The notes below the pieces were generated by a model that made no database searches, had not been told where the DNA came from, and saw only the letters and a list, made by a program, of their open reading frames with translations. Shown here one piece after another: positions 1 to 44,708 of a stretch of DNA of 44,708 bases (position 1 is the first letter of the stretch; each line of letters starts with the position of its first letter). The translations under genes were made by a program, and so were the position numbers. Source of the DNA: Sphingobacteriaceae bacterium (lineage in GTDB: Bacteria; Bacteroidota; Bacteroidia; B-17B0; Aurantibacillaceae); NCBI GenBank assembly GCA_947480015.1, contig CANKBS010000030.1, forward strand, positions 1 to 44,708, in the 5' to 3' direction.

Positions 1-180
1 AATAGTGTGGAAATACCAGTAATAGCATGTGGCGGTGGCGGAAGTATTGAAGACCTTAAAACCGTGTTATATAATACCAATGCCAATGCCGCTGCAATTG
101 GCAGCATGGCCGTTTATAGTAAAAAAGGAATGGGTGTTTTGATTAATTTTCCAGATCGGAATACGATAATAGTAGAGTAA
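1..180 (+). CDS. wbuZ: HisF/WbuZ-like amidotransferase partner subunit, 3' end only
   Basis: Reading frame 1 is open from the window edge to a TAA at 178-180 and gives the last 59 residues of a protein. It shows the end of a HisF-type beta/alpha barrel: a phosphate-binding glycine run (ACGGGGS, residues 9-15 of the fragment), then AAAIGSMAVYS and a GVLINFP tail. That tail resembles the WbuZ/HisF2 proteins of surface-sugar clusters more than histidine-pathway HisF. In known systems WbuZ works with a HisH-like glutaminase (WbuY) and a WbpG/PseA-type enzyme to supply ammonia for acetamidino-sugar formation. Those partners would have to lie left of the window; a PseA/WbpG-like gene also occurs at 25657. 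Only the C-terminus is visible, so WbuZ versus true HisF is a judgement from the tail. Confidence 0.75.
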   Translation, partial: NSVEIPVIACGGGGSIEDLKTVLYNTNANAAAIGSMAVYSKKGMGVLINFPDRNTIIVE

Positions 181-239
181 ATGATTTTGAAAAGTATCAA
201 GAACAAGATTTTGAAATTTGTATATTTAAATAAATTAGT

Positions 240-1223
240 ATGAAAGTTTTAGTTACCGGTGCCGATGGTTTTATTGGCAGTCATTTAGTTGAGACTCTCG
301 TTAATTCTGGTCACAAAGTTAAGGCCTTTGTATATTACAATTCATTCAATAGCTGGGGTTGGCTTGATAAATTAAGCAAAGAAACTTTATCCAAAATTGA
401 TGTAATAACCGGTGATATAAGAGATTCGGTTTGTGTTCGACTGGCAGTTCAAGATGTAGATGTTATTTATCACTTAGCAGCGCTAATTGCAATACCATAT
501 AGTTACCAAGCACCCGAAAGCTATGTAGATACTAACGTTGTAGGAACCTTGAATATTGTTCAGGCAGCAAAAGAACTAGGTGTTTCAAGAGTACTGATAA
601 CATCCACTTCAGAGGTTTATGGAACCGCCATGTATGTTCCAATTGATGAAAAACATCCAAAACAAGCTCAGTCTCCTTATTCAGCTTCCAAAATCGGTGC
701 AGATGCCATGGCAGATAGCTTCTTCAGAAGTTTTAATGTGCCCGTTACCATTGTTCGTCCATTTAATACTTATGGGCCTCGTCAGTCTGCCCGTGCAGTT
801 ATACCAACAATTATTACACAATTGCTTGCCGGGAAAACAGAAATTAAGTTAGGCGCACTTCATCCCACAAGAGATTTGCTATTTGTTAAAGATACCGTGA
901 ATGGTTTTATGGAAATTGCCAAGTCGAATAAAACCATTGGTGAAGAAGTAAACATTGCAACCAATAGTGAAATAACAGTTGGCGAACTGGCTCAAAAACT
1001 AATCACTGCAATTAATCCATCCGCAAAAATTATAACGGATGATATTCGTTTACGTCCTGATAAAAGTGAAGTAGAGCGCTTGTTTGGAGACAACACCAAA
1101 ATTATGCAGCTCACAAATTGGAAGCAGCAATTTTCGCTTGATCATGGGCTTAAAGAAACCATCGAATGGTTTAAGAATCCGGAAAATAACAAATCGTATA
1201 AATCAGATATTTATAATGTTTAA
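240..1223 (+). CDS. legB: NDP-GlcNAc 4,6-dehydratase, LegB type (extended SDR)
   Basis: A 327-residue extended short-chain dehydrogenase/reductase. The NAD-binding motif TGADGFIG is at residues 6-13, the conserved TSTSEVYG strand at 121-128 and the catalytic YxxxK pair at Y147/K151. The RPFNTYGPRQSARAVIPT stretch near 173-190 is typical of LegB-like sugar dehydratases. Such enzymes convert GDP- or UDP-GlcNAc to the 4-keto-6-deoxy sugar, the first committed step towards legionaminic acid. The start at 240 gives a normal N-terminus. The gene overlaps the following aminotransferase by 8 bp, the usual LegB-LegC pairing. The LegC, LegI, LegG, PtmE and LegF neighbours make the legionaminate assignment much more likely than a generic dehydratase, but the nucleotide carrier (GDP or UDP) cannot be read from sequence alone. 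Confidence 0.88.
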   Translation: MKVLVTGADGFIGSHLVETLVNSGHKVKAFVYYNSFNSWGWLDKLSKETLSKIDVITGDIRDSVCVRLAVQDVDVIYHLAALIAIPYSYQAPESYVDTNVVGTLNIVQAAKELGVSRVLITSTSEVYGTAMYVPIDEKHPKQAQSPYSASKIGADAMADSFFRSFNVPVTIVRPFNTYGPRQSARAVIPTIITQLLAGKTEIKLGALHPTRDLLFVKDTVNGFMEIAKSNKTIGEEVNIATNSEITVGELAQKLITAINPSAKIITDDIRLRPDKSEVERLFGDNTKIMQLTNWKQQFSLDHGLKETIEWFKNPENNKSYKSDIYNV

Positions 1224-2361
1224 GGAAGTAACCGACTTCATAAAAACTACTTTTCAAACTCAGGATTTTATTCCCTTACATGAACCTCGTTTCATTGGTA
1301 AGGAAAAAGAATATCTCGCAGATTGTATCGACTCTACTTACGTTTCTTCTGTTGGAAAATATGTAGATGAATTTGAGAAGAGAATTAGAGACTACACAGG
1401 AGCAAAATATGCCATTGCAACTGTAAATGGCACAGCTGCATTGCATACAGCATTGATTCTCGCTGGAGTAAACGAAGGTGATATTGTTATAACGCAAGCC
1501 TTATGTTTTATTGCAACTTCTAATGCCATTTCTTATCAAAAGGCTATTCCACTTTATATTGATGTAGATAAAAAAACTTTGGGTTTATCTCCTGAGAAAT
1601 TAGCAGAATACCTTCATGAAAATGTTGTGAGGAAAAATGATGGTTACAGTTATCACAAATCATCCGGAAAAAAAATTACCGCCTGTGTACCAATGCATAC
1701 ATTCGGACACCCAGCAAAAATTGATGAGGTCGCCAAAATATGTGCAGACTATAATATAGTTTTAATTGAAGATGCTGCTGAATCGCTTGGGAGTACTTAT
1801 AAAGAAAAACAAACCGGCTTATACGGAAAAATAGGCGCTTACAGCTTTAACGGCAACAAAACGATTACCTGCGGCGGCGGCGGCATGGTCGTTACTAATG
1901 ATGAGGTATTAGGAAAAAGAGCCAAACACATTACAACTACAGCAAAGGTGCCACACAGATGGGATTTTGTGCATGATGAAATTGGATACAATTACAGGCT
2001 CCCGAATATAAATGCTGCATTAGCTTGTGCACAAATGGAAAATTTGGATTTATTTATTTCCAAAAAAAGAGAATTGGCAAAACAGTATTATGATTTTTTT
2101 AATAACAAAGAAATCATGTTTGTTAGTGAACCTGAAAATTCTAAATCCAATTATTGGCTAAATTCAGTATTACTCAATGATAGAGATGAGAGGGATAAAT
2201 TTCTTTCATACACCAATGATAATAAAGTGATGACAAGACCGGTATGGACTTTAATGAATAAACTGGAAATGTTTAAAAATTGTCCCAAAGGAAATCTTGA
2301 TAATTCGGAGTGGATTGAGGATAGATTGGTTAATATACCGAGTAGTGTCACCAATGTCTAA
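1216..2361 (+). CDS. legC: LegC-type PLP aminotransferase (DegT/DnrJ/EryC1)
   Basis: A 381-residue fold-type I aminotransferase of the DegT/DnrJ/EryC1 family. It should put an amino group on C4 of the 4-keto-6-deoxy-HexNAc nucleotide sugar made by LegB, using glutamate and PLP. Visible features are the NGTAALH cofactor-binding segment (71-77), EDAAES with the PLP-ring aspartate (185-190) and the Schiff-base lysine in SFNGNK (K215), followed by a glycine run CGGGGMV. I chose the ATG at 1216 because it aligns with family N-termini; the frame stays open upstream to 1084, but that would overlap legB by 140 bp. The glycine run is coded by consecutive GGC codons (about 1871-1884), a short repeat that could slip. 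Confidence 0.88.
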   Translation: MFKEVTDFIKTTFQTQDFIPLHEPRFIGKEKEYLADCIDSTYVSSVGKYVDEFEKRIRDYTGAKYAIATVNGTAALHTALILAGVNEGDIVITQALCFIATSNAISYQKAIPLYIDVDKKTLGLSPEKLAEYLHENVVRKNDGYSYHKSSGKKITACVPMHTFGHPAKIDEVAKICADYNIVLIEDAAESLGSTYKEKQTGLYGKIGAYSFNGNKTITCGGGGMVVTNDEVLGKRAKHITTTAKVPHRWDFVHDEIGYNYRLPNINAALACAQMENLDLFISKKRELAKQYYDFFNNKEIMFVSEPENSKSNYWLNSVLLNDRDERDKFLSYTNDNKVMTRPVWTLMNKLEMFKNCPKGNLDNSEWIEDRLVNIPSSVTNV

Positions 2362-2412
2362 GAATGTTGTTTAGATTGTGAAAATCATCATAAATTGTAA
2401 TTTTGAAAAAAA

Positions 2413-3429
2413 ATGAAAAATGTTATAATTATAGCTGAAGCAGGTGTTAATCATAATGGTGATATGAACTTGGCACGTGAATTGATTCGCGCGGCAGCGA
2501 AATGTGGGGTCGATTTTGTTAAATTCCAAACCTGGGTTACAGATGAACTTATTGACACAAATGCCCCTAAGGCTTCTTATCAATTAACTAACGATGGGTC
2601 AGAGACTAATCAGTATGATATGCTAAAAAGACTTGAACTTTCATTTGAGGATTTTCGTAATTTGAAGAAATATGCCGACGAAATTGGAATTTCGTTTCTT
2701 TCTACACCCGATGACATTCTGAGTTTGAATTTTCTTGTTGACGAACTTAAAATGGATATTATTAAGGTCGGATCTGCTGAAATATCCAACATTCCATTCT
2801 TGAGAAGAATTGGCGGAAAGCAAAAGGATGTGATTTTGTCAACAGGCATGGCCACTATGGATGAAGTAGTCACGGCATATGACATTTTACATTCAGCAGG
2901 TGCAAAATCGATTGCAGTGCTGCACTGCACATCTAAATATCCAGCAGACTATGAATCGGTTAACCTTAAGGCAATGCTTTCTTTGGGTGAGCAGCTCGGT
3001 TGTCGAATTGGGTATTCCGATCATACTGTTGGTAATGAAGTATCTATTGCAGCTGTAGCAATGGGGGCGCAAATAATTGAAAAGCACTTTACTATTAATA
3101 AATTACTACCAGGACCTGATCATAGGGCCTCTATTGACACTCAAGAACTAACTGCACTTGTAAATCAGATCAGGAATATTGAAAAGGCTGTTTCAGGAGA
3201 TGGTAAAAAGGTACCACAATTGGGAGAAGAAGAGATTCGTAAAGTTGTAACAAAGGGCATTTATGCGCGATACAACCTTCTGCCGGGTGATAAATTCGCT
3301 GAAGAAAACCTCATGTTTAAAAGACCTGCCGGAGAAGTTGCAGTTGACCAGTTTGACTTAGTAGTTGGCAAAAGTGTGAAAAGGGAAATCCACAGAGGAG
3401 AGCAACTGAGACTGACTGACATAACATAA
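2413..3429 (+). CDS. legI: Legionaminic/sialic acid synthase (NeuB family, LegI)
   Basis: A 338-residue NeuB-family synthase that condenses a 6-deoxy-diacetamido hexose with phosphoenolpyruvate to form the nine-carbon nonulosonic acid. The barrel motifs appear in order: AEAGVNHNG (8-16), KFQ (37-39), KVGSAE (118-123), STGMA (143-147), HCTSKYP (171-177), SDHT (202-205), EKHFT (223-227) and GPDHRAS (234-240). A C-terminal SAF/antifreeze-like domain follows from about residue 275. Length and layout match full-length LegI/NeuB. NeuB, LegI and PseI share this architecture; the legionaminate reading comes from the adjacent hydrolysing 2-epimerase, which the pseudaminate route does not use, and from LegB/LegC. 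The 51 bp gap before it is AT-rich and the ATG follows an A-rich leader. Confidence 0.88.
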   Translation: MKNVIIIAEAGVNHNGDMNLARELIRAAAKCGVDFVKFQTWVTDELIDTNAPKASYQLTNDGSETNQYDMLKRLELSFEDFRNLKKYADEIGISFLSTPDDILSLNFLVDELKMDIIKVGSAEISNIPFLRRIGGKQKDVILSTGMATMDEVVTAYDILHSAGAKSIAVLHCTSKYPADYESVNLKAMLSLGEQLGCRIGYSDHTVGNEVSIAAVAMGAQIIEKHFTINKLLPGPDHRASIDTQELTALVNQIRNIEKAVSGDGKKVPQLGEEEIRKVVTKGIYARYNLLPGDKFAEENLMFKRPAGEVAVDQFDLVVGKSVKREIHRGEQLRLTDIT

Positions 3430-3448
3430 TTCGTATTATTGTTGATAG

Positions 3449-4615
3449 ATGAACAAAAAAAAAATCTGTTTAGTTACCGCTGCTCGTTCGGAATATGGCT
3501 TACTAAAGTGGGTAATACAGGAGATGCATGGAGATGCAGATATTAAGCTTCAATTGATTGTCACGGGAAGCCATTTATCGGAAAAATTTGGATTTACATA
3601 CCGAGAGATTGAGACCGATGGATATGATATTGATGAAAAGGTTGACATGAGGTTGAATATTTTTAATCAAAAGGAGATTGCAGTGTCAATGGGATATTGT
3701 GCGATTGGAATGGCAGAATGTTTTGACCGATTAAAACCGGACCTACTCCTAGTATTAGGGGATCGTTATGAACTTTTACCAATCTGTTCAACAGCTTTGC
3801 TTATGGATGTTCCCATAGCACATATTTCTGGTGGTGATATTACCGAGGGAGCTTTGGACGATCAAGTGCGCCATAGCATTTCAAAAATGGCCACCCTACA
3901 TTTTCCTGGTTCAGAGGAGTCAGCTAAACGTCTCGTAAATATGGGTGAGTATCCTGAAACGGTACTGAATGTTGGTGAGTTGGGTGTAGATGGGTTTCGC
4001 ATGACGCCATTGATAGCAAAGACTGTATTGGCATCTGAGTACCAACTTAATGAAAATGCAAAGTGGGTTCTGCTCACCTATCACCCCGAAACAAAGATAT
4101 CATTGGAAAGAAACAAAGAGGTTGTTATTAGATTAATTGAATCGATGGACCGAATTGATGGGATACAAGTTATTATGAGTTACGCAAATGCTGATTTTGG
4201 AGGCGAGGTCATAAATAAGGTATTGGAAGATGCCGCATTAAGTAAGCCAAGCAAATTCAAAGTGTTAAAGAGCTTTGGTTACAATCGTTACATAAATATG
4301 ATGCGACATGCTTTTTGCATGGTTGGTAATTCATCTAGTGGTTTGTTCGAAGCGCCATCTGTTCCATTGCCTGTTATTAATATTGGTAATCGTCAGAAGG
4401 GGAGAATGACTTCAGTGAATGTTATTACAATTGATTCTGATTTTAAAACCTTGAACGAATATTTTGACCTTTTTTTGTCGGAATCATTTAGAACTAATCT
4501 GAAAAGCACCATCAATCCATACGGTGATGGCTATGCTAGCCGACGCATTAAAGATGCTATTAAGTCAAAGATGGAACAACCATTGATTAAAAAAGGTTTC
4601 TACTCAAAAAGTTAA
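3449..4615 (+). CDS. legG: Hydrolysing NDP-sugar 2-epimerase (NeuC/LegG)
   Basis: A 388-residue GT-B-like hydrolysing 2-epimerase of the WecB/NeuC group. It should release the nucleotide from the 2,4-diacetamido-6-deoxy sugar while inverting C2, giving the substrate of the synthase encoded just upstream. Family signatures are AARSEYG (11-17), GDRYELLP (104-111), HISGGDITEGALDDQ (125-139), RHSISK (141-146) and GNSSSGLFEAP (about 291-301). The length is normal. The gene begins 19 bp after legI and ends 3 bp before the FemAB-like gene, so it is very likely co-transcribed. The codons straight after the start form a run of ten adenines (3455-3464; M-N-K-K-K), a possible slippage site. Confidence 0.9.
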   Translation: MNKKKICLVTAARSEYGLLKWVIQEMHGDADIKLQLIVTGSHLSEKFGFTYREIETDGYDIDEKVDMRLNIFNQKEIAVSMGYCAIGMAECFDRLKPDLLLVLGDRYELLPICSTALLMDVPIAHISGGDITEGALDDQVRHSISKMATLHFPGSEESAKRLVNMGEYPETVLNVGELGVDGFRMTPLIAKTVLASEYQLNENAKWVLLTYHPETKISLERNKEVVIRLIESMDRIDGIQVIMSYANADFGGEVINKVLEDAALSKPSKFKVLKSFGYNRYINMMRHAFCMVGNSSSGLFEAPSVPLPVINIGNRQKGRMTSVNVITIDSDFKTLNEYFDLFLSESFRTNLKSTINPYGDGYASRRIKDAIKSKMEQPLIKKGFYSKS

Positions 4616-4618
4616 TAT

Positions 4619-5647
4619 ATGCCAGAATACAATTTTACACAATATTGGAACGAAGATCTCGTTAAATTTGGTAAGGAACATACTGATGTCTATTTTACAG
4701 AAGATTATATTAAACTCTATGAAAGCGACAAATCTGTTGCAGAATGTTTCGTTTATTCCGACCACGAAAAAAAATTCTTATTCCCTTATTTAAAAACAGA
4801 GGTGCCTTGGTCTGATGCAAAACTTTATGATATTGAAAGCCAGTATGGTTATGGTGGGCCTTTAGCTAATACCGAAGATCTGGCTTTTCTTGCTGACGCG
4901 CAAACGTGCCTCCACAAAACGTTTATTGAAAAGGGGATCATTGGTGGCTTTGTGCGCTTTCATCCTTTGCTCCAAAACGAATCACTATTAGCCAAAATCT
5001 TTAGAATTGAATTTAACAGGAAAACCGTAGCTATTGACCTTACCAAGGATGAAGCCACTATAAAGAATGAGTTTAGTTCGATGAATCAAAGAGCTATAAG
5101 AAAGGCATATAAAAGTGGCCTTCAAGTTATTATAGATCCATTATTTGAACACTTTGAGAGTTTTAAACAAATTTATGTCAACACAATGAGGCGCGTGAAT
5201 GCCCACGACTTCTATTTTTTTGACGATGTCTATTTTGAAGAGTTGAAAAAAAATAAAAATGCCTATCTGAGCCTGATAAAGAAGGAAAATGTTTTTATAG
5301 CTGCCGCTGTTTTTTTTAAGAACGGATTTTATGCTCATTATCACCTAGGCGGGAGCTTAGCTGAGTTCCAAAGTGACAAACCCAATAACTTGCTTTTCTT
5401 TGAGAACGCAATTTACTTGAAGAAAAATGATTGTAGGATTTTGCACTTGGGAGGTGGAACAGATAGCTCGGAAGAAAATAGTCTGCTGCAGTTTAAAAGG
5501 GGATTTTCAAAACATGAATTTCATTTCTATATTGGTAAAGCAGTGTTTAATAGGTTGGAATACGACAGGGTCTGCAGAGCCTGGCACCTTGAGGACCCGG
5601 AGAAACATTTGCTCGATAGCCCGAATCTTTTAAAATACAGAACTTGA
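4619..5647 (+). CDS. FemAB/GNAT-like acyltransferase, candidate LegH-step enzyme
   Basis: A 342-residue protein resembling the FemX/GNAT-fold transferases found in polysaccharide clusters. The N-terminal half has DIESQYGYGGPL (71-82), a segment typical of these proteins. The second half carries MNQRAIRKAYKSG (155-167) and a YAHYHLGGS/FENAIYLKKND core, as in the second GNAT domain of FemAB proteins. It has no signal peptide or membrane segment, so it should be cytoplasmic. It lies 3 bp after legG and 1 bp before a methyltransferase. The legionaminate pathway needs an N-acetyltransferase on the C4 amine (LegH), and no canonical hexapeptide-repeat or small GNAT LegH is visible here, so this is the best local candidate. 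The family is clear to me; the substrate is inferred from position only. An aminoacyl or other acyl donor is equally possible. Confidence 0.7.
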   Translation: MPEYNFTQYWNEDLVKFGKEHTDVYFTEDYIKLYESDKSVAECFVYSDHEKKFLFPYLKTEVPWSDAKLYDIESQYGYGGPLANTEDLAFLADAQTCLHKTFIEKGIIGGFVRFHPLLQNESLLAKIFRIEFNRKTVAIDLTKDEATIKNEFSSMNQRAIRKAYKSGLQVIIDPLFEHFESFKQIYVNTMRRVNAHDFYFFDDVYFEELKKNKNAYLSLIKKENVFIAAAVFFKNGFYAHYHLGGSLAEFQSDKPNNLLFFENAIYLKKNDCRILHLGGGTDSSEENSLLQFKRGFSKHEFHFYIGKAVFNRLEYDRVCRAWHLEDPEKHLLDSPNLLKYRT

Positions 5648-5648
5648 T

Positions 5649-6431
5649 ATGCCGATTATTAAGACGCAAACCAACATTGAGGTTTATAAGTATCTCGCGA
5701 GGCAGAAAGACATTCACTTTCTTTCGGGTAGATCCAAGAATAAAAATGTAACGGAGTTTGTTAACCGATGCATCATTGACAAAATGAAGTTTGGTGCCGA
5801 TGATAATGTTGTGGATGTAGGATGTGGAGATGGTTCTTTGTTAGCTCAAATAGCCAATCAAGTAAAGTCTGTCACCGGCATAGTCCCTACTGATGAAGAA
5901 GAAGAAAGGCTGATATCATCCTACAAGGGAATTGCCAATTTATTGTTTATTAAAAGTAGAGCCGATTCAATAAAATGCTTAAACAGTTTTGCAAACAAAA
6001 CTGTTTGTAATGGTGTAATGCTGCTGCTTACAGACCTAAATGAGGTAAAAAGAGCCATTTCGGAACTATCACGCATTACCCAGTCTGGGGGAACCTTGTG
6101 GATAGGAGAAGTAGCAATTGTTGACGAATATTCAGGTAAAAATTATGGAAAATCAATCATTAAATGGCTGTGGTATATGCTTATAAACGGAGACTTTCTA
6201 GGTTGTTACAATGGCCTTGTTAAAGCCTTAAAATCAAAATTCACAAGTCAGGATTTTATTATTCAGCCAAAAAAGATGTTTAGCATTGAGGCCGATCGCT
6301 TTGTAGAGTTGTGTATTTTAAATGGACTAGAGTTGATTGAGATGAAAACGCATTTGACAATAGGTATTAATGGAATTCCGATTGAGCTAAAGTCGAGAAT
6401 GAATTTTATTTTTAAAAAAGTTAAATCATGA
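5649..6431 (+). CDS. Class I SAM-dependent methyltransferase (1)
   Basis: A 260-residue class I methyltransferase. The SAM-binding motif I is VVDVGCGDG (54-62), followed by a post-I acidic region (GIVPTDEEEE) and a motif IV-like CNGVMLLLTDLNEV segment. A C-terminal extension of about 100 residues is rich in aromatic and lysine residues and may form the substrate cap. It has no membrane segment. It starts 1 bp after the FemAB-like gene and its stop overlaps the start of the next methyltransferase (ATGA). In Campylobacter legionaminate clusters a methyltransferase (PtmH) N-methylates the acetimidoyl group, so a nonulosonate-modifying role is plausible. The acceptor cannot be deduced from sequence. 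Confidence 0.72.
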   Translation: MPIIKTQTNIEVYKYLARQKDIHFLSGRSKNKNVTEFVNRCIIDKMKFGADDNVVDVGCGDGSLLAQIANQVKSVTGIVPTDEEEERLISSYKGIANLLFIKSRADSIKCLNSFANKTVCNGVMLLLTDLNEVKRAISELSRITQSGGTLWIGEVAIVDEYSGKNYGKSIIKWLWYMLINGDFLGCYNGLVKALKSKFTSQDFIIQPKKMFSIEADRFVELCILNGLELIEMKTHLTIGINGIPIELKSRMNFIFKKVKS

Positions 6432-7099
6432 ATAGAATAGGCTGGGATCCAATATGGGAAGAAGTATTTATTCAACAGGAATGGGGCAAGTACCCTGGTG
6501 AAAGCCTGATTCGTTTTATTGCCAGAAATTATTATAAGCTAAACCGCCCTGATGTAAAAATACTTGAAATAGGTTGTGGTGCGGGAGCTAATATCTGGTA
6601 TATGTCGCGTGAAGGTTTTGATGTCTACGGTATTGATGGTAGCGAAACCGCCATAGGGAAAGCCAGTCAGTTGCTAGTAGATGAGAATCTATCTGCCAAA
6701 CTAACGGTTGGTGATATAATTCAACTGCCATATGCGGATGGTTTTTTTGATGCGGTAGTAGATGTTGAGTGTATTTGTTGTAATAGTATCAACGATTCAA
6801 AGAAAATATTGTCAGAGGTCACAAGGATTTTGAAGCCTTCTGGACAATTTTATTCGCGAACTTTTTCAGAAAAAATGTATGTAGGTAAACAAAATTTCCG
6901 GATAAGTGCGCTAGAATACAACAATATTTCGGATGGACCATTAGCCGGTAAAGGGTTTGTGAGATTAATGGATAATGAGTCAATCGATATTTTGTATGGA
7001 AGCCAATTTAAAATTCTTTCTATCGACAGATCAGATATCACTGTTAGTAACGGCGAAGTGGCGATCAGTGAATGGATCATCGTATCACAAAAAAAATGA
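6428..7099 (+). CDS. Class I SAM-dependent methyltransferase (2)
   Basis: A 223-residue class I methyltransferase with a clean motif I, LEIGCGAGAN (46-55), an acidic ribose-binding VYGIDGS (66-72), a GDIIQLPYADGFFDAVVD motif II region and an ILKPSG turn, as in the Methyltransf_11/25 group. Its start overlaps the stop of the preceding methyltransferase by 4 bp, which suggests translational coupling and a shared pathway. The two methyltransferases differ in length and motif, so they are not a recent duplication. Likely substrates are the nonulosonic acid or its acetimidoyl group, or another sugar in the glycan; this is inferred from context. A gap of about 72 bp follows before the nucleotidyltransferase gene. 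Confidence 0.75.
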   Translation: MNRIGWDPIWEEVFIQQEWGKYPGESLIRFIARNYYKLNRPDVKILEIGCGAGANIWYMSREGFDVYGIDGSETAIGKASQLLVDENLSAKLTVGDIIQLPYADGFFDAVVDVECICCNSINDSKKILSEVTRILKPSGQFYSRTFSEKMYVGKQNFRISALEYNNISDGPLAGKGFVRLMDNESIDILYGSQFKILSIDRSDITVSNGEVAISEWIIVSQKK

Positions 7100-7171
7100 A
7101 CCGAAACATTATTTTTATTTCACGATTCCTCAACAACTAAGGTTTGAAGCTTATCTTTAACCCAACTTTTT

Positions 7172-8239
7172 ATGAAACAGTTTGATTCTAAAAGAATGAT
7201 TTTACCCTGCACTTCATCTATACGGGATGGTGTTGAAAGACTTGATCAGATTGCCGCGGATACTACGCCACACTCAGTATTATTCATAATTGATGAAGGC
7301 CAGCGTTTAGTGGGAACAGTGACTGATGGTGATGTCCGTCGAAGGTTGTTAATTGATGGAACTGTAACAGGACCAATAACGGAATGTATGCATACAAACT
7401 TTCGCTTTCTAAGCAGAGCTAAGTTTGAGCCAACTGAAGCCGAAAAGCTAAGAAACTTGAATATCAGATTTGTTCCGCTATTGACTGAATCTGGTACAAT
7501 TGAAAAGATATTGGATCTAAGCGCATATAAGGCATTCCTGCCGTTAGAAGCAGTATTGATGGCTGGTGGCGAGGGCCAACGTCTCAGACCACTAACACAG
7601 TCAACTCCGAAGCCGCTTCTAAGAATTGGGGACAAAACAATTATCGAGCACAATATCGAAAGGCTAATGAAGTATGGGGTAAATAAGATCCATGTTTCAG
7701 TCAGATACCTGAAAGAACAGATTGTGGAGTACCTAGGTAATGGCGAAAGGTGGGGAATTTCAGTCGAATACATTATTGAAGATTCACCGTTGGGAACGAT
7801 TGGGGCTTTGGGGCAGAAAGAGGGTTTCACGAGTGAGTATGTTTTGGTTATGAATTCTGATTTGCTTACGAATATTGATTTTGCTGATTTTTATACGTTT
7901 TTTCAAAATAGTGAGGCTGATTTTCTTATAGCCTGCATTCCTTTCAAAGTAAGCGTGCCTTATGCGGTTATCGAGGTAGATTCAGATCACAATATTTTAT
8001 CGCTTCAAGAGAAACCAATGATGACCTATTTTTCAAATGCGGGGATATACTTATTTAGGAGAGAAATTGCAGACCTAATTCCTCGTGGTCAAAAGCTTGA
8101 CGCGACTGACCTGATTGAAAATATAATTTCCAAGGGGATGAAGGTTAAATCATATCCTCTTTCAAATTATTGGCTCGATATTGGCCGTATGGAAGATTTC
8201 AAAAAGGCGCAGGAAGATATCAAACATATTATCTTTTAA
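7172..8239 (+). CDS. ptmE: CBS-domain sugar-1-phosphate nucleotidyltransferase (PtmE type)
   Basis: A 355-residue two-part protein. Residues 1 to about 120 hold a pair of CBS-like motifs (including GTVTDGDVRRRLL near 48-60), and from residue 126 there is a GT-A-type nucleotidyltransferase with AGGEGQRLRPLT (131-142), TPKPLL (145-150) and a MNSDLLTNIDF metal-binding region. This CBS-nucleotidyltransferase fusion is the architecture of Campylobacter PtmE, a glucosamine-1-phosphate guanylyltransferase that feeds the GDP-linked legionaminate pathway. Co-location with LegB/C/I/G and LegF supports the same role here and suggests the early intermediates are GDP-linked. Its TAA shares one base with the ATG of the next gene. 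The alternative is another NDP-hexose pyrophosphorylase; guanylyl specificity would need assay. Confidence 0.8.
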   Translation: MKQFDSKRMILPCTSSIRDGVERLDQIAADTTPHSVLFIIDEGQRLVGTVTDGDVRRRLLIDGTVTGPITECMHTNFRFLSRAKFEPTEAEKLRNLNIRFVPLLTESGTIEKILDLSAYKAFLPLEAVLMAGGEGQRLRPLTQSTPKPLLRIGDKTIIEHNIERLMKYGVNKIHVSVRYLKEQIVEYLGNGERWGISVEYIIEDSPLGTIGALGQKEGFTSEYVLVMNSDLLTNIDFADFYTFFQNSEADFLIACIPFKVSVPYAVIEVDSDHNILSLQEKPMMTYFSNAGIYLFRREIADLIPRGQKLDATDLIENIISKGMKVKSYPLSNYWLDIGRMEDFKKAQEDIKHIIF

Positions 8240-8916
8240 TGGAAACTTTATTTATTATACCCGCGCGAGGCGGTTCAAAAGGAATTCCAGGTAAAAATAT
8301 CAAAAATTTGAATGGAAAACCCTTGATATACTATTCTATTGAGGTTGCTCGTCAACTGACCACGGATGATAATATATGTTTGACAACTGATAGCATGGAG
8401 ATAATTGATGTCGCTAAAAAATGTGGACTAAAAGTCCCATTCATAAGACCGACTCGTTTGGCGACTGACTTCGCAGGATCTAACGAAGTTATATTACATG
8501 CTATGGAATATTACGAAAAACAGAAAAAAAAAATTCAAACTATCGTTTTGTTGCAGCCTACATCTCCTTTCAGAGAGCCACAACAAATAAAGGAAGCAAT
8601 GGAATTAATGAGTGGAGATATTGAAATGGTCGTTTCAGTGAAATTGAGTTCTGCAAATCCTTATTATTCAATAGTTGAGGAAGATGAACTTGGTTTTCTT
8701 AAGCTATCGAAAGAAGGTTCCTATACTAGGAGACAGGATTGTCCGCCAGTTTATGAATATAACGGATCTATATATGTCATCAATACCAATGCTTTGAAGT
8801 GTTCTTCTATTGATAAGTTTACAAGGGTGAAAAAGTATTTGATGGATGATATTCATTCAGTGGATCTGGATACTCAGTTAAACTGGGATTTTGCGGAATT
8901 TTTGATGAACAGATAA
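8239..8916 (+). CDS. legF: CMP-legionaminate/acylneuraminate cytidylyltransferase (LegF/NeuA)
   Basis: A 225-residue acylneuraminate cytidylyltransferase that activates the nonulosonic acid with CTP for transfer. The signature nucleotide-binding loop PARGGSKGIPGKN is at residues 8-20, the LLQPTSPFR strand lies in mid-protein and an EYNGSIYV segment follows. I set the start at 8239, where the ATG overlaps the previous stop as TAATG, because the PARGGS loop then sits at its usual distance from the N-terminus. The open frame continues upstream to 8170, inside ptmE. A second ten-adenine run (8524-8533) lies mid-gene in a K-K-K-I context. An 87 bp AT-rich gap follows. This is the last recognisable step of the legionaminate set. 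Confidence 0.9.
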   Translation: METLFIIPARGGSKGIPGKNIKNLNGKPLIYYSIEVARQLTTDDNICLTTDSMEIIDVAKKCGLKVPFIRPTRLATDFAGSNEVILHAMEYYEKQKKKIQTIVLLQPTSPFREPQQIKEAMELMSGDIEMVVSVKLSSANPYYSIVEEDELGFLKLSKEGSYTRRQDCPPVYEYNGSIYVINTNALKCSSIDKFTRVKKYLMDDIHSVDLDTQLNWDFAEFLMNR

Positions 8917-9003
8917 AATTGGCTGCGAAATTCTGATTTATTATTTGAAAGAAAAGAAAATGTTCAGTATTATAAATTTTATCATATTTAAAGGTAGATT
9001 GAA

Positions 9004-9969
9004 ATGATTAATATTGCGGTAATAGGAGCAGGTGAACTTGGGAGTCGACATCTTCAGGCTTTGGTTAAATTGCCTGGAGATGGAATTATTCAGGTAGTGG
9101 ATCCAAAAAACAATTCTCTTGAAGTTGCACGTCAGCGTATCGAACAGGTTAGCAGTTCATTTACAGGAACTATTACTTTTCTGAATAACATCAGTGAATT
9201 GGCAGATGAACTCGATATTGTGATTGTCGCGACTAACTCAAATGTTAGAAAGAATGTTATTGTTGAAGTATTGACTTGTAAAAAAGTAAATTACTTGATT
9301 CTAGAGAAATTTCTTTTTCCAAGAATAGAAGAGTATCAAATTGTGGCAGATTTGCTTGTAAAATGTAAAACAATAGCATGGGTGAATTGCCCTAGGCGAA
9401 TGCTTGATTTTTATAATGAACTTAAGAAGACTCTAAATGGAAACATACATATTGCTGTGACTGGTAATGGATGGGGTTTAGGCTGTAATGGCATTCATTT
9501 ACTCGACTTAATGGCATACCTGACCGGAACTCCCGATTTTAAATTCGACAATAGCATGCTTGATGACACCACAATTTCGAGCAAACGGCCGGGTTATATA
9601 GAGTTTACTGGAACTCTTACTGGATCGTGCAAAAATGGAACTATTCATTTTACATCCTTTGCAAAAGGAATTTCTCCCACAATTATGACTATTTCGGATG
9701 AATGTAATCGTTATGAGATTGTAGAAGCAGCTATTACAACTGTTCGGAAAGCAACATTTGAGCGTGAGTGGAACTGGGAATATTTTACCTTCGACTTTCC
9801 ATATCAAAGTCAGTTGACCAACCTAATTGCAGCAGATCTCTTGAAAACAGGAAGCTGTATGTTGACACCTTATGCCGAAGCTTCAACGCTGCACATATCA
9901 ATTTTGAGGGCTTTCATGGAACATTTAAATAAAAACAATTTATTCGTTAAAGAATGCCTGATTACATAA
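9004..9969 (+). CDS. Gfo/Idh/MocA-family oxidoreductase with an altered EKP motif
   Basis: A 321-residue NAD(P)-dependent oxidoreductase. The Rossmann start is AVIGAGELGSRHL (5-17), followed by VIVATNSNVR and then LILEKF at 98-103, where the family usually has EKP. Further on are NCPRR and CNGIHLLDLMAYLTG, the latter supplying the usual catalytic-region histidine. No membrane segment. The family is secure, but the replaced proline in the EKP motif, which normally lies next to the nicotinamide, sets it apart from the other two Gfo/Idh proteins in the window. It overlaps the next oxidoreductase gene by 16 bp, so the two probably act in sequence on one sugar. PtmA-like steps in legionaminate pathways belong to a different family (SDR), so direct equivalence is not supported. 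Confidence 0.78.
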   Translation: MINIAVIGAGELGSRHLQALVKLPGDGIIQVVDPKNNSLEVARQRIEQVSSSFTGTITFLNNISELADELDIVIVATNSNVRKNVIVEVLTCKKVNYLILEKFLFPRIEEYQIVADLLVKCKTIAWVNCPRRMLDFYNELKKTLNGNIHIAVTGNGWGLGCNGIHLLDLMAYLTGTPDFKFDNSMLDDTTISSKRPGYIEFTGTLTGSCKNGTIHFTSFAKGISPTIMTISDECNRYEIVEAAITTVRKATFEREWNWEYFTFDFPYQSQLTNLIAADLLKTGSCMLTPYAEASTLHISILRAFMEHLNKNNLFVKECLIT

Positions 9970-10913
9970 AAAATAAAAAAGTACTAATTGTTGGCGTTGG
10001 CGTAATTGCGCAGGAATATGCAAAAATTCTCACTGAGTTAGCGTATAGTTTTGTTGTAATTGGAAGAAGTGCTGATAATGTGGAGAAATTTCAAATGCAA
10101 ACCGGAATTCCAGCAATAGCAGGTGGCGTAGATATATTTTGTAAGCAGCATGATTTAAAATTTGACGCGGCCTTTGTGGCGGTTGGTATTGAATCATTAG
10201 CTTCTGTAACAATAAGTTTGCTTCACTATGGTATCAAGAATATCTTAGTTGAAAAGCCTGGAGCAAATAGTCTTCTAGAAATTTCTGCTGTTGCTTCTTT
10301 AGCAAAACAACAACAAGCTCATGTATTGCTGGCCTATAACAGAAGATTTTTTTCATCAGTTTTAAAGGCTAAAGAAATTATTAAAGAAGATGGAGGTGTT
10401 TCATCTTTTAATTTTGAGTTTACAGAATGGGGACATGAAATTGAAAGTTTACCATATTCTGCTGACATTAAACAAAACTGGTTAATGGCCAATTCAAGTC
10501 ATGTAATTGATATGGCTTTTTATATGGGTGGTTTTCCTGAGCAAATTGTTTGTTTTTCTAAAGATGAATTGTCGTGGCACAAACCTGCTAATTTTTCAGG
10601 AGCAGGTATATCACAAAGCAAAGCTTTGTTTAGTTATCAGGCTAATTGGGATGCGCCCGGCAGGTGGGGTGTAGAAATGATTTCCAAAAAACACCGATTG
10701 ATTTTCAGACCGCTCGAAAAACTTCAGATTCAAAAAAAAGGCTCTGTTGAAATAAATCTTTCAGAAATAGATAACATTTTAGACGTAAAATATAAGCCAG
10801 GGTTTTATAGGCAAGTAGAATCTTTTTTATCAGGGGATTATAGTAATTTTTGTACAATATTTGACCAACAAAACAACGTTGAAAAATATTACACTAAAAT
10901 ATTGGGAGTATAA
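9954..10913 (+). CDS. Gfo/Idh/MocA-family oxidoreductase
   Basis: A 319-residue Rossmann-fold sugar oxidoreductase. The dinucleotide motif is VLIVGVGVIAQEYA (10-23), the family EKPG motif is at 100-103, the LLAYNRRFF segment follows, and a SSHVIDMAFYMGG stretch corresponds to the catalytic-histidine helix. It starts inside the last codons of the preceding Gfo/Idh gene and ends 3 bp before a small gene of the toxin-antitoxin-like pair. The two adjacent Gfo/Idh genes suggest an oxidation-reduction or epimerisation pair acting on a nucleotide sugar or cyclitol. The substrate is unknown; the placement after the CMP-nonulosonate synthetase is the only hint. Confidence 0.8.
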   Translation: MPDYIKNKKVLIVGVGVIAQEYAKILTELAYSFVVIGRSADNVEKFQMQTGIPAIAGGVDIFCKQHDLKFDAAFVAVGIESLASVTISLLHYGIKNILVEKPGANSLLEISAVASLAKQQQAHVLLAYNRRFFSSVLKAKEIIKEDGGVSSFNFEFTEWGHEIESLPYSADIKQNWLMANSSHVIDMAFYMGGFPEQIVCFSKDELSWHKPANFSGAGISQSKALFSYQANWDAPGRWGVEMISKKHRLIFRPLEKLQIQKKGSVEINLSEIDNILDVKYKPGFYRQVESFLSGDYSNFCTIFDQQNNVEKYYTKILGV

Positions 10914-10916
10914 TAG

Positions 10917-11213
10917 ATGGCGATGCGCGAGGAGAAATTAAAATTTATGAAATCATTAATGTGGGATTATAACATTCCACCTGAACATTGTCTTGAAGTA
11001 TTGGAAGGCACCCGAAAAAATGCAGGGCATTATACAGAAGCCACTTTGTTTAGAAAAATGCTTGAATCTTACCGTTGGTTTACAATTTTAAAAATACTCT
11101 CTACCAAACGAATTGCCGAACTTCTCACAGATGATGTGGTTAAATCATTGCGATTTAAATCAATGAGAACAAACTATGAGTTTATCCAAAAAAAACTACA
11201 GCGCGCTATATAA
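10917..11213 (+). CDS. Small partner of AbiEii-like nucleotidyltransferase (antitoxin-like)
   Basis: A 98-residue basic protein that overlaps the following AbiEii-like gene by 38 bp. It has the look of the small proteins encoded just upstream of AbiEii nucleotidyltransferases in Bacteroidota: an LMWDYNIPPEHCLEVLEG start, a helical LFRKMLESYRWFTILKIL centre and a SMRTNYEFIQKKL tail. I see no classical winged-helix or AbiEi domain. By position it would be the antitoxin or specificity partner of a type IV-like toxin-antitoxin pair; that function is inferred. The ATG at 10917 follows the previous stop by 3 bp, and a second ATG at 10923 is possible. The reading frame is intact although its partner is interrupted. 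Confidence 0.6.
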   Translation: MAMREEKLKFMKSLMWDYNIPPEHCLEVLEGTRKNAGHYTEATLFRKMLESYRWFTILKILSTKRIAELLTDDVVKSLRFKSMRTNYEFIQKKLQRAI

Positions 11214-11910
11214 ATTACAGGATAAAGTAATGGAAACTTTATCTGGTAATTACCGAAGCTTATACCTTACAGGAGGAACTGCCCTTGGTAGATTTTACTT
11301 AGATCATAGGTACAGCGATGATCTTGATTTTTTTACTAATAATGATCCGGCCTTTAAAGAAATAGTAAATAAAATTCGTGCAGTTCTTGAAACGAAGTTC
11401 AATTTTCTTTCAGATAAAATTATTCTTTATGACCAATTTATCCGGCTTTGGGTTGAAGAAAAGAACTGTGAATTAAAGATTGAATTTGTAGATGATGTTG
11501 CTGCTCGATGGGGCAATCCTGTTTTTATTCGTAATATTCTAATAGATAATCCCGGGAATATTTTGGCTAATAAACTTACTGCAATAGTTGGTCGAGATGA
11601 ACCAAAAGATGTGTTTGATATCATCCAACTTTCATAACATTATTCGTTTAATTGGGCCGATGTTTTTGAACAAAGTATTCGAAAGTCGATTATTAATGAG
11701 CAAGATGTGGCAATGCGCCTTGCAACATTTCCTGTAGAATTATTTGCATCGCAGCCCTGGTTGAAACAGGCTGTTAATGTTGCAGACATGAAAGCTAAAA
11801 TAGATACGATTACCGATGATTTTTTGTTTGCAAGAGACAATTCGCTTGGTATTGGAAAGACACATATTTTGGATGCGAAACCAATTGTACCAAATGCAAA
11901 TATTTTTTAG
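11176..11910 (+). pseudogene. AbiEii-type nucleotidyltransferase toxin, interrupted by in-frame TAA
   Basis: The first part (11176-11637, 153 residues) is a minimal nucleotidyltransferase of the AbiEii/AbiGii family: LTGGTALGR (31-39) and HRYSDDLDFF (44-53) give the G-G/S and D-x-D metal-binding pattern. Translation stops at TAA 11635-11637 after FDIIQLS. The same frame then continues without a shift to TAG 11908-11910, with HYSFNWADVFEQS and MRLATFPVELFASQPWLKQ, which is the usual C-terminal continuation of this family. So a single nonsense codon (for example CAA to TAA) splits an otherwise complete frame of about 244 codons. An internal ATG at 11707 could start a C-terminal fragment. The toxin is probably inactive unless the stop is read through or the truncated N-terminal domain works alone. 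Confidence 0.8.
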
Positions 11911-11973
11911 TCCAACAATTTACCCTCTCAAAGAGAGGGTACAGGGAGAGGTAATAAAAAACGGACTAAAAAA
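11903..11973. repeat. Nested inverted repeat (hairpin within an 11-bp outer stem)
   Basis: An 11-bp outer arm at 11903-11913 (TTTTTTAGTCC) is perfectly complementary to 11963-11973. Inside it a 9-bp perfect hairpin, TACCCTCTC at 11921-11929 and GAGAGGGTA at 11933-11941, closes on an AAA loop, followed by ACAGGGAGAGGT. The CCCTCTC-loop-GAGAGGG core with a trailing G-rich AGGT resembles a dispersed hairpin repeat common between genes in Bacteroidota. The left arm includes the stop codon of the broken toxin gene. It may act as a bidirectional terminator or be a small non-autonomous mobile element. Confidence 0.7.
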
Positions 11974-12033
11974 AATATTTGTATTTGGAATTAAATAAAT
12001 GTATTGGTGGCACATCAATTTCAAATTTCAAAG

Positions 12034-12080
12034 CAACTCTTCCAGAGTTGTATAGAATTTTTGAAAACTCTGGCAGGGTT
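12034..12080. repeat. Paired short hairpins (CAACTCT / AGAGTTG family)
   Basis: CAACTCT at 12034-12040 pairs perfectly with AGAGTTG at 12044-12050 around a TCC loop. Sixteen bases later AACTCT (12066-12071) faces AGGGTT (12075-12080) around GGC with one mismatch. The arms of the two hairpins are versions of the same sequence, so this is a diverged tandem copy of one small intergenic repeat. Confidence 0.6.
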
Positions 12081-12260
12081 ATACGCCGAAATAGAATTGA
12101 CAAGACAAAAACAAAAATTTAAATAAAACTACTAACAGAAAAAAGGTAAATCTTTTAATTTCGGCAGCTTTTTACAGCTATTTTGATGCTAAAATCAACA
12201 ATAAAAACTGGAACCTTAAAAATTCGAATTTCTGCGCCAGGAACACGCAGGGCTTGGTTC

Positions 12261-12335
12261 TTTTGAGGCGAGGTTTTTTTCTTGCCTCAAAAAACCGGAG
12301 CGAAGCGGAGCCCGGAGTGGTCCGCCCGGGCGCCC
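12261..12335. repeat. Hairpin plus GC-rich repeat tract
   Basis: TTTTGAGGC (12261-12269) pairs perfectly with GCCTCAAAA (12284-12292) around a T-rich 14-base loop. A GC-rich run follows in which GCCCGG (12310-12315) pairs with CCGGGC (12326-12331). The base composition is strikingly richer in GC than anything around it. This is typical of a dispersed intergenic repeat unit; a terminator role for the first hairpin is possible. Confidence 0.55.
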
Positions 12336-12409
12336 AAAACTTGTATTGAGCTTGTCGAAATAAATAAAAAGACTTTTTGAGATTTAACGAAATATAAATC
12401 GATTTTAAA

Positions 12410-13267
12410 ATGCTAACAGAAACTAAAGATACAGAGTGGACCACCATCCTTAAAGCCAAACGCCACTGGTGGAATATTGATTTTAAAGAAATTTGGGCCT
12501 ACAAAGATTTGATTATGTTATTTGTAAGACGTGATTTTGTTGCTTACTATAAACAAACCATTCTCGGTCCTTTATGGTTTTTAATTCAACCACTATTTAC
12601 TACAGTGGTTTTTACTGTAATATTTGGGAAAATTGCAAACATCCCCACCAATGGCATTCCACCCATGTTGTTTTATATGGCGGGTGTTGTGTGTTGGAAT
12701 TATTTTGCCGAGTGTTTAAATAAAACATCTAACACCTTTGTTTCTAATGCAGGCATATTTGGGAAAGTTTATTTTCCCCGTCTCGTAACACCAATTTCTG
12801 TGGTTATTTCTAACCTCTTAACTTTTCTGATTCAGTTTGCACTATTTATGTGTTTCTGGTTTTATTTTATGTCTAAAGGTTCTGATATACATATTTCTCC
12901 ATTTGTTTGGTTTTTACCTTTTTTGATTTTACAAATGGCTTGTTTGGGTTTGGGCATAGGCATCATTGTATCATCTATGACCACCCGATACCGTGATCTT
13001 ACTTTTGCCGTTGGTTTTGGAGTACAATTATGGATGTATGCTACACCTATTGTTTATCCCTTATCAGAGGTGCATGGAAAATTGAAAATACTGGTGATGA
13101 TGAATCCAATGACACCTGTTATTGAAACTTTTAAAAGTATATTTTTAGGAGCGGGCAGTATTAATATGAATATGTTGCTTTACAGCTGGATAGAAGTAAT
13201 AGTCATACTTTTAATTGGCATCATTATGTTTAGCAAAGTAGAAAAAAACTTTATGGATACGGTATGA
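12410..13267 (+). CDS. wzm: Polysaccharide ABC exporter permease (Wzm/TagG/KpsM type)
   Basis: A 285-residue integral membrane protein of the ABC-2 type used for export of lipid-linked O-antigen, teichoic acid or capsule. The cytoplasmic N-terminus has the usual amphipathic stretch and a VRRDFVAYYKQTILGPLW entry motif (about 42-59). About six hydrophobic segments follow, starting with LWFLIQPLFTTVVFTVIFG, then LLTFLIQFALFMCFWFYF and others, with the conserved YRDL cytoplasmic loop and WMYATPIVYPLSEV before the last segments. It overlaps the ATPase gene by 4 bp (ATGA), the standard Wzm-Wzt arrangement. It is the first gene after the repeat-rich spacer and probably heads a transcription unit. 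Confidence 0.92.
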   Translation: MLTETKDTEWTTILKAKRHWWNIDFKEIWAYKDLIMLFVRRDFVAYYKQTILGPLWFLIQPLFTTVVFTVIFGKIANIPTNGIPPMLFYMAGVVCWNYFAECLNKTSNTFVSNAGIFGKVYFPRLVTPISVVISNLLTFLIQFALFMCFWFYFMSKGSDIHISPFVWFLPFLILQMACLGLGIGIIVSSMTTRYRDLTFAVGFGVQLWMYATPIVYPLSEVHGKLKILVMMNPMTPVIETFKSIFLGAGSINMNMLLYSWIEVIVILLIGIIMFSKVEKNFMDTV

Positions 13268-14571
13268 GTTCTGATACAAACATAGTGATCCGGGTAGAGC
13301 ATTTGTACAAACAATATCGCCTGGGTGTAATTTCGCACCGCACCCTTTATAGGGAGCTGCAAACCAAATGGAGTAGGATAAAAGGAAGAGAAGATCCTAA
13401 CTCTTTAATTACTGCTGATGATGAATTTGATCCTTCAAATAATTCCACATTTTTAGCATTAAATGATGTTTCTTTTGATGTAAGAAAGGGTGATGTTTTG
13501 GGTATTTTAGGAAAAAACGGCGCAGGTAAATCAACGCTGTTAAAAGTGCTTTCTCGTGTAACTACACCGAGTAAAGGTGAGGTAAAAATAAAAGGCAAAA
13601 TAGTGAGCTTGCTCGAAGTGGGTACAGGTTTTCATCCTGAATTAACAGGCAGAGAAAATGTTTTTTTAAATGGTGCCATCATGGGTATGAACAAGCGTGA
13701 AATTGCCACAAAATTTGATGAGATTGTGGCTTTTGCCGAAATTGAAAAATTTATAGATACCCCAGTAAAGCGTTATTCATCGGGTATGTATGTGCGACTC
13801 GCTTTTTCGGTGGCTGCTCATTTAGAACCAGATATATTAATTGTAGATGAGGTATTAGCGGTGGGCGATGCTGAATTTCAAAAAAAATGTTTGGGTAAAA
13901 TGCAATCTGTTTCTGAACAAGATGGCAGAACTGTATTATTTGTAAGTCATAACATGGATGCCGTGCAACGTTTGTGCAGTTCAGCTTTATTATTGCGTAA
14001 AGGCAAAGTAGTAACGCAAGGCGATACTAAAAGCATTATTGCTGAATATTTAAAATCAGACACCGGTTTTTTTGGAGAAAAAATATGGACACGCGAAGAA
14101 GCAAAAGGAAATAAATTAGTGAAGTTACTGGCTGTAAGAGCCAAAAATGAAAACGAAATGGTAGCGGCTGAATTTAAAGTAACGGAACCTATTGACATCG
14201 AGGTTGAGTATGAAGTGCAAGAAGAGGCTAATTATGACGTTCATATATACTTTACCAATCAAACTGGGGCGCATTTGTTTTTAGTTTCAGATGTACAGGC
14301 TGAAAAATGGAGAAGTACCGTCAGGCCAAAGGGTATTCATAAAAGTATTTGCCACATACCAGCTAATTTTTTAAATGATGGCGCTTTTAATTTGCTAGTA
14401 GCTATCTGTTCTTCACCATACTCAACTCACGCGGTTGTTGAAAATGCCATATATTTGAGTATTAAAGATGATTTCGATAAACTAGGTGCGCGAGGCTCGA
14501 TGACTCAAAAATGGCCTGACGTAGCAGTAAGACCCCTACTTAACTGGGATTTTGAATACAATAAAGATTGA
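13264..14571 (+). CDS. wzt: Polysaccharide ABC exporter ATPase with C-terminal domain (Wzt type)
   Basis: A 435-residue ABC ATPase. The Walker A GKNGAGKST is at 83-91, the signature YSSGMYVRLAFS lies near 185 and the Walker B ILIVDEVLAVGD follows; the H-loop is VSHNMD. Unlike KpsT-type ATPases of about 220-250 residues, it carries some 175 extra residues after the nucleotide-binding domain, rich in beta-strand sequence (IEVEYEVQEEANYDVHIYFT and onward). This matches the Wzt C-terminal carbohydrate-binding sandwich that recognises the terminal modification of the finished glycan before export. It also has an insertion of about 25 residues between the first strand and Walker A (about 40-62). 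It is coupled to the permease by a 4-bp overlap. The domain predicts that chain length is controlled by a capped non-reducing end. Confidence 0.9.
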   Translation: MSSDTNIVIRVEHLYKQYRLGVISHRTLYRELQTKWSRIKGREDPNSLITADDEFDPSNNSTFLALNDVSFDVRKGDVLGILGKNGAGKSTLLKVLSRVTTPSKGEVKIKGKIVSLLEVGTGFHPELTGRENVFLNGAIMGMNKREIATKFDEIVAFAEIEKFIDTPVKRYSSGMYVRLAFSVAAHLEPDILIVDEVLAVGDAEFQKKCLGKMQSVSEQDGRTVLFVSHNMDAVQRLCSSALLLRKGKVVTQGDTKSIIAEYLKSDTGFFGEKIWTREEAKGNKLVKLLAVRAKNENEMVAAEFKVTEPIDIEVEYEVQEEANYDVHIYFTNQTGAHLFLVSDVQAEKWRSTVRPKGIHKSICHIPANFLNDGAFNLLVAICSSPYSTHAVVENAIYLSIKDDFDKLGARGSMTQKWPDVAVRPLLNWDFEYNKD

Positions 14572-14636
14572 AATATAAATTACGACCTTGATTATGATAA
14601 ATTCATTTAATTATATAAAAATTTAATTTAAGCGCT

Positions 14637-15647
14637 ATGTTATTTAAAAACAAAATTGTTCTTGTTACAGGAGGTACCGGATCCTTTGGAAATTTCATTA
14701 CTAAAAGACTCTTTGATATGGGCGTTAATGAAATACGTATTTTTTCACGCGATGAAAAAAAACAATACGATATGCGTATTCACTATAAAAATGATTCGCG
14801 GTTAAAATTTTTCATCGGGGATATCAGAAACTATTCTAGACTTGAAGAAGTAATGACTGGTGTTGATATTGTATATCAAGCCGCTGCTTTAAAACAGGTG
14901 CCGGCATGCGAATTGGCTCCGTTTGAAGCCATTCAAACCAATGTACTCGGTGTTCAAAATATTATTACAGCGGCATTAAAACATCAAGTTGAAAAAGTAA
15001 TTACCGTTAGTACTGATAAAGCTGTTAAGCCTGTAAATGTGATGGGTATGACAAAGGCATTACAAGAACGCTTGATCATTAATGCCAATCATTCACCTCA
15101 AAATAAGGGCACAAAATTTTGTGTAGTTCGCTATGGCAATGTGCTTCAATCAAGAGGTTCTGTTGTGCCATTTTTTAGGAAACAATTAGCGGAGAAGCAG
15201 CAATTAACCATTACCGATGAAGGGATGACACGTTTTTTATTGACACTTGGAGACGCAATTGATTTAGTGATTTTTGCAACTGAGAATTCTGTTGGTGGCG
15301 AAACTTTTGTAAAGAAAGCGCCAACAACAAAAATAAAAACAATAGCCCAAGTATTAAGTAAGGAAGTAGGCGTAGCACTAAATTACCATGTGATAGGCAA
15401 ATATCCGGGTGAAAAATTGCATGAAATTTTAATTACAGAAGAAGAACTGCAAAGAACTCAAAACATGGGTGATTTTTATAAGGTCAATCCTTACTGGATG
15501 CCTGAGAAATATACAGACATTACAGAAGAATATGGTTCGGGTACCAATGTGATTGAGGATCCTAAAATTATCGAAACATTAATTGCCAGATCAGATAATG
15601 AAATGATAGGTGTGAGTATTGAAAAGGGTGAATTTTCTAAAATATAA
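14637..15647 (+). CDS. capE: CapE/WbjB-type UDP-GlcNAc 4,6-dehydratase/5-epimerase
   Basis: A 336-residue SDR of the inverting UDP-GlcNAc 4,6-dehydratase group (polysaccharide biosynthesis protein family). TGGTGSFG (11-18) binds NAD(P). The STDK strand is at 125-128, and the catalytic YxxxK pair is replaced by M136-GMT-K140, the MxxxK arrangement known from CapE and not seen in PseB or classic SDRs. The PVNVMGMTKA context also fits CapE/WbjB/WbvB better than PseB. The expected product is a UDP-4-keto-6-deoxy-L-HexNAc. It is followed by a methyltransferase and an RmlD-like reductase, which could reduce C4 to give an L-RhaNAc/L-QuiNAc-type sugar. CapF and CapG partners for L-FucNAc are not adjacent. 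Confidence 0.82.
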   Translation: MLFKNKIVLVTGGTGSFGNFITKRLFDMGVNEIRIFSRDEKKQYDMRIHYKNDSRLKFFIGDIRNYSRLEEVMTGVDIVYQAAALKQVPACELAPFEAIQTNVLGVQNIITAALKHQVEKVITVSTDKAVKPVNVMGMTKALQERLIINANHSPQNKGTKFCVVRYGNVLQSRGSVVPFFRKQLAEKQQLTITDEGMTRFLLTLGDAIDLVIFATENSVGGETFVKKAPTTKIKTIAQVLSKEVGVALNYHVIGKYPGEKLHEILITEEELQRTQNMGDFYKVNPYWMPEKYTDITEEYGSGTNVIEDPKIIETLIARSDNEMIGVSIEKGEFSKI

Positions 15648-15670
15648 CTTTAAAATATAAAACTAAAATA

Positions 15671-16282
15671 ATGAATAACTTAAAAAATAGATTAATACAA
15701 AAATTAGTTGATGCATCAGGGGAACCATTTGTTAATTTAAGAACAACCGAACTTGCCCCTGAATGGCATCATGATTTCATTTTGCACATTGCAAGTATTA
15801 TAAGGCCAAAGGTTTATGTTGAATTAGGGTTAAGAAGGTGTCCATTGTTTAATCGTATGATACCATTTGCGGATAAATTAATTGGCGTTGATATTGATCG
15901 TGCCCCAGAGCAGTATATGATCAAAAACCCGAAAGCGTCTTTTGTATGTATGCCTACAAGCCAATATGCGGAAACTTTAAAGGCCAAACCTATAGAAATA
16001 GATTTATTATTTATTGATGCTGACCATTCAGAAAAAGCTGTTTTTGAAGATTTTAATTCTTTTTTCCCATATATAAAGCCGCATGGTTTAATTATATTAC
16101 ATGATGGCCATCCTAAAAGTGAAGAATGGTTAGCCCCGCATTTATGCGATGATTCATACAAAGCAATTGAAGCTCTTTCAAAAAATGTTACTGAATATGA
16201 GATGATGACCATTCCTTTTCATCCTGGATTAACTTTATGTAGGAAAAGAAAGAATCAATTGTCCTGGAAAGAACCTAAATAA
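15671..16282 (+). CDS. Class I SAM methyltransferase (Methyltransf_24-like)
   Basis: A 203-residue protein with a degenerate motif I, VYVELGLRR (48-56), an acidic strand LIGVDIDRAP (70-79) and a clear LLFIDADHSE (112-121) motif IV. A LIILHDGHP segment follows, as in the Methyltransf_24/cephalosporin-hydroxylase-like group often found among sugar genes. The glycine-rich loop is poorer in glycine than usual, so SAM binding is likely but not certain. It lies between the CapE-type dehydratase and the RmlD-like reductase, and its stop codon shares one base with the next ATG (TAATG). It could O-methylate the sugar or a terminal residue recognised by Wzt; that is inference. Confidence 0.65.
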   Translation: MNNLKNRLIQKLVDASGEPFVNLRTTELAPEWHHDFILHIASIIRPKVYVELGLRRCPLFNRMIPFADKLIGVDIDRAPEQYMIKNPKASFVCMPTSQYAETLKAKPIEIDLLFIDADHSEKAVFEDFNSFFPYIKPHGLIILHDGHPKSEEWLAPHLCDDSYKAIEALSKNVTEYEMMTIPFHPGLTLCRKRKNQLSWKEPK

Positions 16283-17115
16283 TGAAAAATACAAGCATAT
16301 TTATATTAGGACATAATGGTATGCTTGGTCAGATGGCCGCATACTACTTTGCAAAAAAAGGGTACAAAATACAGACATCAACTGAAAGATTTAATGCTAT
16401 TGACCACCAAAAATTAATTGATCAAGTAAAATCGAGTAAATGTGATTATGTATTTAACTGTATAGGAAAAATTAAACAAAAAACGGATGATGTCAATCAA
16501 CTTATATGGGCAAATGCCATTCTTCCACTTGAGCTTATAAATAAATTAGATTCTCAGAAGCAATTATTAATACAACCCAGCACTGATTGTGTTTTTTCCG
16601 GAAAAAAGGGTGATTTTTATTCAAATTCTGATTTTTCAGACGCCAAAGATGATTATGGTTGGTCTAAAAGACTAGGGGAAGTAGCACTCTTAAACAAACC
16701 TAATGTTTTAATAATTAGAGTTTCTATTATTGGGTTGGACAAGAGCACTGAACCTAAAGGACTACTTGGTTGGTTTTTGAGTAATAAGCCCAATTCATTA
16801 ATTACTGGATTTACAAACCATCTTTGGAATGGGATTACTACACTCGAATGGTGTAAACAAGTTGACAAACTTTTGAAATCGAATTATTTGCAACCAAATC
16901 TGGGTAAAATTATTCATTTAGGCACCGTTGAGTACTATAGTAAATTTGAAATGTTGAATCTTTTTCAGGAAAAATTCGCTACAAATTATTCGATTCAGGC
17001 CCATGAGCATCAAGAGTATATTGACAGGAGATTGAAGCCTGATTTTATATCTCCTGATTTATCGCAACAAGTAAAAGAATTAGCAGACCTTAATGCTGAA
17101 TGGAACCAAAAGTAA
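16282..17115 (+). CDS. RmlD-like NDP-4-keto-sugar reductase
   Basis: A 277-residue SDR of the RmlD substrate-binding family. GHNGMLG (10-16) is the RmlD-style nucleotide loop. PSTDCVFSGKKG (99-110) is the conserved STDYVFDG-like strand, with cysteine in place of the tyrosine, and Y125-GWS-K129 is the catalytic YxxxK. RmlD enzymes reduce 4-keto-6-deoxy-L sugars. Next to a CapE-type dehydratase/epimerase the most economical model is a WbvB-WbvR-like pair making UDP-L-RhaNAc or a related 2-acetamido-6-deoxy-L-hexose. True dTDP-rhamnose synthesis is unlikely here because rmlA, rmlB and rmlC are absent. It overlaps the next glycosyltransferase gene by 16 bp. Confidence 0.78.
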   Translation: MKNTSIFILGHNGMLGQMAAYYFAKKGYKIQTSTERFNAIDHQKLIDQVKSSKCDYVFNCIGKIKQKTDDVNQLIWANAILPLELINKLDSQKQLLIQPSTDCVFSGKKGDFYSNSDFSDAKDDYGWSKRLGEVALLNKPNVLIIRVSIIGLDKSTEPKGLLGWFLSNKPNSLITGFTNHLWNGITTLEWCKQVDKLLKSNYLQPNLGKIIHLGTVEYYSKFEMLNLFQEKFATNYSIQAHEHQEYIDRRLKPDFISPDLSQQVKELADLNAEWNQK

Positions 17116-18092
17116 CAATAGTATCACCAACCTATAAGCGCTCCCATATTCTTGCCAATACCGTAAAAAGTATTTTAGAGCAAACGTATAAAAATTTTGA
17201 GTACATTATATTGGATGACAATCATACCAATGATGTTGTAGAGATAAGAAAAACAAAAGAAGTAATCGATTCCTTTAATGATCCAAGAATTAAATACATA
17301 AAAAACACTACCAATTTAGGGCATCCCAATATTTTTAATAAATGTTTTGACCTGATTTCCGGGGAATATTTTATGTTATATGGAGATGATGACGAACTTT
17401 TACCAGATAGTTTAGATGTTTTTGTTAAATATCTTGATTCCAATGCTGAAGTTTCATTGGTCCATGGTTTAGATATGTTTAAAGGTGATGATGGTGTAAT
17501 TTCTAAACCAACCCCTCTCTGGCTTGAAGATAAAATTTTCGATTCGGAAGTTTACTTAAAATCACTTTTATCAATTGATGGGAAGCATGGTATTTCGCTA
17601 TCTGCTGTTTTATTTAGGAGTGAAATAATTACCGTTAATAAAATTAAAGTTTTTGGAAGTTACCAATGGGATGTGTATTTTTTTGCCCAGCTATTTTTAT
17701 ATGCAAAAAAAATTGGGTACTTAAATAGGTACACTGATATTAGAAATGCTGCAATTCATCATACAGGAAAGGACGGGTCGGATTTATATTTATTTTATAT
17801 TAATGTAGAAAACCTCATTTTGATTTTGAAGTTTTTGGAAGAATTTCCTTTTGCACTTGCGGTTAAAAACATTGATATTAACAAATATCGTTTTATGATT
17901 GGAAAAAAATTATTAGTTCAGTTTATGCATATCCGAAGTTTTCCTAAAGCGTTGTTGTGTTTGGAATTTGGCTTAAAAAATATTTTCAAGGTAATATTTT
18001 ATTATCTTGTTTTTGGAATTTATAGACCTTTGACTTATCTATATGGTAAATTCACAGCTATTAAAGTAAAATTTGTTGGCAAGAAAGTTTGA
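17100..18092 (+). CDS. Family 2 glycosyltransferase
   Basis: A 330-residue GT-A fold glycosyltransferase. The N-terminus VTIVSPTYKRSHILANTVKS (5-24) and the EYIILDD strand are standard GT2, and the metal-binding motif is YGDDDEL (94-100). The C-terminal part contains a hydrophobic IFYYLVFGIYRPLTYLYG segment near 295-315 that may associate with the membrane. Donor and acceptor cannot be deduced. It starts within the last codons of the RmlD-like gene, so it may use the sugar those enzymes make. A 12 bp gap separates it from the next gene. Confidence 0.88.
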   Translation: MEPKVTIVSPTYKRSHILANTVKSILEQTYKNFEYIILDDNHTNDVVEIRKTKEVIDSFNDPRIKYIKNTTNLGHPNIFNKCFDLISGEYFMLYGDDDELLPDSLDVFVKYLDSNAEVSLVHGLDMFKGDDGVISKPTPLWLEDKIFDSEVYLKSLLSIDGKHGISLSAVLFRSEIITVNKIKVFGSYQWDVYFFAQLFLYAKKIGYLNRYTDIRNAAIHHTGKDGSDLYLFYINVENLILILKFLEEFPFALAVKNIDINKYRFMIGKKLLVQFMHIRSFPKALLCLEFGLKNIFKVIFYYLVFGIYRPLTYLYGKFTAIKVKFVGKKV

Positions 18093-18104
18093 TTTTTTTT
18101 GTAG

Positions 18105-19505
18105 ATGAAAACAGTACTTTTTATCGTAAATCATAGTGCTCAGCTAAAAGCGCCCCTGAAATTAATTTTGCTTTTAAAGGAAAACCCAAATTATAAACCT
18201 TTGGTATATTTAAATTTTAGTGGAGGTTGGAACCTTTGGAAAGAGATTGAGATATGCCGGAAGAATGACATACCTTTTGTGTGTGACGCCGAAGGAAAAT
18301 CAGAGTTACAAAATGGAATTGCGAAAGGGTTGAACGCAGAAAACCCATATTTTGTTTCTGCTAAAACTGATAGTTTTGGGATTAAAGAAAGAGTTAAAAA
18401 GCTTCTGATACAAAATTTTTCAGTGATTTTAGGAGCAAAATTTCTGAGAAAAAAAGTAAATGAACTTGTCCTCACGCTAAAAGAAAACAAAGTAAAAATT
18501 TTAATTCTGCCTGAAGATGCACATGGCATTCACCCTCTATTTGCAAAAGCAGCAAGTCGGAATGGTATCCCTACGATATTGATACCGTTTACCAAATCAA
18601 ATCATCTCGAAATACTCGCATCTTTTCCTATAGTTAAAGTTAAGGGCTTGAGTTGGTTATATTGCCTTTTCAGACCAAAATGGAAATATAATTATAAGGT
18701 CGGCTATTATATGCCGTTTTCACTATCTAAAATTATTACTCATGATATAGCAGGTTTATCGCCTATAAAACCATTTGTTGTAACTGGAGGGCGGTCGAAT
18801 CTCATGTTAGTTGAAAACGAAGATGATGTCCAATATTATCAGGAGGCCGGAATAGACTCGAAAAAAATAGTGAAAACCGGGGCTATTTATCAAGATACTT
18901 TCCATGACATACTGAGTAATTTCAAGAAAACACAGAACGATTTGTATAAAAAGTATAATATAACAAATTATAAACCAGTGTTGCTATGTACTCTTTTCCC
19001 AATTGCAACCAAGGTTACAGATAGTTATGGCGTTTTAAGTTACGGAACTGTGGATAAAGCTATAGATTTTTGGCTTAGACCTCTTTTGGAATGCAATAAG
19101 TTTCAGATTTGGGTTCATCACCACCCACGAACGAATACTAATTTTGTGAAATATCTTGAAGATTGGAATCTAAAAGTTATGGCGGAACCAATTGAATCAG
19201 TTCTTCCCTATTGTGATTTAGTGGTTTCCGGAATTTCTGCTACAACGAGGATGGCACTGAGCTTAGGGAAACCGATTCTTTGTTACACAGAGGAAGTTTT
19301 ATATACAGATATTGAAAAATACAGGGGTACAGTTACCGTAAACAAAGGAGAGGAATATTTGAGTCTTATAGAGAAATTAAAATCTGATTTTTCTTTTTTT
19401 GAAAAATTAAAAGAAGAGGCTAAGGTTAATATGGAACGGTTTGGCCCATTGGATGGAAAATCGTATGAAAGAATATTAAAAGTATTTGATTCAATAGTCG
19501 TTTAA
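18105..19505 (+). CDS. Putative GT-B-fold transferase, family not recognised
   Basis: A 466-residue soluble protein that I cannot assign to a named family. The N-terminal half looks like a Rossmann-like domain (TVLFIVNHSAQLKAPLKLIL, then VKILILPEDAHGIHPLFAKA). The C-terminal half carries QIWVHHHPRTN and then a CDLVVSGISATTRMALSLGK segment. The latter matches the sugar-nucleotide-binding region of GT-B enzymes such as CDP-glycerol glycerophosphotransferases and UDP-GlcNAc 2-epimerases (G-S-S-x-x-E-A class). No signal peptide or transmembrane helix is evident. It sits between a GT2 and another unrecognised protein with 2-12 bp spacing, so a glycosyl- or polyol-phosphotransferase role is likely. 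Confidence 0.6.
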   Translation: MKTVLFIVNHSAQLKAPLKLILLLKENPNYKPLVYLNFSGGWNLWKEIEICRKNDIPFVCDAEGKSELQNGIAKGLNAENPYFVSAKTDSFGIKERVKKLLIQNFSVILGAKFLRKKVNELVLTLKENKVKILILPEDAHGIHPLFAKAASRNGIPTILIPFTKSNHLEILASFPIVKVKGLSWLYCLFRPKWKYNYKVGYYMPFSLSKIITHDIAGLSPIKPFVVTGGRSNLMLVENEDDVQYYQEAGIDSKKIVKTGAIYQDTFHDILSNFKKTQNDLYKKYNITNYKPVLLCTLFPIATKVTDSYGVLSYGTVDKAIDFWLRPLLECNKFQIWVHHHPRTNTNFVKYLEDWNLKVMAEPIESVLPYCDLVVSGISATTRMALSLGKPILCYTEEVLYTDIEKYRGTVTVNKGEEYLSLIEKLKSDFSFFEKLKEEAKVNMERFGPLDGKSYERILKVFDSIVV

Positions 19506-19507
19506 AT

Positions 19508-20563
19508 ATGCAAGCTACCCGATATCAAAAAAATGTTGTAAAAGACTTGTGCGAAATTGATGCAGAGGGCGCTGTTAATTTTAAAAAAGCAACCGCTAAT
19601 TGGATTTTTACAGATTATCACAAGTATGCCAACGAATATACGGGGATTAAAAAATACCGTTTTTATTTTAAAATTTTCAGAGGATACATGCGTGCCTATT
19701 GGAAAATGTTTTTAACTCGCATAAAGGGTGAGTGTTATATTGGCCCATTCATTGGTGAGTTTGGCAATTTTTTATCTTTTATTTTACCTTATTTAAATTA
19801 TCTGCATAGCAAAAACATAAAAGTACATTATTGTGGCATGGCACTGTATAAACCTTTTATGTATGATGATAAAAAGGAATTAATTGTATCCTCTTTTGTT
19901 GAAGTGCGTGATTTTTTGTATGAAACCTCACCTAGTGGTAATTCAGGACAATTGCCAAAAGATGTGGAGGAACAAATTAATGCATTTAAAGTCGACGCCA
20001 AAAGTAGTGGTGTCCCATTTTGGAATTTAGAACATGTTTTTTTCTATTGGTACATATTTCGCACATGGATTGGGCCTTTTATGAAAACACCAACTTTGGA
20101 GAAAATTTATAAAACGAAAGAAGAAAATTCAGTGGTTATTTTTCCACGAAAAAAAGATGTTGATTTTAACGCGCCTTATGGTGAGGCCTGGGATTTTGAA
20201 GAGTTAGCCAGAGTTGTAAGTCCATTTTTTAAAAAGGTCTATTTATTAGGTCATCCGGCACAAAGCATGAACATGAAATCACATGACAATGTAGAAGTAT
20301 TGATAAGTGCGGATAATGCAGTGTTGATAGAAAAATGCGCCAACGCTACATTAATTATTACCCAACATTCGGGTACAAAATATTTAGGTGAATTAACCAA
20401 TACACAGGTATTGGTTATTTATAAAGGTCAATTTCCGATATTTGGCATGTTGGATAATGTGATGATCAATTACAGATTGGGCAAAAAAAAACCGTGGCAT
20501 TTTGCTTTTTCTTTGGATGAAGTAAAAAAATATTGTCAAAGCAAGATTGCGTCAAATTATTGA
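19508..20563 (+). CDS. Unrecognised polysaccharide-cluster protein, possibly GT-B-like
   Basis: A 351-residue protein of no family I can name. Residues about 50-115 hold a hydrophobic, glycine-containing region (YIGPFIGEFGNFLSFILPYL) that resembles the N-terminal nucleotide-loop region of GT-B proteins. The second half has SVVIFPRKKDVDFN, KVYLLGHPAQSMN and LIITQHSGTKYLGELTN, the last resembling the donor-binding loop of GT9/GT61-like transferases. It begins 2 bp after the preceding transferase-like gene and is followed by an acyltransferase pseudogene. It is probably cytoplasmic or peripheral. A glycosyltransferase is the best guess; no function should be stated as known. Confidence 0.55.
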   Translation: MQATRYQKNVVKDLCEIDAEGAVNFKKATANWIFTDYHKYANEYTGIKKYRFYFKIFRGYMRAYWKMFLTRIKGECYIGPFIGEFGNFLSFILPYLNYLHSKNIKVHYCGMALYKPFMYDDKKELIVSSFVEVRDFLYETSPSGNSGQLPKDVEEQINAFKVDAKSSGVPFWNLEHVFFYWYIFRTWIGPFMKTPTLEKIYKTKEENSVVIFPRKKDVDFNAPYGEAWDFEELARVVSPFFKKVYLLGHPAQSMNMKSHDNVEVLISADNAVLIEKCANATLIITQHSGTKYLGELTNTQVLVIYKGQFPIFGMLDNVMINYRLGKKKPWHFAFSLDEVKKYCQSKIASNY

Positions 20564-20596
20564 CAAATATTAAATGGCGACTCTAAATATTTTAAG

Positions 20597-21126
20597 ATGA
20601 AGTATATACCAGGTTTGGATGGAATAAGGGCATTAAGTGCCATTGCTGTGATTTTATTTCATCTAGAAATACCTGCTTTTGGATTAGGCTGGACCGGAGT
20701 GGATTGCTTTTTTGTTTTGTCTGGATTTTTAATTACTGGCATTTTGATAGAGTCAAAAAACAGCATTCATTACTTTCGAAATTTTTATATAAAAAGAAGT
20801 TTAAGAATTTTTCCTATTTATTATCTTGTTGTAATTATTGTTTTTTTATTTTTCGAATATAATGGTGCTTTTGTCAAGTCTATAGTATATTACTTAACCT
20901 ATACCCAAAATTTTTTCTTTTTGAAAGTTGGTTATGAAAGTATTACGGCTTGTACCTATATCACTTACCTTGTTTTTATATCGTAGATAAATATTTTTAC
21001 AATGTAAGTGATTCAACTTTTTTGAGTTGTTTAATAAAAATTAGTCTTACATATTTAATTTCATTAATGTCATGGCATTTGATTGAATTAAAATTGAATA
21101 CTTTAAAGCAACGATTTCACAATTAA
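20597..21126 (+). pseudogene. Acyltransferase-3 (OafA-like) with internal out-of-frame deletion
   Basis: The N-terminal 118 or so residues are a clean acyltransferase-3 start: YIPGLDGIRALSAIAVILFH with the catalytic-region histidine, then GVDCFFVLSGFLITG and YLTYTQNFFFLKVGYESIT. The normal continuation (HTWSLAVEEQFY-type) is missing. Instead, in another frame from about 20943, the sequence reads YGLYLYHLPCFYIVDKYF and continues to LISLMSWHLIELKLNTLKQRF, ending at TAA 21124-21126. That is the family C-terminus (SYGLYLYHLP and the ErP-like tail). So roughly the central half of the gene was deleted out of frame, leaving a 129-codon remnant ending at 20986. The enzyme would have O-acylated a sugar at the inner membrane and cannot be functional. 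Confidence 0.85.
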
Positions 21127-21142
21127 TTAATAAATTTAGAAT

Positions 21143-22132
21143 ATGAAAATACTAGTAATAGGCGGATGCGGTTTTATTGGCAGTCACATGGTTGATCGTT
21201 TATTGACCGAAGGGCATTCGGTCGTTGTAATAGATAATTTGTCAACCGGAAGGTTAAAAAATCTTGAACATCAAAAGGAAAATCCGAATCTGAAAGTTCA
21301 TATTCACAGCATAACAGATTTTGAAAATATTCTGCCGATTTTTGAAGGTGTTGACCAGGTATTTCATTTAGCGGCTTTAGCCGATATAGTACCTTCTATT
21401 GAAAAGCCTATGGAATACCATCATTCAAATGTAAACGGCACCATTTGTGTGTTAGAGGCTTGCAGAAAACATCATGTTAACAGAATCATTTATGCAGCTT
21501 CCTCATCTTGTTATGGTATTCCAGATAATTATCCTACAAGTGAAAGCGCGCCGATTCGCGCGCAATATCCTTACGCCGTTACAAAATATTTGGGTGAAGA
21601 ATATTGTATGTATTGGCACAAAGTTTATAACATGAACATTACATCCATGCGTTTTTTTAATGTGTTTGGTCCGCGTTCACGTACTTCAGGCACTTATGGA
21701 GCGGTATTTGGTGTTTTTTTAGCACAAAAAATAAACAACAAACCTTTTACGGTTGTAGGCGATGGTAAACAAACCCGCGATTTTACTTTTGTAACTGATA
21801 TTGTTGATGCCTGTTACACTGCAGCACAAAACAAAAGATGTATTGGCGAAGTGCTAAATGTTGGCAGTGGAAATACCTATAGCGTTAATCAATTGGTTGG
21901 ATTGCTAGGTGGTGAAATTACCTATATCCCAAAACGCCCGGGTGAACCCGATTGTACCTTTGCAGATACATCTAAAATTAAATCACTTCTAAATTGGTCG
22001 GCTAAAGTACCTTTTGAAGAAGGTGTAAAAATAATGCTTGATAATATCGATTATTGGGCTGAGGCCCCAGTATGGGAACCAACATCAATTGCCAAGGCTA
22101 CTGAAGATTGGTTTAAATATCTGGCAAAATAA
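21143..22132 (+). CDS. NAD-dependent sugar epimerase (GalE/WbpP-like extended SDR)
   Basis: A 329-residue extended SDR. GGCGFIGSH (7-15) binds NAD, IDNLSTG (30-36) marks NAD-dependent UDP-sugar epimerases, ASSSCYG (119-125) supplies the catalytic serine and Y144-AVT-K148 is the YxxxK pair. RFFNVFGPRSRTSGTYGAV is the substrate-binding segment usual in GalE/WbpP-like C4-epimerases of surface-sugar clusters. Likely substrates are UDP-GlcNAc/GalNAc or the corresponding uronates. A dehydratase or decarboxylase cannot be fully excluded, but the SSSCYG strand lacks the DE pair of 4,6-dehydratases. It follows the acyltransferase pseudogene and precedes an FkbM-like methyltransferase by 6 bp. Confidence 0.78.
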   Translation: MKILVIGGCGFIGSHMVDRLLTEGHSVVVIDNLSTGRLKNLEHQKENPNLKVHIHSITDFENILPIFEGVDQVFHLAALADIVPSIEKPMEYHHSNVNGTICVLEACRKHHVNRIIYAASSSCYGIPDNYPTSESAPIRAQYPYAVTKYLGEEYCMYWHKVYNMNITSMRFFNVFGPRSRTSGTYGAVFGVFLAQKINNKPFTVVGDGKQTRDFTFVTDIVDACYTAAQNKRCIGEVLNVGSGNTYSVNQLVGLLGGEITYIPKRPGEPDCTFADTSKIKSLLNWSAKVPFEEGVKIMLDNIDYWAEAPVWEPTSIAKATEDWFKYLAK

Positions 22133-22138
22133 AAATTT

Positions 22139-22987
22139 ATGAAAAAACTTTTAAAACCTTTGATTAGATTTTTAGTAACAACAGGTGTTACCTGGAAAAC
22201 CATTAATCTGTTTATAAAAATTACTCACCGCTTTAAATTTGAAAAGGATCTTATTGAAATTGAAAAAGGGCGAGAGGTTCAGCAAAATAAAGAGAAGCGG
22301 ATTAAGGAAAAGTTTGCTGACCTTACCGTGAGGCATGGTTTTTTTAAGGGAATGACCTATTTTCCTTATGAGTCTCATGGAAGCTCACTCTATCCTAAAT
22401 TATTAGGCAGCTATGAATCAGAGTTAAGTGAAATTATTGAACAAATTTGCAAAACAAATTATTCCGAAATTATTGATGTAGGTTGTGCAGAAGGGTTTTA
22501 TGCTGTGGGATTTGCAAGGCGTATGTTTGAGGTTATAGTATACGCTTATGATAATGATCCGCTTGCTTTGACTGAAGCTAAACGAATGGCAGAGTTAAAT
22601 AAGGTGGCTAACCGTGTTGTTTTTAATTCTTTTTGTTCAGCTTCCACGTTGAGCGAATTTAAATTTACTGGTAAAAGCCTGATTTTTTGTGATTGTGAGG
22701 GATATGAAATCGAGCTTTTTAATTCTTCCAATATTTCTAATTTACTTAAAACAGATATTTTGATTGAATTACATGATGGAAAAAACGAACGTATTTCTCC
22801 CTATCTTTTTAAATTATTTGAAAAAACCCACAATCATAAACTAATTCAAAGTGTTAATTGTTTCACAAAAGCATCTGAATATTTTGAATTAAAAGATTTA
22901 ACAGATGATGAGTTGGAAATATGTTTACAGGAGCGGGGTGGTATTCAGCAATGGGTCTTTTTTACTTCCAAAATAGAATTAAAATGA
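22139..22987 (+). CDS. FkbM-like SAM-dependent methyltransferase
   Basis: A 282-residue protein with a basic N-terminal region of about 60 residues and a methyltransferase core. Motif I is IIDVGCAEGF (111-120), an acidic AYDNDPLALTEAK follows, and a FCDCEGYEIELF segment (about 185-196) closely resembles the conserved D-x-EGyE signature of FkbM methyltransferases. FkbM-type enzymes in glycan clusters O-methylate sugars. The stop overlaps the start of the kinase gene as ATGATAA, which suggests coupling to the heptose-type trio. The substrate is unknown. Confidence 0.7.
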   Translation: MKKLLKPLIRFLVTTGVTWKTINLFIKITHRFKFEKDLIEIEKGREVQQNKEKRIKEKFADLTVRHGFFKGMTYFPYESHGSSLYPKLLGSYESELSEIIEQICKTNYSEIIDVGCAEGFYAVGFARRMFEVIVYAYDNDPLALTEAKRMAELNKVANRVVFNSFCSASTLSEFKFTGKSLIFCDCEGYEIELFNSSNISNLLKTDILIELHDGKNERISPYLFKLFEKTHNHKLIQSVNCFTKASEYFELKDLTDDELEICLQERGGIQQWVFFTSKIELK

Positions 22988-23862
22988 TAAATAAAATTAA
23001 AGATTATATTCAAAAATTCGAAGAATTATCTGTTCTGGTTATTGGTGAAACAATTATTGATGAATTTATTACCGTCAATTATGAAGGGCAATCAATGAAA
23101 TCTATCTGCCCTGTTTACAAGCTAGATGGTGACAAAAATGTCCAACAGGGGGGCACACTTGCTATAGCAAATCACCTCAATGGTTTCGTGAAGAAACTTG
23201 ATCTGATTACAAACGAAAATAATGAGATTGTTAAAACCAGGTATATTGACAAGGATGATAAAAAAAAGCATGTCGAAATAAACAAATTTGAAACTCTGAA
23301 CTTCAAACCTATTTCCGTAATAACATCCGATTATGATGTTGTGATCGTTGCTGATTTTGGACATGGCTTTTGCGACAAACTAACCATTACTGATGGGTTT
23401 CACTTAATGTGCCAGACAAATTCAAATAATTTCGGCTTCAACCGAATCTCAAAGTGGAAAAAACACTTAAAAAAAAGTGTTTGTTTAGACCTAAGAGAAG
23501 CAAGTTTGCAGATGAATAAAAAAATTAAATTTCAATCACAGGAAGAAATACTGGAACTGTACAACTATGAAATGAATACAGAGCATCTATTCCTTACTAT
23601 CGGGCGCGTAGGCTCTGCTTATACAAATGGAAATGAAATTATCAGGCAAAAAACATTTAAATGCGATGTGGTCGATACAATCGGCGCCGGCGACACCTTC
23701 TACGCCTTTGCCTGCTTAATGGGCGCATTAAATGATAGTGATAAAAAAGACATTATGCTGATCCCTGCTTTAGCCGCAAGCCTTTCTACTACCTGGTTAT
23801 GTAATGAAAAAAGTGTTACACCTCAAACATTAATTGAACATGCAAATAAATTCGTATTCTAA
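22984..23862 (+). CDS. PfkB-family sugar kinase, heptose-7-phosphate kinase-like
   Basis: A 292-residue ribokinase/PfkB-fold kinase. GETIIDEF (21-28) and a QQGGTLAIANHL segment resemble the substrate-binding start of RfaE/HldE domain I, and the catalytic anion-hole motif DTIGAGDTF has GAGD at 234-237. I chose the ATG at 22984, which overlaps the previous stop; an open frame extends upstream to 22921 but would lie within the methyltransferase gene. It is followed, with a 23-bp overlap, by a GmhA-like isomerase and then a nucleotidyltransferase. Together they look like the separate-gene version of heptose phosphate activation. No GmhB phosphatase or HldD epimerase is in the window. Confidence 0.75.
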   Translation: MINKIKDYIQKFEELSVLVIGETIIDEFITVNYEGQSMKSICPVYKLDGDKNVQQGGTLAIANHLNGFVKKLDLITNENNEIVKTRYIDKDDKKKHVEINKFETLNFKPISVITSDYDVVIVADFGHGFCDKLTITDGFHLMCQTNSNNFGFNRISKWKKHLKKSVCLDLREASLQMNKKIKFQSQEEILELYNYEMNTEHLFLTIGRVGSAYTNGNEIIRQKTFKCDVVDTIGAGDTFYAFACLMGALNDSDKKDIMLIPALAASLSTTWLCNEKSVTPQTLIEHANKFVF

Positions 23863-24370
23863 AGTTTTTAATGATTATTTCATATCACGTGAATTCCTTT
23901 CTGAACAAAAAGAAGCGATTTCTTTATTCTTAAAAAGTAAGCGAATTTTTTTTATTGGAAATGGTGGTTCAAACGCCATTTGTTCTCACATGATGGAAGA
24001 CTACGCGAAAATCGCGTCTTATCAAACCTTTACATTTTCTGATCCTGCGTTAATAACTTGCTTTTCCAACGATTACGGTTACGAAAACGCGATGAAAGAA
24101 TGGCTTAAGATCTATTTTTCAGAAGGAGATGTTTTAGTGGCAATCAGTAGTTCCGGCAATTCACCAAATATTGTGAACGCAGTGAGCGAAGCAACTAAAA
24201 AAGGCAAAGTAATAACGCTTTCAGGGTTTAAACCCGATAACAAACTGAAAGCAATGGGCGATCTTAATTTTTATATTAATGCTTCTAATTATGGGATAGT
24301 CGAATGTTTTCACCAGGTTATTTTGCATGTGATTTTAGACGAAATTGCACTTATTAATCCCAAAAAATAA
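23840..24370 (+). CDS. gmhA: SIS-domain phosphosugar isomerase (GmhA-like)
   Basis: A 176-residue SIS-domain protein close in length and layout to sedoheptulose-7-phosphate isomerase. IFFIGNGGSNAICSHMMEDY (about 34-53) is the phosphate-binding loop region, DVLVAISSSGNSPNIVNAV (about 95-113) is the second SIS signature, and VECFHQVILHVILDE near the C-terminus carries the GmhA catalytic-region glutamate and histidines. It would convert sedoheptulose 7-phosphate to D-glycero-D-manno-heptose 7-phosphate, the substrate of the preceding kinase. I prefer the ATG at 23840; a TTG at 23834 in the same frame is possible. The start lies inside the kinase gene. Confidence 0.8.
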   Translation: MQINSYSKVFNDYFISREFLSEQKEAISLFLKSKRIFFIGNGGSNAICSHMMEDYAKIASYQTFTFSDPALITCFSNDYGYENAMKEWLKIYFSEGDVLVAISSSGNSPNIVNAVSEATKKGKVITLSGFKPDNKLKAMGDLNFYINASNYGIVECFHQVILHVILDEIALINPKK

Positions 24371-24384
24371 TTTTATTTAAATTC

Positions 24385-24804
24385 ATGAAAATTGGTTTTG
24401 CCTGTGGTGTTTTTGACCTGTTTCATGCGGGTCATGTGCTCATGCTTAAGGAATGCAGAGGAAACTGCGACTACCTGCTAGTAGCGCTGAACAGGGCTGA
24501 AAATTTTTCGGAGACGATCAATCCGGGCAAAAAAAAACCGGTTTATTCACTCGAAGAGCGGAAACTGATCCTGGCAAGCTGCCGCTATGTAGATGAAGTC
24601 ATAGACTATGCATCGGAAGAAGACCTGTTGAAACTGCTCAAAACAAGGAATATCTCGATTCGCTTTTTAGGTGATGACTATAAACAGAAGCCGATAACCG
24701 GTGATGACTTAGGAATTGAAATTTATTACACGGACAGGAGTCACGGGTTGAGTACGAGCTATTACAGGGGGAAATTAACTAAGAAAAACAAGAATGCTGA
24801 ATAG
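24385..24804 (+). CDS. Cytidylyl/adenylyltransferase (TagD/RfaE domain II-like)
   Basis: A 139-residue nucleotidyltransferase of the HxGH superfamily. GVFDLFHAGH has the HAGH motif at 14-17, RKLILASCRYVDEVI (59-73) and FLGDDYK follow, and RSHGLSTS (118-125) corresponds to the RTEGISTT motif. The latter two features are closer to glycerol-3-phosphate cytidylyltransferase (TagD) than to E. coli HldE, but the position after a heptose-type kinase and isomerase argues for activating heptose 1-phosphate. The nucleotide (ADP, GDP or CDP) is open. It overlaps the next gene by 11 bp. GC content is visibly higher here than in the flanking glycosyltransferase genes. Confidence 0.78.
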   Translation: MKIGFACGVFDLFHAGHVLMLKECRGNCDYLLVALNRAENFSETINPGKKKPVYSLEERKLILASCRYVDEVIDYASEEDLLKLLKTRNISIRFLGDDYKQKPITGDDLGIEIYYTDRSHGLSTSYYRGKLTKKNKNAE

Positions 24805-25651
24805 TTTTCTTTTTATAATCCCGCTAACCCCAAAAACACACTTAACACCCTTAAGAAGTTCTTTAAGGCAGCTTTGTTTTAATGCACTTGCTACTCAAAC
24901 TTATGGTAACTGGAAAGCGATGTTGATTGGGTATACTACTGAAGAAGAAAAATTACACGAAAATTTCATCCTTGTAAACTACGAAGGTGCAAAGGAGGAA
25001 AAGTTACAAATTGCAACGCAATACATTTTAGAACAAAATCTGCACTGCGACTATATTATCCGTTTGGATGATGATGACATATTTAATCCAACTTTACTAA
25101 CCGAACTTGCAAACAGGACTTTTGATCTGTTCACCGATAAATACCACACTTTTTTGGACGTTTCCACTGGACTTTTAACGCAGCAGGTTCTTTACTGGTT
25201 TCCTAATTCATGCATCCTTGCCAAAAAACACGCGTTAACTGTATTCGGGGTGTATCCCCCTGAGGATCAGGGAAAATCATATAAGAAATTTAAGGAATTG
25301 GCTTTCTTGATTGAAAATGGGCATGCGGATTTTCACTTTTATTTTAACGCGAATCATACCATTTTGTTTGCCAATAAAAATAACCCGGCATATGTGCGAA
25401 CATTGTATCCCGATTCACATAGTTCCACATTTTCGGGTGGTCATGAAAAATTCATGAATAATTTTGGCGACTGGCGAAAAAACACATTCCAAGCGTTCCA
25501 GTTTTTAAAAGGATTCCCAAAAATAATCTCCCCCTTAAGCTCTGGGAAAAGCCAGGGCTTAAACGCGTTATTGAAAAACCGGCTCGCTAACTTAAGAGCG
25601 GCACTCAACTATGAAAAAGTAGTTATTAAAAATAACACTGAACGAAAATAA
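24794..25651 (+). CDS. Putative GT-A glycosyltransferase
   Basis: A 285-residue protein with an N-terminal strand SFLFIIPLTPK, a QTYGNWKAMLIG segment that matches the second strand of GT2-like enzymes, and an acidic metal-binding motif IIRLDDDDIFNP (88-99). The usual C-terminal transmembrane region is absent. The combination points to an atypical GT-A fold glycosyltransferase, though the sequence between the motifs is not familiar. It overlaps the heptose nucleotidyltransferase gene by 11 bp, so transfer of the activated heptose is a natural guess. A 5 bp gap leads to the amidotransferase gene. Confidence 0.68.
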   Translation: MLNSFLFIIPLTPKTHLTPLRSSLRQLCFNALATQTYGNWKAMLIGYTTEEEKLHENFILVNYEGAKEEKLQIATQYILEQNLHCDYIIRLDDDDIFNPTLLTELANRTFDLFTDKYHTFLDVSTGLLTQQVLYWFPNSCILAKKHALTVFGVYPPEDQGKSYKKFKELAFLIENGHADFHFYFNANHTILFANKNNPAYVRTLYPDSHSSTFSGGHEKFMNNFGDWRKNTFQAFQFLKGFPKIISPLSSGKSQGLNALLKNRLANLRAALNYEKVVIKNNTERK

Positions 25652-25656
25652 TTTAA

Positions 25657-26784
25657 ATGGTGTGTACAAAATGCATATTAACATCTGAAGACGCGTCTGA
25701 AATTACCTTCGACACGAATGGCGTATGCAGCTTCTGTAATCACTATGAGACAAGCCTTAAGTCACAGGTATCCAAATCTGATCGCAGTAAAGATCTTGAG
25801 CAGCTTATAAAGGATGTTAAAGAAAAAGGCAAAGAATATGATTGCATTATAGGCGTCAGCGGCGGTGTGGATAGCACCTATGTGGCCTACCTCGCAAAAC
25901 AAAAAGGCTTAAGGCCACTTGCCGTGCATCTGGATTACGGATGGAACAGTGAACTGGCGGTTGCAAATATCCGATCCACATTAAATGTACTCGGAATCGA
26001 TTTGTACACACATGTGGTTGACTGGGAAGAAATAAAAGACTTACAGCTGGCATTTCTAAAAGCATCTGTTGTTGATATTGAATTGTTGAACGACTTTGCT
26101 ATTTATGCAGTTCTTCATAACCAGGCCTACAAACGAGGTATCAAATATGTGTTGCACGGTATGAATACAGAAACAGAAGGTGGGAAATTGCCTGAAGGTT
26201 GGGCGCATGAAAAATTTGACCAGTTAAACATTTTGTCCATCCATAAAAAATTTGGACATAAACAACTCAAAACTTATCCGCGCCTTTCTTTTTTTAAGCG
26301 TTTATATCTGATGAAAGTATATAAGCTACAATGGGTAGGGATTCTTGATTTTATGCCTTACAACAAAGACCAGGTGAAAGAGCTCATTATAAAAGAACTG
26401 GCATGGCGCGATTACGGCGGAAAACATTTTGAGTCGATATTCACACGTTTTTACCAGGCTTATATCTTACCGAGAAAGTTTAAGATTGACAAACGTAAAT
26501 TCCATTACTCAGTTCTGATTTGTTCGGGACAAATGACCCGTGAACAAGCCATAAAGGAAATGGAGAAACCCGCGTACGATCCACAAATGCTTAAAGAGGA
26601 TTACGCCTTCGTACTTAAAAAACTCGGACTCACTGAAGGCAAATTTGAAGCAATCATGGATCTTCCGGTAAGAAGCCATCTAGAATATTCTTCCTATGTA
26701 AACAAACACTATAAAAATTACGAAATGTTTTTTAAAGCAATTAAACCAATGACGCAATTCGTGAAAAAATTAATAGGAAAGTAA
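25657..26784 (+). CDS. N-acetyl-sugar amidotransferase (WbpG/PseA family)
   Basis: A 375-residue ATP-dependent amidotransferase. Residues C3, C6, C24 and C27 (CTKC and CSFC) form the N-terminal zinc-ribbon signature, and the PP-loop GVSGGVDST is at 66-74. HGMNTETEG and ILDFMPYNKDQVKELI are typical of the family. WbpG/PseA/LegA-type enzymes convert an N-acetyl group to acetamidino, using ammonia passed from HisH- and HisF-like partners. No HisH or HisF lies next to this gene, though a HisF-like fragment is at the left edge of the window, 25 kb away. Codon choice is somewhat GC-richer than the flanks. The target could be the nonulosonate or the diacetamido-uronate sugar. Confidence 0.85.
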   Translation: MVCTKCILTSEDASEITFDTNGVCSFCNHYETSLKSQVSKSDRSKDLEQLIKDVKEKGKEYDCIIGVSGGVDSTYVAYLAKQKGLRPLAVHLDYGWNSELAVANIRSTLNVLGIDLYTHVVDWEEIKDLQLAFLKASVVDIELLNDFAIYAVLHNQAYKRGIKYVLHGMNTETEGGKLPEGWAHEKFDQLNILSIHKKFGHKQLKTYPRLSFFKRLYLMKVYKLQWVGILDFMPYNKDQVKELIIKELAWRDYGGKHFESIFTRFYQAYILPRKFKIDKRKFHYSVLICSGQMTREQAIKEMEKPAYDPQMLKEDYAFVLKKLGLTEGKFEAIMDLPVRSHLEYSSYVNKHYKNYEMFFKAIKPMTQFVKKLIGK

Positions 26785-26789
26785 TCAAA

Positions 26790-28178
26790 ATGATAGACAA
26801 GGAAAATAAAGAAATGTTACTGTTTTCGCACTTTTTAAACCAAGAGGAATTAGATAAAGTCACGTATTTCTCCTATTACCCTGTTTTAATAGAGCGATCT
26901 GAGAGGCAACCCATTGCCAGGATTTTACCCTCTGACGATTGTATTGCTTACGTAACGGAATTTGAAATTGAAACAAAAAAAATCCTTAAGGGAGAAAAAA
27001 ACTGGTTTAATGAAGCGTTAATTGAAAAAATAGACACTAAACGATTACTACCCGATGAGAAAATAAAATCAATCAACTTTTTTCACAAAAAGCATGATAA
27101 GTGCATTTTCTTTAACCTCCTTGATTATTGTTATGGGCACTCCCTAGTTAAGCTTTTAAATGTCCAGAAGTTTTATGAGGCGTATCATTACACGCATGAT
27201 ATATTTATTGTAAGTTTTCCGGACATTCACGATTACTTTCCAAAAAAAGATTTTAGCTCATGCCTTCTGGCCCTTTCTTTTTCTGAAATAAAAACGATCC
27301 ACAATCTTGAAAATTTAATTAACAAGGTAAAGGCAAATTATAAGACCGTAGATTTTCCTGTAATGGATGCCTATTTGAAAATTGAAAACAAACCGAGTAC
27401 AATACAGTTTTTCAATTTTTACGGAGAGGGGCCAAATAGTTATAAAGACAAAAAAATTGTTTCAGTATGCTACAGGAAAGAATTGGGCAGAAAATTGTGG
27501 GGCAATTCACAGGCAGAACAGATGACACAATTCCTAATGGTTCTGAAAGCGTATTTTGATAAGGATGTTTTATATTGTATTTTGGGTGATAAAGACGAAA
27601 AACAATTTCCATCTTGGATCCTCGATAAACGAGTGAGCAACTATCCTAATCCATGCGTGTATGAATACAGTCAAATTGCTTCTTCCAGTATCCTTACCAT
27701 AGGTGTTATTGGCTCGAACCTCATGATCCCATCGCTACTTTCACCGGGCATGGTAGTCCATATCGTGAAGGAGGATTTTACAAATTTAACGGCCACGGAT
27801 TCCATAAATTACAATGAATATTCTACTAAAACTGCTTTTGATCACATTTATCTGTACGAAGACCTTAATAAACGTGATTTTTCACCGCGAGACCTGGCTT
27901 ATAAAATACTCAGACTCTTTGCCGGCAAACTCTTTATTAATTATCGCGACGTTTGTATAGGTCTGTTAAGAGACACAAAAAAAGTGGCTACACAGGCAGA
28001 GTTTATTTTAGCCGAACATTCTTATTTTAAGTATTCGAAAGTTAAGCAGTTAATTTTTGAATTTAATACCAGGGTCTATCAAAAGAATAAACGCCAGATG
28101 ATCATATCCTTATTAACAGGCAATCCACTATATTTATTGAACAAAGTAGTTAAGAAAGTAAGACAAAAATTAAAATAA
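26790..28178 (+). CDS. Unrecognised large protein, possible GT-B-like transferase
   Basis: A 462-residue protein I cannot assign. It has no signal peptide; a central SVCYRKELGRKLWG region and a later SSSILTIGVIGSNLMIPSLL segment could be the donor-binding part of a GT-B fold, and CVYEYSQIASSS precedes it as in nucleotide-sugar loops. The C-terminal 60 residues are very basic (KVVKKVRQKLK end), suggesting membrane association. It starts 5 bp after the amidotransferase gene and is followed by a 145 bp gap, so it probably ends that transcription unit. A glycosyltransferase is a guess from context. Confidence 0.5.
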   Translation: MIDKENKEMLLFSHFLNQEELDKVTYFSYYPVLIERSERQPIARILPSDDCIAYVTEFEIETKKILKGEKNWFNEALIEKIDTKRLLPDEKIKSINFFHKKHDKCIFFNLLDYCYGHSLVKLLNVQKFYEAYHYTHDIFIVSFPDIHDYFPKKDFSSCLLALSFSEIKTIHNLENLINKVKANYKTVDFPVMDAYLKIENKPSTIQFFNFYGEGPNSYKDKKIVSVCYRKELGRKLWGNSQAEQMTQFLMVLKAYFDKDVLYCILGDKDEKQFPSWILDKRVSNYPNPCVYEYSQIASSSILTIGVIGSNLMIPSLLSPGMVVHIVKEDFTNLTATDSINYNEYSTKTAFDHIYLYEDLNKRDFSPRDLAYKILRLFAGKLFINYRDVCIGLLRDTKKVATQAEFILAEHSYFKYSKVKQLIFEFNTRVYQKNKRQMIISLLTGNPLYLLNKVVKKVRQKLK

Positions 28179-28323
28179 TAGAGGTGATACGTATTTTAAC
28201 ACCCAACATTTTTAGGCGCTATAGGCAACTCCCTTCATGACGTGGCAAAAAAAACCAAAGACAATGATCAAAATTGGCGGCAGGCCTAACTAATGTCAAT
28301 TTCTAAAGCCAACAAGTTTCGCA

Positions 28324-29820
28324 ATGTTATTTAACTCCATTGAATTTCTTCTTTTCTTTTTTGTGGTAACTACTACTTACTTTATACTTCCACATAAATA
28401 CAGGTATTTGCTTTTGCTAGTTAGCAGCTGTTATTTTTATATGGCTTTTGTGCCAATTTATATTTTAATCTTAGGCTTTACCATTGTAATCGATTATTTT
28501 GCAGGAATACTCATTGAAAATACGCAGGGCAAGCGAAGGAAAATATTTTTGATTGTTAGTCTTGTTTCAAACATTTTAGTGCTAGCGATTTTTAAATACT
28601 ATAATTTTTTCAACGAAAATCTTTCGCATGTACTTGGAGCTTTTGGAAATAAAAACCCGGTTCCATTTTTATCCATATTACTCCCTATTGGTTTATCATT
28701 TCATACTTTTCAAGCTATGAGCTACACAATAGAAGTGTATAGGGGAAACCAAGCTGCCGTTCGCCATTTTGGCATTTATTCGCTTTATGTAATGTTCTAC
28801 CCGCAATTAGTAGCAGGCCCCATTGAAAGGCCTCAAAACTTACTGCATCAGTTTGTTGAAAAACATGAATTTAATTATAACCGGGTAACAAGCGGATTAA
28901 AGCTAATGGTATGGGGTCTTTTTAAAAAAGTAGTGATTGCCGACCGGCTATCCATATTTGTAGACCAGGTTTATAATGATCCATCTCAATTTGAAGGACT
29001 CTCATTAATTGTGGCGACATTGTTTTTTACATTCCAGATCTATTGCGATTTTTCCGGGTATTCAGATATGGCACTTGGCGCGGCTGAAGTAATGGGCTTT
29101 AAACTCATGCAAAATTTCAAACGACCCTATTTTTCTCGTTCTATTTCAGAGTTTTGGAAAAGGTGGCACATTTCTCTTTCAACCTGGTTCAGAGATTATG
29201 TTTACATACCGCTAGGGGGTAATCGTACCTCAAGTAAATGGCGTTGGTATTATAATTTAGTTATAGTATTTCTTTTAAGTGGTCTTTGGCACGGTGCTAG
29301 TTGGACTTTCATTATTTGGGGCGCCATGCATGGGTTTTATCTTGTATTCGCAATTATTTCTGAATCCTTAAGAGATAAAATAAATAAGGGAATCGGAATT
29401 ACAAAGTTTCCAGCATTATGGCGAATTTGGCAAATGATTATTACTTTTTCTTTAGTGAGTTTTGCCTGGATCTTTTTCAGAGCAAACTCAACTAACGACG
29501 CTTTTTATATAACTTCTCATTTATTTTCAGACGTATGGGAATCCTGCAGTGCTATTGCTGAAAATTTCTATAAAACCGGCCAAGGTAAAAATGTATTTGC
29601 GCCTATATTGCTTGGACAAAACATACAGGAGTTTATAATTGCGATAGTGGCCTTAGTGTTTATGGAAACTGTTCATTTTATGCAAGAAAAAGGGAGTGTT
29701 CGTCAAAAAATAAACAAGCAGCCTCTTCTTGTAAGATGGAGCATTTATTATCTTGCTGTACTTGCAATATTGTTTTTAGGCGTATTTGAACAACGTCAAT
29801 TTATTTATTTCCAGTTTTAA
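28324..29820 (+). CDS. MBOAT-family O-acyltransferase (AlgI-like), copy 1
   Basis: A 498-residue polytopic membrane protein of the membrane-bound O-acyltransferase family. It starts MLFNSIEFLLFFFVV and has about ten hydrophobic segments. The AlgI-type signatures are present: YFSRSISEFWKRWHISLSTW, then RDYVYIPLGGNR and the invariant-histidine motif GLWHGASW (H323). Such proteins move acetyl groups across the inner membrane for a periplasmic partner. The gene immediately downstream (2 bp gap) encodes a membrane-anchored SGNH protein, as in algI-algJ. The C-terminus ends QFIYFQF, nearly identical to the ending of the second MBOAT at 33590. A 145 bp AT-rich gap upstream probably contains its promoter, but I could not identify one. 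Confidence 0.92.
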   Translation: MLFNSIEFLLFFFVVTTTYFILPHKYRYLLLLVSSCYFYMAFVPIYILILGFTIVIDYFAGILIENTQGKRRKIFLIVSLVSNILVLAIFKYYNFFNENLSHVLGAFGNKNPVPFLSILLPIGLSFHTFQAMSYTIEVYRGNQAAVRHFGIYSLYVMFYPQLVAGPIERPQNLLHQFVEKHEFNYNRVTSGLKLMVWGLFKKVVIADRLSIFVDQVYNDPSQFEGLSLIVATLFFTFQIYCDFSGYSDMALGAAEVMGFKLMQNFKRPYFSRSISEFWKRWHISLSTWFRDYVYIPLGGNRTSSKWRWYYNLVIVFLLSGLWHGASWTFIIWGAMHGFYLVFAIISESLRDKINKGIGITKFPALWRIWQMIITFSLVSFAWIFFRANSTNDAFYITSHLFSDVWESCSAIAENFYKTGQGKNVFAPILLGQNIQEFIIAIVALVFMETVHFMQEKGSVRQKINKQPLLVRWSIYYLAVLAILFLGVFEQRQFIYFQF

Positions 29821-29822
29821 AC

Positions 29823-30860
29823 ATGAAGACGCAGGTTAAAAAATTTATATTAAAACTGTCTCTTGTTTTTTTGCCATTTGTAAGCCTTTTGATGTTAGAA
29901 TTATTTGTTTTACCAATAGATTTTTTTACATTCAGGTTTTATGAAACACTTAACGTTGAGTATTTTACATCCTGGTTAAACGGGCCATTTTATCCCAACA
30001 TGCATCTTGAAAAAATTGAAGAAGGTGATCTATCACATAATACACCATTTGCGATAAAAAGAAAAATAATAACAGACACGGATAAATTCGGTTTCAGAAA
30101 AAAAAATACAGAAAAAAAAGCAGATGTGGTAATTATTGGCGATTCCTTTATCTGGGGGAGTAATTTATCACAAGACGAAATGTTAAGCGAAACACTTGAA
30201 AGAAAGATTAACAAAACCGTGTATCCATATGCCCAGGCAGAGATTAACGATTATATTATGGATGAAAGGTTTATCCAAAACCCACCTAAAACTGTAATCT
30301 TAGAACGTATTGAAAGATCAATTTATAGTCTCCCAGAACTTAATCAACAGCTGCTTAATGATCCAAAGCAACTTGGTTTACAAACAATGGCTATGTATTG
30401 CGATCGACTAATGAGTTCAAGAATGTTCAGTTATTACAAATCACGGTTTAATCACATTATTCAAAAGGCGAAGCCACAAAACGTGGACAGTGTTCTTTTC
30501 TTAAATGGCATACGGGCCTTTAAAGAAGCGTCAACCCTCGAACTTATCGCCACGGCAAATGTTATAGAAGGATACAGGGATTTTTTTAAAAAGAAGAATA
30601 TTGATTTTATTTTCCTGCCAATCCCCAACAAAGAGAATATATACTATAAATTATTTCCGGCGGCAAAAAAATATAATAATCTGCAGAGGTTAATTGAAAT
30701 TCTTAAAAAGAGAAATGTACGGGTAATCGACACGCAATCTGCTTTCGAAACAGCATATGGCCAGAGAGGTCAAACGCTTTATCATCGTGATGATACGCAT
30801 TGGAATTATAAAGGGGTTGAATTAACAGTAAATTTGATCGCTGATTCGCTAGAAAAATGA
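29823..30860 (+). CDS. Membrane-anchored SGNH acetyltransferase partner (AlgJ/AlgX-like)
   Basis: A 345-residue protein with one N-terminal membrane anchor (about 8-30) and a periplasmic SGNH-like domain. Block I is VVIIGDSFIWGS with GDSF at 106-109, and block V is the DDTHWNYKG motif near 323-330, giving the serine and the aspartate/histidine of the catalytic triad as in AlgJ/AlgX. A LPIPNKENIYYKLFP segment also fits the AlgX/AlgJ group. It lies 2 bp after the first MBOAT gene, so the two form an O-acetylation module acting on the exported or lipid-linked glycan in the periplasm. The acceptor sugar is unknown. Confidence 0.82.
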   Translation: MKTQVKKFILKLSLVFLPFVSLLMLELFVLPIDFFTFRFYETLNVEYFTSWLNGPFYPNMHLEKIEEGDLSHNTPFAIKRKIITDTDKFGFRKKNTEKKADVVIIGDSFIWGSNLSQDEMLSETLERKINKTVYPYAQAEINDYIMDERFIQNPPKTVILERIERSIYSLPELNQQLLNDPKQLGLQTMAMYCDRLMSSRMFSYYKSRFNHIIQKAKPQNVDSVLFLNGIRAFKEASTLELIATANVIEGYRDFFKKKNIDFIFLPIPNKENIYYKLFPAAKKYNNLQRLIEILKKRNVRVIDTQSAFETAYGQRGQTLYHRDDTHWNYKGVELTVNLIADSLEK

Positions 30861-30898
30861 ATCGGGAAAGTATTTTTTTACAGTAACTAAGAAATAAT

Positions 30899-31921
30899 AT
30901 GAAAAAAAGGAAAATAAAATTTGCAGTGGTGGGCTGCGGAAGTATTGGAAAAAGACATATTGCTGTTCTGGATGCAGAACCTGAAGCGGAAATAGTGGCT
31001 ATTTGTGATTTGGATGAAAAAAAGTGTTTGGAACAATCTCAACTTTATCAGAATATACCATATTATACTTCATATGAAAAAATGATTGAACAGATTAAAG
31101 CGGATGTAATTAGCGTGGTTACACCACACTTCTTGCATGCGGACATGGCAATTAAAGCACTCAATAAAAAATTCAATGTTCTGGTTGAAAAACCAATGGC
31201 TTTATCAGTGAAAGATTGCCAGGCTATGAATCAAGCGGCAGTGGAGAACCAGATGAAATTATGGGTAGTAAAACAAAATCGTCATAATGTTCCGATTAAG
31301 CTTGCGAAAGATGCGATTGATAAAGGAATGTTAGGAAAGATCTTTATGGTTAAATGTGATATTCTTTGGAACCGTTATCAAGGTTATTACGACGAGTCAC
31401 CATGGAGAGGTAAAAAGAAAGAAGAAGGAGGAGCCCTGTATACACAAGCCAGTCACTTTATTGATTTGTTGGTTTGGTGGTGCGGCGATGTGCAGGACGT
31501 GAAGACTTTTATGGAAACTCAAAACCATAATATTCAGACAGAAGATTCGGGCAGCGCTATTCTTAAATTTACTTCAGGAGCAATGGGAAGTTTGAACTGG
31601 ACCACCTGCGTTTACAACAAAAATTACGAAGGCAGTATCACCATCGTTGGAGAATACGGCACGATTAAAATTGGAGGACAGTACCTTAACAAAATTGAAT
31701 TTTGGGACGTGCTTGGTTATCCGCTTCAGGAAGGAATTGAATTTACAGATAAGCCAAACGCTTATGGAAAATATCAGGGAACCAGTTCAAACCATGATAA
31801 AGTGATTAAAACTATTATTGAAACGATGCGGAATAACGAAGTTAGCGTCGAAGCTGTAGAAGGATTAGAGGGTATGCGCTGTGTGGACGCCATTGAAAGA
31901 ATCTATAAGGCTTCAAATTGA
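30899..31921 (+). CDS. wlbA: WlbA/WbpB-like UDP-GlcNAcA 3-dehydrogenase (Gfo/Idh family)
   Basis: A 340-residue Gfo/Idh oxidoreductase. GCGSIGKRH (12-20) binds NAD and VEKPMALS has the catalytic lysine of EKP (97-99). KQNRHNVPIKLAKDAI and the GGALYTQASHFIDLLVWW segment are characteristic of WlbA/WbpB, which oxidise C3 of UDP-GlcNAc uronic acid. A hexapeptide N-acetyltransferase and a PLP aminotransferase follow directly with 1-3 bp junctions, the complete WlbA-B-C order. The pathway makes UDP-2,3-diacetamido-2,3-dideoxy-glucuronic acid. The preceding 6-dehydrogenase (WbpA) is not adjacent; the AlgD-like gene at 40246 is the only nucleotide-sugar dehydrogenase in view. Confidence 0.85.
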   Translation: MKKRKIKFAVVGCGSIGKRHIAVLDAEPEAEIVAICDLDEKKCLEQSQLYQNIPYYTSYEKMIEQIKADVISVVTPHFLHADMAIKALNKKFNVLVEKPMALSVKDCQAMNQAAVENQMKLWVVKQNRHNVPIKLAKDAIDKGMLGKIFMVKCDILWNRYQGYYDESPWRGKKKEEGGALYTQASHFIDLLVWWCGDVQDVKTFMETQNHNIQTEDSGSAILKFTSGAMGSLNWTTCVYNKNYEGSITIVGEYGTIKIGGQYLNKIEFWDVLGYPLQEGIEFTDKPNAYGKYQGTSSNHDKVIKTIIETMRNNEVSVEAVEGLEGMRCVDAIERIYKASN

Positions 31922-31923
31922 AA

Positions 31924-32391
31924 ATGGAAAACACCCCGCAGATAGTACAATCTTCAATCAAAAACGTTTCGTTTGGAGTCAATGTCAAAATAGTTGAACC
32001 GGTTAATATTTATGGCTGTAAAATAGGTTCAGATACCTTTATTGGGCCGTTTTGTGAAATACAAAAAGACGTTGTAATTGGTGAAAAATGTAAAATTCAA
32101 TCTCATACATTTATCTGTGAATTGGTTACAATTGGCCACGATTGTTTTATTGGTCATGGTGTAATGTTTATTAATGATCTGTTTTCATCCGGTGGTCCAG
32201 CCAGGGGAAATAAAGATTTGTGGAAGAAGACAGAAATCGGCGATCATGTTTCCATTGGAAGTAATGCAACTATTTTGCCCGTAGATATTTGCGATAATGT
32301 TGTAATTGGTGCAGGTTCGGTAGTTACAAAAAATATTACAGAACCAGGAATTTATGCCGGAAACCCTGCGAAAAAATTAAAAAACTTATAA
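31924..32391 (+). CDS. wlbB: WlbB/WbpD-like hexapeptide N-acetyltransferase
   Basis: A 155-residue left-handed beta-helix acyltransferase. Hexapeptide repeats run from NIYGCKIGSDTFIGPFCEIQ to VTIGHDCFIGHGVMF and VSIGSNATILP, and the ending GIYAGNPAKKLKNL is the usual LbH tail. It acetylates the 3-amino group of the UDP-sugar intermediate with acetyl-CoA, as a trimer. I place the start at the ATG 31924; a TTG at 31918 in frame would overlap the wlbA stop and add two residues. Its stop overlaps the next ATG by one base. Confidence 0.86.
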   Translation: MENTPQIVQSSIKNVSFGVNVKIVEPVNIYGCKIGSDTFIGPFCEIQKDVVIGEKCKIQSHTFICELVTIGHDCFIGHGVMFINDLFSSGGPARGNKDLWKKTEIGDHVSIGSNATILPVDICDNVVIGAGSVVTKNITEPGIYAGNPAKKLKNL

Positions 32392-33494
32392 TGGAAAAAA
32401 TACCTTTTGTTGATTTAAAAATACAGTACCAGAATTTAAAAACGGAAATAGATTCTGCGATAGCTTCTGTTATAGCAGATACAGCGTTTATTGGTGGAAG
32501 TTCAAATAAATATGTCAACCAATTCGAAAAAGATTTCGCACAATACCTCAAAGTTGAGCATGTTATTAGTTGTGCAAACGGCACTGACTCCCTCGAAATT
32601 TTACTTGAAGCTTTTCAAATTTCAAAAAATGATGAGGTTATTGTTCCTGCACTATCCTGGATTTCAACTTCAGAAGCCGTTGGTCGGGCTGGTGCCACAC
32701 CTGTCTTTGTGGATGTTTGCCCCGATACACTCTTAATGGATATCAATTTAATTGAAGAAAAAATTACGGCTAAAACCAGAGCTATTATTCCTGTCCATTT
32801 GTATGGTAACGCTTTAGATATGGAGTCTATAATACGTCTCGCGAAAAAGCACAATTTAATTGTGATTGAAGATTGCGCACAATCACATGGCGCTAAGTAC
32901 AATAACAAACTCACAGGTACATTCGGCCACGCTGCTTCATTTAGTTTTTATCCCGGAAAAAATCTTGGTGCCTATGGTGACGCTGGGAGTATGGTAACTA
33001 ATGACAAGACAATTGCGGATAAATGCCGAATGATTGCAAACCACGGCCAGTTAAAAAAACACCATCACCAAATGGAAGGCCGAAACTCACGGTTAGATGG
33101 AATACATGCTGCTATTCTTTCTGTTAAACTAAAATATCTTGATGTTTGGAATGATAAACGCAAAGACGCTGCGACTAAATACGCTAGCATTTTGCAACAC
33201 GCAGGCATTCAACTTCCAGTTGAAAATGTAAATGCTTCGCATGTATATCATTTATTTGTTATCCAACAAGAAAATCGCGATGAATTAATACAAAAATTGT
33301 CAAACAACAATATTGAATTCGCGATTCACTACCCAACGCCATTGCCGCTAATGGAAGCCTATTCAACAAGGGGTTTTACAAGTAATGATTTCCCTGTTGC
33401 AGCTAAAGCCTGCAATCAAATTTTGTCTTTGCCAATGTTTCCGGAAATTTCAGACCTTCAGATCAAAAGAATCGCTGCTATAATTTGCGATTGA
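32391..33494 (+). CDS. wlbC: WlbC/WbpE-like PLP aminotransferase
   Basis: A 367-residue DegT/DnrJ/EryC1 aminotransferase. CANGTDSLEI (61-70) binds the cofactor phosphate, EDCAQSHGA has the PLP-ring aspartate (161) and FYPGKNLGAYGDAG has the Schiff-base lysine K190. The GKNLGAYGDAG form is typical of WlbC/WbpE and other 3-keto-sugar aminotransferases. It transaminates the 3-keto product of WlbA before acetylation by WlbB. The ATG shares one base with the wlbB stop, and a 95 bp gap with a possible promoter follows. Clear paralogue, but not a duplicate, of the LegC aminotransferase at 1216. Confidence 0.88.
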   Translation: MEKIPFVDLKIQYQNLKTEIDSAIASVIADTAFIGGSSNKYVNQFEKDFAQYLKVEHVISCANGTDSLEILLEAFQISKNDEVIVPALSWISTSEAVGRAGATPVFVDVCPDTLLMDINLIEEKITAKTRAIIPVHLYGNALDMESIIRLAKKHNLIVIEDCAQSHGAKYNNKLTGTFGHAASFSFYPGKNLGAYGDAGSMVTNDKTIADKCRMIANHGQLKKHHHQMEGRNSRLDGIHAAILSVKLKYLDVWNDKRKDAATKYASILQHAGIQLPVENVNASHVYHLFVIQQENRDELIQKLSNNNIEFAIHYPTPLPLMEAYSTRGFTSNDFPVAAKACNQILSLPMFPEISDLQIKRIAAIICD

Positions 33495-33538
33495 AACAAC
33501 CCAATAAGTAATCTAACTCCAAAGGTTATAAGTTGACT

Positions 33539-33569
33539 TTTGAGTTCTCTTGTATGAAATTTAAATTGA
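33539..33569 (+). promoter_or_regulatory. Possible Bacteroidota-type promoter before MBOAT copy 2
   Basis: TTTG at 33539-33542, a 19-base spacer and TAAATTGA at 33562-33569 partly match the Bacteroidota TTTG-N19-TAnnTTTG pattern. The predicted start would fall about 14 bases before the ATG at 33590. The -7 box misses two of its conserved positions, so this is a weak call in AT-rich DNA. Confidence 0.22.
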
Positions 33570-33589
33570 GAAAAGAATAAACAGACCTG

Positions 33590-35032
33590 ATGCTTTTTAA
33601 CTCCCTTAGTTTCGCTCTATTTTTGTCTGTCGTGTTTGTCGTATATTGGTATCTCACAAATAATAATCTAAGGCTGCAAAATATACTGCTACTGGCAGCT
33701 AGCTACTTTTTTTATTCTTGTTGGGACTGGCGTTTCCTATTTCTGCTGATATTTTCCACACTCTTGGATTATTTTACGGGAATAAAAATGCAAGACGCAG
33801 GAAGCAAAATAAGTAGGAAAAATTGGTTTTGGTTGAGCATCATTGTAAACTTAGGTTTTCTAGGTGTTTTTAAATATTATAATTTTTTTGCTGACACTTT
33901 TGCCGAGGTAATGTCGCATGCCGGCATTGAAGTTAATCCGTTTACGATCCAGGTAATTCTTCCTGTTGGAATCTCCTTTTACACATTTCACGGCTTATCT
34001 TACGTCATAGATATATATAAGCGCAAAATTATACCCGAATATAACTTCGTAGATTACGCCGTTTTTGTCAGCTTTTTTCCTCTGTTAGTAGCGGGTCCAA
34101 TTGAAAGAGCCACACACCTCCTACCACAAATAAAAAAGCCAAGAGTGTTTGACTACGCGAAGGCGATTGATGGTTTGCGCCAGATTCTTTGGGGCTTATT
34201 CAAAAAAGTTGTCATTGCTGACAATTGTGCTGTAATTGCTAACAGGATATTTGATCTAAGCGACGATCTTTCAGGAAGTACGCTGTTAGTGGGAGCACTC
34301 TTTTTTACTTTCCAAATTTATTGCGATTTTTCCGGATATTCGGACATTGCTTTGGGTACAGCTCGACTATTTGGCATAGAACTCTTAAGAAATTTCGCTT
34401 TTCCTTATTTTTCAAGAGATATCGCTGAATTCTGGAGGCGTTGGCACATTTCACTTTCATCATGGTTCAAAGATTACCTCTACATTCCACTTGGTGGAAG
34501 TAAAGGTGGAACCTGGATGAAAATTAGAAATACTATTTTCATTTTTCTTGTAAGCGGGTTTTGGCATGGCGCAAACTGGACTTTTATTGCATGGGGGTTA
34601 TTGAATGCCTTGTATATCATTCCATCGATAGTCTTAAACACCAATAGAAACAATATGGATATTGTGGCTTCAGGAAAATACTTGCCTACAGCGAAGGAGG
34701 CGTTATCCATAGGCACCACTTTTATATTAACTTTATTTGCCTGGATTTTCTTCCGGTCAGATAGTATTAGTTCAGCATTTACATACATTACTAACATTTT
34801 TAAACCATCTCTATTTACAATTCCATCTATTCGTTCTTCTAATTTATTTTTATTGCTTACCTTTTTTACAATTGTGGAGTGGATATGCCGAAACAAAAAA
34901 CATTGTTTGGAATTTGACCATCATTTATTTGTTAAACCACTGCGCATAACAATCTATTTAGTATTAACTTACTGCATTTTATTTAATTTAAAATTTCACG
35001 AAGAATCAGAATTCATCTACTTTCAATTTTAA
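33590..35032 (+). CDS. MBOAT-family O-acyltransferase (AlgI-like), copy 2
   Basis: A 480-residue multi-spanning MBOAT protein starting MLFNSLSFALFLSVV. It contains YFSRDIAEFWRRWHISLSSW, KDYLYIPLGGSK and the invariant-histidine motif GFWHGANW (H326). The same motifs, start and EFIYFQF C-terminus as the MBOAT at 28324 show that the two are paralogues, but they are well diverged in between, so the duplication is not recent. It should supply acetyl groups to a second periplasmic acetyltransferase; the SGNH-like protein 5 bp downstream is the obvious partner. A second O-acetylation position or a second sugar is implied. Confidence 0.92.
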   Translation: MLFNSLSFALFLSVVFVVYWYLTNNNLRLQNILLLAASYFFYSCWDWRFLFLLIFSTLLDYFTGIKMQDAGSKISRKNWFWLSIIVNLGFLGVFKYYNFFADTFAEVMSHAGIEVNPFTIQVILPVGISFYTFHGLSYVIDIYKRKIIPEYNFVDYAVFVSFFPLLVAGPIERATHLLPQIKKPRVFDYAKAIDGLRQILWGLFKKVVIADNCAVIANRIFDLSDDLSGSTLLVGALFFTFQIYCDFSGYSDIALGTARLFGIELLRNFAFPYFSRDIAEFWRRWHISLSSWFKDYLYIPLGGSKGGTWMKIRNTIFIFLVSGFWHGANWTFIAWGLLNALYIIPSIVLNTNRNNMDIVASGKYLPTAKEALSIGTTFILTLFAWIFFRSDSISSAFTYITNIFKPSLFTIPSIRSSNLFLLLTFFTIVEWICRNKKHCLEFDHHLFVKPLRITIYLVLTYCILFNLKFHEESEFIYFQF

Positions 35033-35037
35033 TTCTC

Positions 35038-35931
35038 TTGAATAAACTAATAAAAAACACGTTATTTTTTTTTATCTTGCTAATTGGAATTAGTTATCCG
35101 ATCTCCCATTACATCACGACTAATTTTAATACTGAAAATAAACAAAATTGGGTCTTGAAGATTTCAGATTATAATTTAGATTATGCTATTACCGGTTCAT
35201 CAAGAGTTGCTTATGTAATAGATGTGAAATCACTGGACTCTACGTATAATAAAAAAGGAATTAATATTGGAACTTCAGGAAGTTGTTTCGCGGAAGAGTA
35301 TTTAGTGTTATCTGAATTCATCTCAAAAAATAAAATATCCACACTAGTTTTAAATACTGATGAACTAAGCTTTGATTCAAAAAAAGGGTATAAATACCCT
35401 TTTCATGATTATGAGTTCCTGCATTTATTCGATAATTATAATGATGTTTTTTTTGACTATATTCCGAAATGGAAGTATTATTTATGGAAAATCATACCTA
35501 TAACAAAATACATTGAGTTTAATCAAAGATTTACTATTAGGAACCAATCTCTGCAGGATAATAATATGGGCTCAAATTTAGTAAATGATACCAAGCAGTA
35601 TAAACTTTTATTTTTAAAAGGACGACAATCTCAAATAAAGGAAATGGACGCCAAATATTTTTTCAAGATCATAGATCTCTGCGGCCGTAATAAAATTAAA
35701 GTAATTCTTATAACCACGCCTATTTACTGTACAAAGGAGGAAACCAACAAATCCAACTTCAAACACTATATTGATTCTGTTTCGGAAAAATTGAAGGTGA
35801 AGTACTATGATTTTGATCGCTTAATAGAGGTTAAGCGAAGTCTTTTTAATGATAGTACACATACGAGTAGTGAGGGTTCAATAATCTATTCACGCAATCT
35901 TGGCAGACAATTGAAAATAGATGGGGAGTAA
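35038..35931 (+). CDS. Membrane-anchored SGNH-like protein, partner of MBOAT copy 2
   Basis: A 297-residue protein with an N-terminal anchor (about 4-23) and an extracytoplasmic domain. TGSSR (52-56) is an SGNH/DltD-like block I, GTSGSCFAEEYL follows, VILITTPIYC is the third strand and DSTHTSSEGS (about 276-285) supplies the block V aspartate and histidine. The start is a TTG at 35038: the hydrophobic anchor begins four codons later and no ATG fits. It is shorter than and unlike the AlgJ-like protein at 29823, so the two modules recruited different partner families. It lies 5 bp after the second MBOAT gene. Confidence 0.68.
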   Translation: MNKLIKNTLFFFILLIGISYPISHYITTNFNTENKQNWVLKISDYNLDYAITGSSRVAYVIDVKSLDSTYNKKGINIGTSGSCFAEEYLVLSEFISKNKISTLVLNTDELSFDSKKGYKYPFHDYEFLHLFDNYNDVFFDYIPKWKYYLWKIIPITKYIEFNQRFTIRNQSLQDNNMGSNLVNDTKQYKLLFLKGRQSQIKEMDAKYFFKIIDLCGRNKIKVILITTPIYCTKEETNKSNFKHYIDSVSEKLKVKYYDFDRLIEVKRSLFNDSTHTSSEGSIIYSRNLGRQLKIDGE

Positions 35932-35949
35932 CTTTTAACTTGGTTTAAT

Positions 35950-37188
35950 TTGAAAAAAAGTGTATTAATAGTTTGTTTCGATTTCCCTCCGCACGCGGAA
36001 ATTGGAGGAAGGCGATGGGCGAAATTTGCAAAAAGTTTGCTTAAATTTGGCTACGAGGTTTCGATCCTTACAAACACTCTATCGAAAAATGATACATCGT
36101 TCCATTGGATAACCGAAGAAGAATCGAGGCGTTTGACCTACTACTTCATCAAGCCAAACGCAATTTCCACTTGGTTACGTCATTCTGATTCTTTTTTATC
36201 TCCTTTTAAATTTAGGATTGCGAAATATTTGCTAAGTGTTCTGTTTAAAGGTTCTATATACGATCTATCTATCGGCCTTAAATACCGATTTGAAAAAAAG
36301 ATGGTTCAGATTCTTGAGAAAGAAAAGCATAAAACCATAATAGTTACAGGCGCACCCTTTAACCTTCTTTTTTATTCAGCATGTTTAAAAAAGAAATTAC
36401 CCGGCATCAACTTGATCTGTGATTTCCGTGACCCTTGGCTTTCAGCTGAAAATTATGGGATGAAAACTCTCACTAAAACGAGGAAAGCCAAAGAAGAATT
36501 CAAATTCCAGACTGTTGTTAAATACGCTGACGTTATTACCGCTCCAAATGCGTTTATGCTCGAGGATATTAAAGATGAGTCCGGCTGGTTAAGTAATAAA
36601 ACTAGATTTGTTGAATTGCCGCACGCTTTTGACCCTGATGATTACAAAGTGATTGAAAGTATTCAAAAAAATAAAAATGTAATAACCATTATTTATGCCG
36701 GTGCTTTATACATGGGAATTGAACCTTGGTTACAATCAATTTCATATTATTTGAACCAAATCAATAGTAAAAGTAAAGCGAATAAAATAGTCTTAAAAAT
36801 TTACACGCCGCATACTGATTTTTACAAACAATGCCGGATCAAAAACGATTATATAGCCGTGTCAGATGCAATTGGATCCATGATTTTTGAAGAAATAGCG
36901 AAGGCAGATTTAATTTTGATTTTACTTGCTCCGCATAATAAAAACTTTGTCACTTCTAAATTCTACGAATATATGCCCTACAAAAAACCATTTTTGTATC
37001 ATGGTCCGGAAGGTTTTGTTTCAAATAAAATTGAAAGAGAGGGTCTGGGTTTTTGTTTAAAAAATGTGAATACCTTGTCAGAAATTCAGATTAAATTACA
37101 TAATACCAATTTTTCTTCAAGCATAGAAGGATTTACTTTTGCTAGTATAACTAGATCAATCTTATTAAAATTAATCGAAAATAATTAA
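35950..37188 (+). CDS. GT4-like glycosyltransferase
   Basis: A 412-residue GT-B glycosyltransferase. The N-terminus SVLIVCFDFPPHAEIGGRRW (4-23) is the glycine-loop start usual in GT4, VITAPNAFMLEDI is the interdomain strand and VELPHAFDPDDY is the start of the donor-binding half. FVTSKFYEYMPYKKPFLY corresponds to the E-x7-E-like donor site (S-K-x-Y-E-Y). It begins with TTG at 35950; the sequence starts exactly at the expected first strand, so this non-ATG start is convincing. It follows the SGNH gene by 18 bp and precedes the asparagine-synthase gene by 11 bp. Donor sugar unknown. Confidence 0.82.
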   Translation: MKKSVLIVCFDFPPHAEIGGRRWAKFAKSLLKFGYEVSILTNTLSKNDTSFHWITEEESRRLTYYFIKPNAISTWLRHSDSFLSPFKFRIAKYLLSVLFKGSIYDLSIGLKYRFEKKMVQILEKEKHKTIIVTGAPFNLLFYSACLKKKLPGINLICDFRDPWLSAENYGMKTLTKTRKAKEEFKFQTVVKYADVITAPNAFMLEDIKDESGWLSNKTRFVELPHAFDPDDYKVIESIQKNKNVITIIYAGALYMGIEPWLQSISYYLNQINSKSKANKIVLKIYTPHTDFYKQCRIKNDYIAVSDAIGSMIFEEIAKADLILILLAPHNKNFVTSKFYEYMPYKKPFLYHGPEGFVSNKIEREGLGFCLKNVNTLSEIQIKLHNTNFSSSIEGFTFASITRSILLKLIENN

Positions 37189-37199
37189 ATTAATAACGT

Positions 37200-39152
37200 A
37201 TGTGTGGAATTGCCGGAATTATAAGCTTAAATAGAAGCCAAATAGAGCAAGACGAGATTGTACGGATGCTCGATGCTATGCAGCACAGGGGGCCTGATGG
37301 TGAGGGCTTTTTAATTTCCAACAATTTTTCTTTTTACGATAGTTTAAAAAACGAAAGGCCTGAGGCGTATTTCCAATATGCCGAGCATTCACAATCATTA
37401 GTACTGGGTCATAGGCGCCTTTCTATTTTGGACTTAGACCTAAAGGCTTCTCAGCCAATGACGGAAAGTTCAAAAAGATATTGGATTGTATTTAACGGAG
37501 AAATTTATAATCATGTTGATCTAAGGCAGGAGTTAAAAAACAAGGGTTATGAATTCAAAACTGATCATTCCGACACCGAGGTGATATTAAATGCCTATGC
37601 TTGTTGGGGTGTGGAATGTCTGCAAAAACTTAATGGCATGTGGGCTTTTTCTATATGGGATAAACAGGAAAATACATTTTTTATTTCCAGAGACCGCGCA
37701 GGAAAAAAACCTTTTTACTATACCGAATGCGATGGCAATTTCTATTTTGCAAGCGAAGTTCAAGCGCTGCTAACAGTAAAAAAAATACCCCGTGAAATTA
37801 ATAACAGAGCAGTTTATGACTTCCTCACATATATGATGGTGCCGGCGCCAAACACTATTTTTAAAAATATTTTTAAACTACCCGCTGCGCATTACATACT
37901 TTTTAAACCTGGTGAAGCACTACAAATTAAGCAATACTGGAGCCCGCTAAACAATGAAGCGTATCATAAGGGGACTGAAAAACAAATAGTAGAAGAATTG
38001 AGAGAATTACTCTATGCTTCAACAGAACTAAGAATGGCGGCAGATGTAGGGGTAGGCGTTTTATTAAGTGGGGGATTAGATAGCAGTGTGAATCTCGCTT
38101 GTCTAAGTAAATTTTCCAATATACCTATAAAAGCGTTTAGTGTTGGTTTTGAAAGTAAGAACGGATATAAGAATGAGTTTGAATATGCTCGCAAAGTAGC
38201 TAAGCATTTTAATGCCGATTATCATGAGCTATTAATAAGTGAACAACAGTTTATTGATTTTTTACCAGAGATGGTTCGATTGCAGGGAGAGCCAATTGCA
38301 GATCCTGCTAATATCCCCATTTATTATATCGCAAAAATAGCGCGTGAACAAAATGTAAAAGTTTTATTGGGTGGTGAGGGTAGCGACGAATTGTTTATTG
38401 GCTATCAACATTGGAAGTTAGCAAGACATTTTGCTAATGCGATGGAAGGAAAACCTCTTCTTGCAAAATTAGCTGGTATTTTACATCAAAACTCACCTGC
38501 AAAAAGTAAGCGAACGATATATCTGGATTGGTATAATAAAGTAGTAAAGAATCAACCAGTATTTTGGAGTGGAACAGAATTACATACAGAAAAAGAAAAG
38601 AAAGGCTTGCTAAGTAATGATTTTCTCGATAGTCTTGGAGAGTATACTTCTTTTGATCCGATGGCTAATTTATATCAGACCTTTAAATCTAAAAACAAAT
38701 TGGATTTTTATGACTGGATGACGGCTGCGGATCTTCAACACCGGTTGCCCGATCTTTTGTTGGCGAGGCTTGATCGCATGACGATGGCAGCTTCGGTAGA
38801 AGCACGAAATCCTTTTTTAGATGTTAATCTTATGGAATTTGCCATGAAGATTCCTCCTGGTTTAAAAACCAAGAACAATCAGGAAAAATATATTTTAAAA
38901 AAGGCATTTGAAGGAATTTTGCCAGAGGAAATCATCTACAGGAATAAGGACAGTTTTACGGTACCTCTTCCACAACTTTTAAGTAATAGCACTTTCAAAG
39001 AACAGAATATTTCAACAATAGAACGGTTTAACACACACACACATATTTTTTCCGCCGAATTTATAACCAACTTAAAAAAGGATGAACGAAGCGATAGGAT
39101 TTGGAATATTATCAATTTAGCCTCTTGGTATAACGCATTAACGGCTGACTAA
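37200..39152 (+). CDS. asnB: Glutamine-dependent asparagine synthase-like amidotransferase (AsnB)
   Basis: A 650-residue two-domain enzyme. It starts MCGIAGI, so the N-terminal glutaminase cysteine C2 is exposed after methionine removal. HRGPDGEG and FNGEIYNH complete the glutaminase site. The synthetase domain has the PP-loop SGGLDSS (290-296) and ARNPFLD. In glycan clusters such proteins (for example WbpS) amidate carboxyl groups of uronic acids rather than aspartate. Here diacetamido-uronate and nonulosonate carboxyls are available substrates. It is flanked by glycosyltransferases. A housekeeping AsnB cannot be excluded from sequence, but the position argues for glycan amidation. Confidence 0.85.
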   Translation: MCGIAGIISLNRSQIEQDEIVRMLDAMQHRGPDGEGFLISNNFSFYDSLKNERPEAYFQYAEHSQSLVLGHRRLSILDLDLKASQPMTESSKRYWIVFNGEIYNHVDLRQELKNKGYEFKTDHSDTEVILNAYACWGVECLQKLNGMWAFSIWDKQENTFFISRDRAGKKPFYYTECDGNFYFASEVQALLTVKKIPREINNRAVYDFLTYMMVPAPNTIFKNIFKLPAAHYILFKPGEALQIKQYWSPLNNEAYHKGTEKQIVEELRELLYASTELRMAADVGVGVLLSGGLDSSVNLACLSKFSNIPIKAFSVGFESKNGYKNEFEYARKVAKHFNADYHELLISEQQFIDFLPEMVRLQGEPIADPANIPIYYIAKIAREQNVKVLLGGEGSDELFIGYQHWKLARHFANAMEGKPLLAKLAGILHQNSPAKSKRTIYLDWYNKVVKNQPVFWSGTELHTEKEKKGLLSNDFLDSLGEYTSFDPMANLYQTFKSKNKLDFYDWMTAADLQHRLPDLLLARLDRMTMAASVEARNPFLDVNLMEFAMKIPPGLKTKNNQEKYILKKAFEGILPEEIIYRNKDSFTVPLPQLLSNSTFKEQNISTIERFNTHTHIFSAEFITNLKKDERSDRIWNIINLASWYNALTAD

Positions 39153-39187
39153 ACTGTCTCAATACTTTTATCAACACTTGGTCCAGA

Positions 39188-40249
39188 ATGGACACATCAA
39201 AAGATATTAAAATACCTAAGGTTTTAGCAATCAGAACAGATTTTCAGCATCATGGGGAAGATTTTGGTTATAAACAAATTTTGAAATTTACGCAGCCATT
39301 TAAGGTGATTGGTGTGAATGAGAGAAATGCTGCCGAAAAAACACCAAGCATCAAAAAAAAATATCTATGGTTGTTTGAATTCGATCTGCTTAAATATAGC
39401 AAGGACATTGACCTAGTACATATTTTATATGGTGAAGATTATTACCGATGGAGTTACCGTTTATTTAAAAAACCACTAGTTGTTACCTTTCACCAACCTG
39501 CCGATATTTTAGAACGCGAGGTTCTTTATGGCGATTACCGCGGCCGTATTGGTAGAATAACGCATATAGTAAATAAAAACCGGTTTAAACATTTAGTTGC
39601 GGCAATCGTTACAAATAAAACTCAAATTGACGTCTTAAAAAAAGTAATGCCGGAAGAAAGAATTCATTACATTCCATTGGGAATACATGTTGAACGATTA
39701 AATACTAAGTTTTATCAAGGACTAACAGAAAATATAGATTACCAGACCACTAGTAATATTATTACCGTAGGTAATTGGATGAGGGATTGGGCCTTTTATT
39801 TGGAAACTGTTAAGCAATGTCCTGAATGGACCTTTCATCTAATTAACCGAAATATGGATAAGGCATTCTTAAAAACGCTTCCTTCAAATGTTAAGTATTA
39901 TGACGATATTTCTGATGCGGAAATGTTTAATTTATATCTTAGTAGCAGTTTTCAATTTTTGCCCTTAGTCGCACTTGCAGGAAGCAATGCATTCATACAG
40001 GGCCTTGGCTTAGGTTGCCCGATTGTGATGACGGATATAAATGCAGAGGAATTTGTAAATGACAAGGAAATAATCACACTGTATGAAAAAGGAAATGTTT
40101 TGGATTGTGTAAACAAAATGAAAGACATTATCATGCGAACTTCAGAAAAAAGGACGGAACTGAGAAAGAAAGCTAATAGTTACGCCAATCAATTTTCATG
40201 GGAGATGGCAGCAAATAAAACAATAGAACTTTATAAAAAATTAATATGA
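39188..40249 (+). CDS. GT-B glycosyltransferase
   Basis: A 353-residue GT-B glycosyltransferase. LVHILYGEDYYRWSYR and VVTFHQPADIL form the N-terminal acceptor domain, AIVTNKTQIDVLKKV the linker, and HYIPLGIHVERLN the start of the C-terminal domain. FQFLPLVALAGSNAFIQGLGLGCPIVMTD is the donor-binding region, with N/E-type residues in place of the usual E-x7-E. No signal peptide. Its stop overlaps the start of the dehydrogenase gene (ATGA), so both are probably translated together and may act on the same sugar. Confidence 0.8.
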   Translation: MDTSKDIKIPKVLAIRTDFQHHGEDFGYKQILKFTQPFKVIGVNERNAAEKTPSIKKKYLWLFEFDLLKYSKDIDLVHILYGEDYYRWSYRLFKKPLVVTFHQPADILEREVLYGDYRGRIGRITHIVNKNRFKHLVAAIVTNKTQIDVLKKVMPEERIHYIPLGIHVERLNTKFYQGLTENIDYQTTSNIITVGNWMRDWAFYLETVKQCPEWTFHLINRNMDKAFLKTLPSNVKYYDDISDAEMFNLYLSSSFQFLPLVALAGSNAFIQGLGLGCPIVMTDINAEEFVNDKEIITLYEKGNVLDCVNKMKDIIMRTSEKRTELRKKANSYANQFSWEMAANKTIELYKKLI

Positions 40250-41529
40250 ATATAGCAGTATTTGGATTAGGATATGTTGGAGTGGTGAATATCGCGTGTC
40301 TTTCTAAACTCAACCATAAAATTTATGGCTGTGATGTAAAGCCTCATAAAGCCGAATTAATTAACACCGGAAAGAGTACAATACTTGAACCTCAAGTTGA
40401 TGATTTGCTTGCAAAGGGTTACGCCAAAAGCAATATTATTGGCACTACAGATTCTTACCTATGTATTGAAAATACAAGTATGGCATTGGTCTGTGTTGGC
40501 ACACCAAGTGACGCTTCAGGAAAGGTTAACCTCAATTACATAATTAATACCGCTATTGAAATTGCCTCGGCTGTGAAGCGGTTTGAAAAGAAGTACACAC
40601 TTGTTATCAGAAGTACCATTCCGCCAGGCACAATTGAAAATACAATTATTCCGGAATTGCAAGGGGTGTTGGGTAAACAATTTGCAGATATGAGTGTTGT
40701 GTTTTTGCCTGAATTTTTAAGAGAAGGCAGCGCGGTAAAGGATTTTTTTCACGGCGCGCGAATTGTTATTGGCTTGAACGAAAAAGAAGAGGGAAAAAAT
40801 GAAATTTCTGAGGTGTTTAGGTTTTCAAATGAGATGGCACTTGTTTTTACCAATTATAAAACGGCAGAATTTGTGAAGTATGTGGATAATGCCTATCATG
40901 CCACAAAGGTGGCCTTTGCAAATGAGATTTATTCTATTGGTTCTAGTTTAGGTGTAAGGGTTAAAGAGGCTAATGATATTTTTTTAATGGATACGATTTT
41001 AAACGTTTCCGAACGATATCTAAGGCCAGGTGCTCCCTATGGCGGATCATGCCTGCCTAAGGATACTAGAGCAATTGTGCATCTCGCAAAACTTTCGAAT
41101 GTTGAAATCCCTTTTTTTAAAGGATTAATTGCCAGTAATCATGCACATCAGGAAAGGATGTTAACCAAAGCACTTTCATTTAATAAGAAAAATATCCTTA
41201 TTTATGGATTAACCTTCAAACAAAATACAGATGATATTAGAGAAAGTCCCTTTCTTTTCCTATTGAAAGCATTGCTTGAAAATAACCGGATGGTAAAAGT
41301 ATTCGATGCGGATTTAAACCTATTAGCCCTAAGGGTTGAATTTCCAGAAGTAATTAAATACGTGGAGAGTGATTTAGATAATTCAATAAAAAATGCGGAT
41401 ATCATTATTGTTAACAAATCCGACATTGAACGAGTTATAAAGGTGGGAGGAAAAGAAAAAATAATTCTTAATTGTTTTAATAATGAGGATTACTCAACAA
41501 TTGCCAGTAATGTTGTGAATTTATTCTAA
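40246..41529 (+). CDS. Nucleotide-sugar 6-dehydrogenase, GDP-mannose dehydrogenase (AlgD)-like
   Basis: A 427-residue UDP-glucose/GDP-mannose dehydrogenase family protein. GLGYVG (7-12) binds NAD. VCVGTPSDASGKVNLNYI, RSTIPPGT and FLPEFLREGSAVKDFF follow, then YVDNAYHATKVAFANEI. The catalytic cysteine is in YGGSCLPKDTRAI (C269). The GGSCLPKD form, the N-L-x-Y-I strand and the later LIASNHAHQ segment are closer to AlgD-type GDP-mannose dehydrogenases than to UDP-GlcNAc dehydrogenase WbpA (which has NPERxxPG). It should oxidise C6 to a uronic acid. It could supply ManA-type sugars to AsnB, or be the missing 6-dehydrogenase for WlbA; the sequence favours the former. Confidence 0.78.
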   Translation: MNIAVFGLGYVGVVNIACLSKLNHKIYGCDVKPHKAELINTGKSTILEPQVDDLLAKGYAKSNIIGTTDSYLCIENTSMALVCVGTPSDASGKVNLNYIINTAIEIASAVKRFEKKYTLVIRSTIPPGTIENTIIPELQGVLGKQFADMSVVFLPEFLREGSAVKDFFHGARIVIGLNEKEEGKNEISEVFRFSNEMALVFTNYKTAEFVKYVDNAYHATKVAFANEIYSIGSSLGVRVKEANDIFLMDTILNVSERYLRPGAPYGGSCLPKDTRAIVHLAKLSNVEIPFFKGLIASNHAHQERMLTKALSFNKKNILIYGLTFKQNTDDIRESPFLFLLKALLENNRMVKVFDADLNLLALRVEFPEVIKYVESDLDNSIKNADIIIVNKSDIERVIKVGGKEKIILNCFNNEDYSTIASNVVNLF

Positions 41530-41654
41530 TTCACTTATCACATTGTAGAATAGTCTTTTTAAAGTATAAAAATATTTAGTAAATTAATTTAATAGTTGGA
41601 CCACTTCCGAATAAATATTCTGAATAGCCTGCGCGGAATGGACGCTTCATCTGC
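41530..41654. other. Short AT-rich spacer before the acyltransferase remnant
   Basis: No gene is seen here. The frame of the downstream 103-codon reading frame is open from 41625 but the residues are not recognisable. The DNA looks like degraded sequence rather than a promoter. The transition from the AlgD-like gene to the acyltransferase and polymerase genes occurs here. Confidence 0.4.
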
Positions 41655-41966
41655 ATGGTGATTACATTTTGTTTCTGCGGTTACGGGCTTTATAAAAACC
41701 TAATGGATTTTAGATTTTTTTTCAATCGGTCAATATGGCCTAAACCTAATTTTTGTAGTTTCTCCTTTGCTTATTCCTTGCATAAATTAGGTGTATGGTC
41801 ATATTTACCTTTTGTATTGGGGCTTATTTACTATGTTTTAAGCATTTATGCCATTTCGTTAATCCTCTATGTGTTTTACGAAAATCAAATGAGGCATTTA
41901 AGGGAAGAATATTCTTTAAAAAACCACATCACTACAATTAAGTCATTTAACATGCTTAAAGGGTGA
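41655..41966 (+). pseudogene. Probable C-terminal remnant of an acyltransferase-3
   Basis: This 103-codon frame has no credible N-terminal signature, but its second half reads like the end of an acyltransferase-3/OafA protein: FAYSLHKLGVWSYLPFVLGL, then LSIYAISLILYVFYENQMR and a basic tail. The YENQMRHLRE part corresponds to the EkP-type ending of the family. The first 35 residues are cysteine- and phenylalanine-rich and do not look like a normal protein. It overlaps the start of an intact acyltransferase-3 by 4 bp (GTGA), so it may be what remains of an older acyltransferase, or a small real membrane protein translationally coupled to it. I favour the remnant. Confidence 0.42.
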
Positions 41967-42943
41967 AATCAAAACTAGAAGTTTTAGATTCGCTAAGAGC
42001 CTTTGCAGCGCTTTCAGTTTGTTTGTTCCATTTTGTGAATACCACAACGGGGTTTATCCAAAATACGTTTATACTCGACGTGTTCTCTTATGGCAAGTTT
42101 GGTGTTCAGACCTTCTTTGTCATTTCAGGTTTTATTATACCCTGGGCAATGTTTAAAGTGGCTTACACGCCCAAACATGTTTTTCGTTTTTTATTAAAAC
42201 GACTATTAAGGTTAGAGCCCCCCTATTTTCTCTCCATCCTTCTCGCATTGATTTTACTTTACCTCCGGGAACATGTATTAGGGAAAACAAACACGCATAT
42301 AACTATCAGCGCAAATCAAATTTTATTGCATTTTGGCTATTTAATCCCCTTTTTTAAAAATTATGCCTGGTTAAATCAGGTATATTGGACCTTAGCCATC
42401 GAATTTCAATTCTATGTGCTTATGGCCTTTCTCTTCCTACCCTTAGTAATGAAAAAAAAATGGTTACGTGTTTGTATCTATATCCTAATTATGCTGGGGA
42501 GTTTGTATTTTACTAATATCATTATTTTTTACTGGCTCCCTTCATTTCTGTTTGGCATCTTAGTCTTTCTTTATTTATCAAAGGAAATAGGTGCCATAGA
42601 ATATTATACTTCCTCGCTAGTCCTACTTATATTTTGTTGTCTAAAACTTCCATGGTTTTCATTGGTATTTACATTAATACCCATAGTCATGATCCTGTTT
42701 ATGACCGATAAAAAAATTAAGCTGCTGGATTTTATTGGCAAATTTTCCTATTCCATCTATTTAATTCATCCAATCATCGGCGCCTCTTTCATCAATGTTT
42801 TTTTGCCCTATTTTCAGACCCCACTGCTTAAATGCATTTTAATTGGCTTGGGCTTATTAGTGACTTTTATCGGCGCAGGGCTTAGTTATATGCTTGTAGA
42901 AAAACCTTCAAAAAAGTTATCCGCTTCTATAACCTATCCTTAA
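41963..42943 (+). CDS. Acyltransferase-3 family O-acyltransferase (OafA/WecH-like)
   Basis: A 326-residue polytopic membrane acyltransferase. LEVLDSLRAFAALSVCLFHF (4-23) carries the active-site-region histidine, FGVQTFFVISGFIIPW is the second signature and VYWTLAIEFQFYVLMAF the central one. KFSYSIYLIHPIIGASF and YMLVEKPSKKL complete the family. It would O-acetylate or O-succinylate a glycan residue at the inner membrane. The start is GTG at 41963, because a stop lies two codons upstream in frame and no ATG fits before the LDSLRA motif. The length is slightly short for the family but all signatures are present. It is the third acyltransferase-3 locus in the window, and the only intact one. Confidence 0.88.
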   Translation: MKSKLEVLDSLRAFAALSVCLFHFVNTTTGFIQNTFILDVFSYGKFGVQTFFVISGFIIPWAMFKVAYTPKHVFRFLLKRLLRLEPPYFLSILLALILLYLREHVLGKTNTHITISANQILLHFGYLIPFFKNYAWLNQVYWTLAIEFQFYVLMAFLFLPLVMKKKWLRVCIYILIMLGSLYFTNIIIFYWLPSFLFGILVFLYLSKEIGAIEYYTSSLVLLIFCCLKLPWFSLVFTLIPIVMILFMTDKKIKLLDFIGKFSYSIYLIHPIIGASFINVFLPYFQTPLLKCILIGLGLLVTFIGAGLSYMLVEKPSKKLSASITYP

Positions 42944-42945
42944 TT

Positions 42946-44274
42946 ATGCGTATGCCACCTATAGATAAGGCCTTAAATGAGCCACAAAACACACGAAATT
43001 TTTGGATTACCCTATTTATTTATTTATCCATATTTATCTATTCATTTGTGTTTTTCAAAACACCCTTCGAATTTTATTTTGCCTATCTTATTTATATTGT
43101 CTTATTACCTGTTTTTATTACGCGCTATGGGCTAAACAGAGATTTTATCATTGTATTTTCTGTTTTATTTATCACCGGGCTTTTTAACATTTTTATAGGT
43201 AATAATACCATCGCCTTATTTTTTAAAGTATTCACTGGTTTATGTCTTTCCTATTTTTTTTATTATTATGTGGTACTCGAGTATGATTTTAATACCGAAC
43301 AGCTCTTTAAATGGTATTTGAAAGGCAGCTACATTGCGTCCCTCATAGGCATCATTCAATTTGTTTCTTTTCAAATAGGCTTTAAGCCTGGTTACAATTA
43401 TAGATGGATCTTAAATAAAGGCTATCCGGTTTTAGGTGGTAATTTTGGCATCCGAGTTTCGTCCGTCTTCGCCGAACCCAGTTACTTGGCTAGCACCTTG
43501 GCAGCGGCCTTTTTTGTTGCACTGTATAATTTATTTAGAAAGGAGAATTACTATTTAACTAGCTTTCAGGGCTTAATTATCATTTTAACGTATTTACTTT
43601 CCTTTTCAAGCCTTGGTCAATTAGGCCTCTTTTTAAGTTTTTTACTTTTAGCCCTTAATTTTGGTTTAATCCGCTATACCCTGATTGCCATTCCTGCCTT
43701 TATTATTTTATTTAATGTATTATACACCAATGTTAGTGATTTTAGGCAGCGTTACGATGGTTTGATTTCCTTAATTTCAGGTGAGGAATTCAAATTAGGG
43801 ACAACCCATGGCTCCTCTTTTATTTTGTATAATAATTACGCGGTAACCATGAAAAGTTTTAAAACTAATTTTGTGTTTGGCACCGGCATTGGTTCACACC
43901 CGGTTACGTTTGAAAAATACTCCCTGGCTAAAAATTTTAAAGTAAAGGGATTTAACTCCAATTCTGCCGATGCCAATTCCATGTTTTTGCGTATTATTTC
44001 TGAAACCGGTTTATTTGGTCTGAGTTTATTTATGTTTATAGTATTTAGACATTATGTTAGTCGTGATCCCGAATACGATAGCCCGCACTGGCTTATCAGT
44101 AATGCCATCCTGGTTATTATTCTTGTTAACCTCATTCGTCAAGGGCATTATTTTTTAAATGGTTTTCCCTTTTTCGTCATCTTATATTATTTTAATTCGC
44201 TCTGTTATCGCATGTATCGGCAAAGCGGCAAAACCCTTTATGAAAATAAGCTGGAGCAAGATGCTGCTGCTTAG
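42946..44274 (+). CDS. Wzy/WaaL-like O-antigen polymerase or ligase
   Basis: A 442-residue protein with about ten to twelve hydrophobic segments starting at residue 18 (WITLFIYLSIFIYSFVFF). A long polar loop follows residue 270 (RQRYDGLISLISGEEFKLG, GTGIGSHPVTFEKYS), and then NSADANSMFLRIISETGLFG. The last motif matches the conserved N-x-F-L-x-x-x-x-E-x-G-L-x-G region of Wzy/WaaL proteins. It starts 2 bp after the acyltransferase gene. In a locus with a Wzm/Wzt exporter a polymerase is unexpected, so a ligase or a polymerase of a second Wzx/Wzy glycan are both possible. No Wzx flippase is in the window. The window has no gene after it. Confidence 0.8.
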   Translation: MRMPPIDKALNEPQNTRNFWITLFIYLSIFIYSFVFFKTPFEFYFAYLIYIVLLPVFITRYGLNRDFIIVFSVLFITGLFNIFIGNNTIALFFKVFTGLCLSYFFYYYVVLEYDFNTEQLFKWYLKGSYIASLIGIIQFVSFQIGFKPGYNYRWILNKGYPVLGGNFGIRVSSVFAEPSYLASTLAAAFFVALYNLFRKENYYLTSFQGLIIILTYLLSFSSLGQLGLFLSFLLLALNFGLIRYTLIAIPAFIILFNVLYTNVSDFRQRYDGLISLISGEEFKLGTTHGSSFILYNNYAVTMKSFKTNFVFGTGIGSHPVTFEKYSLAKNFKVKGFNSNSADANSMFLRIISETGLFGLSLFMFIVFRHYVSRDPEYDSPHWLISNAILVIILVNLIRQGHYFLNGFPFFVILYYFNSLCYRMYRQSGKTLYENKLEQDAAA

Positions 44275-44309
44275 TTTTTTATTTCACCTATTCACTCGTC
44301 TGTCTGCAG

Positions 44310-44321
44310 GCCCGATCGGGC
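44310..44321. repeat. Perfect 12-bp palindrome GCCCGATCGGGC
   Basis: GCCCGATCGGGC is its own reverse complement, 36 bp after the end of the polymerase gene. It could be part of a terminator, although no U-tract follows, or an operator or repeat half-site. Confidence 0.5.
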
Positions 44322-44431
44322 ATTCTAAGTAAACAGCAAACATGTCAGAGGCCTTACCCCTTAGTCTTTTCTTAGCACGCTTCACCAACAGTCGAATCAG
44401 TGCGCTAACTCTTCCGCTCCGTTTTCATCCT

Positions 44432-44708
44432 TGTACCCTCAGTTGACGGTAGAACTATAACAGCCCGTCATTCAGACGCCGCATGGTAGCGATTGCGATG
44501 ACGGGACATCCATAACAGCCCGTCATTCAGACGCCGCAACAGAGTGATTGCGAGGGCGGCGGAAGAATCTGTTCTTTGGCATTGCTAGCATTCGGTACGA
44601 AGGGACTCTTCTGGTCCGTTTCATTGCTGTGTACCCTCAGTTGCCAGTAGATCGATAACAGCCCCTCATTCAGACGCCGCAACAAAGCGATTGCGAGGGC
44701 GGCGGAAG
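44432..44708. repeat. REP-like GC-rich intergenic repeats, three copies
   Basis: The core GTCATTCAGACGCCGC recurs (with CTCATT in the third copy) in units starting at 44457, 44512 and 44655. Copy 1 ends GATTGCGATGACGGG, so CCCGTCAT (44464-44471) pairs with ATGACGGG (44498-44505). Copies 2 and 3 end GATTGCGAGGGCGGCGGAAG, and their CGCCGC can pair with GCGGCG. Copies 1 and 3 are also preceded by the shared TGTACCCTCAGTTG (44432 and 44630), giving a direct repeat of 198 bp period; copy 2 lacks that leader. The third copy runs off the window. Confidence 0.75.

Follow-up and report, generated by a model that had tools for sequence, protein, structure and literature searches.

As summarized in Table 1, the window (the whole stretch of 44,708 nucleotides analyzed) carries a gene cluster at 240-8916 in which LegB and LegC both scored over the cut-offs of curated models and homologues of LegG and LegI are present, in keeping with a legionaminate pathway. 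The LegB, LegC, and LegG calls of the first-pass annotation were confirmed by these models, and legC was the sole place in its own genome listed at E ≤ 1e-100. The LegI call stood only as far as the NeuB family, as the synthase was scored with the NeuB model because the LegI-specific model gave no match, and neither TIGR03568 nor TIGR03569 separates Leg from Neu. Likewise, the LegF call held for PF02348 but not for the PseF model TIGR03584 (166.2 bits, under the cut-off of 205.7), and the PtmE-type CBS-nucleotidyltransferase was supported by PF00483 and by an alignment of residues 37-117 to positions 233-313 of the 321-residue GutQ (2.6e-5), which we take to be the CBS pair of GutQ, while the CBS Pfam model was absent among its matches. 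Between legG and two methyltransferase genes lies a FemAB-like gene, here called FemABL, with gaps of 3 bp upstream (LegG stop 4615, FemABL start 4619) and 1 bp downstream (FemABL stop 5647, MT1 start 5649); the MT1 and MT2 reading frames overlap by 4 bp. These coordinates agree with the 1-3 bp junctions described earlier for this gene.

Table 1. Genes of the cluster and the matches on which their assignments rest
Feature	Position	Strand	Evidence
LegB, NDP-GlcNAc 4,6-dehydratase	240..1223	+	TIGR04180, 507.6 bits (cut-off 475)
LegC aminotransferase, maker of the C4 amine	1213..2361	+	TIGR04181, 543.2 bits (cut-off 420)
NeuB-family nonulosonate synthase (LegI role)	2413..3429	+	TIGR03569, 412.8 bits (cut-off 399.65); PF03102, SAF
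LegG-type hydrolysing 2-epimerase	3449..4615	+	TIGR03568, 404.6 bits (cut-off 235.9)
FemABL, candidate FemX-like double-GNAT aminoacyltransferase, LegH slot	4619..5647	+	PF02388, profile, predicted fold
MT1, class I methyltransferase	5649..6431	+	PF13649/PF08241
MT2, class I methyltransferase, candidate for N-methylation of the aminoacyl group	6428..7099	+	PF08241
PtmE-like nucleotidyltransferase, N-terminal CBS-like region	7172..8239	+	PF00483 at residues 127-351; GutQ match
LegF-like CMP-nonulosonate cytidylyltransferase	8236..8916	+	PF02348, 85.6 bits (cut-off 22.6)

No LegH was found in the cluster, nor was any hexapeptide, formyl, GNAT, or ATP-grasp gene recognized there, and FemABL is the only recognized cluster-encoded candidate for acylating the LegC product. 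The first-pass statement that no hexapeptide or small GNAT candidate exists for LegH holds for the cluster but not for the window, which encodes a hexapeptide protein at 31918-32391. We rejected this protein as LegH, since it belongs to a Gfo/Idh-hexapeptide-DegT trio far from the Leg genes. The same trio was also seen at another locus (L094), adjoining FemABL.

A canonical legH elsewhere in the genome, which the first-pass annotation had named as evidence against a FemAB-like replacement, was not found: in the 99.99% complete genome no place reached the cut-off of TIGR03570 (NeuD/PglD; 15 places below it, the best with 52.8 versus 160.8) or of TIGR03585 (PseH; 3 places below it, the best with 49.9 versus 93.1). 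The single match of the PglD_N domain PF17836 over its cut-off (26.1 bits versus 23.4) falls in a protein of 629 aa encoded on a different contig; this protein was discarded as a LegH because by eye it is a dehydratase of the PglF/CapD type that lacks hexapeptide repeats. A LegH of unrecognized type, or sub-cut-off hexapeptide or GNAT genes elsewhere, could act in trans.

FemABL itself matched PF02388 with 36.0 bits (cut-off 24), and this model was found at E ≤ 0.001 in 13 of 17 family members. With the single sequence as query, the PDB yielded weak matches, three in number, of which the best stood at 0.024 and the glycyltransferase 6snr at 0.032; the family profile matched FemX best (1.7e-19) and Sbb17 distantly (6e-8), with all 8 PDB sequences reached at E ≤ 0.001 being FemX-type or aminoacyl-tRNA-dependent enzymes. 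The AlphaFold2 model (pLDDT 91.5) has a predicted double-GNAT fold like that of FemX (Foldseek versus 7z6a, 2.5e-15). In structure comparisons, the model was closest to FemX, FemA, Sbb17, and Sba18 (Z 24.3-26.3), with Z values of at most 19.3 to MprF, 18.8 to an uncharacterized Bacteroides protein, and at most 15.7 to CoA-type GNATs. Neither TIGR03570 nor a hexapeptide model matched FemABL at E ≤ 0.001, which places it outside the LegH/NeuD/PglD family. In the profile alignment, its Phe292-Lys293 corresponds to Phe304-Lys305 of FemX; Lys293 was invariant in 107 of 107 FemABL sequences, all of which have Phe or Tyr at 292. Profile and predicted fold thus point to a place with the tRNA-dependent enzymes FemX, FemA, Sbb17, and MprF. 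The alignments leave out L033, L034, and L044 (Azospirillum, Deinococcus, and G415), whose FemABL was missed by longest-ORF calling, and the G415 frame contains a stop codon; one of two FemABL matches of G100 was used, and a Deinococcus proteolyticus plasmid match was left out.

We then compared Leg clusters with and without FemABL, labeling neighborhood genes by best BLAST hits to ~50 reference proteins unless a family search is cited. Among 33 Bacteroidota Leg clusters without FemABL, 24 had a hexapeptide, 9 a formyltransferase-like, and 1 an ATP-grasp enzyme, with at least one of these in 31 (5 of 40 LegC loci, which lack a recognized LegI gene, were left out). The corresponding numbers for 15 nonulosonate clusters with FemABL were 1 hexapeptide, 2 formyl, 2 GNAT, and 1 ATP-grasp, and 10 of the 15 had none of the four; this set includes L058, added by hand, in which no LegG was recognized. 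The difference in hexapeptide genes (Fisher p = 2.2e-5) is one between sets drawn differently, a Bacteroidota LegC survey and a pattern scan over all prokaryotes, by statistics that ignore kinship. When any hexapeptide on the whole stretch was counted, with one near-copy left out, it was 3 of 14 versus 24 of 33 (p = 0.003); this count takes in two loci that the narrow one misses: L127, whose frames are broken and which holds a fragment resembling NeuD, and L130, where a divergent hexapeptide gene of LpxD-like type lies upstream and scores 197.1 and 189.8 bits, below either cut-off. The survey supported the earlier proposal of a FemAB-like gene in the LegH slot, and compact forms of the cluster were found in L122 (Paenibacillus; LegB-LegC-LegG-LegI-FemABL-MT2-PtmE-LegF) and L130 (LegB-LegC-LegI-LegG-FemABL-PtmE-LegF). 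In some relatives, FemABL need not be the sole or first acylating enzyme, because a NeuD domain, GNAT, or formyltransferase adjoins it. An MT2-type best hit occurred in 7 of 14 FemABL nonulosonate loci versus 2 of 33 Leg loci without FemABL, and MT2 probably N-methylates the added aminoacyl group.

Beyond this cluster, FemABL is rare: with the window's own genome counted, 2 of 87 genomes of the family (E ≤ 1e-20) and 18 of 395 of the phylum (E ≤ 1e-15) have it, and no relative turned up in the viral_contigs scan. Of 87 confirmed loci, the prokaryote-wide scan retained 80; its patterns came from four sequences, L035 first, which biases the relatives that turn up (L052 and L035 share 88% identity, L053 and L030 are both the G037 locus, and alignment A1, with 12 rows, proved too divergent for scanning). 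A LegC/PglE-type aminotransferase lay on the same stretch at 53 of these 80 loci and was absent from the stretch examined, in some cases a short one, at 27; 13 were of the nonulosonate cluster class, and FemABL also adjoins PglE/PglC where nonulosonate genes are absent. At 52 loci, a methyl-, acetyl-, or formyltransferase-like or ATP-grasp gene was within three genes or fused. Fusions of FemABL with NeuD-type domains occur in either order, adjoining LegC-type genes (L061 over the TIGR03570 cut-off, L087 just under it, and L096 assigned by similarity to L087). These fusions and transferase neighbors suggest that the group added by FemABL has a free amine. At a Cetobacterium plasmid locus, a gene annotated as an acyltransferase family protein and a second protein, by eye a hexapeptide transferase, were seen ~4 kb beyond FemABL.

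In a tree built by a quick method, weak in its deep branches and with long terminal ones (L041 and L130 among them), the nonulosonate label took 10 gains or losses, at least 6 of them by well-supported branches, suggesting that FemABL switched between cluster kinds repeatedly. The label was also more clustered than expected by chance (for its complement, 0 of 500 shuffles gave a value this low), and the FemABL nonulosonate clusters are thus not all independent.

From sequence, predicted fold, and neighborhood we infer, with a probability of about 0.6, that FemABL aminoacylates the C4 amine of the LegC product and that the cluster makes a legionaminic-acid variant, a 7-N-aminoacyl legionaminate that the neighboring methyltransferase probably N-methylates. 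LegB and LegC would convert NDP-GlcNAc (presumably linked to GDP, provided that the PtmE-like protein functions like its Campylobacter counterpart) into a 4-amino-4,6-dideoxy sugar, and FemABL, using Lys293 as FemX uses Lys305, would transfer an amino acid from aminoacyl-tRNA to its C4 amine, replacing acetylation by LegH. LegG, the LegI-type synthase, and LegF would carry the aminoacylated sugar onward, the C4 amide becoming the 7-N-aminoacyl group of a CMP-nonulosonate (Leg5Ac7-aminoacyl), and MT2, perhaps with MT1, would methylate the free alpha-amine.

The first-pass annotation had left open whether the protein replaces LegH or attaches an unusual acyl or aminoacyl group; sequence, fold, invariant lysine, fusions, and neighbors favor the aminoacyl alternative, and plain acetylation came out weaker. 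Were FemABL a non-orthologous LegH, a double GNAT that uses acetyl-CoA or another acyl-CoA to acetylate the C4 amine, the product would be ordinary Leg5Ac7Ac. This is consistent with a slot otherwise held by NeuD-type or formyl enzymes, with the GNAT domain PF13480 in 16 of 17 members, with the annotation of 4 of 5 plasmid relatives as GNAT family N-acetyltransferases, and with the same fold, at lower Z, of CoA-dependent tandem GNATs. Nevertheless, we consider it unlikely, as the PDB matches of the profile and the invariant FemX lysine argue against it, and the NeuD fusions and frequent extra methyl-, acetyl-, and formyltransferases would be left unexplained. It is also improbable that a LegH encoded elsewhere acylates the C4 amine while FemABL aminoacylates another position or acts at a later glycan stage. 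The sub-cut-off NeuD/PglD and PseH places would allow for this, as would relatives that have FemABL plus another N-acyltransferase, but none of these places reached a cut-off, the slot enzymes so regular in clusters without FemABL are missing from most of those with it, and the association with PglE/PglC outside nonulosonate clusters makes the 4-amino sugar the common intermediate. Although the closest solved structures include peptidoglycan FemX/FemA enzymes, and a fold and activity directed at peptidoglycan had been named in advance as a counterargument, we dismissed a chance presence in the cluster of a FemX-like peptidoglycan enzyme as very improbable, given the tight operon junctions, a rarity arguing that this is not a core cell-wall gene, the link to 4-amino-sugar genes, and a cluster in which no peptidoglycan gene was recognized.

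Aminoacylation by FemABL may extend beyond this cluster. We lean, slightly less firmly, toward a widespread FemX-type family that uses charged tRNAs to aminoacylate nucleotide-linked 4-amino-4,6-dideoxy sugars at their C4 amine, both legionaminate and bacillosamine type, with the LegH/PglD slot as an interchangeable acyl module (acetyl, formyl, ATP-grasp-made, or aminoacyl) and with N-capped aminoacyl products. If so, aminoacyl nonulosonates and aminoacyl bacillosamines would form a class of sugars, with the aminoacyl group further modified by N-methylation, acetylation, formylation, or extension to a peptide; tRNA-dependent aminoacylation would join the chemistry of sialic-acid-like sugars and bacillosamine, and surface glycans would be tied to the charged-tRNA pool. 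The swap of FemABL for LegH here and in related clusters elsewhere suggests that bacteria may decorate a sialic-acid-like surface sugar with an amino acid. This reading would account for seemingly incomplete clusters in which LegH or PglD is missing, and the gene in the LegH slot would predict the N-acyl group.

The link between FemABL and nonulosonates does not appear to be in print in the open literature, which was the scope of the search and outside which most subscription papers lie, because co-mention searches gave no relevant paper. "Legionaminic acid" with "FemAB" returned only a Clostridioides difficile paper, which mentions legionaminic acid in its references alone; "bacillosamine" with "FemAB" gave no co-mention; co-mentions of "nonulosonic" with "aminoacyl-tRNA" were unrelated by title; and a broad search had no relevant nonulosonate paper among the matches listed.

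In Campylobacter jejuni, CMP-legionaminate is made by the Leg/Ptm genes. The window cluster shares the LegB, LegC, LegG, LegI, and LegF roles and a PtmE-like protein with this pathway, in the parts of it set out in PMC6137143 and PMC13317340, but has FemABL in place of LegH and two methyltransferases adjoining it. In the pathway, FemABL takes the place after LegC that LegH, PglD, and NeuD (TIGR03570) hold, and it is fused to such domains in relatives, yet it lacks the hexapeptide fold of that family. In the C. difficile type B flagellin glycan locus, the FemAB-like gene CDR20291_0244 lies with ATP-grasp and sugar aminotransferase genes; according to the sections describing the glycan, Gly is amide-linked to Fuc3N, and the authors name this gene as an acylation candidate (PMC5207245, PMC5207246). 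That system, likened by description rather than by sequence, differs in using a 3-amino sugar and, in the same sections, no nonulosonate. Orf11 of the BD-12 pathway acylates streptothrisamine, an amino-sugar intermediate, with Gly-tRNA, as given in the part of PMC12945691 that treats it, and Sbb17 and Sba18, whose structures were solved with streptothrisamine, act on the same compound in an aminoacyl-tRNA-dependent manner (Z 24.6-24.8 to FemABL); these enzymes belong to antibiotic pathways, unlike FemABL, and Orf11 is likened by description only. Finally, FemX of Weissella viridescens and S. aureus FemX/FemA share with FemABL PF02388 and the whole-chain double-GNAT fold (Z 24-26), at 14-17% identity in structural alignments, and the Phe/Tyr-Lys pair at FemX 304/305, whereas FemABL lies in sugar clusters and its proposed acceptor is a nucleotide-linked 4-amino sugar rather than a peptidoglycan precursor.

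The first-pass annotation had placed nine ORFs at 240-8916, and these, with their junctions, were borne out in the sequence; LegB, LegC, LegG and the NeuB/LegI-type synthase all scored over curated model cut-offs. In the family model search the predicted LegF matched PF02348 and stayed under the PseF cut-off, while the supposed PtmE-type CBS-nucleotidyltransferase had a nucleotidyltransferase domain and an N-terminal part with a CBS-like appearance. The 342-residue protein in the place of LegH, the usual C4-amine acetyltransferase, is indeed FemAB-like (PF02388, 36.0 bits against a cut-off of 24); it and its family are termed FemABL. A canonical legH elsewhere, named earlier as an objection to replacement, did not emerge: across the 3.77-Mb, 99.99% complete genome, nothing exceeded the cut-off of the NeuD/PglD model TIGR03570 (15 places below, best 52.8 of 160.8 bits) or the PseH model TIGR03585 (3 places below, best 49.9 of 93.1). 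A PglD_N domain passed once (26.1 of 23.4 bits), within a 629-aa protein that we rejected as LegH, since by eye it is a PglF/CapD-type dehydratase. LegC had a single genomic place at E <= 1e-100. By these models, the genome appears to encode no recognised LegH. One main rival explanation places LegH in trans and has FemABL act later; such an enzyme would be one that neither model recognises.

FemABL is a family, not an oddity. Counting the window's own, relatives were detected in 2/87 same-family genomes (E <= 1e-20) and 18/395 phylum genomes (E <= 1e-15), as well as in 5 of 72,556 plasmid records, and a genome-contig scan confirmed 87, of which 80 were kept (Bacteroidetes, Cloacimonadota, Ignavibacteria, Campylobacterales, Deltaproteobacteria, Clostridia, Bacillus-type genera and others). 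A LegC/PglE-type aminotransferase lay on the same stretch in 53 of these 80 loci and a PglC-type sugar transferase in 21, and 13 were classed as nonulosonate clusters. On a Cetobacterium plasmid, genes for a dehydratase, a LegC-family aminotransferase, a sugar transferase and FemABL are consecutive, with no PglD annotation among or beside the four; an acyltransferase-family gene and a hexapeptide protein (the latter by eye) follow ~4 kb farther. The intermediate common to the nonulosonate and PglE/PglC-type loci is a nucleotide-linked 4-amino-4,6-dideoxy sugar. A ~365-aa protein occurred on 24/80 loci, within 3 genes of FemABL in 21; by eye it is kin to DegT-type PLP enzymes (Pfam match at 1e-5 absent), and a possible role is provision of a rare kind of amino acid or of an amino group.

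Whether FemABL replaces legH in other Leg clusters, a question raised earlier, was surveyed from LegC rather than from FemABL. LegC exceeded its cut-off in 40 of 395 Bacteroidota genomes (the window, L035 and 38 further loci); a LegI-type gene accompanied LegC in 35 loci, and FemABL was absent from 33 of these. They were compared with 15 nonulosonate clusters that do have FemABL (the window's, L041 and 13 from the scan). Hexapeptide genes were rarer with FemABL (1/15 versus 24/33, Fisher p = 2.2e-5), and methyltransferase genes were commoner (9/15 versus 1/33, p = 2.6e-5). With near-copy L056 left out and whole stretches counted, the figures were 3/14 versus 24/33 for hexapeptides (p = 0.003) and 7/14 versus 2/33 for methyltransferases of the MT2 type (p = 0.0014). 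None of these p values is corrected for kinship among the genomes, and the clusters with and without FemABL were sampled in different ways. Of the 33, 9 had a formyltransferase-like gene and 1 an ATP-grasp gene, only L174 and L177 having none of the three types; of the 15, 2 had a formyltransferase, 2 a GNAT and 1 an ATP-grasp gene, with none of the four types in 10. In the compact clusters L122 and L130, FemABL is the sole recognised candidate inside the cluster, a divergent LpxD-like gene lying upstream in L130. When the nonulosonate label was mapped onto a quick tree built from 106 FemABL proteins, it had to be gained or lost 10 times, and well-supported branches alone called for at least 6 of these changes, so the association has changed repeatedly; the label was also more clustered than in shuffles. 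A Maf-type flagellin glycosyltransferase (MptE-like, Maf_flag10_N) just upstream of the Paenibacillus legionaminate cluster L122 suggests flagellin as the glycan carrier there.

Comparison of the predicted structure with FemX, proposed earlier, gave a FemX-type match. The AlphaFold2 model (mean pLDDT 91.5, pTM 0.88) scored Z 24.3-26.3 against FemX, FemA, Sbb17 and Sba18, at most 19.3 against MprF, 18.8 against an uncharacterised Bacteroides protein, and at most 15.7 against CoA-type GNATs. A profile from 17 relatives matched 8 PDB sequences at E <= 0.001, the best being FemX (1.7e-19); the others include 6snr, a glycyltransferase acting on lipid II, and two peptide synthases that depend on aminoacyl-tRNA (9wqw, 9wqy). 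Phe292-Lys293 align with Phe304-Lys305 of Weissella viridescens FemX, and Lys at 293 and Phe or Tyr at 292 were found in 107/107 sequences, near-copies included. We propose aminoacyl-tRNA as the donor, fold likeness alone being no proof; the other main rival is that FemABL is a CoA-dependent LegH of FemAB fold.

Bearing on that choice, 52 of 80 FemABL loci had a modifying enzyme within 3 genes or fused (overlapping counts: methyltransferase 6, small GNAT 21, NeuD-type 9, other hexapeptide 4, formyltransferase 5, ATP-grasp 10, that in L043 PylC-like). Three single-frame fusions, each adjoined by a LegC-type gene, join FemABL to an acetyltransferase domain of NeuD/PglD type. These additional acyl and methyl enzymes fit aminoacyl transfer, because such transfer leaves a new amine, and make less sense with plain acetylation by FemABL; judged from gene content, the product likely carries a free amine. 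FemABL would then aminoacylate the LegC product, the aminoacyl group would end on N-7 of legionaminate, and MT2, a neighbouring class I methyltransferase, would methylate that group.

Elsewhere in the window, the WbuX-type protein could convert a nonulosonate acetamido to an acetamidino group; by eye, no HisH/HisF-like partner was recognised. The Gfo/Idh-hexapeptide-DegT row, which we take to be a 3-acetamido-sugar type set, recurs beside FemABL in L094 (Aureispira).

Locations of features in the window and in FemABL loci
Feature	Location	Remarks
FemABL	4619..5647 (+)	
MT2	6428..7099 (+)	
Pair of small genes (98 aa, 153 aa)	10917-11637	between Gfo/Idh pair and ABC exporter; 153-aa protein looks AbiEii-type nucleotidyltransferase, by eye
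PfkB kinase, SIS-domain isomerase, cytidylyltransferase-like genes in row	22921-24804	resembling activated-heptose module
WbuX-type N-acetyl sugar amidotransferase	25657-26784	TIGR03573 284.6 bits over 203.2; ~17 kb downstream of legF
Gfo/Idh oxidoreductase, hexapeptide acyltransferase, DegT aminotransferase in row	30899-33494	
FemABL then NeuD domain	L061:2762-4522	TIGR03570 175.6 bits (over 160.8)
NeuD-like domain then FemABL	L087:9314-11032	TIGR03570 158.9 (just below 160.8)
Same layout as L087	L096:5697-7415	FemABL last
~365-aa protein	L031:7899-8996	
Maf-type glycosyltransferase	L122:3673-5535	

The open literature searched held no description of nonulosonate and bacillosamine-type clusters as sharing an exchangeable acyl slot, which appears new as a combination. 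There is a precedent in C. difficile, where the amino group of flagellar Fuc3N bears glycine, to which alanine and a taurine unit are attached in turn, and the FemAB-like gene of the glycan locus, which also holds an ATP-grasp gene, is the authors' candidate for Fuc3N acylation (PMC5207245, PMC5207246). By that description, the flagellar locus resembles the FemABL loci in its FemAB-like and ATP-grasp genes.
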